DNA of 64,000 nt from Isoetes taiwanensis (Eukaryota; Streptophyta; Lycopodiopsida; Isoetales; Isoetaceae). A program made the translations under genes and the position numbers. Under the pieces are notes generated by a model. That model ran no database searches. It saw only the letters and a program-made list of their open reading frames with translations, and had not been told where the DNA came from. Positions 1 to 64,000 of the stretch are shown here, one piece after another. Where the stretch lies: the NCBI GenBank assembly GCA_021234155.1, contig JAJEKV010000001.1, positions 27,917,768 to 27,981,767 on the forward strand, in the 5' to 3' direction. The number at the start of each line of letters is the position of its first letter. The first letter of the stretch is position 1.

Positions 1-925
1 GGCCTCTCCCAAAGCATCTTTCAGCAGCTGTTAGAAGTAGGTGAGTCAGTTGAACAGATTGCTATTGAAGTGTGGGGAGTTGCAGCAGTCCCTCCAAATT
101 ATGCTCAAGCATCCAGGCATAGGTCTCTGCACGGTCGTAATCCAGGCGCAGTCGGGGCACCTGGAGTGTTGAGGCATATGGATGCACGAGAAGCCTGCCA
201 ATGTACATGCAAGAACAGGGGCCGGTGATCTATGTCCACTTCCTCGTCCCGAGTGTTTGTTCCAATGCAAAAATGGGTAATCAGGTGCAGATCCTGTTCC
301 TCTACCAGCACGTAATCCACCACACTGGAGCCACCCACATGGTTCTCCAGTCTACAAGTGCAGCGGCTGGAAGACGGCCATTGTGCCAACCCATTACAAA
401 TAACCAGGTCAACGATACTACCCAGCAATAACAACTACCTATCATAGCGTGAAATATGGTTGTCATCTAATATCCTTGACCAAACCACCTCCGTGGGGTT
501 CAACTGTAAGACGTCCTCTGCCATGGGCTCAAATTGTAGGACCTGCTCGGTTCCTGTACGTGCATTAAAGTCTCCAAGTAACATGACATTGCCCACTGTT
601 TGTGTTGTTGTATGTCATCATATAGATCGACATAGGGCTCCAATCTATCCATCCCCGAATGAGTGTTATAGAAGTTGCTCTCGGCATGTAGAAAGTAGCA
701 TGTTGCTAAGAAGAGGATGCTGCCACTGTCATGTTGCACACGCATCTACAAGTAGCGATTGTACCTGTCTATTTTGTACAGCGAGACTGACTACACCAAG
801 TTTGCATGATAGTAGCAGGCTACCCCCCATGCCCTCGCTTGCCCGTGCACTCGTTGAATACTGAGAAATGCAGATAGCCTTAGAGGTCCTGCAGTCTGTG
901 CCCTGCATGTTTCTGTGACGTTCCA
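1..925 (-). pseudogene. LINE-A fragment, endonuclease part of ORF2
   Basis: The minus strand encodes pieces of a non-LTR retrotransposon apurinic-type endonuclease in several broken frames, including a segment with DYVLVEEQDLH and a DIDH motif followed by LFLHVHW, the place of the usual SDH active-site motif. The DNA is clearly homologous to 42964-43778 and, at its high-coordinate end, to 57143-57250, so the same LINE family occurs at least twice in the window. Protein order places the element's 5' side at the high coordinate. Similarity stops near 925, where unrelated sequence starts, and the other side runs off the window edge. Frameshifts and stops make this a dead copy. It would have nicked target DNA for target-primed reverse transcription. 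Confidence 0.8.
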
Positions 926-3891
926 GTACGATATACGGTCTCAAGACGTATACTGTACTGCACCGTCACGCGTACACGCCATTTCAAACGACGTGTACGC
1001 CGACATGTAACCAAGCAAGGGCGCCCTAGGGGGCAACTTGAAAGGGTGCGCACACTTAGCAAAGTGCACACCTTAAACCTTTAACCCATTAAGAGCAGAC
1101 CAAGGGTCATGGAAACCCTAAACCTAACTGAGAGCCTATGTAAGGTAACCAAACCCTAATTCTTTCCTTTTCGTCCACGAACCTTCCGAGCACCAGTTCG
1201 CGCGCCTGAGTCAAATCCAACTCCCAAGATCTGCCCGTGCGCCCTAGCTCGTCAGATTCTCCTTCCGACCGCATCCCCAAGCAGAACAGCGACATGGACG
1301 CATTCGGATCAAGAGGAGTGAACCAGGGATCAGGTACTTAGTCGATTTAATAGCCTAAACCGTATTCCAGCCATCGAACCAATAGGTTTAGCCTATTAAA
1401 TTACCCTTAGTAGCCAAGCAGATCTCCAGATTGACCCTAACTAAAGAACCTAACTCTATGATATAGATTAGTTCTTATTCTTTAGTTCTATGATGATGTG
1501 ATGGATGGATGAATTCTGTGGACTCATTGTATTGGGAAGGGGTGTAGAGACTTAAAGCTTAGTAGTTGATGCTCCTAGCTAGCCTCCTTAGCACACTGTA
1601 GTTTCGGCCTGTGTACAAGAACCACACCTGGTTGTGGGTGAAGGGGCCAGACTGGCTCAGAAGGAGGTTCGTGTTCTGACTCTTGACCGATCCCTCTGGT
1701 GTGTAAAGTCTACCGGGGATCAATGTAGACTAGGTCTAATGGCTTGCCACTGAGTGTGGGTAAGGCATGGGCTCGACACCCGTGGAGTGGTGTTCACTTT
1801 CCAGTGGGTTAAGTCGAATAAGGGCAGTGGCCCTCTAGTCACCTTGAGTCAGCATGGAGACCTCTGGTGGGAGTGATCCCTACCTGCCCCATCGGAACTG
1901 GGGAGATGCAACCCAGGAGTAGCCCCTTTGGCTATGCATCCTGTTGACCCTAAACCTGGCTTAAAGGTCAACCACAAGGAACCAATTCAAGTTTTCACTC
2001 AAATTGGGGTTAGAACCTCCAGATCACTTGAGGTGATAAGTCTATGCAAGGAAATCCCAAGAACAAGTTCAAAAAGTTCGAGTTCTATACCTTTCCCATT
2101 TCCAAAAAATAGTACCTTTGCCAAAACAAATGTGGTGTCGAGATGCAGATTGATTTTTTAAGTCAGATGCAATAGACTTGGTCAAAAAAGTGGTAGTTAA
2201 CCAACAGTAAAACCTCTGACCAAGTCAGAGACTTAATCTGTGAGTTATTCGAGCTCAAAGTGGGGTCAAATTTTGGTCAATAGAGGTCAAATGTAGAAAA
2301 CAGTGATCAGAAATTGAGATTTGGAGTTGCCAATCATCTTTTTGAGAAATTCCCAAGTAGATAGGTTGCAATGATGCTAGGGAAGAGGGGCAATCAATCA
2401 AATCTTCATTTGGATATGTAAAAGTATTTTTTGTGGCTAGATTTGGCAAAATACAGTCAAAACTGTCCAAACCCGAGAGCAATTTTTTTGAATTTGAGCT
2501 ATACTTGGTATTTTTGAATGATTCCAACTCCTTTGGACTGCACAGGTTCTAAGGATAGATGGCAAGTGGTCCAAAGGAATAGAAAAACACACTAGAATTT
2601 TCTCAGAGATATTTTGTAGCAAGAATTGTAGAATAATATATCGTAGATGGATTTGACAACTTGGCAATCGATTTGAATTGATATGGAAGTAAATATATCA
2701 TGATAACAGAATATAAGGATGCTTCATAGCTTTAAATCACAGGAAAATAATCTTCTCAAGTCAATAAATAATTTTTGAAGGTAATGTCAATCAGATCTTG
2801 TGGATCCAATTGAGGAGAGCTCAAGAACTTCAAGGATCGTCCAGATCTTGCTCAGCAATGATCAATGTAGGATCTGAATACTTCTGGGCCTTCAAATTTT
2901 TCTCTGTCTTCGTTTCCCATGTATATAGATTTAGATTTTAACGGTTCCGGCATCTTAGAGCTTAAATTTAGGCTTGATTGGATGCTTAGGGGCGGGAATA
3001 CGGAAGTAGGTAGTTTTCAGAGTCCAAGGCTTCCATTCCGGCATGATTCGAGCAGTTTTCCAATTTTAGGGTTCTTCACTGTATTTTTTCCAGAATTTGC
3101 GCGATACGGTGGCCGTATTTTTGGGAGTATAAACCAGGAATATGCTGTATTTAGCCATTTAGAAATGTTAGGCCATGGTTTCAAAGGGTGCCTTATAAAA
3201 TAATTAGATAGATAGATCAATTGAGGAGATGGCAACCCTAATTTTTGAGGAATATGCTAGGCGTAGATACCATGCATTGGGATATTCCATGGGTAGCATG
3301 AATATTTAAGGCACAATGGTGGACAAAGCAAAGTGGTCATAAAATTCCAAGCTAGAAATGGGCTAGGGGTATTTATGAAGGTGTGATAAGAGTGGGAAAA
3401 GGGATATGAAATAAGGAGGCGAAAAGAATTAAGCAATCAAGGTGTGATTTGGCAAAAAAATGAACAAGGGAAAATATAAGCATAAGGGGAATATGACTAG
3501 GGAAATGGGGGTAAGAATATGGATAAAAATGACTAGGAGGTGGAATCTAATGCCATGGGATCTTCCAAACTTTTAACTTCCAATCTTCAAAAATTGTCTT
3601 CCAAACTTCATAACCCAGAATCTTCTAGAGCATATTCTTGACTAAGCACTTTGACCTTAAATAAAGTACCTCATGTGAGTTTTGAACCTTGAGCACATTG
3701 TTGTCTTGTAAAATGAACATCCTTTGACCTTCGTATCAATGTTGACTACCAAGTCCTCTTTTGACTTAGCCTTCCTAACTTCAACAAATAAACCATTCAA
3801 TTAGTATGTTGCCCTTTGGGGCAACATCTCGCCAAAAAGAAAATGGCTGGTCCCCTCACCCACAAGGGTCTTCAGCTTGGTACCAAGGTAT
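926..3891. other. non-coding stretch, no recognisable gene
   Basis: I see no supported gene. The first 150 bases are GC-rich with repeated GTACACG/CGTGTAC motifs, 1480-1930 is of mixed composition, and 2160-3890 is AT-rich. Open frames here are short and lack family motifs. It may be LTR or leader sequence of a decayed retroelement, but no matching second copy lies in the window to prove it. Confidence 0.5.
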
Positions 3892-3924
3892 CTAAGTGAG
3901 AATTATGGTAAAAAGAGAATGTAA

Positions 3925-4025
3925 AGTGCAAGTGCTGATGGGATGCCGATGAGTGCAAGTGCCGATGAGTGCAAGTCTTTGAGAAGTCTTTGAGAAGTCT
4001 TTGATGAGTGCAAGTGCCGATGGAA
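3925..4025. repeat. short tandem repeats of GATGAGTGCAAGTGCC type
   Basis: The words GATGAGTGCAAGTGCCGAT and GAGAAGTCTTT recur several times head to tail. This explains the open frames seen on the minus strand here, which are repeat translations and not genes. Confidence 0.6.
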
Positions 4026-4195
4026 TGGGGGTGAATATGGTGGTGTGAAAAAGTGAGTGAGTGAGAAGGAGGTGAGAATGAATGTAAACATGGTAAAGTA
4101 GTGATGGGAATGGAATGTATGAGGTGATATGGATATGTAAATGTTTGAATCTCGCCAAAACAAGAAAATGTGTGGCTTCTTGATCCTTAAAAATG

Positions 4196-4530
4196 CAACT
4201 CTGCTATGATGGTAAAGCTGAATTGCAGAGTGCCTTCTTTTGGGAATGAGAACAAGAGTAAGGAGTTTAAATGGATAGCAGGACCACTTATGGCAGATGA
4301 ATAAAGATGGAGAAAGGGTGCACCTGTCATGGAAACATACAAACAAGTTAAACTTGATTCTTGCACTCTGCTATGATGGTGAAGCTGAATTTGCAGAGTG
4401 CACATTTGGGGAGATAAAAATAAAAGAGCATGGCTGAATGGAGGGCAAGACCACACTGAGACAGATGAATAAAGATGGATAAAGGATGCTCCTGCAAATG
4501 ACACTTGGCAGTTAATAAAAATCCTTGTCC
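4196..4530. repeat. two-copy tandem repeat, about 167-bp unit
   Basis: Two diverged units start with CTCTGCTATGATGGT near 4198 and 4367. Each continues through GAAGCTGAAT or AAGCTGAAT, then GCAGAGTGC, and ends with a shared block around AGATGAATAAAGATGG. The two differ by substitutions and small indels. The period is close to common plant satellite lengths, but only two units are present. Confidence 0.6.
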
Positions 4531-4646
4531 TGAGACTGTTTGATAGCTCATCCTTCATGCTGGCTAATCTGCAAACATAAACTTAATGAAGACATTAGTT
4601 CTAAATTTAAGACAAAGTGAAATCCAATCTATCTAACACCAGCAAC

Positions 4647-5022
4647 TCACTCATACTAACAAGCTTTATCTTCATATGCAGGTGCATCCTTATGTTTATC
4701 TCCATCTGTCATCTGATCAAGAGTTGACCTCATTGCATCAGAAAGTCCTCCTCCATTGCCAATAAATTTCCCAAGCTGCTGTCATACCACCATCCTGCAG
4801 CTTCTCATAACTAAAGAGATTTATTTTCCATGCAGGTTCATCTGAAAGTAGCATCATATGCACGTTCATAATATCAAATCTATCACCTTCCAATCCATAT
4901 GCAGGTCATTGAGTTGCCAACCATATTCTCATATTGGCAACCGGGCCGGAGAACAGTCAAGAGTCATCAAACAAATTAGTCAAAAGGGGCTGGAAGACCA
5001 GCCTTCTTTTTGTTTGGCATAA
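4647..5022 (+). repeat. Gypsy 3'-internal segment lying upstream of the left LTR
   Basis: This stretch matches 13097-13474 closely; the latter lies inside Gypsy-1 just before its 3' LTR. It ends with the same TTTGTTTGGCATAA that precedes the 3' LTR. A simple insertion would not place the 3' end of the internal region outside the 5' LTR. I infer that a second element of the family once lay to the left and shared this LTR, or that unequal recombination produced an internal-LTR-internal-LTR array. Confidence 0.65.
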
Positions 5023-7498
5023 TGCCGCCATGCTATGGCAAAGATGTAAGAGCCAAGCATATATTAGCACTAATCCTATCAGGTTTGGTTCAATTTGCAA
5101 GATAATAGGAGAATGCTTCACTAGCATACATTCAAGTTTGAAGAGCAAAGGAAGGACAATTGACTCAAGTCACTCAAGAGATGCAAAAGGTCAAACAAGC
5201 ATAGGAATTGTAGAGAAGAGAGAAAGAAGACCCCTTGAAGAGCATTCCATGGTATGTGATCATTTATGAGCTTGGCATTTTTGGCATTCTTTTGATTTCC
5301 ATCCTCATCCACTCCACCATCCCAAATAGCATTAGACCTTGACTCCTTCCTCATACACCTCCCAAAGTCAAACTTGACCTTGAAAGTTCTTTCTAGTCAA
5401 AATACACCTTCATAAAACACCCACTTGCTCCATCAACCACTAGTTCAAGAGAGACTTGACTTAGTCATAACTTTGCTTATGAAGTCAACATTCCATGCAA
5501 CTTGAGCAAAATGTAGAGAGGCTTTGCAAAATCCCTAAGGGAGATGCTAAAAATTCAAATATGCCTCAAAGATGCCTCAAAAGATGCTCCACAAAAAATT
5601 TTGGCTTCCTAATGAGCACTAGATGTGCCAAGTCCCCCTACACCTTACTACACACATCACACCCATCACCATTTCATCCTTTTCATCTCAAAATTCATTT
5701 CTAAATATCATGGTTGCCACATCACCTTTGACAACTCATCATTCACACACATCATCTCCACATCATTCTAAAAATTTTGACTAGAGAGAATTTTCAAATT
5801 CAAGTGGGTGACAAGTCATCATTCCCATTGGCCATGTCATTCTACCTAGCCATGCCATGTTTTTCAAATGCCACTTCATCCACTCCCCAAATTTTTCCAA
5901 ACTCCAAAAAGCTCTATGGTGAAAAAAAGACCCTGAATATTATAGGGCACAAAAAAAAGATTCCCCTAGAAAAAAGAATTTTGAGAAAAGGCCTTATTTT
6001 AGGCATGGTATATGTGTTCTAGGAATCGTGCCATAGGGTGTAAGGGGTGCAAAAAATTTTCCTATCTACCCCCCTTAGCCTAATTTCTCTTCCAAGCCAA
6101 TCCCCCTCGCCGTGGAGTATCCCAAGCGCAGGGGCGGAGGTACCGAATCCCACGTGGACACTGCACGCAATAATCAGAAGAAATCAAATTTTTGAGCCTT
6201 ATATACTTTATCTGCCAATTTGAATTGGGCCTGTGGGATATTTCTCTTCGAACTGCCAGAAACCTAAATCTGGAAAATGCCAAGATCCGCTTCGTAGAGC
6301 TTACCTAACAAACCATTAATTCAGCACCTAAACCTGCCGAATCATTATGTTTAATGCCATGAATGCTTAGTGCGGGCTAAAAGACAGAGGATTTGAAAGA
6401 AATGATGAAGATTTCAACGGAACTGTACATTCTACAAAAGGGGATTTTTCGCACAGAAGTTTTTCGAGGGCTTGAAGGCAAAAGAAGATTTTTTGGCTTT
6501 GAAGAAGGACCGGCTTGACAACCTTGAGCTTGATCCTGACCTCCTATGTTTGCCTTTGATCCGAATTATTGACTCAATTCTTCGGATCTTTTATGTGCAC
6601 CTATTTGATCCTGTGCCCAAGACCCTGAGCTTGGGATGTTATATTGTATCTTCTGAGTGACTGATTCAATTGAAAATCCGACCTTTGCAGCAGTTTGTTT
6701 GAGTTACTTTGTGACCTTTTCAAAAAAGCAAAAATTATCATAGGTTTGTTGTCATAGCGTGAGTATCTAGTGCCCATGCACATTGTTAGTCGTGGTTTTG
6801 TCTACCTATATCACAAACCCTTAGAAAGTGCAAAAGCCAAAATCCCCTCGCATTGTAATGGAAAGTTAGCACTGTTAGAACATGAGGTGTTGCACAACAG
6901 GTGTGGAATATAGGAGAGCCACTGTTTGAACTTCAATCCTGTCAAACAAAGTATGTGGAAGTAGACAACATAAGATACACGTGCAGTTGACCCTTACAAA
7001 ACATTATCTCTCAAGAACATTTTCTTCTTACAGTCTTAGGCTAAGAATTATCAAAAGAGAAAATTGGATCCTTTCTCGGTCAAGAAGAATAGTTGGCCCC
7101 TCAAGCAGTGCATAAATCTGAGAGATAGAGTTGATAGTCCCAAAAATTCATCACCAATATCGAAGTTCCAAACATCAGCTCTCGTGATATTGACCAAAAA
7201 TTGACCGGGTCGGGTGGCTTGAATCTTGCCCATCTAGCCTACTCGACCTTTGCCGAGCTTTTTGCAAATTGTGAGTGACAAGTGTTGAGAACATCAAGGA
7301 GTGATATCCACACCCATAGCCCCATCGATCACATTCTACAAGAGATTTTGTGAGGCGCACTTTTTTCTCTTCAGGGAAACACACTTCCAAAGGATCTTTT
7401 GTGATTCTTTCGAATCTTTGCACCGTGAGTGGTTGCCTTAAGCAACCTCGGAGGTTCTAAACCACCGAGGTTGAAGGTTTTGCCGATTACCTTCAACA
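5023..7498 (+). repeat. Gypsy-1 left LTR
   Basis: It begins TGCCGCCATGCTATGGCAA and ends TTACCTTCAACA, matching 13475-15948 over the whole length. A TATA-like TTATATACTT at 6199-6208 marks the likely promoter. It is preceded by a conserved GGTACCGAATCCCACGTGG block that the Gypsy-3 LTR shares in diverged form. Differences from the right LTR are largely one- to three-base indels at homopolymers and CTG/CCG sites. Confidence 0.85.
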
Positions 7499-7501
7499 TT
7501 T

Positions 7502-7520
7502 TGGAGGTTCTACCGAGATC
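7502..7520 (+). other. Gypsy-1 primer-binding site
   Basis: TGGAGGTTCTACCGAGATC follows the LTR end after three T residues. Gypsy-2 (minus, near 21195-21213) and Gypsy-3 (minus, near 51697-51715) have nearly the same sequence at the same place, so it is the conserved site where a tRNA 3' end would prime minus-strand synthesis. I could not assign the tRNA. Confidence 0.7.
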
Positions 7521-7540
7521 ATCTTCCCGAATCTGGACTC

Positions 7541-8930
7541 ATGGCACCAAGAAGAGTTAATGAGACATCCGAGCCCTCACCGAGACACACGGATAATCGT
7601 GAAGCTACCGCTACACCCATCGGCCACCATACAGGCAACTGCAGGCATGCCTTATCAATACTTCGAGTTAAGTGTGCCTACTCCAGTCCCTGTTTTTGAT
7701 CCGAGCATGAATGCCAACAATTTCCTCAAGACCTTTGAAGAATACTATCAAGAATATGGTCACAAAAAAGGCTGTAAGTTTTCTGAATTTAAGAAATGTT
7801 TCAAGAATGATGAGGTAAGGGCTTGGTTAGAGTATGTTATAGGTTTAGGCACCAATTCTTGGGAAGAACTGGTAAAAAAGTTTCTAGCAAGATTTGGAAG
7901 AGTCTTGGACCCTCAAGATTTAATATTTGAGTTGCAAACTTTTCGCATCAAACATGGTGAAAGTGTGCAGCAGTATGTCGAAAGATTCAATCACTATCTT
8001 GTCAAATGCCAAATCAATCATGTTCCTAACCATACATTGCATCTAGTGGCTTCTTTTATCAGGGGATTGAGCAGCAGACCAAGAATACACAGAAAGCTTT
8101 TGAAGATTCAAAAACAGGAGGGATTTGATACAATACACAAGGCTTTCACCAAAGCTACTGAAATTGCTGATATGATATCATACTTACCAGATGAAATGCA
8201 CTCACCAAGTGATCCTTTTTTCCGCATTATGAGCAGGAGTGTATGGGATCAGACTGCACTGCCTATGCTATCCAAAAGGAAAAGAAAAAAGGTTAAGGTG
8301 GAAGATGATGAGGCTCCTGCAGCAGATGTAAGAGCAGAGATCACCAAGGTATCTGAGGCTTTGGTTGAGGTAACTAAACAACTGCAAGAGTTGAAGAATT
8401 CAAAATTTGAAAAGAAAACTTACCCCCCATGTGTGCACTGCTTTAGAGATACTCATTCTTCTGATTATTGCTGGTATAGGCCATGCACTAAGTGTGGAAA
8501 AAGAGGTCATTTTGGTAAAGAATGCCCTGTATGTGAATTTTGTAAGGTCAGAGGACATTACGAGGATAGATGCAAAGTCAAGGAATATTTTGCCGCACAA
8601 GAAAAATCTAAAATTGGTGAACCAAGTGCATCTATAAGGTTTGTGCAGAAGTTGAAGAGCAAGAGGAAATTATGGTCATCCCACACCGTAAGGATGAATA
8701 ATGCCAAAGAGAAAGAACCAAAGAATCAAGAAGTTGAGATTTTGAAACATAAAGATGCTGAACAAGCAAAGGGTCGTGGCCTCCTCCTCCCCGCTCAAAA
8801 ATTTGTCAAGAAGGAAAAAGACTGTGAGGATTTTGAATATTTATTGAAGAATTCTAAAATCTGTGTAGATTTGTCGACCACTGCTCAAGATAGCCCCTTC
8901 TTACGTAAGAAAGGTGCTCAATCTTACTAA
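7541..8930 (+). pseudogene. Gypsy-1 gag with zinc knuckles
   Basis: The likely start is the ATG at 7541 (MAPRR, also the start in Gypsy-3). A frameshift before about 7640 moves the rest into the frame that runs to 8930. The capsid-like retrotransposon gag domain is seen through NNFLKTFEEYYQEYG, WEELVKKFLARFG and VQQYVERFNHYL. Two cysteine-rich knuckles follow (CTKCGKRGHFGKEC, then CEFCKVRGHYEDRC), fitting RNA packaging in virus-like particles. A lysine-rich tail leads toward protease. The broken N-terminus makes it a pseudogene, though most of gag is open. Confidence 0.85.
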
Positions 8931-9999
8931 GGAAGATGAGTTTGCCCCGACAAATCACATTGATGAGCACATGCTCACCCAGAAGATAATGATCCCGAGC
9001 TTTCACCGTGTTGCTAAAATGGAAGGGAAAATATTAACCAAAGTTCTCGCTAGATGGAGGATCACCCTTGAACGTGATGCCACACCATGTCATGAGACCG
9101 GTGGTCTAGAAGTAGACAAGAAGGCTCCAATGATCTTGAAATCTTTTTCTAATTCTAAAATCAATCCAAAGGGGAATAGTTAGCAATGTGCCTATTGATG
9201 TTGAAGGAGTAATGGTTGCAGCTAACTTTGTGGTGGTTGCTTTTGAAGGAATAGGGATAAATCAGATATTTATGACTTACTTTTGGGCGTAAGGTGGCTT
9301 TCTACAAAAGAGATGCTAGGCCTGTGTGGTCAAAAGGAGAATGTACCATCTCAAATGGCAAGAAAAAGGTAACATTGTATAATAAGTTAGAGAGTTTGAA
9401 AGCATGAGTTTCATTGAAGAAGAAATGTTGATATCACATCCATGTGGAGAATTTGAACCGGATACATGGAGTTGGGGTCTAGCATAAAAATCTCAAAGGA
9501 GTTGGCTTCAACCAGGGTTGAGCAATTTTGCTTATTTATGGTTTGATGGTGGTGTTTCCAAAAGGCTTAATGTGGCATCTTCTCGCTATTCTCAAGGATG
9601 CCTCAAAACAAAGTTGTCGGGCTAAAGTAGGAAGAATTTATCCTAATGTCACTTCTAATATGGCGTAATATAAGGCATTGATTGCGTGTCTTCAAGAGGC
9701 AAAAATCTAAACATCGAATGTGATCATCTTTGGAGACTCTCACTGGCTCAGCAAAATATCGTGAGAATATCGTGCCAAGAATGAGGACATGTTGCAGCTC
9801 AAAAGTCAAGCCATGTTGGAACCGAAGGATTTTGATACCGGGAACTCGCCATGTTCCAAGGGAGCGTAATGGTGAAGCGCACTCATTGTGCGTAAGTGTG
9901 CTACCGGAACATTTGGTCGAGGGAGCAATTCAAGAGGAGGAACTTGAGAGAAGAGATCTCGCAATGCCTATACCCCATCCCGGTAATCAATGCAAGTGA
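8914..9999 (+). pseudogene. Gypsy-1 protease and extra RNase H region
   Basis: Fragments in changing frames correspond to the protease linker (LTKEDEFA, a damaged active-site stretch near 9040-9070) and the conserved SDIYDLLLG/RPVWSKGECTISNG segment near 9260-9360. An RNase H domain follows, beginning with LWFDGG near 9535. Gypsy-2 and Gypsy-3 carry the same order. At least five frame changes occur within 1.1 kb. The position before the RT is the odd point of the lineage. Confidence 0.7.
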
Positions 10000-10039
10000 A
10001 GACAAGGTAAGGGAAGTCAAGGTCAATAAGAAGGGTCTA

Positions 10040-10917
10040 GATAGGGTGTTATATGTTGGAGATTTGTTCGTAGAGGGAGGATAATGCTTTGGTGACCAAA
10101 TTTTTGATGATTGGAAGGATGTCTTTGCTTGGGATTATGATGAGCTGGTGGGAATTGACAAAAGTATTTGTGAATTTGAAATCAAAATAAAGGGAGGTAT
10201 GAAACCCGCCATACAAAAGCTAAGAAGAATCAATGCTTCTCTATTAGGTCTAATCAAGGAAGAATTATACAAAATGAAAGATGCAGGTGTGATTACCGAA
10301 ATTGTGAACCCCGAGTGGCTATCTTGCATTGTTCCCGCTGAAAAGAAAAACAAGGCCATTAGAATCGATATAGACTATAGAGATTTAAACAAAGCTACCA
10401 CCAAAGATTGTTACCCTTTGCCATTTCGAGGAGGTGTTGCATGTCAGAAAGGTGTAAAGAAATTTACTCATTCTTAGATGGCTTTTCGTGTTTTAATCGA
10501 TAAGCATCAAGGAAGGTGATCAGCCAAAAACTTCATTTATCACACCTTGGGGAACATTTGCCATGAAGAGAATGCCATTTGATTGATGAATGCTTCTGCA
10601 ACATTCCAAAGAGCCATGGATGCAATTTTAAAGAAATGCCACCTAACATTTTTCGTGTTTTTTAGATGATCTTTGTTTGGGAACTTCTCCGAAAGACATT
10701 TTGATATGCTAACCATGTTGTTTGACTTGTGTAGAAAGGGGGGGAGTGAGTTTGAACCCCAAAAGTGTGTTTTTTGTCATCAAAAGGGGAATTGCTTGGG
10801 CATGTAGTGTCTACAAAGCAGAATTCAAATATCCGACAAGAAGATTGAAGCCCTAAGGAAATTGACACCTCCAAAACCCTCAAACAAAGTTAAGAGCTTC
10901 ATAGGGATGACCAGCTT
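10040..10917 (+). pseudogene. Gypsy-1 reverse transcriptase
   Basis: The frame from 10148 shows RT fingers: FEIKIKGG, LRRINASL, EELYKMKDAGVITEI, NPEWLSCIVP and DYRDLNKATTKDCYPLP. Downstream pieces carry the conserved ISIKE, TPWGTFAMKRMPF and DDLCLG motifs near 10500-10685, each separated by small indels. This is a Ty3/Gypsy RT (catalytic motif of LDD type) that would copy element RNA. The many breaks look like one-base losses and not long-term decay. Confidence 0.8.
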
Positions 10918-12830
10918 TTGAGAATGTATGTCCCTCATTTTTCCCACACCATAAGCCCAATCTCCAGTCTCACAAAGGTTGGGAAGTTCTCCAAAAGTGA
11001 AAGCAAACACATCCTAGTAGATTGGGATGAGCAATGCCAAAATTCTTTTGACAAAATCATTGATGCCATTTGCAAATCTATCCCGCTAAAACCTCCCCGA
11101 TCTAGAGAAACCCTTCAAAGCTTACATCGCAGTGACAAAGAAAGCAATTGGTGTGGCAATCGCTACAAGGGGATCATGTGATTACTTTTGCAAGCAAGAT
11201 GTGGTCCGATGTCGAGATTAGGTATCCTGTGTTGGAGAAGAGTGCAGCAGCCCTGATGTTTTTGATAGAAAGGCAAGGACATCTTCTCGCAAAAACAATC
11301 AGTGCAAGTGCTCATGAGGCAAAATCCGCTTTCACCCTATTTGCAAAAAAAAAAGCCAAAGGCCAAATTGTGCAGATGGGCTTGTAAGATCCAAGCTTAT
11401 GATATTACCAGAAAGGTGGTAAAGTTGATCGAGAATCCCAGCTCCTACCTTCCACTTGTGTTGTTTGAGCATGAAGATCAAGATGGTTTGTGTGTTGATG
11501 ACAATCTAACAAACTTGATCTCTGTTGATGCAGAAAAACATTGATTGGCAATTTGACATCGTAAACTATTTGGAAAGCAATGAGTTACCTAAGAACTTGA
11601 GTGGCGCCAAGAAAGGAGATTTAGGGACAAATGCAAGAAGTTCAAATCTAATTGAAGGGATCCTATGCAAAGTCGACAAGGAAGGAGTCTTCTTGCTGAG
11701 ATGTGTGGATAGGGAAGAGGCTAGAATGATAATTGAGGCGTGTCATGAGGGAGTTTGTGGAGGACACTTTGCGCCAGACACAACAAAGAAAAAAAGATTT
11801 TAAGGTCGATACTTTTGGCCTACTCTCTTTAAGGATTGTTATGAAGCTATAAAATGCTGCCACAAATGCCGATTTTTGCAAAAGAACCTTGCAACCAAAT
11901 GCCCCGACCGCCATAATTTCCCCTCGACCTTTTCAAATGTGGGGACTGGATTTTATAGGCCCCATAGACCCACCTTCCTCACCAAAGACCGCTTTATATT
12001 AGTTGCCACCGACATTTTACCAAATGGGCAGAGGCAATTCCTTTGAGAGAAGCCAATGCCCAAGCTAACGCAAGGTTTCTACATGAAAATATTTGTGCCG
12101 ATTTGGTATCCCTTTCAAAATTGTTTCGATAGAGGCAGCCAATTCATCAACCACACGATTGCATTACTTCTAGCCACCCCCGAAAGTCAAACACACCAAG
12201 AGTTCATCCTATTACCCTCGTGGAAATGGCCAGCAGAGTCAACCAATAAGACTCTCAAGTCAATCTCAAGAAGACCATCAAGATTTCAAGAAAGGATTGG
12301 CATTTGAAACTTCATGATGCACTTTGGGCATACGTAACTACCATCAAAGTGGCTACAAAGCACACCCCTTTCAGTTTGGTGTATGGGATAGAATCAAGAT
12401 TGCCTATAGAGTTAGAGCTTCCATCACTCGACCGCCTATCGATAAATTTGGAAATGGATAATGCTCTAAAAGACAGATTTGTGAGATTGATGCAGCTTTT
12501 GAGGAGCATAGATATGAGGTCGAGAATGCAATAATAAGGAAAAAGGCCAAGGATATAGCAGCCTTCAAAGCAAAGACATAAAATTACTGTGGAGTCTTGA
12601 AAGAAGGAGAGTTAGTGTTAAAGTGGAACAAAGCAAGGGAAGATATGGCAACAAAATTCAAAAATCTTTGGGAGGGACCATTTGAAGTAATAGGGACAAG
12701 CAAGGATTCATATTGGGTCAAGGATATTGCCGATGGCGTAGAATTGGTGAACCCTATCAACATTGTGCACCTAAAAGGTATTGGCAACAACATGTTGCCC
12801 TTGCTCGCTCAACCGAAATCTCTGTGGTAA
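10918..12830 (+). pseudogene. Gypsy-1 RT thumb, degenerate RNase H and integrase
   Basis: Pieces read MYVPHFSHTISPIS (RT connection), VTKKAIG in a third frame (RNase H start lacking its Asp), then integrase. The integrase HHCC finger is near 11735-11880 (CHEGVCGGHF, then CHKC), the core aspartate region is near 11940-12150 (DRGSQF), and ALWAYVTTIK, HTPFSLVYGIE and a C-terminal domain (KNLWEGPFEVIG) end near 12830. Integrase would insert the cDNA. Frame changes are frequent. Confidence 0.8.
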
Positions 12831-13474
12831 GATGTAGCTAGGTATAGTTAATACATATGGTTAAAACTAGATCGCTTAGGCCCGCCCTTAGTGAATGTAG
12901 TTCTCGCTTTTAGGTTATTATTTGTGTATTAATAAATTTATAAGTGTTGCTATGCATTGTGATCAATCAAGGAGAGAATTGATACTAATGATCATAGTTC
13001 CATGCGTGCATCCGAGCATATCCGCCACACATCTCTTCCATTGCACTACATTGATCTCCATCATCCGGAGTTGCCGACATTGCCTCCACACCAGAACTCA
13101 CTCATACTAACAAGCTTTATCTTCATATGCAGGTGCATCCTTATGTTTATCTCCATCCGTCATCCGGATCAAGAGTTGACCTCATTGCATCGTAAAAGTC
13201 CTCCTCCATTGCCAATAAATTTCCCAAGTCATTGCCATACCACCATCCCGCAGCCTTCTCATAACTAAAGAGATTTATTTTCCATGCAGTTCATCCGAAA
13301 GTAGCATCATATGCACGCTCATAATATCAAATCTATCACCTTCCAATCCATATGTAGGTCATTGAGTTGCCAACCATATTCTCATATTGGCAACCGGGCC
13401 GAGAACAGTCAAGAGTCATCAAACAAATAGTCAAAAGGGGCTGGAAGACCAGCCTTCTCTTTTGTTTGGCATAA

Positions 13475-15948
13475 TGCTCGCCATGCTATGGCAAAGCATG
13501 TAAGAGCCAAGCATATATTAGCACTAATCCTATCGGTTTGGTTCAATTTGCAAGATAATAGGAGAATGCTTCACTAGCATACATTCAAGTTTGAAGAGCA
13601 AAGGAAGGACAATTGACTCAAGTCACTCAAGAGATGCAAAAGGTCAAACAAGCATAGGAATTGTAGAGAAGAGAGAAAGAAGACCCTTGAAGAGCATTCC
13701 ATGGTATGTGATCATTTATGAGCTTGGCATTTTGGCATTCTTTTGATTTCCATCCTCATCCACTCCACCATCCCAAATAGCATTAGACCTTGACTCCTTC
13801 CTCATACACCTCCCAAAGTCAAACTTGACCTTGAAAGTTCTTTCTAGTCAAAATACACCTTCATAAAACACCCACTTGCTCCATCAACCACTAGTTCAAG
13901 AGAGACTTGACTTAGTCATAACTTTGCTTATGAAGTCAACATTCCATGCAACTTGAGCAAAATGTAGAGAGGCTTGCAAAATCCCTAAGGGAGATGCTAA
14001 AATTCAAATATGCCTCAAAGATGCCTCAAAAGATGCTCCACAAAATTTTTGGCTCCCTATGAGCACTAGATGTGCCAAGTCCCCCTACACCTTACTACAC
14101 ACATCACACCCATCACCATTTCATCCTTTTCATCTCAAAATTCATTTCTAAATATCATGGTTGCCACATCACCTTTGACAACTCATCATTCACACACATC
14201 ATCTCCACATCATTCTAAAAATTTTGACTAGAGAGAATTTTCAAATTCAAGTGGGTGACAAGTCATCATTCCCATTGGCCATGTCATTCTACCTAGCCAT
14301 GCCATGTTTTTCAAATGCCACTTCATCCACTCCCCAAATTTTTTCCAAACTCCAAAAAAAAAAGCTCTATGGTGAAAAAAGACCCCGTAATATTATAGGG
14401 CACAAAAAAAAGATTCCCCTAGAAAAAAAAGAATTTTGAGAAAAGGCCTTATTTTAGGCATGGTATATGTGTTCTAGGAATCGTGCCATAGGGTGTGTAA
14501 GGTGCAAAAAATTTTCCTATCTACCCCCCCCCTTAGCCTAATTTCTCTTCCAAGCCAATCCCCCGCTGGAGCATCCCAAGGCAGGGGGGGGAGGTACCGA
14601 ATCCCACGTGGACACTGCACGCAATAATCAGAAGAAATCAAATTTTTGAGCCTTATATACTTTATCTGCCAATTTGAATTGGGCCTGTGGGATATTTCTC
14701 TTCGAACTGCCAGAAACTAAATCTGGAAAATGCCAAGATCCGTTCAGAGCGACCTAACAAACCATTAATTCAGCACCTAAACCTGCCGAATCATTATGTT
14801 TAATGCCATGAATGCTTAGTGCGGGCTAAAAGACAGAGGATTTGAAAGAAATGATGAAGATTTCAACGGAACTGTACATTCTACAAAAGGGGATTTTTCG
14901 CACAGAAGTTTTTCGAGGGCTTGAAGGCAAAAGAAGATTTTTTGGCTTTGAAGAAGGACCGGCTTGACAACCTTGAGCTTGATCCTGACCTCCTATGTTT
15001 ACCTTTGATCCGGATTATTGACTCAATTCTTCGGATCTTTTATGTGCACCTATTTGATCCTGTGCCCAAGACCCTGAGCTTGGGATGTTATATTGTATCT
15101 TCTGAGTGACTGATTCAATTGAAAATCCGACCTTTGCAGCAGTTTGTTTGAGTTACTTTGTGACCTTTTCAAAAAAGCAAAAATTATCATAGGTTTGTTG
15201 TCATAGCGTGAGTGTCTAGTGCCCATACACATTGTTAGCTGTGTTTTGTCTACCTATATCACAAACCCTTAGAAAGTGCAAAAGCCAAATCCCTGCATTG
15301 TAATGGAAAGTTAGCACTGTTAGAACATGAGGTGTTGCACAACAGTTGTGGAATATAGGAGAGCCACTGTTTGAACTTCAATCCTGTCAAACAAAGTATG
15401 TGGAAGTAGACAACATAAGATACACGTGCAGTTGACCCTCACAAAACATTATCTCTCAAGAACATTTTCTTCTTACAGTCTTAGGCTAAGAATTATCAAA
15501 AGAGAAAATTGGATCCTTTCTGGTCAAGAAGAGTAGTTGGCCCCTGTTGTGCAGACAAATCTGAGAGAGATAGAGTTGATAGTCCCAAAAAATTCATCAC
15601 CAATATCGAGTTCCAAACATCAGCTCTCTGTCAGGGATATTGACCAAAAATTGACTGGGTCAGTGACTTGAATCTTGCCCATCTAGCCTACTCTGACCTT
15701 GCTGAGCTTTTGCAGTCTGTGAGTGACAAGTGTTGAGAACATCAAGGAGTGATATCCACACCCATAGCCCCATTGATCACATTCTACAAGAGATTTTGTG
15801 AGGCAGACTTTTTTCTCTTCAGGGAAACACACTTCCAGTGATCTTTTGTGATTCTTTCTGGAATCTTTGCACCCAGAGTGGTTGCCTTAAGCAACCTGGA
15901 GGTTCTAAACCACTGAGGTTGAAGGTTTTGCCAGGATTACCTTCAACA
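13475..15948 (+). repeat. Gypsy-1 right LTR
   Basis: It starts TGCTCGCCATGCTATGGCAA after the same TTTGGCATAA found before the left LTR and ends TTACCTTCAACA. The TATA-like TTATATACTT is at about 14653. The next base begins Gypsy-2 integrase sequence, which fixes the right boundary. Confidence 0.87.
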
Positions 15949-16924
15949 CCCTCCCAAAGATTCTCAAACTTACTGGCTGAATCCTCCCTTGATTTATTCC
16001 ATTTCAGAACTAATTCTCCAGTCTTGAAGGTCCCTTGTATTTTATGAGCAGCTTTGAAAGCAGCCAAATCCTTGGCTTTTTTGAGCAAATTAGCATTCTC
16101 AGCTTCCATTCTATATTCTTCTAAATGCAAAAGGGCATCCAGTCTTTCCTGCAAGGCATACTCAAAAGGCAAACACAACTTATGAGCTAACCTCAGAGAT
16201 GGAAGCTCAAGCTCTACTGGAAGCACAGCTTCAATGCCATAAACCAAGTTAAAAGGGGTATGAGTGGTTGCTGCTTTGATGGTGACTCTATAAGCCCATA
16301 GGGCATCCACTAATTTAACATGCCAATCCTTCTGATTATCATCCACTGTTTTCTGCAAAATACCCTTCAAAACTTTGTTAGTAGCTTCTGCTTGACCATT
16401 ACCTTGGGGATAGTAAGAGGAACTCTTGGTATGTTTGACTTTAAGAATGGTCAATAAATTAGCAATAACTTCATTCACAAAAGGAGTACCTCTATCAGAA
16501 TGTAATTGTAAAGGAATACCAAACCGCACAAATGTACTCATGTAAGAACTTTCTTTGTTGTTGTAAGGGCATTAGCCCATCTCAAAGGAATTGCCTCTCG
16601 CCCATTTGGTAAAATAATCAGAAGCTACAATAATGTGCTGATGTTGCCCCTGCAGAAGAGGGGTTAATAGGACCAATATAATCTAATCCCCAAATTTGGA
16701 AGGGTCCTGAGAAATTATGGGGTTTAGTGCAGTGAATAAGGATCCTCTTGCCAAATATTTGGCACTTGTGGCAAGGTTTTATAGCAAGATAAACAATCTT
16801 TAAATATTGTAGGCCAATAGTATCCCGACTGAGAATTTTCTTGGCGAAATATCTCCAAAAAATGGCCTCCACATATTCCTTCATGCATTTCTTTAATGAT
16901 CAAGGCATTCTTCTTCATTGACAC
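15949..16924 (-). pseudogene. Gypsy-2 integrase, 3' end cut off
   Basis: The frame 16541 to 15949 holds the second half of the core (FGIPLQLHSDRGTPF with the second catalytic Asp, then NGQAEATNK with the catalytic Glu), DALWAYRVTIKAATTHTP, and FENLWEG at the break. Codons past 15949 belong to the Gypsy-1 LTR. Upstream frames (16924-16618) carry the zinc finger (MHEGICGGHF, then CHKCQIF) and WGLDYIGPI with the first catalytic Asp. A frame change near 16560-16620 separates the parts. The three acidic residues themselves are present. Confidence 0.85.
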
Positions 16925-17090
16925 ACCTCAATAATAGTCCATCCCTGTTGACTTTACATAAAACATCATTAATCATTTTGAACTGCCTACACTTTTCTTT
17001 AAATCTCCTTTGCTGGCTTGAGGTCAATCCTGAGGGCATCTCCTTGAATTGTAGAAAATTCTTTATAGATAGCTGCCAATCCTGTTGGCC

Positions 17091-17574
17091 CTACTCATCA
17101 TCATTTGCCTGTAAATAAGCTAAGGCATCCACAAAATCAACAACTTCCACTACATCCTCATGGTCAAAGAAAATATAAGGTAAATAGAGACTGGGACTCT
17201 TTACTTGATGTAACTCTTTTATAGAAATATCAAAGGTTTGTAACTTGCACGCCCACCTTTGAATTTTTGGTTTAGAGGTAGCCTTACCAAATAACAAACC
17301 TGTTGGATTTTGCTTCATATAAACTTGAACTGAACTCTTCAATAATAAATGACCTTGCCTGTCAATGAGAAACATGAGAGCAGCAGCTCTTCTCCCATTC
17401 TGGTGTATTTTTCTTCATTGAACTCCATTGTTTGTTGGCAAAAGCTATGGTGTGCTTGTCCCTGAGAATAGCTAAGCCTATGGCCTTTTTAGTAATAGTA
17501 ATGTAGACCTCAAATGGCTTGGCCAAATCTGGTTTTTTTAGGAGAGTTGCTTCACAAATGGATTTTATAAGCAA
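17091..17574 (-). pseudogene. Gypsy-2 degenerate RNase H (after the RT)
   Basis: Two overlapping frames (17574-17362 and 17375-17091) form the domain that normally starts with a TDAS motif in Ty3/Gypsy elements. Here the segment reads YITITKKAIGLAIL, so the catalytic Asp is replaced, and the later TDH-type Asp is replaced in the VYMKQNP stretch. The fold seems kept while catalysis is probably lost. Such domains can serve as a connection between RT and an active RNase H. A frame change sits near the LEKS-like segment. Confidence 0.75.
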
Positions 17575-17775
17575 CTCAAAAGACTCTTGGCAATCTGATG
17601 ACCATGTGACAGAACATACTTACTCTCATTTGGAAATCCCGCCTATTCTTGTCAACTTAGAAATAGGACTTATAATGTGAGCAAAATTAGGAATATACAT
17701 CCTAAGAAAACTAGTCATGCCAATAAAACTTTTAACCCGCTTCAGGTTTTTTGGGGGCACCAGTTTTTGAGAGCT

Positions 17776-18498
17776 TCAACCTTTTCTTGTGCCACCACCA
17801 GATACCATTGTTGGATACCTCGTGTCCCAAAAGTTGTCCCTTGGATGCAAAAAAATACATTTCTTTGGATTAAGGTTGACTCCAGATTCCCTACACAAAG
17901 AACATATTTTTGCCAACAATTCCAAATGATTAGTAGGGTGAGATCCTAAACAAAGGTCATCCAAATAAACTCTGAATTCTTGAGGAGACATAGACCTAAA
18001 AATAACGTCCATGGCTCTCTGGAAGGTAGCAGGTGCATTCATTAGCCCAAAAGGCATTCTTTTCATTGCATAAGTTCCCCAAGGAGTAATAAAAGAGGTC
18101 TTGGGTTGATCTTCTTTAATACTAATCTGATTGAATCCTGAGAAGCCATCTAAAAATGAATACACCTCTTTACCTGCTACAGCATATAATATTTCTTCTA
18201 AAAAGGGCAAAGGGTAACAATCTTTGATGGTAGCTTTGTTGAGATCTCGATAGTCAATGCAAATTCTTAAAGCACCACTTTTCTTCTCCACAGGAACAAT
18301 ACAAGATACCCATTCTGGATTAATAATTTCAATAATAACACCTGCATCCAACATCTTATCCAATTCATCTTTAATTAGTCCCATTAGTGAAGCATTAATC
18401 CTTCTTAATTTTTGAAAAACAGGTTTACAACCTTCTTTAATCTTAATTTCAAATTGACATACATCGGGTTTGATACCGATAGCTCTCAATAATCCCAA
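17776..18498 (-). pseudogene. Gypsy-2 reverse transcriptase
   Basis: A 240-codon open stretch with the whole RT palm and fingers: FEIKIKEG, LRRINASLMGLI, NPEWVSCIVPVEKK, ICIDYRDLNKATIKDCYPLPF, FSGFNQISI, TPWGTYAMKRMPFGLMNAP and the catalytic YLDDLCLG. It is the best-preserved RT in the window and would supply cDNA synthesis. It overlaps the preceding frame (19366-18449) by about 50 bases, suggesting a frameshift between RNase H and RT in an originally continuous pol. The RT/RNase H boundary downstream is also shifted. Confidence 0.85.
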
Positions 18499-19500
18499 GC
18501 AAATACATCTTTCCTTTCTTCAAAAACACTTGTATGTTCTCTTTGTTTTGATATTCAATCAAATCCCCAACAAACAAGGTTCGAGTCTTACCATTCTTAG
18601 TGATTACAATCTCTTCAGTCTCCTTTTTTTCTGATGCATCAATGGTCAAAATAGGACAGAGTGCTTTTACCTCATTGTCATCAAGATCATCTTCAGGGAT
18701 ATCTCCCTCAGTTAAGTGTGACATGAGAGTCTCCCTACACAAGGCATCAGCTTCAAAATTCTGTTCTCTGGGGATATGAGTGATTTCCCATGAAGCAAAG
18801 CTCGAGAGCACTCCCATTGCTTGATTCTTCGAGAGCTCCATATCTGCATTTTTTGTTTGATAGTCTCCTGAAACTTGTCTGCAGATTAATTGTGAATCAC
18901 CATAAATGTGAATATTGGCCATATTCATAGATTTAGCTTCCTGGAGACTTGCAATCAAGGCTTTATATTCTGCCACATTAGAAGTGACTTGAGGAAAGAT
19001 CCTTCCTACTTTAGCTAAAAGTTTGTGAGAAGAGTCTTTCAAAATAGCAGCAGATGATGCAACATTTAATTTTTTAGAGATACCTCCATCAAACCATAAG
19101 AACCCTGTTGGTCCTTGTATGCTGGGAGGTGCACTTTCCATAATAAGAGGAACCATTTCATATTTTCTTGGTTTTGTATTTTTTACCCTGTAAGATCCCA
19201 AAGGTTCTTCAATTAGCATTTCTTTAATAAAATGTACCTCTTCCTTGGAGTCATAGGAGCCCTCTTGGTTATAAATTGTAGCAGTCTGAGAGCCATTGGA
19301 GATGGTACATCTCCCTTGAGACCAGACTGGCCTGGCATCCACAATGGCTAACCATCTCCTCCCCAAAAGTAAGTCATAAATATCGATTCATCTCCTATAT
19401 CTTCAAAAGCCACCACAATAAAGTTAGCAGCCTACGCTTATGCCTTCTTCAGATAATGTGCACTTTAGTCACCACACCAATAGGAGAAATCTTAGCATTA
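18449..19500 (-). pseudogene. Gypsy-2 protease end and extra RNase H placed before the RT
   Basis: The frame 19366-18449 (305 codons) starts at GRRWLAIVDARPVWSQG, the conserved segment after the protease. It then carries a full RNase H: LWFDGG (Asp), AEYKALIASLQEA (Glu), IYGDSQLICRQ (Asp), HIPREQNFEADAL (last Asp). All four catalytic residues are present. The WFDGG, YGDSQL and EADAL pattern resembles the archaeal-type/plant RNase H (aRNH) known in Tat-lineage elements, where as I recall it lies after the RT. Here it lies before the RT. It should degrade the RNA strand during replication and would compensate for the dead domain behind the RT. Confidence 0.8.
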
Positions 19501-19989
19501 TAAAAAGATTTTAATAACATAGAAGCCTTCTTATCCACTTCAAAACCACACTTCTTCATAATATGATATGGCATAATATTTAGGGAGAACCCCCATCAAG
19601 TAACACATTAGAAAAAGGTATACCCTCCTAAAGCAAATTTGAACATGTGAATGCTCCAAAGGTCTTCTTCATGCCGTGCTAGAATAAGGTCACGCATCGC
19701 AGAAAAATTCACACAAGCATTTAATACCTCATTATTAGTTTGTTGAAGTACCCTTTTCCCAGTAACTAGGTGCAATCTTTAATAAAGTAAAGAGATCCAC
19801 ACTCACCTTGGAATTTTTAAGCAAAACATCAACCTCATCAAAGTCTTGATCTTTCTTACCATATTTTTGCCGAGGGGTGGAGCTATGATCCGAACAGTGA
19901 TTCCATTACAGTGGCACAGCCCCCCGACAAGAGAATGCTTACTTGGTTCAAGATGTACTTGAGCTTCATTCATGCTTCTAGTTTGCACC

Positions 19990-21175
19990 ACCATAACTTC
20001 TTCAGATTTAGGAACTTCAGTAGCTTGAATAAACCTTATAGAGGTGCTTGGTTCAAAGAAATCTCACGGGGAGTTTAGACTCGGTCTTTTCTCTTTTCCT
20101 GTTTAGCAAAATATTCCTTAACAAAGACACCTAGCATCAAGATGGCCAACCTCTTTACAAAAAGAACAAACAGACATTCCTTTCCAAAATGGCCTTTTCT
20201 ATTACATTTGGAGCACACTTGCCAATAGCATATTTCGATGGGTGAGAATTCCTATTGCAATGAATACATTCAGATAAGTTTTACCGCTCTTGCAGCCTTG
20301 AGTTCAACTAATTGTTTAGTTATTTCGCTAAGGCTTCAAGAACCTTGGATAAGTCCGACTTGACCTCGCAACTTGGGAATTGGCTTCCTCCTCTTTGGAT
20401 TTCTTTTTTTTCTTTTTGTATGGCATAAACCGGAATAGAAGGATGATGATCATAATGTGCATCAAGAGCATCGGGTAAAACGGGTCGAGTATGATGAGAA
20501 GCATAATGTTTATCGTGCAAAGTAGAGAGCATCCGGGTCGATCGGTGGTTTTGGCAAAGACTTTGTAAATGGAATCAAACCCTTCAAAGCAGCTTGGATT
20601 TTGAGCAACTTTCTTTGGATATCCGGTCTTCTTTGCGCACCATTGATAAAGGCAAGAACTAAAAACAGAGTTGGGATGGTAACTTGTGCTTTTGACACCG
20701 CTCATGAATGTACTAAACCTCTCCTTGTAATCGATTCACACTTTCTCCCCGCATGTATAGAAAAACCTTGCAGTTCATTAACCAAATCTTGTGGAGCAGC
20801 TAACTTACCAAATCTATCCAGAAACTTCTTGACAAGTTCATCCCATGAAGTGGTACCCATTAACTTCTCATAAGTTAACCAAGCTCCAGCTTCACTCTCA
20901 TCTTTGAAACATTTTTCAAATTCTGAAAGCTTGCATCCTTTCTTGAAACCATAATCCCTGTAATAGTCTTCAAATATTCTCAAAAAGTGGTTAGCACTCA
21001 TGCTGGAATCAAAGGTAGGCAAGGGAACAGGGACATTCAACTCAAACTGGTATGGCATGTTTTGAAGTAAGCTAGTTGAGAAACTTGAAGGCAATGGCCT
21101 TTCTCTGCAATGATCTGATACATCAACATCTTCTAATGGTTCTGTTTCTGCTGGAAATTTTTGCTTTGGAGCCAT
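19990..21175 (-). pseudogene. Gypsy-2 gag
   Basis: The start ATG at 21175 (MAPKQKFPAE) lies about 40 bases inside the LTR end, after the primer site. The gag domain shows MPYQFELNVPVPLPTFD, NHFLRIFEDYYRDYG, KFLDRFGKLAAPQDL and a capsid-like helical region to about 20700. After a frame change, SSRPRIHRKLLKI-like sequence (20690-20510) and a damaged zinc-knuckle region (about 20140-20270) follow. Several one-base indels break it. Confidence 0.75.
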
Positions 21176-21216
21176 GAGTTCTGAGATCCAGGAAGATCTT
21201 GGTAGGACCTCCAAAA

Positions 21217-21786
21217 TGATGGCGGGTTTTCCCACACCCCCATCATTCGACCTCAAAGGCAGAAATCAAGATCATCCGGTGCTGCTAGATTAAAACAAAA
21301 TACTTGACCAGAATTGGAATAAGAATAAGAAAATAATATGGGCCCAAAAATCTTCTTTTATAATCAAGAACTGGCATGGAAATACAATGGAAATCATCCT
21401 CCCATGTCTCTGAACCATGGGAGGCTTCTACACCAGATCATGTGGAGGCTGCCACCCTCCACAAAATCGTGGAGCAGGGAGAGAGGAGGAGCTCGTGCTC
21501 CTCAAAACAGTTATATAATTCTTGCCTCTTCATCTCCACCCTTCAAAATGCACCTCTTGATCTCGCCCTTCCATCCTTGCCTCCTCATCTCAACCCTTGA
21601 AATAACACCTCTTGATCTTGACCTTTGAATATGCACCCCTCCTCAACCATTAACAATATTTTTAAGAGCCTTTATATATTGAGCTCTTTTACAATATCTC
21701 AATTTCTTCACACCCCCCCGCCCCAAAAAATGGTTTTGTTTCACAAATCTTTTTATGTTGACCGGGTGCCAAAAACCCGGTCAACA
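21217..21786 (-). repeat. Gypsy-2 5' LTR
   Basis: On the minus strand it starts TGTTGACCGGGTTTTTGG and ends CGCCATCA right before TTTTGGAGGTCCTACC, the primer-binding site. A TATA-like CAATATATAAAGG (plus 21669-21681) sits in the expected place. Boundaries rest on the TG...CA ends and the primer site, since the partner LTR is missing. Confidence 0.7.
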
Positions 21787-22206
21787 CATCCGGCGGGCTA
21801 CAGTCAGGTCCCAACACTCTTCAACCTACTCTGTAAAGTGTGCACAGGAGGGGCGGATGGAGTGGACAACCCTATGCCATGTTCTCATGCCAACCAAATC
21901 CATTGTCATGATTCTGTCTGCAATGAACTCTGGAGACCCAAGCCGGCAGTCATCCCCTGGAGTCTGAGCCTTGAATAGGAACCCATTTGTACTGTGCTGA
22001 TCTTTGTCTATGCAGATGTTGATGCGCCACCCTTCGAGGTGGATATATGATGACTATGTGTACTGACATGTATGTTTACGCTTCCGCAGCTAGGTAGGCC
22101 CTGAGGGAGACGGGGTAAAATGACCCCTTCATTCTTCCCACTGGAACCCAGTACGGTTACAGTGATATGTGGAGGGCCCTGTATCAGCATGGAGCTGGTA
22201 TAGGGG
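21787..22206 (+). other. left part of a chromovirus-type LTR remnant, split by an insertion
   Basis: No gene is seen. Joined across the element at 22207-25241 (target duplication AGGGG), this runs into 25247-25301, which ends GGGACGTCACA, a typical Ty3/Gypsy chromovirus LTR end, followed by TGGTATCAGAGC. I infer it is part of one older LTR. Its start may have been cut by Gypsy-2. Confidence 0.5.
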
Positions 22207-22544
22207 TGTTAGTTTGAGTTCTTGGCATGCACCCTGCAGCAGCAGTCTATGACTGCCGGATGCGACAAAGCTGCCATGCTCATGATCACGAAACAAGAAC
22301 AAGACAAAGAAATATGTACAAAGAATGAAGGGAACGTGGCCAAATGAGGCTCTTCAATTATGAGATCAAACCTGAATACATCTGAAGAGGCTCCGGTCTA
22401 ATATAGTGTAGACCGCAAATCTGAGCCCTACATCTAGCTAATCTAAGCCATACACTTAAGTTAACCTAAGCATGCCAAGTGTCAGTCTGCCACCACTGAC
22501 ACCTAACATGTGCATGCACAATGTTAACCACTAGGTGGTTAACA
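22207..22544 (-). repeat. LARD 3' LTR
   Basis: 338 bp, differing from 24904-25241 at only about three positions by eye (for example GCGACAAAG versus GCTACAAAG). This is under 1 percent divergence, which suggests a young insertion. The purine tract on its internal side (plus strand CTGCCTTCCCCT at 22545) is the polypurine tract for plus-strand priming. Confidence 0.88.
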
Positions 22545-23034
22545 CTGCCTTCCCCTAAAAGTTTTTTAGCACAAAAACATGTACAGACTTTTATAAGACA
22601 AGTCCGACAATTACAACATGGTGCCAAAAAATTTAGGGGCGAAATGATGGTAAGGGTTGGGTTGTGTCGCCTTAAAAGATCTTCATGAAGGCATTGATGA
22701 CGAAAAAGATCCGAAGGAATGTCGATGCAGAACGTGGATCATAGGAACTGGGGCAAGAAAAACATGAAGACTATCCCCCTTATATCATGGGGAAGTCCAT
22801 TTGACAAACAATGCCCAAAAGTTTACTTAAAAAACAAGTATGATAGGGGGGCTTAAAAAGGTAAGCACCATAAAAACGTGCCCCGTGATCAGCCATAAGG
22901 GAGCGTGAGCGTCCGTGGGCGTCAGCGTCAATGTGGCCCTTGGGCAGCAGCAGCGTGAGCGTGAGAGTAAAAAGCATGAAGAGCATGGCAAACCATGAAG
23001 AAGCATGGGCCTTGAATAACAAAGCATGGGTGGG

Positions 23035-23150
23035 GCTTTTGCGTGGTCAATCTGCGTGGTCAGACAAAAATTACAGAGCGTGGCTTTTGCGTGGTCAATG
23101 TGCGTGGTCAATGGTGGGCAGAAAATACAGCAGAGCGTGGGCTGTGATCG
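23035..23150 (+). repeat. GCGTGGTCAA tandem-type repeats inside the LARD
   Basis: The word TTTTGCGTGGTCAAT followed by TGCGTGGTCA occurs at about 23036 and again about 50 bp downstream, each followed by a CAGAGCGTGG word. No coding role is seen. Confidence 0.5.
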
Positions 23151-24903
23151 TGACTTTTTAGTTAGCGTGGCCGTGGGCGGTTATCAGCCAGTAAAAATAT
23201 TTTGCCCGTGGCGTGGAGCGTGGAAAAGTCCACACGTGAATAGGGCACGGCGTGAAAAGAGGATGACCTCAAAAGTGCAGAAGCAATGTGAGCCACAGCG
23301 CGGCAAAATCTGAGCCGTTTAAGCGGAAAAAACCCTAGTAGATTAGGGTATGTGATGCAGACAGGAAAAGAATGCCAAAAACGGCTGCCGGATTTGCTGG
23401 AATAACATTTTTTCTTGATTCGTCTGGGATGGCGGCTTGATTTGGGACCAACATAGACTAAGGCGGTTCCGGCAGCTTCGGACGTTGCTAAATCTGAATG
23501 CCTGGTCCGGATATGGTGGATTTGGGTCGGCCATGGAGAGGGACTGCCCAGAATGGCTATAACGGAGTGATCTTGCAGGAACAGATGGCGATGGTTGCAT
23601 GGCAGGACCTCGAACCCTGAAATATGGCTTTGCTTCTGCCCTTCATGGCGGTGATCTAACTTGAATGTGAGGGTCATCTGCTGCTATTGCCAGAGTATGG
23701 TGGTGAATGGAGCTGAAATCCTGATATGATGCCGAAATGGAAGCTTCTAGAGATAGGAACTGGCCGGTTTTGCTGTAACTGAGCCATTTTTTTGCCTGAA
23801 TCGGTGTTGTAAACTGGACTGATGTGAATGTGTGCCTTTTTTGTGCAGATGATACGAGCCAGGAGCCTAGAGTAATTCGAGTTGAGGCTTCAAGAATTTG
23901 TATAAATATGCTTGCTTGAATAGTGCTCTACAGCTGTGATATGCGTGAGGCAGATGGATGGGGGCTAGCAGGGATGCTGGCCCTCTTAAAAATTCAATAA
24001 GAAAGACATGATTGCTCTGTGCAGATGCAGACTGATGGAAAATATTGTAGAACTCAATCCTTCTAGAGCCGGAGATGCTGGAATGTTTTCTTTGTACTGA
24101 TAAAATGAAACTTGGATGCAGATACTGATATGCCCTGGATATATGATTTCGAGAAAAAAAAACTCTGATGCCTCCTTTGTTGAATAGGCAGGGACGAGTC
24201 TGGTGCAGATGAACTAAATGAAGAAGCAGATAACGCTCTCTTGAGAAATCTGTCTGATAATTGATTTTGACTCTTGTGTATTGGTAGTCGATAGTCTCTA
24301 GCTCAGGTAATATGAACTTTTGGGCTCAAAGGGGGCTAGCCAAGTGCTGGCCCTCTGCTAAATAATCTGAAAAAGAAATCTTCATGAAAAACGTCAGACT
24401 TGAAGAGGCAGATGAGGTAAACATCCCTGTGGCATCATGTGAATATTTTTGGGTGTGCAGAAGCACGATTTCTGAGATAAAACTGAGAGAAAAACAGAGG
24501 ATAATGAAAAAGATCATGATATTTTGACAATTTTTTAGCAAATAGAAGAGAAAAGAGGATCAAACTGTTGATTTTTCTGAAGATCTTGCAGAGAGGAGTG
24601 CTGTCACCACTCCAGAAATCCTGAAACTGCAAACTGTGCTTGCTGCACTTGAAAAAACAGAGTCTTGAGAACAGATTTACGAAATTAAATTTGAGCAGCT
24701 GGCAGAATCATCAGCTGTGTGGAAAACAAAGGCCTCCAAGCGGATACATAAATCGGCTTGGTTGGGCAAACTAAGGAAACCTAACAAGGGAAGAATAGTA
24801 TACAAGAAGTCTTCAAAACGGGGAAGAATTGGAGCAGCAAGACAACAGCAAACAGCAAGGGAGAAGAAAGTGATCACAAGCGAACCCGGCATAACGGCGC
24901 CAG

Positions 24904-25241
24904 TGTTAGTTTGAGTTCTTGGCATGCACCCTGCAGCAGCAGTCTATGACTGCCGGATGCTACAAAGCTGCCATGCTCATGATCACGAAACAAGAACAAG
25001 ACAAAGAAATATGTACAAAGAATGAAGGGAACGTGGCCAAATGAGGCTCTTCAATTATGAGATCAAACCTGAATACATCTGAAGAGGCTCCGGTCTAATA
25101 TAGTGTAGACCGCAAATCTGAGCCCTACATCTAGCTAATCTAAGCCATACACTTAAGTTAACCTAAGCATGCCAAGTGTCAGTCTGCCACTACTGACACC
25201 TAACATGTGCATGCACAATATTAACCACTAGGTGGTTAACA
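24904..25241 (-). repeat. LARD 5' LTR
   Basis: 338 bp partner of 22207-22544. Its internal side is followed on the minus strand by the tRNA-Asp-like primer site at 24883-24902; its outer side is followed by the AGGGG target duplication. Confidence 0.88.
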
Positions 25242-25246
25242 AGGGG

Positions 25247-25314
25247 ATGAACTCCTGTTTGTATACGGTGAGTGCATCGTATACGAGTAGGGGACGTCAC
25301 AGTGGTATCAGAGC
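25247..25314 (+). other. LTR end plus tRNA-iMet primer-binding site of a dead chromovirus
   Basis: The sequence ending GGGACGTCACA (to 25301) is followed after one G by TGGTATCAGAGC (25303-25314), the standard complement of the plant initiator tRNA-Met 3' end. Together they mark the 5' LTR end of a Ty3/Gypsy element. No gag follows, so the element is truncated right after its leader. Confidence 0.75.
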
Positions 25315-25469
25315 AATGTTCTTGGAGACCAAGAGCAAAGCACTGACCATGCTCCCAGTAGTACTAACTTGATAGGATCCTCAAACCTCGAAAAATGGGA
25401 ATTTTTTTTTCTCATTTTTGTAGTATATGCTAAGCTAGTAACAGTTAAGTGAATTAGAACATAAAAAGA

Positions 25470-25919
25470 CTAAAATTAGTGAGCCAAAACCTTCTTAAGA
25501 GGTCGGAAACATGGAGACACAACAATCTTAGGCCTTTTTTTATGAACCTGTTTCATAAGTGGCAGCAGAAGAGAGAGGCTCACGTCCTCTTGCTCCTGGA
25601 TTTCACAAATTACCCAGTGGCAAAGCTCGATGAGTTACTGAATATCTTTGGCCGAAGCAGGGTGCAGGATCTGACCATGCAGGATTTACTTGATGCACAA
25701 TGAGAACTTATGACTGAAGTATTAAAACTGTCTATGATTTTGGTACTTATATATGTTTTCTGTATCTGACTATGATCAGATTTTTGGCACTGCTCCTACT
25801 ACTAGGAAAGTGCTTTTTACCTACTGGTATACCTTCTATGGTATATTCCTTATTTATGTAATCATTTAGTATGAATAGAAGTCACACCTTGCCTCCAAAA
25901 AAAAAAAAAAAAAAAAAAA
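25470..25919 (+). other. poly(A)-terminated segment, unrecognised
   Basis: A 74-codon frame (25479-25703) ends with a plausible protein tail (VLLLLDFTNYPVAKLDELL, then DLLDAQ stop). It is followed by 200 bases resembling a 3' UTR and a run of about 22 A residues ending at 25919. This may be the 3' end of a reverse-transcribed message or of a retroelement. I do not recognise the protein, and no target duplication is visible. Confidence 0.35.
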
Positions 25920-28900
25920 CCGGCTTGAACTAGATAAACCTAGCACAAACATCAGCATTGGTCAATCCCTCCGCTGTCTTATCTGGCCATACAAGGACTT
26001 TTCAATCCAGGATGGTACCATAAATCCAAGGAAAACAGTTAACTACTAGTACTATTCATACTACAATCACCAAGACTTGAAGCTGAAATACCATAAACAT
26101 CCAAATGGACCATGTTTCTCAAGCCCAATAAAAACAATAGGACAGTAAACCATTGATGTACAAGAATAAGTTACATGAGTGTAACTAGTACACCATGCCG
26201 TGCCAAATAAGAACCCTGTTTTCTGCTCAAGAAAACAGCAGTAATTTCATTCCCATTAGAACATTTGTTCAACGTGAGAGTTAGACATGGAAAAACACTG
26301 ATCTAAAGAACACGCAGTACAACTACTAATATGATATTTCCATACATATATACCCGGAATAGTACTTCCGTATGAAACTTAGAAAATTTATAGCACTACT
26401 AGAGGTGCTTTTCAATCAGTTACAGCAAGACCAAGCATTCACCAAATATCCATTTATGATGCTTGAACATTAATGAGGTACAACCAAAAGAAAGGGGGTA
26501 AACCTCATGTATGCGTAAGATAATTTTGGACAGCCAGCATTCTATGTCAAGGCTAGGCTTTCCAGCCATCATGGCAATCCTAGGAAAGAGTATCAGATCA
26601 CAAAACATTTATAACAACCATATAGAGTACCATTTTGATGTAATCACTTAAACAGCTTCAGATGTGCCAAGCTCCAGTCCCCATTTGCATGCCAACTCCT
26701 AAGAACTCCTAATACACTGGACAAAAGGAAAACATTAAGAGGAGAAGCCTGTACCTGCAGCCAATCAATACATCATTAGCCTGATAAGGGTAAAGATGCA
26801 AGGGCCAAAAGGTACCTTAGGCTTCTCGGCTATCAACTGATCACCTAATGTAGTCCTTTTGCCCAAAGATTAAAAATATCTTAGAATCTATTGACATAAA
26901 TCATGACAAATAAGAGAGCATAATCGATATATTGGATACAAATATAGAAAAATCCCGAGCGAATGTATGACGATTCAGAGGCAGATTCTGCCATAAGCTA
27001 AATATAAGCCATTAACAGGAAAAGAGGGATCAAGTTATAGGAATCAATCTTATAGATTCATCCTATGTTCAATGAATTAGCTATAGTTTTAAAATACCCA
27101 TTTCCAAAATCATCCTGCAGTAATTAGCACAGAAGCATCAAAGTGCTGCTAGCAATTATTTTTAACAAGTGCATGCTTAAGCAAATCCAGTACAAGCGTA
27201 CCCATAATCATACCTGAATATAAGGAAATGCATTGCATTACCTGGTTATTTGCGGAGTTAGATGCATAGTCTTCTTCTTGCATTTGAGTGATATGAACAA
27301 GAGCAGCTTGAGAAACTTCCCCTTAGCTTTGTCTACATTTTCCAACATGGTGTATGCCATTAGGCAACGGTAGGACACAGCCAAGCCACTGATAGCTCCA
27401 CTATTTCCTGAGGTAAGCTCCATAATTTGAGGCGAAGAATCCACATGCAAATGGATACATACGTGCCCTATTTTTTTACAAACATCGGAATCCAGAAAGC
27501 AGAACTCAGTAGCAGCGCCGTTCAAGCATAAAATATGCCCTCATCAGCATGAAGATTAACCCTGAAGCTACTACTTGTAGCATGCTGTTCCGGCCAAAAA
27601 CGAGGCCGGATTCAAGGCAGCTTCGGACCCTAAATATGAATGAAAATATGACCTATTTTGGCAAAGCCCTAGTAAACGTCATAAAATGCCCAGAAGTGTA
27701 ATTTCCACTATATGTTCTCCTTACAAAACATGAGATATACAGTAATTTGATACGGCTACAACTTATTGGACCAGTATATAACTAGACCATGGGCATACCG
27801 CACCCGGCTTCAATAAGTTATGGCAACAATATCTAGGTAAGATATGCCAACAATAAGCTTTCATATATATTTAGAACAAACCTCCGATTTACTTCTATCA
27901 AAAGATCGTACATTAAGGTGCACAGTTAAATTAATCTAATCGTGCAAGCTTTATATAAAAAAAACCCTACCTCCAACCGTAGAGTGGGGCAACAGAATGA
28001 TTCCTGCTTAAATTTCTGAAATAGGAGTGGCTGGCCCCTACTCAGAGCAGGAGCCAAGCCACACCCTATATATGCTATGCGGCCATTTTTTAAGGTAATT
28101 ATACTGTAGAGCACTCTTACCTCGAATCTAGAATTATTTGTCAATGGCATCAACAACTTCACTAGAGACTAGATGCCAACTAGAAATACACTTATTTACC
28201 TTAAATTTAAAAGTGGTTGTTAAGAACTTGCATAAGCTCCATGGAATCCAACTGAATTCCAGCAAATGAACCAATCATCATACAGCATGCACTTAAGCCA
28301 AGTGGCATAGTAAATCAGCCGAGTGGCAATTCTGGCATTGATGCCAAATGATACATATTATAATATTTATGGAAAGCCTGTTATCCACTAGAATAACAAT
28401 AGAGCTCCATTTCTTTTTTGCAATAGAAACATAGAATGAAAGTAACGTTACCTCAAATTGAAAAGTATTTATTGCGAACTTGCATTAACTCTCTGGAATC
28501 AAACTAAATTCCAGCAAATAAACATGTCGTCAGACGGCCTGAACATAAGCCATGTGGCTATGTAGAAAATTCATTGTTCCAAAGCCCATCCATATTTTAA
28601 ATAACAAGCCAAGTGGCAATGGTGGACCACTGTCCATGTATGTGTGTTAGGTCAAATGGCACACTGTGCCAGATGGCAAACAGTAACATCCGGGTCTTTC
28701 AATTTTGCATCTTGTCAAAGCCTCTGCTTCACTAGTTCCGAGTTCCATTGGAAACACTAATTTGAACCCAAACTCTTCTTGATTTTCATATTCTGCCTGT
28801 AATCATGCATCAAAAATATAAGGAATTTTTTAAAACAATTAATGCATGTGCAAAGATATATCCGAAGACATCTAAGCCATAATATATAATCAAAAGGATA

Positions 28901-28967
28901 AGAAACCTTAACCGAAGAAATATGGCAGCACTGATAAGACCAATGCACAGAAGTGTCATAAAAAAAA
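25920..28967. repeat. tandem duplication, unit A (about 3.05 kb)
   Basis: CCGGCTTGAACTAGATAAAC starts at 25920 and again at 28968. The match continues at a few percent divergence to about 27957, corresponding to 37812 in unit B. Unit A lacks the DIRS-order element and so shows the empty site at 26455/26456. The stretch 27958-28967 has no partner in the window, being past the point where unit B ends. Minus-strand donor-like TACCT/ACCTG motifs suggest introns of a gene piece. No full gene is recognised. Confidence 0.8.
27236..27540 (-). pseudogene. exon-like piece of an unrecognised plant gene (unit A copy)
   Basis: On the minus strand a 95-codon open stretch (from ATG 27525) has ordinary protein composition and ends in a good donor context (AACCAG then GTAATGC). 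It includes SGLAVSYRCLMAYTML and FLKLLLFISLKCKKK, a helix-rich look. It occurs again at 37088-37395, where one base is lost in the run after TMLE, so that copy is frameshifted. I cannot name the family. It may be an internal exon of a host gene duplicated together with its introns. Confidence 0.4.
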
Positions 28968-29503
28968 CCGGCTTGAACTAGATAAACCTAGCACAAACAT
29001 CAGCATTGGTCAATCCCTCCGCTGTCTTATCTGGCCATACAAGGACTTTTCAATCCAGGATGGTACCATAAATCCAAGGAAAATAGTTAACTACTAGTAC
29101 TATTCATACTACAATCACCAAGACTTGAAGCTGAAATACCATAAACATCCAAATGGACCATGTTTCTCAAGCCCAATAAAAACAATAGGACAGTAAACCA
29201 TTGATGTACAAGAATAAGTTACATGAGTGTAACTAGTGTACCATGCCGTGCCAAATAAGAACCTTGTTTTCTGCTCAAGAAAACAGCAGTAATTTCATTC
29301 CCATTAGAACATTTGTTCAACGTGAGAGTAAGACATGGAAAAACACCGATCTAAAGAACACGCAGTACAACTGCTAATATAATATTTCCATATATATATA
29401 CCCGGAATAGTACTTCAGTAGGAAACATAGAAAATTTATAGCACTACTAGAGGTGCTTTTCAATCAGTTACAGCAAGACCAAGCATTCACCAAATATTCA
29501 TTT
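28968..29503. repeat. tandem duplication, unit B left part
   Basis: Matches 25920-26455 with scattered substitutions. It ends at CAAATATTCATTT, exactly where the DIRS-order element begins. Confidence 0.85.
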
Positions 29504-29539
29504 CTAGAGCCTAGTTGCACACACACAACACCAAGCTGA
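29504..29539 (-). repeat. DIRS split repeat Y2 (36 bp, terminal)
   Basis: CTAGAGCCTAGTTGCACACA and 16 further bases are identical to 30190-30225. This is the terminal partner at the element's 3' end in minus orientation. Confidence 0.85.
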
Positions 29540-30034
29540 TAATGAATGAGCCACTAGGCATCTCTCCTTATTCCAAAATACAAAAGGTACAAGTTTTTGC
29601 AAAATAAAAGAAAACCCTCAAGCCGACCAGCTTTGTTGGGCGAACAAGCATAGGGAACAACAAGGGAAATCCAAAGCATAATGTCCAACTGGATGAAACA
29701 AACTCCCACAGCACGAGGGGTCAAGCGCGGTGCTCCCGGACCAAAGGCACGCAGAGGAACTCCAAGGGCTGCTACTGGCAACCTGCAAAACAAAGGGACA
29801 AATAAACCCCACATACCAACCGAGGTGCATGAGAGCACACCAAACCAGGGCTACTGCAACCGCCGGGGACCACCATAAAAAAAAAAATGGAACACGACAA
29901 ACTAGCACAAGGGCTAACACACCGCAACGAGCACGAGGGTTACCATATGCTCACACCAGCGCGCCTAAAGAGAACCGGGCAGCGGAGGGACAAATAGACA
30001 CCAGCACAACTAGGAGAGGGGTGGGGAGGGGGGG

Positions 30035-30189
30035 AAGAGGAGGCGACGAAAGGAGAGACGCTCTAAGACGGCTGATGGGGAAATCCAAGAGGGGGTATGA
30101 TATAAATACACGAAGGGGGGAAAGACACCTCAACTAGACTCAAGAAGCGGATTTATCTGCTTATCTCAAAACGCAGATAAATCGTACTT
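30035..30189 (-). repeat. DIRS split repeat X2 (155 bp, internal)
   Basis: Nearly identical to 36155-36309 (one difference noted, AAAGACACC versus AAAGAAACC). It contains a TATA-like TTTATATC on the minus strand and a short palindrome, ATTTATCTGC...GCAGATAAAT. It joins Y1 directly at CGTACTT/CTAGAGCC, giving the sequence expected at a circle junction. Confidence 0.87.
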
Positions 30190-30225
30190 CTAGAGCCTAG
30201 TTGCACACACACAACACCAAGCTGA
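30190..30225 (-). repeat. DIRS split repeat Y1 (36 bp, internal)
   Basis: Identical to 29504-29539 and directly adjacent to X2. The adjacency X2-Y1 mirrors the ends X1 and Y2 of the element. Confidence 0.85.
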
Positions 30226-30272
30226 AAAAAGAGGCAGGAGGAAGAGGTGACTCATACCGAACAAGAGAAATG

Positions 30273-31376
30273 CTATTGGAACTCCGAGGATAGGCGGCAG
30301 ATAGCGCGGGCATCCTCACGACCCAGGCCCAGAGAGCGAGAGACTAACAGTTGCTGGTGGAGGGAGGGATTGACATAACCATCCTTGGCGGTCTCGGAAC
30401 GCCAACGACCATGGGCCTTAAAAAGGCGATCTGGTACATCCAAAGCAGCTGCCGTGGTGGCACCGCCACGACGTCCGGAATGGGTACCAAAGGAGGAAGG
30501 GTCTTCACCAATGGCAGCAAGGCAAAGTTTGAACCAAGAGCGCAGGGTAGAGTATGAGACAGGCTTCTTGCGGATAGACACACCATGTGGAGAGACGCGG
30601 ACACCACGAAACAGGTGCCCCCCAGGGGGGCCGTCTAACCGACTAAAATCACCTAAAGCAATAAGGCGCTCCAAGAGACCCACGGGACAGTAGAAACCAC
30701 CCAGGCGTGCAATGGACACCCAAGACCCCATACCATGCTGATCGGTTTTGGAAGACTTAATAAAAAGGCTAGCGTGGGACGGAAGGAGGAGAATCTCCTC
30801 CCAACGCAAGGCGAGCAGCTCGGCACTACGCAAAAAGGCAACAAAGGACAAGACCAAGGCACAACATTTCATTACATCGGGCAGGGTCGCAGCAGGGGAT
30901 GCGAACTTATCCATGACACGCCTAACCAAATGGGGCAGCAAAGGCTTCTTCTTGGCCGCCCGGACAGCTAAGGAACGCTTGGCGGAGTCTCGGACGAGGT
31001 CGACAAGGGGGTGGTCAGTGGGCTTGCGAAAGCCGGCCAAGGCATGATGGAAAGCAATTGCAGCAATAGACGTCTGAAACACAGCGAGTGAGGGGGAGGT
31101 GGCTAAAAGACGAGTAAGGAACAGGCAAACAGAGAGGGGCTCAGCAGGTAGGGGAACAAGGTGCTTGGACAGGCACCAACTTTTGAACTCTGACCATGGC
31201 CGTGCATAAGACTTCAAAGTGTTACTAGAACGAGACCCAGCTATACGCTCTTGTAAGGCCTCTTTCAAGACAACAAGCTCATCATCCCCATCACCAAGCG
31301 AGCTCCAAAAATTAGACGAGAACACATCTGAAACACAAAAGCAACTCACCGTTAGAAGCCACCAGACGAAGTGCAA
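30273..31376 (-). CDS. DIRS-order tyrosine recombinase
   Basis: A 367-codon open frame encodes a phage-integrase-fold recombinase that would insert the circular cDNA without target duplication. An N-terminal SAM-like core-binding domain (about residues 55-150, SSNTLKSYARPWSEFKSWC) precedes the catalytic domain. The catalytic residues are visible: Arg in LALRWEE, then HSGRRGGATTAA (His and Arg), AHGRWRS (His) and DGYV (Tyr nucleophile). The true start may be about 20 residues inside, since the first residues overlap the preceding RNase H frame by 65 bases in another frame. No stop or indel is seen, so this domain looks functional. Expression probably needs frameshifting, re-initiation or splicing. 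Confidence 0.87.
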   Translation of the reverse strand: MHFVWWLLTVSCFCVSDVFSSNFWSSLGDGDDELVVLKEALQERIAGSRSSNTLKSYARPWSEFKSWCLSKHLVPLPAEPLSVCLFLTRLLATSPSLAVFQTSIAAIAFHHALAGFRKPTDHPLVDLVRDSAKRSLAVRAAKKKPLLPHLVRRVMDKFASPAATLPDVMKCCALVLSFVAFLRSAELLALRWEEILLLPSHASLFIKSSKTDQHGMGSWVSIARLGGFYCPVGLLERLIALGDFSRLDGPPGGHLFRGVRVSPHGVSIRKKPVSYSTLRSWFKLCLAAIGEDPSSFGTHSGRRGGATTAAALDVPDRLFKAHGRWRSETAKDGYVNPSLHQQLLVSRSLGLGREDARAICRLSSEFQ

Positions 31377-33270
31377 TCAAAGGACTTGAAGGCTTGTGAC
31401 ACGGAAGGGTTGACCGAGTCCCAGGCCGTAAGAAATGTCCACCAGAGGGAAAGTACAAGCTATCAACAAAAGCAGGATGCCAATTGCCAAATTCATCATG
31501 CAGGGCAGGCCACCAAGGAGCGGACTCCCAATGGAAGATGACTAAGGTAGCGTCCGCAGCGCAGGCTAGAGCAAACTTGAAGGCTTTAAAAACCAAGGCG
31601 GGCGGGGGAAAGCAATAATTATTGAGGCCGTGCCAGTTCTGAGCAAAAGCATCTGGGGGGGAGGCCGAGCAAGGTGACAAATGCCAGCAATTAAAGTTAG
31701 GTAAACGGTGGTTGTCGAAGTTCGCAAAGCGGTCCCAATCATGAGGGCCCCAAGCAAACTCAATAAGGCGAAAGGCTAAGTCCGTCAAACTATAATCATC
31801 GTACTCTTCAAGCTTGGAAAGGTAATCTGCCCATTGGTTTAGGGTACGGGGTATCCAGGCCGGTTTCAGGACAAGCTGATGTCTCAAGCACAAGGAAAAA
31901 ATCTTGACGCACAACAGATGTAGGTTGGGGACCCGAGAGCCACCTCTAGACAGGATAAAGAAAGCATTCAAATTATCGCCATAAGCTATGATAGAACGCC
32001 CCCGGAGAGAAGCAGCATGATGGTTCAGATAGTGAAGAAGGCAAGACAGCTCGCGGAAGGTTGAAGACATAGATTGTTCAAGAGGGGTAAACTGCCTGAG
32101 ATTGGCAAGATCACGAGCTTCGGACACCCAAGCACCCCAGCCAGAGCCACTAGCATCGTAAAAGAGAGAAACCACCGGGTGAAAGGACTCCCAAATATGG
32201 GCAGAGTTAAGTAGGTCAAACCAGTCACCCCAAGCTCTGATCTCGGCCATAGCTAAATGGGACAGAGGCACCAAACCGCCCTAAGAGGTAATGGCGCATG
32301 TGGCAGCAAACAGGTGGAAGGAGAGGATCTTGCAAAATGGCCCAAAGACTAGACTGCAGGAGGTGATCATACCCAAGAAAGAGGCGAGTTTGCGAGCTTT
32401 GACCAGGTGGCTGTCGCGAAGGCTGCGGGCAAGGTCCAAAAACTTAGAACGACGCGAGGGAGCTATGGAGAGAAGACCAAACTGAGCATTGACGACAAAC
32501 CCTAAGAACTTGGCCTCGTGAGAAGGTAGCAACTGACATTTATGAAGGGCAACGACGAAACCGGCCGACTCAAAATCGGCAAGCACTAGCCGCCGGTGGT
32601 CAAGAAAGGAGGAGGGACTACAAGCAAAGAAGAAGTCATCGACATAAGGAATGCAACGCAAACTCATGGACCGCCACCGCTTGATCGAGCCGACGATGAC
32701 TTTGGTGAACACAAAACAAAGCGGAGAGAGGCCGAAGGCAAGGATGTGAACATGTAAAAGGAGCCATCAAAGGAGAAACCCAAATACGTCCAAAACTGAG
32801 GGTTAATGTCAATGTGGTGATAACCCGAATGCAAATCTAAAGTAAAAAGATAGTCACCCGGTCGGACGGTCAAGGCTATGCTACTGATAGTCTCATAGCA
32901 AAAGGAGGTTTGAGCCAGAAAGGTATTGAGATGGCGCAAGTCGAGGATGAGACGCAGCTTGTTGTTGGCTTTGGGCACCACTCCCAGGGGTGAGCAGAAA
33001 AATGGCTTGTGCTCGGAAACAATAGCAGAACCAGCCGAGATCAAGTCCTGTATGGCAGAGCGGACAAAAGCAGCCTCTCGCAAAGCAGACCGATGATTGG
33101 GGCTAGACCAAGGGTGGGGGGGAGGGGAAGAATGCCAAGGCAGAGCATAACCATTCCGGATCCAATCTAACACCATAGCAGAGGTACAAAAGGACTGCCA
33201 AAAATCAAAGCAATGCCGCAGGCGATGTCGGAGAAAGGTAGTAGGGGGGGGAGGGGGGCCTTGAAGTTCT
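31312..33270 (-). pseudogene. DIRS-order reverse transcriptase and RNase H
   Basis: Three consecutive minus-strand frames form one protein. The RT N-half (33176-32664) has CSPLGVVPKANNKLRLILDLRHLN and FTLDLHSGYHHI. After a one-base loss near 32735 the frame continues (32712-32281) with the catalytic PYVDDFFFA. An in-frame stop at about 32281 precedes the RNase H (32274-31312) with YDASGSGWGAW, RELSCLL, YGDNLNAFF and NQWADYLSK, all four acidic positions present. A C-terminal extension to 31312 (WDRFANFDNHRLPNFN, WWPALHDE) is like the domain that follows RNase H in DIRS elements. Two lesions make it a pseudogene; both could also be sequencing errors. Confidence 0.85.
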
Positions 33271-33732
33271 GAAAAACAACAAAAGACAAAGCGATTACCG
33301 CGTTAGACAAAACAAAATGAAGCCTAACTTTCAGGGGTCAGCATAGGGGAAAAAAAAAAAACCTGGGAATCAACACAAAGGACGACCTACGACTAACAAG
33401 CAATGTGTGCGAAAACCAAGCGTAGCCTAGGTGAAAACCAAGGAGGGCAAAACCTGACCCATAGCTCACGCAAACAAGAACCCAACAAACGAGGGGAGAC
33501 TGAACCCTAGCTACCCCTAAGACAAAACAAAAATGGAGGCACCCAACAAAGATAACGCGACCATGCAAAAGGGCAACCAAAGAAAAAATGGGCCGAGCGA
33601 CGGGCCAACAGACTCAAGGGGACAAACTAGGCACCATGCAGCAAAACCCCATGCGTACAAGGAGGGACGACTAAGCAACGTTCGAAGAGGACTAACAACA
33701 AAAATGGTCGTTCTATCAAACCCCATGCGCAC

Positions 33733-33990
33733 CAGGAGGGACGATTAAGCAACGTTCACCTGAGACAATGCAAATAGAGACATGTAACACCCAACGCCAC
33801 TTATCAAGGCTACCAAACGTGGGAACACACAACCTCAAAGAATACAACCTGGGCGAAGTACAGGAGGGACGAATAAGCAACGTTCACATTGAGACACTGC
33901 AAATAGAGACATGCAACATCCAACGCCACTTATCAAGGCTAACAAACGTGGGGAACACACAACCTCAAAGAATACAATATGGGCGAAGTA
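33733..33990. repeat. two tandem 128-130-bp repeats inside the DIRS element
   Basis: Unit 1 (33733-33860) and unit 2 (33861-33990) both run from CAGGAGGGACGA to GGGCGAAGTA with a few differences. A partial third start (AGGAGGGACGACTAAGCAACG) is at about 33660. They lie between gag and RT in a non-coding spacer (33271-34233). Confidence 0.75.
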
Positions 33991-34233
33991 CAAACCGCAT
34001 ACCAAAAGAAGGGGGCCAACCCAAAAAATGATAGGAGACTAAGCAAACCAATTGCAAAGAAAAAGGGGGGGACACGAAACCCCCAATGCACGAAACCAAG
34101 CTAGGCCACCCCCAAACACGTGATGCAACTAAGAAATTCCACGTCAAGCAAGGGGCACCAAGACAAACCACACTCAAATTATCAACTAAACAAAAAACAA
34201 CTATGAATAGCAGCCAACGTTCATAATGTTGAT

Positions 34234-35001
34234 TCAAGGGTTAGCTACAGATGGGCCCGTGCCGGGAAAACCAGGTTTATAAAACAAAGCATTGGTTGGG
34301 TTAAAGTTTGGTAGTTTGATCTGCTGGGGGCTAGGGGATAATAAAAGTCTTGCAGGACAAGCAGCCGCACGATGATCCGGTCTCTGACAAATGAAACACA
34401 ACAAAGGATTAGCAGAGGATCTCTTCTTGGAGTTTTTGGGGTCCCATTCCATGGCCAACTTCCGAGCAGCACGAAGCCTCTTATCATCATCACTAAGTTG
34501 GACCAAATCACCCAATTCATAGCAATCAGCAACTTTAGTCCCTTCACGGTCCCTAATGAACACAATCTGCTTCCTATTACGTATCAAAGTATTACCTTTA
34601 TCAATCAACTGCTTGACTGGGGGCTCCAAAGCCTTCTGAAGCCGAAGCTTGCTCTCCAAATCTGAAAACACATCTTCTACCTCATTCAAGAAGTCAAACT
34701 GCTTCATGTTGCCCTCGAACTTCAAGGCAGGTGTGCGACTCTTCTTGCTCTTACGCTCAACATCCTCCTGCAGCGCTGAAATCCTAGCCTCCAAATCCGC
34801 CAAATAATCTGTCTTCGCATTGGCCAGCCGAACTTCCATGGCCCTTGCCCACGCCGGGGCTTCAGCAAGATCCGGGGCAGCTGTTATAGGTGGGGCAGCT
34901 GTCGCAGGTGGAGCAGCTGGGGCAGGAGGGGCACTCGATGGGCCAGCCTCATCACGGCTCTCCAAGGGTCGCTTACCAAGCCTAGTGCTTCCACGAGTCA
35001 T
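34234..35001 (-). CDS. DIRS-order gag-like protein
   Basis: A 255-codon open frame upstream of the RT in element orientation. It has an Ala/Pro-rich N-terminus (residues 20-50), a charged helical middle with AMEVRLANAKTDYLADLEARISALQ cut here to its start AMEVRLANAK, which looks coiled-coil-forming, and a single zinc knuckle CFICQRPDHRAAAC (CX2CX4HX4C) near residue 206. It should bind element RNA and assemble particles. The start chosen is the first ATG (MTRGS). About 1.1 kb of leader separates it from X1. It looks undamaged. Confidence 0.8.
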   Translation of the reverse strand: MTRGSTRLGKRPLESRDEAGPSSAPPAPAAPPATAAPPITAAPDLAEAPAWARAMEVRLANAKTDYLADLEARISALQEDVERKSKKSRTPALKFEGNMKQFDFLNEVEDVFSDLESKLRLQKALEPPVKQLIDKGNTLIRNRKQIVFIRDREGTKVADCYELGDLVQLSDDDKRLRAARKLAMEWDPKNSKKRSSANPLLCFICQRPDHRAAACPARLLLSPSPQQIKLPNFNPTNALFYKPGFPGTGPSVANP

Positions 35002-36154
35002 CTATCAAGCCAAACCGTCAGTACAACAAGAAGACAACAACTAAGAACCTGTAAACAGGCAGAGAATTAGCACCGAAACTCGAGCTGTGGAGCTAGACCA
35101 GCTACAAGGCAAACACAAGAGACAGAGCAGAAAGGGAAGGATGGAACACCCAAACATCGAGAGACAGCCAAACTCTAGAAACTTGGAGCAGCAAAACTGA
35201 GGTCACACAGAGGCCGGAATCCTGAGACCGAGAAAAAAGGGGGGCTCCAACTCGCAGAGAAGGCCGGGCAGATCACCACGGCCCGCCGAGGTCAGAGCTG
35301 GCCGGTTCAAGGGGGGAGCTGGGGAAACTAAAAACGAACAGGGAGCAGAGCAAGTGGGCCGGGTCTGCCCAGAGAAACCCTGTAACTGTAAACAGAGGAA
35401 TAGAACCAAGAACCAACTCACGGATAGACAGAATTCGAAACAGGCTCCAAAGCAACCAGGTATGGGCAAATGCCGCCAAGTGGTCGGCCAGCTACTAGCT
35501 ATGCTCGCTTATATCGCATAAGGCGCATTATGAGAAATCGAGAACATAAACAAAAACCGCATTACAAGTCAATCCCGCAGAGCCGAAACTGCCAAACTAA
35601 CAAAGAACTACACCAAAATCCTACCAGGAGGAACCCGCCCAATCGTAGCCAGGCTGAGCAGGCCGGGTCCAAACATGCAGGGAAGTGAACTGAAAGACCG
35701 GCCAACTAGCAGCATCCGGCCAAGCGGCTAAGCAGAATCCAGCCAGCGAGCCAATCCGTTCCAACAGGGGACGCAACAGAGAAACTATGGGAAGAAGGAG
35801 AAACTATGGGAAACAGGAAGCCTAATCTGCAGGCGAAATTGGACACCGGGGAACGAAGGGTGGCAAACGAACGGGCACAGGGCGGGCAACAAGACAAGGA
35901 AACTAGGGAACTCAAACGCCCACCAGAAGAAGCCTGCCTGCAACCAAACTGACTGAAGAGGGACTCTAGACCAAACCGACTGAAGAGGGACTCCGCAGCA
36001 TCCATAGTCCCATCCATAGTCCCAACAGCTGGGGAGGCGCCATAGGAAGGCGATCTCCAACTTGAGACATGAGAAAGTTCTAACCAGCAGGGCACGCCCA
36101 GCCAAACATACCAAAAACACAGCGACGTACCTGGGAAGGAGTGCTACCGTCACT
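35002..36154 (-). other. DIRS leader between X1 and gag
   Basis: No conserved protein is seen. Near 35945-36000 there is a short tandem repeat (ACTGAAGAGGGACTC twice) and ATCCATAGTCCC twice. It probably serves as 5' untranslated leader. Confidence 0.55.
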
Positions 36155-36309
36155 AAGAGGAGGCGACGAAAGGAGAGACGCTCTAAGACGGCTGATGGGG
36201 AAATCCAAGAGGGGGTATGATATAAATACACGAAGGGGGGAAAGAAACCTCAACTAGACTCAAGAAGCGGATTTATCTGCTTATCTCAAAACGCAGATAA
36301 ATCGTACTT
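36155..36309 (-). repeat. DIRS split repeat X1 (155 bp, terminal)
   Basis: Partner of 30035-30189. It forms the 5' end of the element in minus orientation, with a TATA-like motif in the strand of transcription. Unit B of the host duplication resumes at ATGATGCTTG (36310). Confidence 0.87.
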
Positions 36310-37812
36310 ATGATGCTTGAACATTAATGAGGTACAACCAAAAGAAAGGGGGTAAACCTCATGTATGCGTAAGATAATTTTGGACAGCCAGCATTCTATG
36401 TCAAGGCTAGGCTTTCCAGCCATCATGGCAATCCTAGGAAAGAGTATCAGATCACAAAACATTTATAACAACCATATAGAGTACCATTTTGATGTAATCA
36501 TTTAAACAGCTTCAGATGTGCCAAGCTCCAGTCCCCATTTGCATGCCAACTCCTAAGAACTCCTAATACACTGGACAAAAGGAAAACATTAAGAGGAGAA
36601 GCCCGTACCTGCAACCAATCAATACATCATTAGCCTGATAAGGGTAAAGATGCAAGGGCCAAAAGGTACCTTAGGCTTCTCGGTTATCAACCGATCACCT
36701 AATGTAGTCCTTTTGCCCAAAGATTAAAAATATCTTAGAATCTATTGACATAAATCTTGACAAATAAGAGAGCATAATCAATATATTGGATACAAATATA
36801 GAAAAATCCCGAGCGAATGTATGACGATTCAGAGGCAGATTCTGCCATAAGCTAAATATAAGCCATTAACAGGAAAAGAGGGATCAAGTTATAGGAATCA
36901 ATCTTATAGATTCATCCTATGTTCAATGAATTAGCTATAGTTTTAAAATACCCATTTCCAAAATCATCCTGCAGTAATTAGCACAGAAGCATCAAAGTGC
37001 TGCTAGCAATTATTTTTAACAAGTGCATGCTTAAGCAAATCCAGTACAAGCGTACCCATAATGTCATACCTGAATATAAGGAAATGCATTGCATTACCTG
37101 GTTATTTGCGGAGTTAGATGCATAGTCTTCTTCTTGCATTTGAGTGATATGAACAAGAGCAGCTTGAGAAACTTCCCCTTAGCTTTGTCTACATTTCCAA
37201 CATGGTGTATGCCATTAGGCAACGGTAGGACACAGCCAAGCCACTGATAGCTCCACTATTTCCTGAGGTAAGCTCCATAATTTGAGGCGAAGAATCCACA
37301 TGCAAATGGATACATACGTGCCCTATTTTTTTACAAACAGCGGAATCCAGAAAGCAGAACTCAGTAACAGCGCCGTTCAAGCATAAAATATGCCCTCATC
37401 AGCATGAAAGATTAACCCTGAAGCTACTACTTGTAGCATGCTGTTCCGGCCAAAAACGAGGCCGGATTCAAGGCAGCTTCGAACCCTAAATATGAATGAA
37501 AATATGACCTATTTTGGCAAAGCCCTAGTAAACGTCATAAAATGCCCAGAAGTGTATTTTTCACTATATGTTCTCCTTACAAAACATGAGGTATACAGTA
37601 ATTTGATACGGCTACAACTTATTGGACCAGTATATAACTAGACCATGGGCATACCGCACCCGGCTTCAATAAGGTATGGCAACAATATCTAGGTAAGATA
37701 TGCCAACAATAAGCTTTCATATATATTTAGAACAAACCTCCGATTTACTTCTATCAAAAGATCGTACATTAAGGTGCACAGTTAAATTAATCTAATCGTG
37801 CAAGCTTTATAT
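36310..37812. repeat. tandem duplication, unit B right part
   Basis: Matches 26456-27957, including the exon-like piece (minus 37395-37088, here with a one-base deletion). It stops at an A-rich run (37815-37834). From there sequence unique to the histone locus begins. Confidence 0.85.
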
Positions 37813-37840
37813 ATTAAAAAAAAAAAAAAAAAAAGTAGGG

Positions 37841-37907
37841 GTCTCACACGTCGTGCCAGGAGCAATAATGAAAAGTTCATTTTTGAGCTGGGCGCAACGT
37901 GTGAGAC
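37841..37907. repeat. 67-bp palindrome P1, upstream of the histone variant
   Basis: An imperfect inverted repeat with outer arms GTCTCACACGT and ACGTGTGAGAC, inner arms around GCCAG/CTGGGC, and a centre AATGAA...TTCATT. As RNA or DNA it would fold into one long hairpin. The same 67-bp design recurs at 38055, 39725 and 39925. P1 and P3 share the AAAAGTTCATTTTT centre. Confidence 0.9.
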
Positions 37908-38054
37908 ATTGGGCCAAAAACACCTTGAAAAGTGATGAATTTCAGAAAAGTAACATGGTAATTCGAATTTCAAGCTAAAAACTAGCTAGATTAGTATGTT
38001 ACATTCTTAAAAACATGCTTAGAGAGTATAAAATTTGGCATCAAAATCCACCAT

Positions 38055-38121
38055 GTCTCACACGTCGCGCCAGGAGCAAAAATGAAACTTTCATTATTGA
38101 TCTGGGCGCAACGTATGAGAC
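38055..38121. repeat. 67-bp palindrome P2, proximal promoter
   Basis: Same design as P1, ending 100 bp before the TATA box. Its centre (GAAACTTTCATTATTGATC) matches P4, not P1. CGTCGCGCC and GGGCGCAA contain cores like E2F sites and ACGTCG resembles the plant histone hexamer ACGTCA; this is inference only. Confidence 0.88.
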
Positions 38122-38221
38122 CATGAGGTTAGAAAGATCTAAATTAAGCCATGTAATAGGTTAATAAGTGTCTTAGCTCACCCAAAAGAGTAGTTTGAAA
38201 TTTGACCTAAAATTGCCCATC

Positions 38222-38229
38222 TATAAATA
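38222..38229 (+). promoter_or_regulatory. TATA box of the histone-variant gene
   Basis: TATAAATA in the context CCATCTATAAATAGACC, 103 bp before the start codon. This places the transcription start near 38255 and leaves a 5' UTR of about 75 bases. Confidence 0.7.
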
Positions 38230-38262
38230 GACCGAGGACCCCATTTCTACGTTCTTCCTTAG

Positions 38263-38298
38263 AAAAAAATCGCCCCCCCTTGCTAAGGCGATTTTTTT
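38263..38298 (+). promoter_or_regulatory. predicted 5'-UTR hairpin
   Basis: AAAAAAATCGCC (38263-38274) pairs perfectly with GGCGATTTTTTT (38287-38298) around a 12-base loop. It lies between the expected transcription start and the ATG, so it could affect translation. The A and T runs make the stem weak at its base. Confidence 0.5.
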
Positions 38299-38331
38299 TG
38301 GGCTCGACGCCGGATTGACGAGCTGTCAAAC

Positions 38332-39582
38332 ATGGCCCGGACGAAACAAACTGCTAGAGTTCCTCCAGGTGACACAACTTCCAGCGCCCTACTCCAAGAA
38401 ATGCTTCGGGAGCGTCTTTTTCACCAAGGAGGCCATCCTTCATCTAGTGAAGGAACCGAGTCCGAAGAGCACCCCGACAACCCTACCAACCAAGGAGGGG
38501 ATGAGACAGAGGTCGAGGAGGATGCACACTCCGATGCGGGGACAGAAGTCCTCGACAATGAGGAGTCAGACGTGATGCAGCAGGTTTTTGAAGAAATGGA
38601 GGAGGAAAAGAAGAAGAAGGAGGAACAAGATCGGGCGGCCGAGGAGCATGAAGAACAGAGAGAGCCGACCCTCGATCCAGCTGAAGAAGAAGAATTAGCG
38701 GCGTGGATCAAAAAGCATGAAGCGAAGGAACACCGCCGGAAAAAGAAGAGGGAAGAGAAGAAAAGGAAGAGGGACGAAGAGGAAGCCAAAGCAGCAGAGG
38801 AGCTGAGAGTGAAGAAGGGAAAGTTCGTGGAGGGAGGCCAAAGAAAACTCAAGAAGGCCCCACGCTCCAAGGTCGTCATCCAAGAGCGGCCCGCAGACCA
38901 GCCCCCACCCTCCTCGGATGCCTCGGAGGATGAGGACTTTAATCCCTTCAACAAAGAGGCGGGATCTTCGAAGGACCCTGCCAACGAGCAGACAACACCT
39001 GACCCGGAGCAGCCCGAGCAGGTGCAGAAGCCCCCACCATACCCGACGTGGGACCGAAACAAAGCGCCGCGGCCAGCCCGAGAGGCGTATGTGATAGACC
39101 TCGTCAAGGTCTATCAGAAGAAACTAAGGGAGCACAACGCCTTCATGGCGAAGTGGGAGGCGTACAACACATACTACCAGCAACACCGAGTAAGAACGAT
39201 CGAAGGGGGGCATCCGACGAAGAAGCAGACTCTCAAGCCACCACCAGAGAAGCCCAAGCCTCCTAGACCACCAGGCAAAAAGAGAACCGGCATAAAGGAG
39301 AGCGAGAGGAAAGCCCTGAGAGAGATCAGGCATTTTCAGCGTAGCTTCGGGTTCTTGATCCCCCGTGCACCGTTCGCCCGACTAGTCCGAGAGGTAATTC
39401 AAGAATACAACACGGAGATGAGGGTGACGGATGAGATGTTGCTGGCACTGCAAGAGGCAACAGAACAAAAACTAGTGCAGCATTTTGAAGATTCGACAGC
39501 CTGCACAGTCCATGCAAAGAGGGTGACACTAATGAAGCAGGACATGCATCTTGCTAGCTACATCAAGGGAGAACACCCGTAA
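38332..39582 (+). CDS. long-tailed histone H3 variant (416 residues)
   Basis: One intact intronless frame in a good start context (AACATGGCC). Residues 1-9 are identical to the start of histone H3 (ARTKQTAR after Met), but V replaces K9 and no K14, K27 or K36 context follows. Then come an acidic stretch (37-80), a charged coiled-coil-like region (82-165) with a likely nuclear signal (KKKREEKKRKR, 137-147), an acidic patch SEDEDFNPF (198-206), a Pro-rich segment, a helix around 251-286, and a Lys/Pro linker (295-325). Residues 326-416 form a full H3 fold: ALREIRHFQR, LVREV, LALQEATE, HAKRVTLM, QDMHLA. C391, H394, R397 and D404 match C110, H113, R116 and D123 of the H3-H3' bundle. The K56 position is R337 and the K79 position N360. 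Usual H3 length is about 135. Role is unknown; nucleosome incorporation is inferred. Confidence 0.88.
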   Translation: MARTKQTARVPPGDTTSSALLQEMLRERLFHQGGHPSSSEGTESEEHPDNPTNQGGDETEVEEDAHSDAGTEVLDNEESDVMQQVFEEMEEEKKKKEEQDRAAEEHEEQREPTLDPAEEEELAAWIKKHEAKEHRRKKKREEKKRKRDEEEAKAAEELRVKKGKFVEGGQRKLKKAPRSKVVIQERPADQPPPSSDASEDEDFNPFNKEAGSSKDPANEQTTPDPEQPEQVQKPPPYPTWDRNKAPRPAREAYVIDLVKVYQKKLREHNAFMAKWEAYNTYYQQHRVRTIEGGHPTKKQTLKPPPEKPKPPRPPGKKRTGIKESERKALREIRHFQRSFGFLIPRAPFARLVREVIQEYNTEMRVTDEMLLALQEATEQKLVQHFEDSTACTVHAKRVTLMKQDMHLASYIKGEHP

Positions 39583-39724
39583 AATTTTGTACAAGATGGA
39601 AAATTTTGTTAATGTAAAGAGTTTTGACAAAGTAACATGTGTAATCTTGCTTAATTGAGTTCAGTTACTGAGTTCCAGCTTTTGTTTTAGTTAAAACTGA
39701 CATTTTGAACAAAATTGAGAGGAT
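39583..39724 (+). other. 3' flank of the histone-variant gene
   Basis: AT-rich sequence of 142 bases between the stop codon and palindrome P3, with AATGTAAAG near 39611 as a possible weak polyadenylation element. No metazoan-type histone stem-loop is seen, as expected for a plant gene. Confidence 0.4.
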
Positions 39725-39791
39725 GCCTCACACGTCGCGCCAGGAGCGAAAATGAAAAGTTCATTTTTGGTCTGGGCGCAACGTGCGAGAC
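39725..39791. repeat. 67-bp palindrome P3, downstream of the gene
   Basis: Same length and design as P1, with three or four differences (CTCACACGT at the left arm, ACGTGCGAGAC at the right). Its centre equals that of P1. Confidence 0.88.
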
Positions 39792-39924
39792 CATGCCCCA
39801 AAAGTGCCCAAAACAGCTCCAAATCGATCAAATAAGGGGTCAATTATGCCTAACTCGATGAGTCCAGCAGAATTAGACCCTTATATCACCCAAATTGGAC
39901 AAGTTTAACCCATTTAGAGTCAAT

Positions 39925-39991
39925 GTCTCACACGTCGCGCCAGGAGCAAAAATGAAACTTTCATTATTGATCTGGGCGCAATGTGTGAGAC
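39925..39991. repeat. 67-bp palindrome P4, downstream of the gene
   Basis: Almost identical to P2, including the centre. P3 and P4 are spaced 200 bp start to start, P1 and P2 214 bp, while the sequence between them has diverged. Confidence 0.88.
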
Positions 39992-40158
39992 CTCTCAGCA
40001 AATTCTTCTCCATGCCATATCCAAATGACTTCCAGTTTGTTGCAATAGGTATTCATTAGTTAATCTTAGCATGCTCAAACCCCAAAAGTAGTCTTCAAAT
40101 CCTCATTTGGACCTCCTAATAGGTCAGAATTGCCCAACCCCAATAAATTTCTAAGTCA
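39992..40158 (+). other. promoter-like remnant, possibly of a lost tandem histone copy
   Basis: After P4 come short blocks in the same order as between P2 and the TATA box: TTAAT, TTAGC, CCAAAAG with AGTAGT or TAGTCTT, ACCT, AATTGCCCA, then ATAAAT. No histone frame follows; Gypsy-5 gag starts instead. Similarity is moderate and judged by eye. Confidence 0.4.
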
Positions 40159-41849
40159 ATGAAAGACAAGGATAAAGGAATGAAAGACAAGGACAAAGGC
40201 AGGGTGGCAACAGCCAACTTGAAGGGAGCCGCACGCATCTGGTGGAAGGGTTATGCCAAGGCCCATGGCTTAAGCAGAGATGGGTGCAGATTCAAGAAGT
40301 TTTCTAAAGCCTTCAAGCGCCATTACGTTCCACGAGAACACAAGTCCAACATGATGCAGCAGTTTTACAGGTTGCAGCAAGGGTACAAAACAGTGCAGAA
40401 GTACACTGAAGAGTTCATGAGACTAAGGCTGTATGTGCCCAAGTTGAGTGAAAAGCACGCAGTGGAGAGCTACATTGAAGGACTGAACGAAGAAATCCGT
40501 AAGCTTGTAAGGGCAATAGACCCCAAGACGGTATCAGAAGCAGAATCCAAAGCAATCAGCTTGCAAGGATCCGGGCCTCAGAACAGCGCGCAGAAACAGC
40601 CGTACTACCAGGATAGAGGCAAAGCAACAGGGAGTTATAGCCCTAGGGCAGCCAGCCCAAGTCCAGCAAAATCCCCATATAGTGGCAACCAGGGGAGACA
40701 GCAGGAAAGGAAGCAGGTGTCCTTCAAGGACAAGCAGGAAGGGTCGAACTACTCGAAAGCAGTACGATCCTTCTTACAAGCAATGCCCAAAGAAAAGAGG
40801 CAGGAGTGTATGGAGAAGCAGCTTTGCTTCAGATGCTTTCAGACAGGCCACAGAACAGAATTGCCCCTTCGTCATGAGCTCAGCGCTAGCGGAGTTGGGT
40901 GGATGGGACACTCCGTCTGACGACGACGGCGAGGCAGCGCGCGATTACATTGAGGGTGAGTGCCACATTTTTGCTGCTATAGATACAGAACAGGCAGAGA
41001 ATCAGTATAGAGTAATTTCCACAATAGGGAAGGCCAAAACCAAGTCCTTCATAGTCCTAATAGACTCGGGAAGTAGCCACAACTTCGCTTCCCCAAGGAT
41101 GGTCGACATGTTGAAGTTGAAACCCTTAAAGTCCAAGCCAAGGCCAATAATCTTGGCAAGCGGAGCAGTGAGACAAACGGCAGGGAAGAGGATCAATTTC
41201 AGCATTGACTTGCCGGGAATTAATATCCCGATGGGAGCAGAAGTAATGGGCATCGGCAAGTACGACGTAGTGGTCCATTAAGCACCTTCGAGGTGTGTCA
41301 TAATAAAATTGAATACCTGCCCTAGGTAGCTTCTGTATCATAGTCGTCCCAGTTATAAACCGGTAAAGAAAAAAGTTTGGAGAATCTATAGCTTTCAGAA
41401 GTTCACCAATTACTCTTGGAGTACCTTGGACCAGCAGGGGCTATCATTGATTGTGGAAAGCGGAAGATGACCCTCACAACGCCCGACGGCAAAGTTATTG
41501 AGATCACAGGTAAAGAAGTTGCTCCCATCATGCAGTGTATGTCTATTAAGAAGCTGCTCAAGTCTATCAAGAGCGAGCAAGTAGCATACATCTTCAAACT
41601 TGAGGTTGAAGAACCCGAGTCGGAGGAAAGCAAGGAAGACAAAGTGCTCAGCAAGTTGCCCAAGCAAATAGCCAACTTGATCACGGAGTTCCACGATCTC
41701 TTCCCAGATGAGATCGAGCAACTTCCTCCTTACAGGGGAGTCGAGTGCGAGATAGCACTCGAACCAGGAACCAAGCCGACGAGCAAGGCTCCGTATAGAA
41801 TGACGACGCAGGAACTAACGGAGCTGAAGAAGCAATTGCGAGCATCTAG
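40159..41849 (+). pseudogene. Gypsy-5 gag, protease and RT start (truncated)
   Basis: The gag frame 40159-40920 shows AARIWWKGYAKAHG, FKRHYVPREHK, YTEEFMRLR and a zinc knuckle CFRCFQTGHR. A frameshift near the knuckle passes to 40682-41281, which holds the protease motif VLIDSGSSHNFAS and a stop after VVVH. The frame 41416-41853 holds the linker to RT (LPPYRGVECEI, APYRM) and stops where LINE-B begins. No LTR is seen on either side. The first 20 codons contain a duplicated MKDKDKG motif. This gag differs from the Gypsy-1/2/3 lineage. Confidence 0.8.
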
Positions 41850-43778
41850 GTGACGTTGCATGTCCTCTGAAGTATAGGCCAAGAGGTCGACATCGTTAGC
41901 ATATATGAGTTGCCGGATTGTGTGATGCATGAGATGGGTGCGCGCACCTCCGTGCTCAGAAAGCCAGGCTTCCAGCTGATCAATGTATAGGCCAAAGAGT
42001 GTGGGGGACATGGGGCAACCCTGACGTACTCTAATACTACTGACTACCGACTGTCCTGATGATGTGATACGTCCTAAGCATGCCTCGTATAGCCTGTATA
42101 TTCCGTTCTGCAAGTCAACGGGGATCCCCAAATGCCGCACCGCAGGGCACACCGCGGTCAAAAGCGTTTGTGAAATCCACGAAACAACAGTACAGGTTTT
42201 GCCGGCGATTCTTGTTATCCTCAATCAGTGTGCGCAGAGTGAAGATATAATCAATGGTGGAATGCCTGGGCCGGAAGCCTGCCTGTGTCAGAGCCCACAC
42301 ATCTGCCTCTTCTGCCCATATCATCAGCCGCTGCTCAAGGATGCCAGTCAACAGTTTTGCAAAGAGAGAGCTGACTATAATAGTGCGATTGAGGGCCCCA
42401 TGCCTTGTATATGGGCACAACTCTACTAGTGGTCCACTGCAGAGGGAAGCCTTCTTGCAATGCTTTATTGAATAGTGCCGTGAGGACAAGCACCGGTGGA
42501 GGCCCAGCCCACTTCAGAAGTTATGCCTGCATGCCATCTAGATCTGTTGCCTTCCCATTAGCTAGGCATTGCAGGCCCATGATGACATCCCCCTCTATGA
42601 TAACCAGAGCCAGGTCCATCTGTGGAGGCATTGTTGCCCCGGCCTCCGAGCATATCGTGAAGTTGTTGCGAGTACTGTACCCATTGCTCCGAGGTGATGT
42701 TCCCTATGGGTTGTACAACCTTGCTCAATACCTTTCTCCAGAATGTCCTGGGATGCTGATCCAGAAGACTGAACATCTGTTGCTGGTGCTCTGCGAGATA
42801 TCTGGCTTTCTTGTTCTTGAGGAAGGAGCGGTACTGACCGATGGCCTGTGGGCAGAAGGTGGGATCAATGACTTGCCGGAGTCCGCGTTTGATCTCTCGA
42901 CACTCATCACTGAACCATCTATTGCGGGGGAAGGTGGTAGTAGTGCCCGAGGTCCTCCATGAGTGGCCTCTCCCAAAGCATCTTTTAGCAGCTGTCAAAA
43001 GCAGGTGAGTCGGCTGGATAGATTGCTGCTAAAGTGTGAAGAGTTGCAATAGTCCCTCCAGATCGTGCTCAGCATCCGGGCACAGGTCTCTGCACGGTCG
43101 TAATCCAGGCTCAGCCGGGGCACCTGGAGTGTCGAGGCAATGGATGCACAGGGAGCCTGCCAATGTACATGCAAGAACAGGGACTGATGGTCTGAGTTCA
43201 TTTCCTCGTCCCGAGTGTTTGTTCCAATGCAAAAATGGGTAATTAGGTGCAGATCTTGTTCCTCTACCAATACGTAATCTACCACACTAGAGCCACCCCC
43301 GTGGTTCTCCTGTCTACAAGGGCAGCGGCTGGAAGACGGCCATTGTGCCAACCCATTACAAATAATCAGGTCAAAGATACTACCCAGCAACAACAACTGC
43401 CTGCCATAGCATGAAATATGGTTGTCATCTGATATCCTTGACCAAGTCACCTCTGTGGGGTTCAACTACAAGACGTCATCTGCCAGGGGCTCAAATTTCA
43501 AGACCTGCTCGGCTACTGTGCATGCATTAAAGTCTACAAGAAGCATGACTTTGCCCAACTGTTTCTGCTGCTATATGTCATCATATAGATTGACATAGGG
43601 CTCCAATCTATCCAACCCTGAATGAGTGTTATAGAAGTTGTTCTCGGCAAGTGGAAAGTGGCGTGCTGCTACGAACAGGATGCTGCCACTTTCATGCTGC
43701 AGGCGCACCCGCAAGTAGCGATTGTATCTGTCTGTTTTGTACAGCGAGATTGACTGCACTAAGATTGCACGATAGTAG
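41850..43778 (-). pseudogene. LINE-B, 3' part: endonuclease remainder and reverse transcriptase
   Basis: In minus orientation, 43465-42995 gives the endonuclease core (CNGLAQWPSS, SVVDYVLVEEQDLH, then NSDHQSLFLHVHW with the SDH motif). 42998-42558 gives the linker (RWFSDECREIKRGLR), and 42489-41730 the RT (QAGFRPRHSTIDYIF, CFVDFTNAFD, RQGCPMSPTLF, IYANDVDLLA, where the usual YADD is YAND). The RT stops early at 41850 against Gypsy-5 and no poly(A) is seen. Several frame changes are present. The 5' part is at 57138-58010; Gypsy-3 separates the two. Confidence 0.83.
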
Positions 43779-46355
43779 TGTTGAAGGTGTTCCTGGCAAA
43801 ACCTTCAACCTCAGTGGTTTAGAACCTCCAGGTTGCTTGAGGCAACCACTCTAAGGAAAAAAAATCCCAAGAAGAATGCTCAAACAGATGTTAAGAACAG
43901 CTTTCCCTAAAGATAAAAAAGTCTGCCTTGCCAAAATGCATGCCAAATGCAAACTAAAGGGAGTTTGCTCATGATTCTTGATTCTAGAGCTGCATAAGGC
44001 CTTGAAGGATATTGGTAAAAGAGTCAAATGGACTTTGATGAGAGCAAGCTTGTCAAATAGACAGTCCTGCCCAGGTCAATTTTTTGTCAATATCCCTGGC
44101 AGAGAGCTAGATTCTCAAACTCGACACAGGTGGCTACTTTTTGAGATCTGAAACTTCAATCACTTTCTAAAATGTCTGCACACAATGTTCCTGAAAGCCC
44201 CTTGCAGAAAGATATGTTTCAGTTTGGGATTTTGATTTTCTTTGACAACTGCCTGTTACAAGGTATGAACAGTGAATGAATTCGGAATTGCTAGATGTTT
44301 AAATGCTCTTTTTTTGCTTTTCTGTAGACTATCAATGCCTACAATGACTAAGAATGGACTGATGAAAGCTACTTGATCAGGACATGAGTGTGGAGTTGCA
44401 CTTAACAGATCATTGACCCTATGATGCAGGCTTTAATTTATGCAAATGAATCAAGCAAACCCCATGATTTCCATGTATTTGTACTACAGATGCTAACATG
44501 CAATGCTCCTACTATTCTTCTTTCTCGAAGTGAGATGTAAAGGCTGAATAATGTATGAGAATTATGCCTGTCACAAAATCAATAGGAATCTGTCACAAAT
44601 TCATCAACAAGGCTCGGATTTTCATTTAACTCAGGATCTCACAAGCAAACAATAACAATCCCAAGCTCTAAGTCTTGGGCTCATGATTTAAAAGGTACAC
44701 AATCAAGTAGACAGCATAAATTTGTCACTAATTCATGCAAAATATGATGTTTGGAAGGCAGAATCAAGCTCCAAATGTGTAAGCCAGTCCTTCTTCAAGT
44801 TTGTCACTTTGTTCTTCACCTCAAAGCCCTCGAAAATCTTCTGAGCACAAAAGCCCCTTTTAAAATTCCCCTGTTTCGTCCCGTTCTTGGCTAATTTGGT
44901 TTAATGCTTTGTTTTTTAGCTTCTGTGATGAGTTCTTGGTGTTAAACAAGACAATTCGGCAGCTCAGGGTAATGATTAGGCAGTTGTTTCAGGCTAATTA
45001 GACGGATCTTGGCACTTCCGGGATCTAGGATTCTTGGCAACCTTGTAGAAATATCCCACAGGCCGAATTAAAACGGGAGGCTCAAGGTATATAACAACAA
45101 AGAAATTCAATATAATTAATAATAAATAGCGTGTAATATCCACGTGGGCCTCGGTACCTCCACCGCCCCATACGCCCGGATATTCCACGTGGCAGGGGGT
45201 GATTGGCTAATGAATCTAGGCTTGGTGGGGGGCTAGATAGGAAACATTTTTTTGTAAAATAGGCTAAGGCACGACTCGCAAGAAGCCATGTTTGGAGGTC
45301 AAAATGAACGAATTTTTTAATTTCCTTTTTTGCAAAAAGAATATTTTTTGATGCTCTAGAGGTGGTGGAATCTTTTTTGCAAAAAGGGCCCTTTTGAATT
45401 TTGGCCTTGAAAAGGGTATATGGATGGTGATGTGGCATGTGGGCATGATGAGTTGGCAATATGAGGATGACATGGCAAGTAAAGGTGATGAGGTGTCAAA
45501 CAACTTGGCTAAGAATATTTTTTCTAGTCAAAACATGGGATGAGGTGGACATGATGTTTATGACATGTGGATGATGATGTGGAAGTGTTGGTGATGATAT
45601 GGCAAAATGATATGTCTCCCTTGTGGATTTAACCATATAATTTGAAGAACTTTTGCAAACGATAGAATTTCAATGGGGAGACACGTGCATAGTGAGACAT
45701 GGCAATGTGGATGACATGTATGGTGACTTGGCCTTTTTTGAGTGTTGTCATAGGTCAACTTTAGCATCAAAGCATATAATTTGCATTCTCTAGGCAAATT
45801 TTGACTCTTAAGTGCTTCCCTTAGGAATTTTGCACTCTCTCTCATTTTTTGACTTTTAGAGATAGGAATTTGACTTTTGACCATGTGTATGACCAAGTCA
45901 AGTGGAAATTTCTGCTTCAATGAGATGGTGATGGCATGATAAGTGTGCATGAGATGTAAAGAAGAAGTTTTGACTAGAATAAATCTTCTAGGCCAATTTT
46001 GACTTGGGAAATGAAATGTAGGCATGGAATTGGGGGTCTCATGGGCATATCTTCATGGTGAAGGGTGTGGAGGGTTTAGGATGGGAATCAAAGAATGTGA
46101 TCATGCCAAGAACTCAAATAATAGCTTCACATACCAAGAACTCTTCAAAGGGTCTTCAAATCTTCAAATTTTTCTTGAATCACCTTCTTGACTTGCTTGT
46201 GTGACCTTAATCAAATGTCCTCACCTTGTCTTCAAGTCCTCTCATCAAAGTGTGCAAAGATGCATTCTCCTTGTATATCTAAGTTCAAATCCAAGTGTGA
46301 GCAAGAGAATATGACAATGAGTCTTGCTCTTCCATGCTGCCATAACATGGCAGCA
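43779..46355 (-). repeat. Gypsy-3 3' LTR
   Basis: On the minus strand it starts TGCTGCCATGTTATGGCAGC and ends ACACCTTCAACA. A TATA-like TTGTTATATACC (plus 45086-45097) and the CCACGTGG block match the layout of the Gypsy-1 LTR. Confidence 0.88.
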
Positions 46356-47059
46356 TTATGCCAAACTAAAAGAACAGGCAGGTCCTCCAGCCCTTTCTTG
46401 TTGCTTGAAAATCAGGGTAGAACTCCAGATAATTGCCAATGTGAAGGTATGTTTGGAAATTCAATGGACCTGCAATGAATTGAAGACAAGTGATGATGGT
46501 AAATTTTAGTATGATGTGAATATGAATCATGGATGTGATTCACAAATGAACCTGCATGACAAATGTGATCATTAGTAAAGAATGTGAGCTGCTGGATGGA
46601 TATGTGATAGTAGTTTGATGGACAGATGAGTATGAAATACATGTCTCAAGGTGCAACTGCATATGACAAAAAATCTGTTAACACAGATAAGTTGCTGTTG
46701 TGGTAGGAATGGCAGCAACTATAGATATGATGATGAATGAGGAGAAGTGAATGAGTAATAGGATGAATAACTGCAAATCCAGATGCCCCTGCATGGAGTT
46801 CATATTTTTAGCAATATTAGTACTTGATTTGAACCTTGAATGGATGAGACCTGCATAAATCTTCTAAATCTTCTGCTCTTGCATTAGTGATGTGGATCTT
46901 GAACTAACAAGACTAATTCATGCCAATACTAGAATTTGATAACAAATGCTACATACCTGACACTCCTGAATTGTCTCTTTTTTACTTTTCTGCATATTAG
47001 TCAACCAAAGCAAACTGAACTAACCTACCTATAAATTCTAATGATCTTTAACTAAACAA

Positions 47060-49077
47060 GCTTAGGGCAACATGTTATTGCCAATACCTTTTCAATGTAG
47101 GATGTTGATAGGATTCAATAATTCTCTGCCATCAAGCACATCTTTTAACCAATAAGAATGTTTTCCTGCTGTGCCAATAACTTCAAAAGGCCCTTCCTAA
47201 AGATTTTCAAATTTGGATGCTATGTCTTCCCTTGCTTTATTTCATTTCAAAACAAGCTCACCCGATTTCAGAGTGCCTTGGAGTTTGTGAGCAGCCTTGA
47301 AAGCTGCAATATCCTTGACCTTTTTAATCATAACAGCATTCTCTGCCTCATACTTGTGCTCTTCAAGCTGCATTAATCTCACATACCTTTCCTTTAAAGC
47401 CTCATCCATTTCTAAATTTATCTGGTATGCCAGTCTGAGTGATAATAGGCACTACTGACCCTATGCCATAAACCAAACTGAAAGGTGTGTGTTTGGTGGA
47501 TGCTTTAACAGTAGTTCTATAGGCCCAAAGTGCATCATGGAGTTTTGGGTGCCAAACTTTTTTTGAAATGCTGATAGTCTTCTTCAGAATTGACTTAAGA
47601 ACTTTATTGGTTGACTCTGCTTGACCATTGCCCTGAGAGTAATAAGTTGAACTTTTAGTGTGTTTGACCTTCAGAGTAGCTAGCAATAATGCAATGGTTT
47701 GACTGATAAACAGCTTCCCCTATCAGAGACAATTTTAAAAGGAATTCCAAATCTAGCACATATGTTTTCATGGAGGAATCTTGTAGTGGCATAGGCATTT
47801 GCCTCCCTAAGGGGAATTGCTTCTGCCCATTTGGTAAAGTAATCTGTGGCCACAAGTATGAATTGGTGCTGAGCTGAGGAAGATGGATCTATTGGACCTA
47901 TGAAATCTAAACCCCATGTTTGGAATGGCCCTGGAGAAGTTATAAAAGTGAGAAGAGATAATTGCAATGTTCTCCTATCAAAAATTTGGCATTTATGACA
48001 ACATCTTATAACATCATAGCAATCTTTGAAAAGGGTGGGCCAAAAATATCCTGACCTCAAAATCTTTTTGGCAGTTGTGTCAGCAGCAAAATGTCCACCA
48101 CATATACCTTCATGACACGCCTCAATGATCATCTTGGCTTCCTCATAATCAACACACCTCAACAATACTCCCTCCTTATCAACCTTGCATAACACATCCC
48201 CAATCAGTCTGAATTTTTTGCATTTCTCTTTAAACCTCCTTTCTCGACTGTTACTCAAGTTCTTTGGCACCTCGTTGTTTTCAATATAATTTCTGATCTC
48301 ACATTGCCAGTCCAAGTCTTTTGCATAAAAAGCAACCAAGTTAGCAACACAATCAACATCATTCAATCTATCTTGATCCTCGTGTTCAAATAGAGCATAA
48401 GGTAGATAGGAACTGGGATTTTCCACTAAATTCACAACTTTGACAGTAATATTGTAGGCTTGAACTTTACAAGCCCATCTACACAACTTTGCTTTAGGTT
48501 GTTTCTTTGCAAAAAGGAGAGATAGAGGATTTTGCCTCATATAAACTTGAGTTTGGCTGTTTTGTAGCAAATGTCCCTGCTTTTCTATCAAAAACATCAG
48601 ACCAGCTGCACTCTTTTCAAGTCTAGGATATCTTAGCTCAGTATCAGGCCACATTTTGCTGGCAAAAGCAATAACATGGTCTTCTTGTAGTAACGCAACA
48701 CCAATTGCCTTTTTAGTAACACAGATATAGGCTTTGAAAGGCTTTTCTAGATCTGGGGGTTTTAGCAGAATAGAATGGCAGATGGCATTGATGGTTTTAT
48801 CAAAGGATTCCTGACACTCTTCATTCCAATCAACCAGAATATGCTTGCTTTCACTCTTGGAAAATTTTCCAACCTTTGTGAGGTTAGAAATTAGATTCAT
48901 AGTGTGTGAGAAGTGAGGGACATACATTCTCAAAAAACTAGTCATTCCCATGAAGCTTTTTACCTGTTTGAGTGTTTTTGGAGGGGCTAACTTCTTTAAA
49001 GCCTCAACCTTAGCTTTAGCCACTTGAATGCCTTTTGTAGACACAACATGCCCAAGCAATTCTCCTTTTGAACACAA
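47060..49077 (-). pseudogene. Gypsy-3 RT thumb, degenerate RNase H and integrase
   Basis: A 465-codon frame (49077-47680) runs from the RT thumb (LGHVVSTKGIQVAKAKVEAL) through an RNase H that reads YICVTKKAIGVALL where TDAS is expected and VYMRQNPLSLLF where TDH is expected. It continues into integrase: zinc finger CHEGICGGHF, CHKCQIF; core WGLDFIGPI (first Asp), ATDYFTKWAEA, IVSDRGS (second Asp). After a shift, 47686-47402 gives NGQAESTNK (Glu) and ALWAYRTTVKASTKHTP. The C-terminal domain continues in broken form to about 47060. Only a few lesions occur over 2 kb. Confidence 0.85.
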
Positions 49078-49390
49078 AAAAACACGGATTTAAACTGACT
49101 CCTCCTTTTCTACATAAGGCAAACAACTTAGTTAGAACATCAATATGATCTTTGAGGGAAGTTCCTAAACAAAGATCATCCAAGAAGACACGAAAAGCAT
49201 TAGTAGGCATGTCCTTAAAAATGGTATCCATAGCTCTCTGGAAAGTTGCAGATGCATTTATCAATCCAAAGGGCATCCTTTTCATGGCAAATGTTCCCCA
49301 AGGTGTAATGAATGAAGTCTTTGGTTGATCTTCCTCCTTTATGCTTATTTGATTGAAACCTGTTCCCTTGGCACATGACAAAGCCTCCAA
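49016..49390 (-). pseudogene. Gypsy-3 reverse transcriptase, N-terminal half deleted
   Basis: The frame begins within the RT at FNQISIKEED and contains TPWGTFAMKRMPFGLINASATF and the catalytic FLDDLCLG. The fingers present in Gypsy-2 (NPEWVSCIV, DYRDLNKAT) are missing. At about 49362 the sequence jumps from the RNase H end CHVPREQ straight to GFNQIS, a loss of roughly 0.6 kb relative to Gypsy-2. A frame change follows at about 49077. Confidence 0.82.
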
Positions 49391-49725
49391 GTCTTGAAGT
49401 TCCTTAACTCTCCCATAGCCTGATCTCTAAGCAAGATCATCTCTTCATTTTTATCCTGATATTCTCCCAATATTTGCCTGCAAACAAGTTGAGAATCTCC
49501 AAAGATAACAACTTCATTAATATTCAAATTCTTAGCCTCTTGGAGACCTGCTATTAGAGCCTTGTATTCTGTCATATTTGAGGTTGCATTAGAAAAAATT
49601 CTGCCTACTTTTGCAAGCAATCTATTAGAGGAATCTTTGAGAATAGCAGCATATGAGGCAACACTCAATCTTTTAGAAACACCACCATCAAACCATAAGT
49701 AAGCAAAATTTTCTTGTTTTGGCAA
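49345..49725 (-). pseudogene. Gypsy-3 extra RNase H before the RT
   Basis: A 126-codon frame: LWFDGGVSKRLSVAS (Asp), TEYKALIAGLQEA (Glu), IFGDSQLVCRQILG (Asp), CHVPREQ, with the last Asp (EADAL in Gypsy-2) lost by the deletion at 49362. It is the counterpart of Gypsy-2 18449-19366 and supports the domain order as a lineage trait. Its upstream neighbour (49962-49732) carries the GLFGQKGNALFP-type linker in another frame. Confidence 0.8.
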
Positions 49726-49731
49726 TGCTAG

Positions 49732-50160
49732 CTATATAGGGAGCTCCAAGTTGGGTATTTGATCACTTGTATTTAATTCAAATTCTCCACATGGGTTTGA
49801 CAACAGCATTTCTTCTTCTATGAAATTTAAGGCTTCAAATTCACCTACTTTGTTGTATAGTGTTACCTTTTTTCTTACCATTGGAAATAGTGCATTCCCC
49901 TTTTGACCAAACAGGCCTGGCATCAACTGTAGAAAGCCATTTCCTTCCCAAAAGCAGATCATAAATGTCTGACTTCTCTTCTATCCCTTCAAAAGCAACC
50001 ACAACAAAGTTAGCTGCAACAATTATACCTTCAACATCAATTGGCACATTGCTGACTATTCCTACGGGGCTAATCTTTGTGTTTGAGAAAGATTTTAAAA
50101 CCATTGGAGCCTTCTTATCTATCTCAAGGCCACACAATCTCATAACATTTGGGGCATAAC
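49732..50160 (-). pseudogene. Gypsy-3 protease C-terminal part and linker
   Basis: The frame 50143-49841 carries MRLCGLEIDKKAPMVLKSF and DIYDLLLGRKWLSTVDARPVWSKG, segments that follow the active site in all three copies. The active-site motif LLDGGSHLNVMP is at the end of the preceding frame (about 50175-50150). DGGS instead of DSG or DTG also occurs in Tat/Athila-type proteases. A one-base shift separates the two. Confidence 0.75.
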
Positions 50161-51718
50161 ATTCAGATGTGATCCTCCATCCAATAGGACCTTGGTCAAG
50201 ATTTTCTTGCCTATTCTGGCAACATAAGTGAAAGCCCCTGGGTCATAATCTCCCTGAGTAAGCATGTGTTCCTCAATATGATTAGTTAGAGCAAACTCAT
50301 CTTCCTTGGTCAAATTGAGTACCTTTTTCCTGTGGGATGGAGCTATTTTGAGCAGAGTTAGCAGGTCAACACTGATTTTAGAATTCTTAAGCAAATACTC
50401 AAAATCTTCACTATCTTTATCTTTTTTCAAATGTTTCTGAACAGGGGGAGGAGGTACAACCATATTTTGCTCAATTTCCTTGTGTTTTACAGCATTAACT
50501 TCCTCATTGGCTTGTGTTGGCTCTTTTTCCTTTGCAACGTTCATTCCTCTAGTATGAACAGCCATAATTCCCTCCCGTTCTTCAATTTCCTGCACAAATC
50601 TGATGGAAGCATTTTGCTCATTAGACCTAGATTTTTCCTGCCTAGCAAAATATTCTTTTACACTACACCTATCTTCATAATGTTCCACAGCTTTGCAAAA
50701 GGCACACACAGGGCATTCCTTACCAAAATGCCCCCTTTTACCACACTTTGTACAAGGCCTATACCAGCAGTAATCAGAGGAATGAGAGTTTCTTGAAGAG
50801 TGAGCACAAGGTGGATAAACTTTCTTCTCAAATTTGGAGTTCTTCATCTCTTGAAGTTGCTTGGTCACCTCAATCAAAGCCTCTAACACTTTGGTTATCT
50901 CAGCTCTTACATCTGCTACAGAACCTTTAGTATCCTCCATTTTTGTTTTCTTCTTTTCCTTCTGAATAGAGGTCCTGGCCCCATATATTCCTGCTCATAA
51001 TCTGGAATAAAAGGATCATGAGGTGAGTGCATATCATCTGGTAATCATATTTGCAATTTCAGTAGCTTTAGTGAAAGCCTTATGTATCATGTCAAAGACT
51101 TCTTGTTTTTGGATCTTAAGCATCTTCCTGTGTATTCTTGGTCTACTACTTAAGCCTCTGATAAAAGATGCCACAAGGTGCAAAGTATGGTTAGGAACTT
51201 GATTAATCTGACTCTCGACAAGATAATGATTAAACCTTTCTACATATTGGTGAACACTCTCACCATGCTTTATATGAAAAGTTTGCAGTTCAAAAATCAA
51301 ATCCTGAGGATCCAAAAGCTTACCAAACCTTGCCAAGAATTTCTTGACCAATTCATCCCAAGAGTTAGCTCCAACTCATAACATACTCAAGCCAAGCTCT
51401 AACCTCATCATTCTTGAAACATTTTTTAAACTCGGAGAAATTGCAACCTTCCTTGTGTCCCTATTCTTGGTAATACTCCTCAAAAGTCTTTAGAAAATTG
51501 TTAACATTCATGCTTGGATCAAAAGTAGGAACAGGAATTGGCATATTCAACTCAAAGTAATGACAAGGCATACCTGAGTTTGCTTGTATAGTCACAGTAG
51601 GTGTTGCAGCAGAGGCTTCATGATTCTCCTGTGCTTCAGCATGCTCGGATGTTTCATTAGTTCTCCTAGGAGCCATGAGTTCAAACTCCAGGAAAATGCC
51701 TCGATAGAACCTCCAAAA
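50140..51718 (-). pseudogene. Gypsy-3 gag with zinc knuckles
   Basis: The start ATG at 51676 (MAPRRTNETSEHAE) lies just inside the primer site. The capsid-like region appears in 51748-51461 (FELNMPIPVPTFD, NNFLKTFEEYYQE) and 51351-51034 (VKKFLARFGKLLDPQDL, YVERFNHYLVES). The frame 50940-50140 has two cysteine knuckles (CTKCGKRGHFGKEC, then CAFCKAVEHYEDRC) and the path to protease. Frame changes occur near 51460 and 51000. Confidence 0.83.
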
Positions 51719-54700
51719 TGTTGAAGGTGTTCCTGGCAAAACCTTCAACCTCAGTCGTTTAGAATCTCCATGCTGCTTGAGGCAACCACTCTAAGGGGAA
51801 AAATCCCAAGAAGAATGCTCAAACAGATGTTAAGAACAGCTTTCCCTAAAGATAAAAAAGTCTGCCTTGCCAAAATGCATGCCAAATGCAAACTAAAGGG
51901 AGTTTGCTCATGATTCTTGATTCTAGAGCTGCACAAGACTTTGAGGGATATTGGTAAAAGAGTCAGATGGACTTTGATGAGAGCAAGCTTGTCAAATAGA
52001 CAGTCATGACCAGGTCAATTTTTGGTCAATATCCCTGGCAAAGAGCTAGATTCTCAAACTCGACACAGGTGGCTACTTTTTGAGATCTGAAACTTCAATC
52101 ACTTTCTAAAATGTTTGCACACAATGTTCATGAAAGCCCCTTGCAGAAAGATATGTTTCAGTTTGGGATTTTGATTTTCTTTGACAACTGCCTGTTACAA
52201 GGTATGAACAGTGAATGAATTCGGAATTGCTAGATGTTTAGATGCTCTTTTTTTGCTTTTCTGTAGACTATCAAATCCTACAATGACTAATAATGGACTG
52301 ATGAAAGCTACTTGATCAGGACATGAGTGTGGAGTTGCACTTAACAGATCATTGACCCTATGATGCAGGCTTTAATTTATGCAAATGAATCAAGCAAACC
52401 CCATGATTTCCATGTATTTGTACTACAGATGCTAACATGCAATGCTCCTACTATTCTTCTTTCTCGAAGTGAGATGCAAAGGCTGAATAATGTATGAGAA
52501 TTATGTCTGTCACAAAATCAATAGGAATCTGTCACAAATTCATCAACAAGACTCGAATTTTCATTTAACTCAAGATCACACAAGCAAACAATATCTAGCA
52601 TTATAACAGGGGGTTATTTTTATATTTTTATACATTTTTTCACATGGTTTTCCTATGATTTCCTTGCTGTATTAATGCAGGTGTACTAAACAGTATTTCT
52701 AGAGTGCGCTCTTTCTGAGCCGTTGATTTTGAATCAAAATTGTAATCATGTGGTTGTCGTCTCTCAAAGTTTTGGATGGTTGATGTGGTTATGGTTTTGC
52801 AACCTGTGGTTATGGCCCCCGACCGAAAAGAAAAAGTTATCGGCCAAAGCATTCTTAGGGCAACGCCCTTGTAGTTTTTCTTTTCAAAGACCACACATCT
52901 CGGGCCAGGAAATAGGTTTTCGAATGGGGCTTTTTTTTAACTGAAATTACCTTGGCTTTTTTTTTTCTTGGCTTTTTTTTAACTGAAATTACCTTGGCCG
53001 TCGGATAGGGTGTTTTTGCCCAAAGGTTCGTCTCCGACGGGCCGATTTATAGAACCAGAATTAGGGATGTCCGAAAACCCTAGAGCTTGCATGCTTAGTG
53101 GATCTGCATACTGTGCTTCAAGGTTGTTGAGAGTTGGATCAAAGCAATGGTTTTTTGGTGGAGTGCAAACGTTTTTTTGTGTAGTTGCAGGGGGAATCGG
53201 TAGAACTGGAATCTGGCAGAATTGTGCATCGGCAGCTGTAAATCAGCAAGATTAGGCAGTTCAGAAGTTCGGAAACCAGGAAGTTCTGATTCAGGGCTTT
53301 CATTACGAGTGCAGTACAGCTTGTTACATTGACACCTTGTGAAGACCAGTGAGTTGAGTCAGTAGAAGCAGAGACTGCGTTAAACCTGAGGCCCAAATTG
53401 GAGAAATCTGTGTGTGGTTGAGGCGTGATTAATTCTGAGTTCAAATCCCAGTCTCACAAGCTTTATATTCTAACAAGAATCCTCTGCTTCTTCGGCTATG
53501 GATTGTTGCTCTGTTTAGTTGCTTGTTTGGTTGTTTGTTTGTGAGCACAGAGTTGGAACATGGTATTCTGCTCTGGGTTCGTTGGTTTTTTTAAGCTCCA
53601 GTTGTACTTTATTTTTGGCTGGCTCCAGAGCTCGACAAGCCAGTTTTCACACTTTTTTTTTTCACAGAAGGCAGCCCTTGCAAAATTCCTTCCTGCTCTG
53701 TCTGAACCGGTTCAGCAAGGTCGACTGAATAGAATCGAATCCTAGAAGCAATTCGGGCAATTCAGGTAATTCAGTGAAAGCAATAATGCCATTTTGAATA
53801 GATGAGCTCCTTGTTGGAGGCACGGGGCAACACTGTTGTTCTAAAGAAGCCATGTACAATTCTTCTGACACACATGCCACACTCGAACTAGTTCTGTCGG
53901 ATGGAGTATAGCCCAAATCCTATGCCAAGTATGGAAGCCATAGTCAGCAGAATCGGTTTTCAAATTTGGCCACCAAGAGATTGGTTTTCGCAATACATTT
54001 AGTTATGGAGGTGGACAGATGTAGTCACATCAAATGTATGGTCTACATTTAGAGGAGATAGAGCTAGAATGCGAAATGAATCCAGATGTGGAAAGCAGTG
54101 GTGATTTCTTTTGTTCTATGTAAAATAGTAAAATCTTGCTGGACTTTTCTACTACAACAAACACAAATTTCTGGTGCTGGCAAAGGCCGCTGACTGTTTG
54201 CAGCATTTGTGGCATTTTCCTTTATTCAGACTCTTTTACATTGGCATCTTCAGCTGGTAAGTTATAGTTTCTATAAAGATCACTTCAGCTTCCTTCTCTA
54301 AAGCTTTAAAGCAAGGGATGTAGAACTAGTACATTGTTTGTGGTTTCTAGCTTGTAGAGTGAACAATGGATTAATTGAGAAGCTGCATTGCAGTTTGGAA
54401 ATCAATTTTTTGTTCTAGGCACTAGGTTCAATTCAGTAAGATCCAGTAAGAAGCAGATCTTAAGCTATATTGATGCATGATGATCCTTTTTGTTAATAGA
54501 TATTGCAGGTAAATATCTCACAACACACAAACTATATGTCATACTACATGGGCCACGCTGCCGGCAGGCATGTATCTAGGTACAATATCAGTAAAGAAAT
54601 CTTGATTCCAATGTGCAGCTCATGGACTTTGATTTTAAATATGTAGCAATATGATGTGAAATGGGAAGCAAAAGCAATATGAGTGAAATGTGCAGGGAAA

Positions 54701-57137
54701 GCAAGCTGGTTATTGCCATTACCTTTGTCTTGGCGCTTCTCTTTTTGGAATTAAAAACATGTTTTACACATGCACCAGAAGGTAATCAATGTTTGCCAAG
54801 GCAAAGCATCCTCAAACATTTTATTTACCATGATGATCATCCCAGCATATCTAATATTGTTATAATGCTAGATATGGGTTTATTTTGCAAAATCAGGCTA
54901 ATGAGTTGCATTATTTTAGTTTCTATCATCTAAACACCTATAATTTGTTTGCCTTATTATGTTATAATACTCATGGGAGTGTTATTATTCTTGGTTGTTT
55001 TTTTCTCTTCTTTTAACACTAGATAGTTTTCTCTACAATATGTATGACACCTTCCTAAGGCCCCAAAGGGCCACAATACAAACCATTACTTCAAACAATT
55101 TTAATTAAATTCCCCTGAACCCCCTTTAACGTAGGGCATATTTATCTAAGTATAATGTAATGTTTTCTGTTGCAGGCCCTGAAGGGGCCAAAAAAATTTT
55201 AGTTATAACACAACCCATTACATTGCACACTTCAAAATTAAATTCCCCCTTAAACCCCCTTTGGTTTGGGTGCATATTCACACGGGGGGTGGCCCCGGGC
55301 AGCGAGAGCCCCTATAATTATGTTTCGCATGTACAAAATCAACACCATATAGTACATTACCTCAAATCTTATAATATTTTGTAAATGTTCTTATACAGTA
55401 TAGCATTTTTTGTACATGCATACCCCACAAATGAGGAACTTTATGTACAGTGTAGATCAAGGAATAAAGGGTGCATATCCCTATCCAACAGCTCTAAGTC
55501 TTGGGCACAGGATTTAAAAGGTACACAATCAAGTAGACAGCATAAATCTCTTAGTAATTCATGCAGAATATGATATTTGGAAGGCAGAATCAAGCTCCAA
55601 ATGTGTAAGCCGGTCCTTCTTCAAGGTAGTCACTCTGTTCTTTACCTCAAAGCCCTCGAAAATCTTCTGAGCACAAAAGCCCCTTTTAAAATTCCCTTGT
55701 TTCGTCCCGTTCTTGGCTAATTTGGTTTATGCTTTGTTTTTTAGCTTTTGTGATGAGTTCTTGGTGTTAAACAAGACAATTCGGCAGCTCAGGGTAATGA
55801 TTAGGCAGTTGTTTCAGGCTAATTAGACAGATCTTGGCACTTCTGGGATTTAGGGTTCTTGCCAATCTTGTAGAAATATCCCACAGGCCGAATTCAAACA
55901 GGAGGCTCAAGGTATATAACAACAAATAAATTCAATATAATTAATAAATAGCGTGTAATATCCACGTGGGCCTCGGTACCTCCACCGCCCCACACACCCG
56001 GATATTCCACGTGGGGGTGATTGGCTAAGGAATCTAGGCTGGGGGGTAGATAGGAAATATTTTTCAGGAACCATGTTTGGAGGTCAAAATGAACGAATTT
56101 TTTAATTTTCTTTTTTGCAAAAAGAATCTTTTTTGATGCTCTAGAGGATGGTGGAATCTTTTTTGCAAAAGGGGCCCTTTTGAATTTTGGCCTTGAAAAG
56201 GGGTATATGGATGGAGATGTGGCATGTGGGCATGATGAATTGGCAATGTGAGGATGACATGGCAAGTAAAGGTAATGAGGTGTCAAATAACTTGGTTAAG
56301 AATATTTTTTCTAGTCAAAACATGGGATGAGGTGGACATGATGTGTATGACATGTGGATGATGATGTGGAAGTGTTGGTGATGATGTGGCAAAATGATAT
56401 GTCTCCCTTATGGATTTAACCATGTAATTTGAAGAACTTTTGCAAAAGATAGAATTTCAATGGGGAGACATGTGCATAGTGTGACATGGCAATGTGGATG
56501 ACATGTATGGTGACTTGGCCTTTTTTGAGTGTTGTCATAGGTCGACTTTAGCATCAAAGCATATAATTTGCATTCTCTAGGCAAATTTTGACTCTTAAGT
56601 GCTTCCCTTAGGAATTTTGCAATCTCTCATTTTTTGACTTTTAGAGATAGGAATTTGACCTTTGAGCATGTGTATGACCAAGTCAAGTGGAAATTTGTGC
56701 TTCAATGTGTGATGGCATGATAAGTGTGTGAGGGATGTAAAGGAGATGTTTTGACTAGAAAAAACCTTCTAGGCCAATTTTGACTTGGGAAATGAAATGT
56801 AGGCATGGAATTGGGGGTCTCATAGGCATATCTTCATGGTGAAAGGTGTGGAGGGTTTAGGATGGGAATCAAAGAATGTGATCATGCCAAGAATTCAAAT
56901 AATAGCTTCACATACCAAGAACTCTTCAAGGGGTCTTCAAATCTTCAAATTTTGCCTGAATCACCTTCTTGACTTGCTTGTATGACCTTAGTCAAACGTC
57001 CTCACCTTGCTCTTCAAGTCTTCTCATCAAAGTGTGCAAAGATGCATTCTCCTTGTATATCTAAGTTCAAATCCAAGTGTGAGCAAGAGAATATGACAAT
57101 GAGTCTTGCTCTTCCATGCTGCCATAGCATGGCAGCA
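51719..57137 (-). repeat. Gypsy-3 5' LTR, split by a nested insertion
   Basis: 51719-52592 and 55488-57137 together match 43779-46355 with a few percent divergence. The insertion sits between CAAGCAAACAATA and AGCTCTAAGTCTTGGG; about 9 bases of LTR are lost at the right edge. Confidence 0.87.
52593..54876. mobile_element. TIR DNA element, longer relative of the MITE at 61721
   Basis: The left end TATCTAGCATTATAACAGGG and the next 750 bp match 61721-62458. The right end is only suggested by TGTTATAATGCTAGATAT at 54859-54876, a short match to the terminus. Bases 53340-54858 are unique to this copy; no transposase motif is seen. A further 610 bp (54877-55487) of unexplained AT-rich sequence lies before the LTR resumes, so the insertion is composite. 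Confidence 0.55.
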
Positions 57138-58010
57138 AGTAGCAGTACCCCCCATGCCCTCGCTTGCCCATGCACTCATTGAACACCGAGAAATGCAGAT
57201 AGCCGGGGAGGTCCGGCAGTTTGTGCCTTGCATGTTTCCATGTTTCCATGAGGAAAACAAGATCCATATCTGGTGCAATAGAGTTGAGACTCTCCCCTTT
57301 CTGCGAAGGGAAGCCCCGACAGTTCCAAGATACCATACAGAGGCACAGTTCCTATTTGTTGGCATTTGATGTCGATGCACGATGATCTGTTTCGGCTACA
57401 GGTGGAGCAGTGTGTGGTGGCTGAGCAGCAATTGCGGGAATAGTTGAAGCAGCGGGAGCAAGAGGTGCAGTAGGGGTAGCGGGTGAGCTTGCGGCAAATG
57501 CCACGGTGGCAGTAGTAGGAGTGGCAATAGGAGGGGCAGCTCCTGTAGTGATAACAATGGGGACTCTGGGTGCTGTGGCAACTGGACGCATTGCATCGGT
57601 GACCTGAGCTGCTGCCGGCCTAAAAATGTGAAGCTTGCCTCGGACCAATCTTGCAGCACCCCCTCGATGGCGGACATCCCTGATTTGAGCCAACTCTTGT
57701 CGGCGGAACTCCTGTTGCATCGGAGTAAGATCCTGGTCAACATATACAGGGTGGTCCCCTTCAATTGCCTACTCTTACGCAAAATTGCCTCACGCATTCG
57801 TGTGTCTGCAACTGTGGAGATGACAATGCGTGGGCGATTAGAGAGGGATTCCAAAAAATAGTATGATCCCGAGAAAGTTCATCTTTCCAAGAATACATCT
57901 TACAAACCTCTCTCCAAGCCTTGATCCATTTCTTTATAAGCCCTGGAATACTGTTAAAAAGCAGTGAAATCAAATTAAAGACTATGAGGGAGAGAGATTC
58001 TTACATTTCT
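57138..58010 (-). pseudogene. LINE-B, 5' part: ORF1 end and endonuclease start
   Basis: On the minus strand, frames between 57973 and 57367 give a basic N-terminal part (LIKKWIKAWREVCKMYSWKD) and an Ala/Pro/Thr-rich tail ending in STSNANK, which I take as the end of ORF1. ORF2 starts at ATG 57336 with MVSWNCRGFPSQKG (endonuclease Asn) and LVFLMETWKH (catalytic Glu). It is interrupted at the AGTAG target site, where Gypsy-3 lies. The rest is 43778-41850. Confidence 0.75.
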
Positions 58011-58139
58011 GCAGCCAAAAGGGTGACATTTAGCCAAGTAGTGCTTAATCAAAATGGAGACTGGGTGATTGATGAGGATGCACATTGATTAGCATCAACT
58101 TAACAAGCAAACGATAAAGAACAAATATACATTGGCAAG

Positions 58140-61015
58140 AGCAGACGACTTAATGGACCAGCTCCAAGGAGCAAAATTCTTCTCCAAAATTGATCTAAGG
58201 TCTGGCTATCATCAAATAAGGATAAGGAAAAGGATATTCATTAGACTAGCTTTAGAACCCAGTATGAGCACTATGAATTCATAGTCTTGCTCTTTTGGTC
58301 TATGAAACGTCCTAACGACCGTTATGCGCTTAATGAATGACATCTTCAGAGGCTTTTTGGACGAGCTTGTTATCATATATTTTGATGACATTCTAATCTA
58401 CAACAAGTCCATGGAAGAGCATGTGGAACATTCAAGAAGAGTTTTAGAAAAGCTAAGACAACAATGCTTATATGCTAAACTCTTAAAGTGTCATTTGCGA
58501 CAAGTAATACTTGGGGCATGTGGTCACATCGGAGGAAATCTCTATCGACCCATCAAAGATTGAAGCCATAGTAGATTGGCTAGTACGAAAGAACATCCAC
58601 AAAATGAAAAGCTTTCTTGGCCTAGCCTACTATTATGAAAAATTTGTAAAAGACTTTGCTAAGTGGGCACTCCCCTTGTCAGAAAAAGAATAAGAAAGTA
58701 AAGGATTGGGTGGCACATTGACTAGAGAACGTTCAACTTTCGTTCGAAAAGCTCAAAGAAGTCATGACAATAGCACCATTGCTCACCCTACCGGACCCAA
58801 ACAAGGATAAGCTAGTAGCAAGAGAGCAAGCTGATAACAGGTGGAATCCTCGTGCAAGAAGGAAAAGTAGTAGCCTATGACTCAAAGAAGATAAATGATG
58901 CTCAACAAACATTATCCAACCAACGATCATGAATGTCTAGCCGTCGTAAGAGCTCTTTGCATATGGAGGCACTATTTTCTTGGTAGGAAATTTTAATTGG
59001 ATACTGACCATCAAAGCCTCCAATACATCTTCACACAACCACCCCTCAAAGACGCTGGACAGAGTTCCTAGAAGAGTATGAGTTCGAGATAGTGTATAAG
59101 CCACGTAAGTGGTTGCTGCCGCACTTTCTCGACGGCCGCTAGAGACTCGAGTGCATTGCAATGCCATCTCCACTTTGTCAAGCGAATTTGGCAAAAAGAT
59201 CGAAGAGGTTACCCTTAAGTAAAGAGTTCAAGGAAGTATGGGCTAGTCTTTGCAAGGTCGCAAGGACTGAAAAAGAAAGGGAGTCCTATAAAAGGTATAA
59301 AAGGGAAGCAATCTCTTATATCATTAAGATAAGTTTTGTGTTCCAGAGGCATCAGGAGTCAGGAAGTTAATTCTTCATGATATGTATAATAGCCCAATAG
59401 CCGACCACGCGAGCTTCATGAACTTACTTCAAGATAAGAAGTAGTTACTATTGGTCTGGCATGAAAAAGGACGTCACCAACTACATTCTGCAGTGTTAGT
59501 TGTGTTAGCAAACAAAAGCGAAGCAAGTCCGAATCTGGGGACTTTGGAATCCTTGGCATGATTTTATAACCGAACTCCCAAGAATAGCAAGGGGTCATGA
59601 CGCCTTGATGGTAGTGGTTGACAACCTATCAAAGATAACACACTTTTTGCTGTATTGAACCACGGATACAGCCTTAGACCCTGCCTTGCTTCTCAAAGAG
59701 AAATCTTCATATTGCAGGAGATGCCAAAATCATCTCCGATAGAGATCCCATATTCATAAGTGCTTTCTGGAAGGACTTCTTCAACACGATCTCGGCAAAG
59801 CTATCCATGAGTACGGTATATCATCCAGAAATATATGGGCAAATGGGACATATTAATCGGATATTGAAAGAGATGTTGAGGAACTATGTGTGGAATACGC
59901 AGTCAAAATGGGGTGGTAGCATTTTCATATAATAGTACCAAGCAGGAATCATCTGAAATGTCTCTCTTCATGATAAATTATGGCTATCAATACCTAGCAC
60001 CAGATACTTGGCATAACCCAGTGTCTAAGACGGAGGTTTCTCAACAAATGTTGACGGATATGCAGCTTGGTCGAAGAAGATCGAGGCTATTCCTTGGCAG
60101 CAAGAAGCAATAAAAAAGCATGGAAGATAAGCACCGAAAGAGAATACCAAGTAGGGGATATTGTTTGGCTCAAACTAAAAGTTAAACAAGCAAAGCTCTG
60201 CATTGGCAATTCAAGAAGCCTGCTCCAATGTGGGCGGGACCATTAGGTAACCAATCCTGCAAATTGAATCTCCCCATCCACTTGAAGGTTCATGAAGTCT
60301 TTCATGCAGTGTGGGAAATTCAAATCATATAGCCTTTTCCTGTTGACACACTTTTCAAAATTTGATGTGTCAATTGACACACTTCTAAATTTTTTGCATC
60401 TCATTTGACGCGTTTTGAACATCATTGACACAAGTTCGTTTAATAAGATGTTGTTTATATTCAGCAATAATTAAAATAACAATTTTTGAGAAATTGTTAA
60501 GATCGTATAGTAATAGAATAAAATGAGATTTGGCTAGTAAAAAGCAAGAAATTTGTTGGAATGTGATTTTTAGAGTTCATGTTTTTAGAATATATGACAT
60601 GGATCCACTATTCTAAAATGAACAAAGAAATTGATGTAAGAGAGATTGACGTATATAAGGATTTTTCCATATATAATTAAAACAAGGTATAGCTAACAAT
60701 GTAAACTACTAGGATCTTAAATTTTTTACACACTTTATATTTTATGGTGTGTCAAATGATATATTTTAAACTCTTTGAAGTCCCTTTTTGACACATTTTA
60801 TCGAACTAAGATGCCTCTTTTGACACAAATACCCTAGAGAATTGTCTCTTTGACACATTTTTTTTTTTTTGCTATTGACACCCTCTGGGGTGTCAAATTC
60901 CCACACTGCATGTAAGCCTGCTGGAAAAGCACACTACTCCAAATCTGGAGGAGATATTGGAGACACTAACTTTTTGGAAATGAACAAAGAACAACTTGAG
61001 ATTGTTCCAGACCCA
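58140..61015 (+). pseudogene. Gypsy-4 pol, heavily decayed
   Basis: Plus-strand fragments follow chromovirus-like pol order. [22 protein letters not shown] near 58170, then the frame 58324-58563 with IIYFDDILIYNKSMEEHVEH. RT thumb: GHVVTSEEISIDPSKIEAI and MKSFLGLAYYYEKFVKDFA (58511-58693). RNase H remnants follow near 58730-59100, then integrase pieces (VVVDNLSKITHF near 59610, YHPE near 59820). A C-terminal tail is split by a TIR element: LKVHEVFH before 60306 and CKPAGKAHY after 60912. Stops are frequent, so this is an old copy. No LTRs were identified. Confidence 0.75.
60307..60908. mobile_element. 602-bp non-autonomous TIR element in Gypsy-4 integrase
   Basis: Ends CAGTGTGGGAA and TTCCCACACTG are inverted; CATG flanks both sides (60303-60306 and 60909-60912) and the integrase reading resumes after it. 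Subterminal TGACACA/TGTGTCA words recur in both orientations, as in transposase-binding arrays. No protein is encoded. Superfamily is undecided: the CAGTG start recalls hAT ends and the subterminal repeats recall CACTA. Confidence 0.7.
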
Positions 61016-61720
61016 TAGCATGGCAGCACCATTCAATCAAATCAATAAGATATCTGATGAGTACAAAGCACTGGTAATTGAATAAAATATCTTCAATCCA
61101 TGAAACATATTCTAAACGAGGTGTACTACCACAATCGTCGGATCCGTCGATCCTATGGCCCAGAATGTATGTTGGGGCCTCTGGGTACCTCTCGTTTTTC
61201 TTATGGTCATTTATGATTGAAGGCGCCTATGATTTTGAAACATGAAATACGAGTTCGCCTAAGGTTTTGAGGGAATATCAAACCTCTACGGGGTAGCCCT
61301 TAAGCTCGAAATATCGCCAAAAGGCTATTTTTTTGGACATTTGCATGTTTTTTTCACTACTGTTGAGTAGAATCAATTAGGAGTGGTGCCAATAAAAATA
61401 TCACCACCTTGTCTACGAAATTTTCTCCCTCCACTCATAAGTTAGCCTACATCACTAAATGATGGATTCTTGGATTCGCCCCCGTGTGAATTTTATTCTT
61501 GGTAATTATTCTAAAATCACCCCTTAACCCACCAAAAATCATGTGAAATTAATACGAATTCTATTTTTAGTGAGTTTTTTTACGAATTCTATTCTTGGTG
61601 AGTTCTTTGCCTTCAGGAAAAAGAAAAAAACCATGCATGTTACATGGATCTCAGGATCCGGCTCCAACATCCAGGCATGCAATCCTGGAGTATTTTTGCT
61701 TTTGGTCTATTGTTTATCAA
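61016..61720. other. no gene seen
   Basis: AT-rich sequence after the Gypsy-4 pol end. It may include the lost 3' LTR of that element, but no direct-repeat partner is present. Confidence 0.4.
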
Positions 61721-62516
61721 TATCTAGCATTATAACAGGGGGTTATTTTTATATTTTTATACATTTTTTCACATGGTTTTCCTATGATTTCCTTGTTGTA
61801 TTCATGCAGGTGTACTAAACAATATTTCTAGAGTGCGCTCTTTCTAAGCCGTTGATTTTGAATCAAAATTGTAATCATGTGGTTGTCGTCTCTCAAAGTT
61901 TTGGATGGTTGATGTGGTTATGGTTTTGCAACCTGTGGTTATGGCCCCCGAAAAACCCTAAAAGAAAAAGTTATCGGCCAAAGCATTCTTAGGGCAACGC
62001 CCTTGTAGTTTTTCTTTTCAAAGACCACACATCTTGGGCCAGAAAATAGGTTTCCCAATGGCTCTTTGGGCGGCTTTCTTGGCTTTTTTTAACTGAAAAA
62101 ACCTTGGCCGTCGGATAGGGTGTTTTTGCCCAAAGGTTCGTCTCCGACGGGCCGATTTATAGAACCAGAATTAGGGATGTCCGAAAACCCTAGAGCTTGC
62201 ATGCTTAGTGGATTTGCATACTGTGCTTCAAGGTTGTTGAGAGTTGGATCAAAGCAGTGGTTTTTTGGTGGAATGCAGACGTTTTTCTGTGTAGTTGCAG
62301 GTGGGAATCGGTAGAACTGGAATCTGTCAGAATTGTGCATCGGCGGCTGTAAATCAGCAAGAATCGGCAGTTCAACAATTCGAAAACAATGAATTGTTTC
62401 TGATTCAGGGTTTTCATTACGAGTGCAGGTACAGCTTGTTACATTGACACCTTGTCAAAACCATGTGAAAAAACGTATAAAAATATAAAAATAACCCCTG
62501 TTATAATGCTAGATAT
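61721..62516. mobile_element. MITE with 56-bp terminal inverted repeats
   Basis: TATCTAGCATTATAACAGGG at 61721 runs to CACATGG (61776). It is mirrored by CCATGTG (62461) to CTAGATAT (62516), with about two mismatches in 56. The interior (740 bp) matches 52650-53340 and includes a 60-codon stretch (62120-62314) open in both copies. TA at the ends could be a 2-bp target duplication. It is a deletion derivative of the longer copy or of a common parent. Confidence 0.82.
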
Positions 62517-64000
62517 ACATGCAAAATGCGTATAGTATTTGACAGCCCATTGTGATGTCGCCTTTCCAAGCTTGGCCCCAAAAAATAACTTAGAAGACAT
62601 CATAAGGTCTCACATACAAGCCGGTAGGGAAGATGCTCCTATGGTCAAGTACGCGGTGTGATTCATACACTCATGGTTAAAAATATACATGCAGTATCAA
62701 AAATAGAAAAGGGCTAAAAGTCAACTAAGTTAGCATCCCCATTAGGGCATTCCACCCCATTGCCTTTGCCATGTGGCAGGCTAAATGCTATATAAGTCTT
62801 AGGTTCGAGTTCTCATGGGGATATGCAATATGAGGATAAGCAATATAAAGCGAATGGGGCACATCAGTCAATGCCATAGAAGTCTGTGTTTGAGTTCTAG
62901 TGAGGACATAGTCAATGGACCATGGCCTATTTATATAACAGTGTTGATGCAATCTTTCCGTAATAGACATATTGGTCCCTAAGTGGACTTTAAAATTATT
63001 ATTCTTTTCATATTTATAGTTTGGAAGATGGATCATAATGCTGCCTCACGTGGCATTCGTCAATGATAAAGTTTTTATGTTTCTTAGGGAGGAGCACCAT
63101 ATTTGACGTGCTTAAAGGAAGAACAAAAAGATGGACTTCGAATCTTTGTTGAATCAAAATTTTCATATGTACATTGAAGAGGAGGATAACCCTCCTCTTG
63201 AGATGATTATGGCAGATAACCATCGAGGCCAGCAGGCCGAGAGGGTTATCTGCCATAATCATCGAGAGGGGACGGTCGACCTCCTTTAAACATCTGGTGG
63301 AGGCGATTATCACCATGGATCTGATAATCTCCTCAATCTCAGCCGTGGACTTGATAATCCCTCAAGAGCGATGGATTATCAGAAATAACCTCCCCTGCCA
63401 ACATGCTGATTTAACGGTGGAGATTGCTGCAATCAGATAATTGCATGACACCAAATGTTTAAGAGCTTGGAGCAAGCTCTTTCTATTGATCCATTATTTA
63501 TTTTTCCTACAACTATGGATTGCTCACAAAACTGTTCAAAGATGAGGTTCAAAGCACCCCTTTGGCACACCTTGGTTCCATCAATATAGCGCAACTATGT
63601 TCTAGACCCTTTCTTCCATGGTTTTCTATCACCAAATAGGCAAATAGACACTCACCTTAGTTCTTAAGCTATATGCACCGATTTTTGCCTAAAGTGATAA
63701 AAAACCTTAGATCTGCTAACTTAATGCACCTATTTTTACCTCAAACAGATGACTGGATACTGCTATAGGGACATACATCCATTTCTATATCTACTCCATC
63801 AGTGGAGCAGGTCTGCACCATCATTGACGCCCTATTCTTGAAAGAAACCTATGTAAATTGAATGGTTTCTACTGCTTGGAAAGATGTCTTGAAACTTGAT
63901 GCCATTGTGATCGTTTTATCAAAAGAATTCTGGCAAATTCTTATTATGCCAATGATGGAACATGCGGCATTGCTAGCGCCCTTCCCCAATGCAAATTCTG
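62517..64000. other. no gene seen apart from a hairpin
   Basis: Short frames without family motifs. 63160-63430 is rich in GATAATC/GATTATC words; the tail from 63700 might be part of another element, but nothing decisive is visible before the window ends. Confidence 0.4.
63201..63262. repeat. perfect 20-bp inverted repeat (hairpin)
   Basis: GATGATTATGGCAGATAACC (63201-63220) and its exact complement (63243-63262) enclose a 22-base GC-rich loop. Outside the perfect stem, CTCCTCTT and GAGAGGGG allow partial further pairing. It could be a MITE core or a small-RNA hairpin; no expression evidence exists here. Confidence 0.6.

Follow-up and report, generated by a model that had tools for sequence, protein, structure and literature searches.

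The open reading frame that we call ORF1, which encodes a histone H3-like protein of 416 amino acid residues (38332..39582, + strand), almost certainly belongs, as its first ORF, to a high-copy family of Ty3/gypsy LTR retrotransposons. ORF1 has been under purifying selection in the lineage that made the copies. It lies in the window, that is, the whole 64-kb stretch of DNA analysed here (C907:27917768-27981767), within a copy that looks dead as an element, with ORF1 still intact. We tentatively propose that the family encodes a histone that resists H3K9-based silencing, a reading that we hold to be quite possible; beyond the selection on the ORF1 protein, each step of that proposal, its mechanism included, is what we infer.

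A first-pass annotation had described one frame at 38332-39582 (+) with a MARTKQTAR start and an H3 fold, and translation bears this out. ORF1 is a single uninterrupted frame of 416 codons plus a stop, with MARTKQTAR at the N-terminus. Residues 303-411 score 85.6 bits with the Pfam family Histone (PF00125; E 4.1e-24), where 26.4 would reach the cut-off, and a phmmer search of the PDB aligns nucleosomal H3 to residues 287-415 (E 2e-24). The protein is organized as follows. The H3 tail, A1 to R8, is encoded by 38332..38358 (+), and MARTKQTAR is identical in 16 of 20 rows, the window and 19 other copies. The middle is encoded by 38359..39306 (+) and is defined by its composition, its predicted structure and its dN/dS. 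The H3 histone fold, residues 326-416, is encoded by 39307..39579 (+) and is defined by the Pfam, phmmer and Foldseek matches and by a lower dN/dS. The middle is made up of an acidic part (residues 10-112), lysine-rich long helices (76-108 and 116-168), a Pro-rich part, a helix at 247-290 and a Pro/Lys linker. An AlphaFold2 model made with 49 sequences (mean pLDDT 68.8, pTM 0.30) contains the histone helices plus confident long helices that span residues 76-108, 116-168 and 247-290 and are separated by stretches of low confidence. Nucleosomal H3 takes the top Foldseek rank for this model (E 3.8e-06). VIA-align gives the fold a Z of only 6.9, and since that is below 8, the fold claim rests on sequence. 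A TATA-box-like TATAAATA found about 100 nt 5′ of the ORF1 ATG (38222..38229, +) is a possible candidate for an internal promoter.

The middle has the properties of coding DNA. Of 20,000 dinucleotide shuffles, 6 leave codons 10-285 free of stops in frame, and 26 leave them so in any forward frame. Codon periodicity is strong, first positions being rich in G and second positions in A. The T content of the middle is 11.8%, which is unlike that of plant introns; this and the coding signal rule out an intron there. A remnant of the H3 tail from K9 to P43 was sought in residues 287-325. The best local score was matched by 2037 of 5000 linker shuffles, so that the remnant is unsupported by that test; in one fixed register of the same residues it beats 271 of 271 other registers.

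Among the 120 matches listed as relatives of the ORF1 fold, 26 begin MARTK and 6 begin MARTKQTAR. MARTK starts are thus common outside canonical H3. Two database proteins, P0021 (402 aa) and P0023 (395 aa), are built like ORF1, with a MARTKQTARK start, a charged middle and a C-terminal H3 fold near residue 300. P0021 and P0023 possibly belong to an element of the same kind elsewhere. Another database protein, P0025, has 424 aa with a 331-residue tail before its H3 fold and is listed in 605 contigs.

One genome, the window's own, of 1,658,258,908 bases (1.66 Gb) in 1110 contigs, was searched for ORF1. The search gave 28,970 first-look candidates, and the scoring of 100 of these gave 140 match rows. 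At least 11 rows, counted by eye and with the window's included, span residues 1 to 414-416 without a stop, and many other scored rows are partial or stop-bearing. The long rows other than the window's have 63-91% identity, 96% is reached by a 157-residue piece, and some short secondary pieces are as low as 43%. The scored copies are on many contigs and are spread along each; on C907 (53.1 Mb), they extend from 3.5 to 49.5 Mb. The first-pass annotation had allowed that an assembly error might have joined the two histone parts, or that no second protein of this architecture might exist. The copies within this genome share the architecture, and a join is very unlikely because the same protein, with tail, middle and fold over residues 1 to 414-416, is encoded at other loci.

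Twenty ORF1 copies were read with about 4 kb of flank per side, 9.9 kb each. ORF1 is in all 20, a count that does not gauge its fixation because the copies were chosen through ORF1; relatives of the element lacking ORF1 would go unseen in such a search. Among the 20, an LTR is found in 19, the primer-binding site (PBS) in 17, the leader in 18, ORF2 in 20 and gag in 15; LTR, ORF1 and gag occur in that order in 13, and in L020 an LTR is found only after gag. The order in the element is LTR, PBS, hairpin pair, ORF1, hairpin pair, ORF2, gag, protease, reverse transcriptase, RNase H, integrase and LTR. Since the layout of LTR, PBS, ORF2, gag and pol recurs over the copies, ORF1 is the element's first internal gene. 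The LTR, about 1.5 kb long, has TGTGACG at its left terminus (seen where the LTR begins in 12 of the 20 read copies) and ..CGTCACA at its right end, followed by a G and TGGTATCAGAGC. The latter is a PBS that we take to be of the tRNA-iMet type, and with at most one mismatch it lies directly 3′ of the 5′ LTR in 17 of the 20. A set of four hairpins of 67 nt, two on each side of ORF1, is present at no more than 4 mismatches in 11 of 20, and gag starts about 2.3 kb 3′ of the hairpin-ORF1-hairpin unit in most read copies.

The distal part of the element was read 3′ of copy L027, where Pfam identifies RVT_1, RNase H, the integrase domains H2C2 and rve, and SH3_Tf2-1, followed by a second LTR. The two LTR blocks are identical at 1173 of 1200 positions over the part present in both, the first LTR lacking its start. 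Because the same block recurs after integrase with this identity, the pair represent both LTRs of a single insertion that is fairly young. Copy L013 has gag and protease domains, and L010 has protease and the start of RVT_1; the order of gag and PR-RT-RH-INT was pieced together from L013, L010 and L029, and none of the frames read spans all of it. In the one element read, in frames that are broken there, the matches listed are integrase C-terminal and SH3_Tf2-1 ones, with no chromodomain, which would mark the chromovirus branch, among them. About 6.7 kb (L029 790-7468, locus as fetched) separate the integrase frames from the 3′ LTR of the L027 element. ORF2 was defined in L009, on the minus strand of the fetched locus at 1991-3514 (6388-7911 once the locus is turned), as 508 open codons that start MATADFRRWYSASAHAAETN. 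It has no convincing match: the best Pfam E is 0.11, below the cut-off, the PDB gives none at E 1, and PHROGs gives none.

The copy of the element in the window lies on the + strand and is broken by nested insertions, much of whose sequence comes from mobile elements. Its 5′ LTR was traced by blastn with the L009 LTR in three parts: 914..1940, which starts TGTGACGTTCCAG (95.9% over 1030), 21787..22206 (95.5% over 421) and 25243..25301, which ends GGGGACGTCACA (96.0% over 252, leader included). Insertions at 1941-21786 and 22207-25242 split the LTR. The PBS, an exact match to TGGTATCAGAGC, is at 25303..25314. The untranslated leader 3′ of the PBS, recognized by blastn, occupies 25315..25494 and resumes at 37831 after a further insertion, 25495-37830. 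The unit 37831-40158, made up of hairpins, ORF1 and hairpins, is common to the read copies, whole or in part. Its hairpins, 67-nt palindromes of repeat family D1 that fold very stably, are at 37841..37907 (fold z -7.66), 38055..38121 (-6.79), 39725..39791 (-6.00) and 39925..39991 (-7.93). A deletion junction follows at 40158..40177; the ORF2 block, about 2.3 kb elsewhere and without a match anywhere in the 64-kb window, and the start of gag are gone. Decayed gag, protease and the start of pol extend from 40177 to 41839, colinear with other copies. Pfam finds Retrotrans_gag in the frame 40159-40920 (E 1.7e-17), and Asp_protease_2 is just under its cut-off (E 0.00026). Rfam gave no family at threshold over the 64-kb window. 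A direct repeat that is 87.5% identical, 1-815 and 42965-43778, lies at the left window edge and past the pol remnant. The minus-strand frames at 30273-35001 are presumably a tyrosine-recombinase (DIRS-like) retroelement; Pfam run on four of these frames gave no match. A search with the gag ORF of another element in the window, in which 7995 candidates were scored, gave no match at E 1e-5; the host is taken to be a plant from the kinds of element present and the nearest sequences.

Selection was estimated from eight independent pairs of copies, with a synonymous difference below 0.5 and no row reused. The pairwise dN/dS, in which selection and later decay are confounded, is 0.045 for residues 1-9, 0.29 for residues 10-325, 0.115 for the fold and 0.247 for the whole of ORF1. 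Shifted-frame controls on the same pairs give 1.37 and 1.16 overall, versus 0.13-0.35 for each pair in the true frame. The tail (residues 1-9) has 4.5 nonsynonymous changes per 167 sites and 20.5 synonymous changes per 49; because its synonymous sites vary freely, it is the tail peptide, not the DNA, that is constrained. The dN/dS of gag is 0.142 and that of ORF2 is 0.303; both sets of seven pairs rest on six, because one pair compares the reference with its source copy. Copy L020 is omitted from the ORF1 and ORF2 codon tables, L011, L015, L019 and L023 are omitted from the ORF2 pairs, and all five are omitted from the gag rows. In a wider set of 190 pairs, dS is usable for 96 pairs in the fold and 106 in the tail, and the ratios there, 0.051 for the fold and 0.033 for the tail, are less safe than those from the eight pairs. 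Compared residue by residue with the window protein, the 19 other copies have an identity of 0.977 over the tail, 0.70-0.77 over the middle and 0.90 over the fold. ORF1 can still be read in copies as far apart as about 72% DNA identity, indel-bearing copies having been read codon by codon on the reference for the frame counts. In a simulation of neutral drift run to about the divergence seen, the fold stayed free of stops 189 times in 2000 runs, none of the 2000 did so with all 16 of the family-invariant sites tested intact, and the whole of ORF1 was free of stops in 0 of 1000.

The positions that are kept and lost can be followed in a site table of 20 rows, namely the window and 19 copies, with L020 omitted. 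In the tail, every row keeps A1, R2, K4, Q5 and T6, while T3 and R8 are each found in 19 rows and A7 in 18. The K9 site has V in 16 rows, A in two, I in one and P in one, and K in none, and most of the H3 tail past R8 is unrecognisable. The motif A(R/K)KS, of the K9/K27 type, is absent from the window's ORF1 protein and was found, in any forward frame of 2.5 kb, in one of 20 read copies (L023). In the fold, R116, T118, D123 and L126 are kept in all 20 rows, and R83, C110 and H113 in 19 of 20; we take these seven to be H3-H3 and DNA contact sites. At R129 the 20 rows have Y, H, I, V or F instead, and K122 is variable. As far as sequence can tell, ORF1 keeps the target of K4 readers and writers and most of the nucleosome-building core, and drops the heterochromatin methylation site. 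The loss of K9 could be neutral, in view of the unrecognisable tail past R8 and the motif in L023.

The kind of histone fold was examined by comparison with plant CENH3 and H3, with H3.1 and H3.3 sequences entered by hand. The nearest named proteins are plant CENH3, with 57-58% identity over two thirds of the query, and one unnamed protein has 60%. At 27 sites that separate plant CENH3 from H3.1, ORF1 is CENH3-type at nine, H3-type at three and other at 15. Trees in which ORF1 is the sole element copy give it a branch of 1.4-1.6 changes per site; the first version places it nearer H3, weakly (74/81), and the second next to plant CENH3 (92/77), the H3 grouping not being rejected (p-AU 0.169). 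When 12 other copies are added, ORF1 groups with plant CENH3 (95/87), and again the H3 grouping is not rejected (p-AU 0.219); L009, L017, L019 and L022-L025, whose folds are broken across frames, and L021, whose fold is too short, were left out of that tree. Three reduced quick trees with six other copies put ORF1 between CENH3 and the rest. The fold thus leans to plant CENH3 in these sequence comparisons. It is not filed as CENH3 because loop 1 is of H3 length, the C-terminus is non-CENH3, and profile scores nearly tie: all 24 plant CENH3 rows have a loop 1 longer by one or two residues than that of ORF1 and H3.1, ORF1 ends in IKGEHP and 22 of the 24 rows end in PW, and the two profile HMMs give 110.2 against 107.4 bits. 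The CENH3-type C-terminus (..GxPW) has a role in CENP-C binding.

The proposal of resistance to H3K9-based silencing would work as follows. ORF1 would be made from element RNA or from an internal promoter, and through its intact fold it would pair with host H4 and enter nucleosomes. Its most useful targets would be nucleosomes on the element's own cDNA or on new insertions. There, the tail residues A1-R2-T3-K4 could carry active K4 marks or bind K4 readers. Methylation of H3K9 silences plant transposons; nucleosomes containing ORF1 could not receive it, because ORF1 lacks K9 and, as a rule, any ARKS site of the K27 type. The long acidic and basic helical arm may bring in partners from the element or the host, or act as a nucleosome spacer. 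A retrotransposon with its own core histone, taken from the host H3/CENH3 family and deposited on its chromatin, would then escape heterochromatin by having kept K4 and lost K9. To this fuller scenario we give a little less credence, regarding it as possible but doubtful. If it is true, a high-copy LTR retrotransposon lineage in which selection maintains a core histone would bring a new weapon to the arms race over silencing, and also provide a natural experiment on H3 tail function with K4 kept and K9 lost. ORF1 opens a direct question: does an element-supplied, K9-less H3 shield chromatin from H3K9-based silencing?

Other roles for a selected histone have to be weighed against resistance to silencing. 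By analogy with the chromodomains that tether chromovirus integrase, ORF1 might be a targeting or tethering factor in nucleosomes, perhaps CENH3-like ones, with its long charged arm holding the integration complex or Gag on chromatin. The lean of the fold to plant CENH3 (9 of 27 sites against 3; 95/87 in the tree with 12 copies), the confident long helices of the AlphaFold2 model and the selection on the middle itself (dN/dS 0.29) agree with such a factor. However, no tight target is visible, since the scored copies are spread along whole contigs (3.5-49.5 Mb on C907), and loop 1 is not CENH3-like, nor is the H3 grouping rejected (p-AU 0.219); tethering strikes us as rather unlikely. Like the histones of giant viruses, ORF1 might instead condense the element's cDNA or RNA in the particle or the nucleus. 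An intact histone fold under strong constraint, encoded just 5′ of ORF2 and gag, would suit such packaging, but a lone H3 would require host H4, and the conservation of the exact ARTKQTAR at a dN/dS of 0.045 points to readers of the tail over mere packing. We judge packaging improbable. In a scan of viral contigs with a sequence alignment, bearing on a viral origin of ORF1, 118 patterns matched and tblastn found no relatives, and that origin was rejected.

Two further explanations give ORF1 no role in the element. A host histone mRNA might have been transduced once and carried along as a passenger without function, gene capture by plant LTR elements being known according to the available text of PMC7264820. 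A functionless passenger would not be expected to show a dN/dS of 0.247 overall when shifted-frame controls exceed 1, or to stay readable over copies to about 72% DNA identity; the low dN/dS, obtained from copies found through ORF1 only, makes a passenger decidedly improbable. The first-pass annotation had read ORF1 as a plant host H3 variant with its K4 tail on a long arm. The H3-family protein and its tail are real and constrained, but the assignment to a host gene does not stand: it is contradicted by the high-copy LTR element context and the dispersed copies, and the protein is ORF1 of a Ty3/gypsy element. A host gene for a long-tailed variant of H3 or CENH3, sitting among repeats by chance, would account for a gene-like unit with a TATA-like box whose closest named sequence relatives are plant CENH3, yet it would have to be reconciled with many dispersed copies at one fixed position within an LTR element, and with the LTR, PBS and leader that precede the window copy. 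That reading is scarcely credible. A host CENH3 gene as the identity of ORF1 was dropped once the dispersed genome copies were found, although the fold may have originated from such a gene. The case is also a warning for the annotation of repeat-rich plant genomes, where a long H3 or CENH3 variant can turn out to be the gene of a retrotransposon.

The preferred reading, a histone by which the element resists silencing, can be set beside known systems. Mobile elements that read histone marks through chromodomains, or that act against DNA and RNA methylation, are known, as are histones in DNA viruses. For the element itself, the closest parallels are plant Ty3/gypsy elements with additional ORFs (aORFs), such as Retand, Grande and Ogre, which, by the available text of PMC7264820 and PMC11963269, have the same LTR, PBS, gag and PR-RT-RH-INT with conserved extra ORFs. 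The long region from pol to the 3′ LTR that these texts describe for Retand resembles the L029 790-7468 stretch of the L027 element. The aORFs of the Retand/Grande/Ogre type, as given there, lie mostly between pol and the 3′ LTR and are env-like, antisense or unassigned in function. Unlike these, the H3-carrying element has two sense ORFs before gag, one of which is a core histone. Orchid Gypsy elements described in the available text of PMC9289625 offer another parallel, in that a host-like extra ORF is fixed and kept through subfamily splits, as here; theirs is an AlkB-type m6A RNA demethylase, ours a histone.

Single histones in parasite genomes are also known. According to the accessible part of the review PMC9145170, bracovirus H4, xenomavirus H3 and NCLDV singlet H3-like proteins are host-like histones in a parasite genome, as is ORF1, and the bracovirus and xenomavirus proteins have extended N-tails; such viral histones are believed to enter host nucleosomes. 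Their carriers are DNA viruses or virus-derived (PMC9145170), whereas here the carrier is an LTR retrotransposon; in contrast to the viral histones, the tail of ORF1 is about seven times the length of that of H3 and retains ARTKQTAR. In literature searched by title and the start of the abstract, with subscription literature mostly outside it so that a report in print elsewhere is possible, no retrotransposon-encoded core histone was found. The word "histone" is absent from the main text, so far as available, of PMC7264820, PMC13317346, PMC11963269 and PMC6431247, and "retrotransposon" from that of PMC9145170.

ORF1 resembles plant CENH3 (HTR12) in its HFQ, LIPxAPF and TLMK motifs, in the common MARxK starts and in its variable N-tail; a long, non-conserved N-tail is a CenH3 trait by the available text of PMC4357034. 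It differs from plant CENH3 in having no extra loop-1 residue, no W84, a KGEHP end and a tail of about 325 residues. As an element-encoded protein acting against plant silencing, which is what we propose for ORF1, VANC of the Vandal elements is already described; in the available text of PMC13317346, it recognises short DNA motifs and directs hypomethylation, and, unlike ORF1, it is no histone. Chromoviruses, with their chromodomain integrases (PMC9289625, as available), are gypsy elements that engage histone marks by reading them, whereas here the element supplies the H3.
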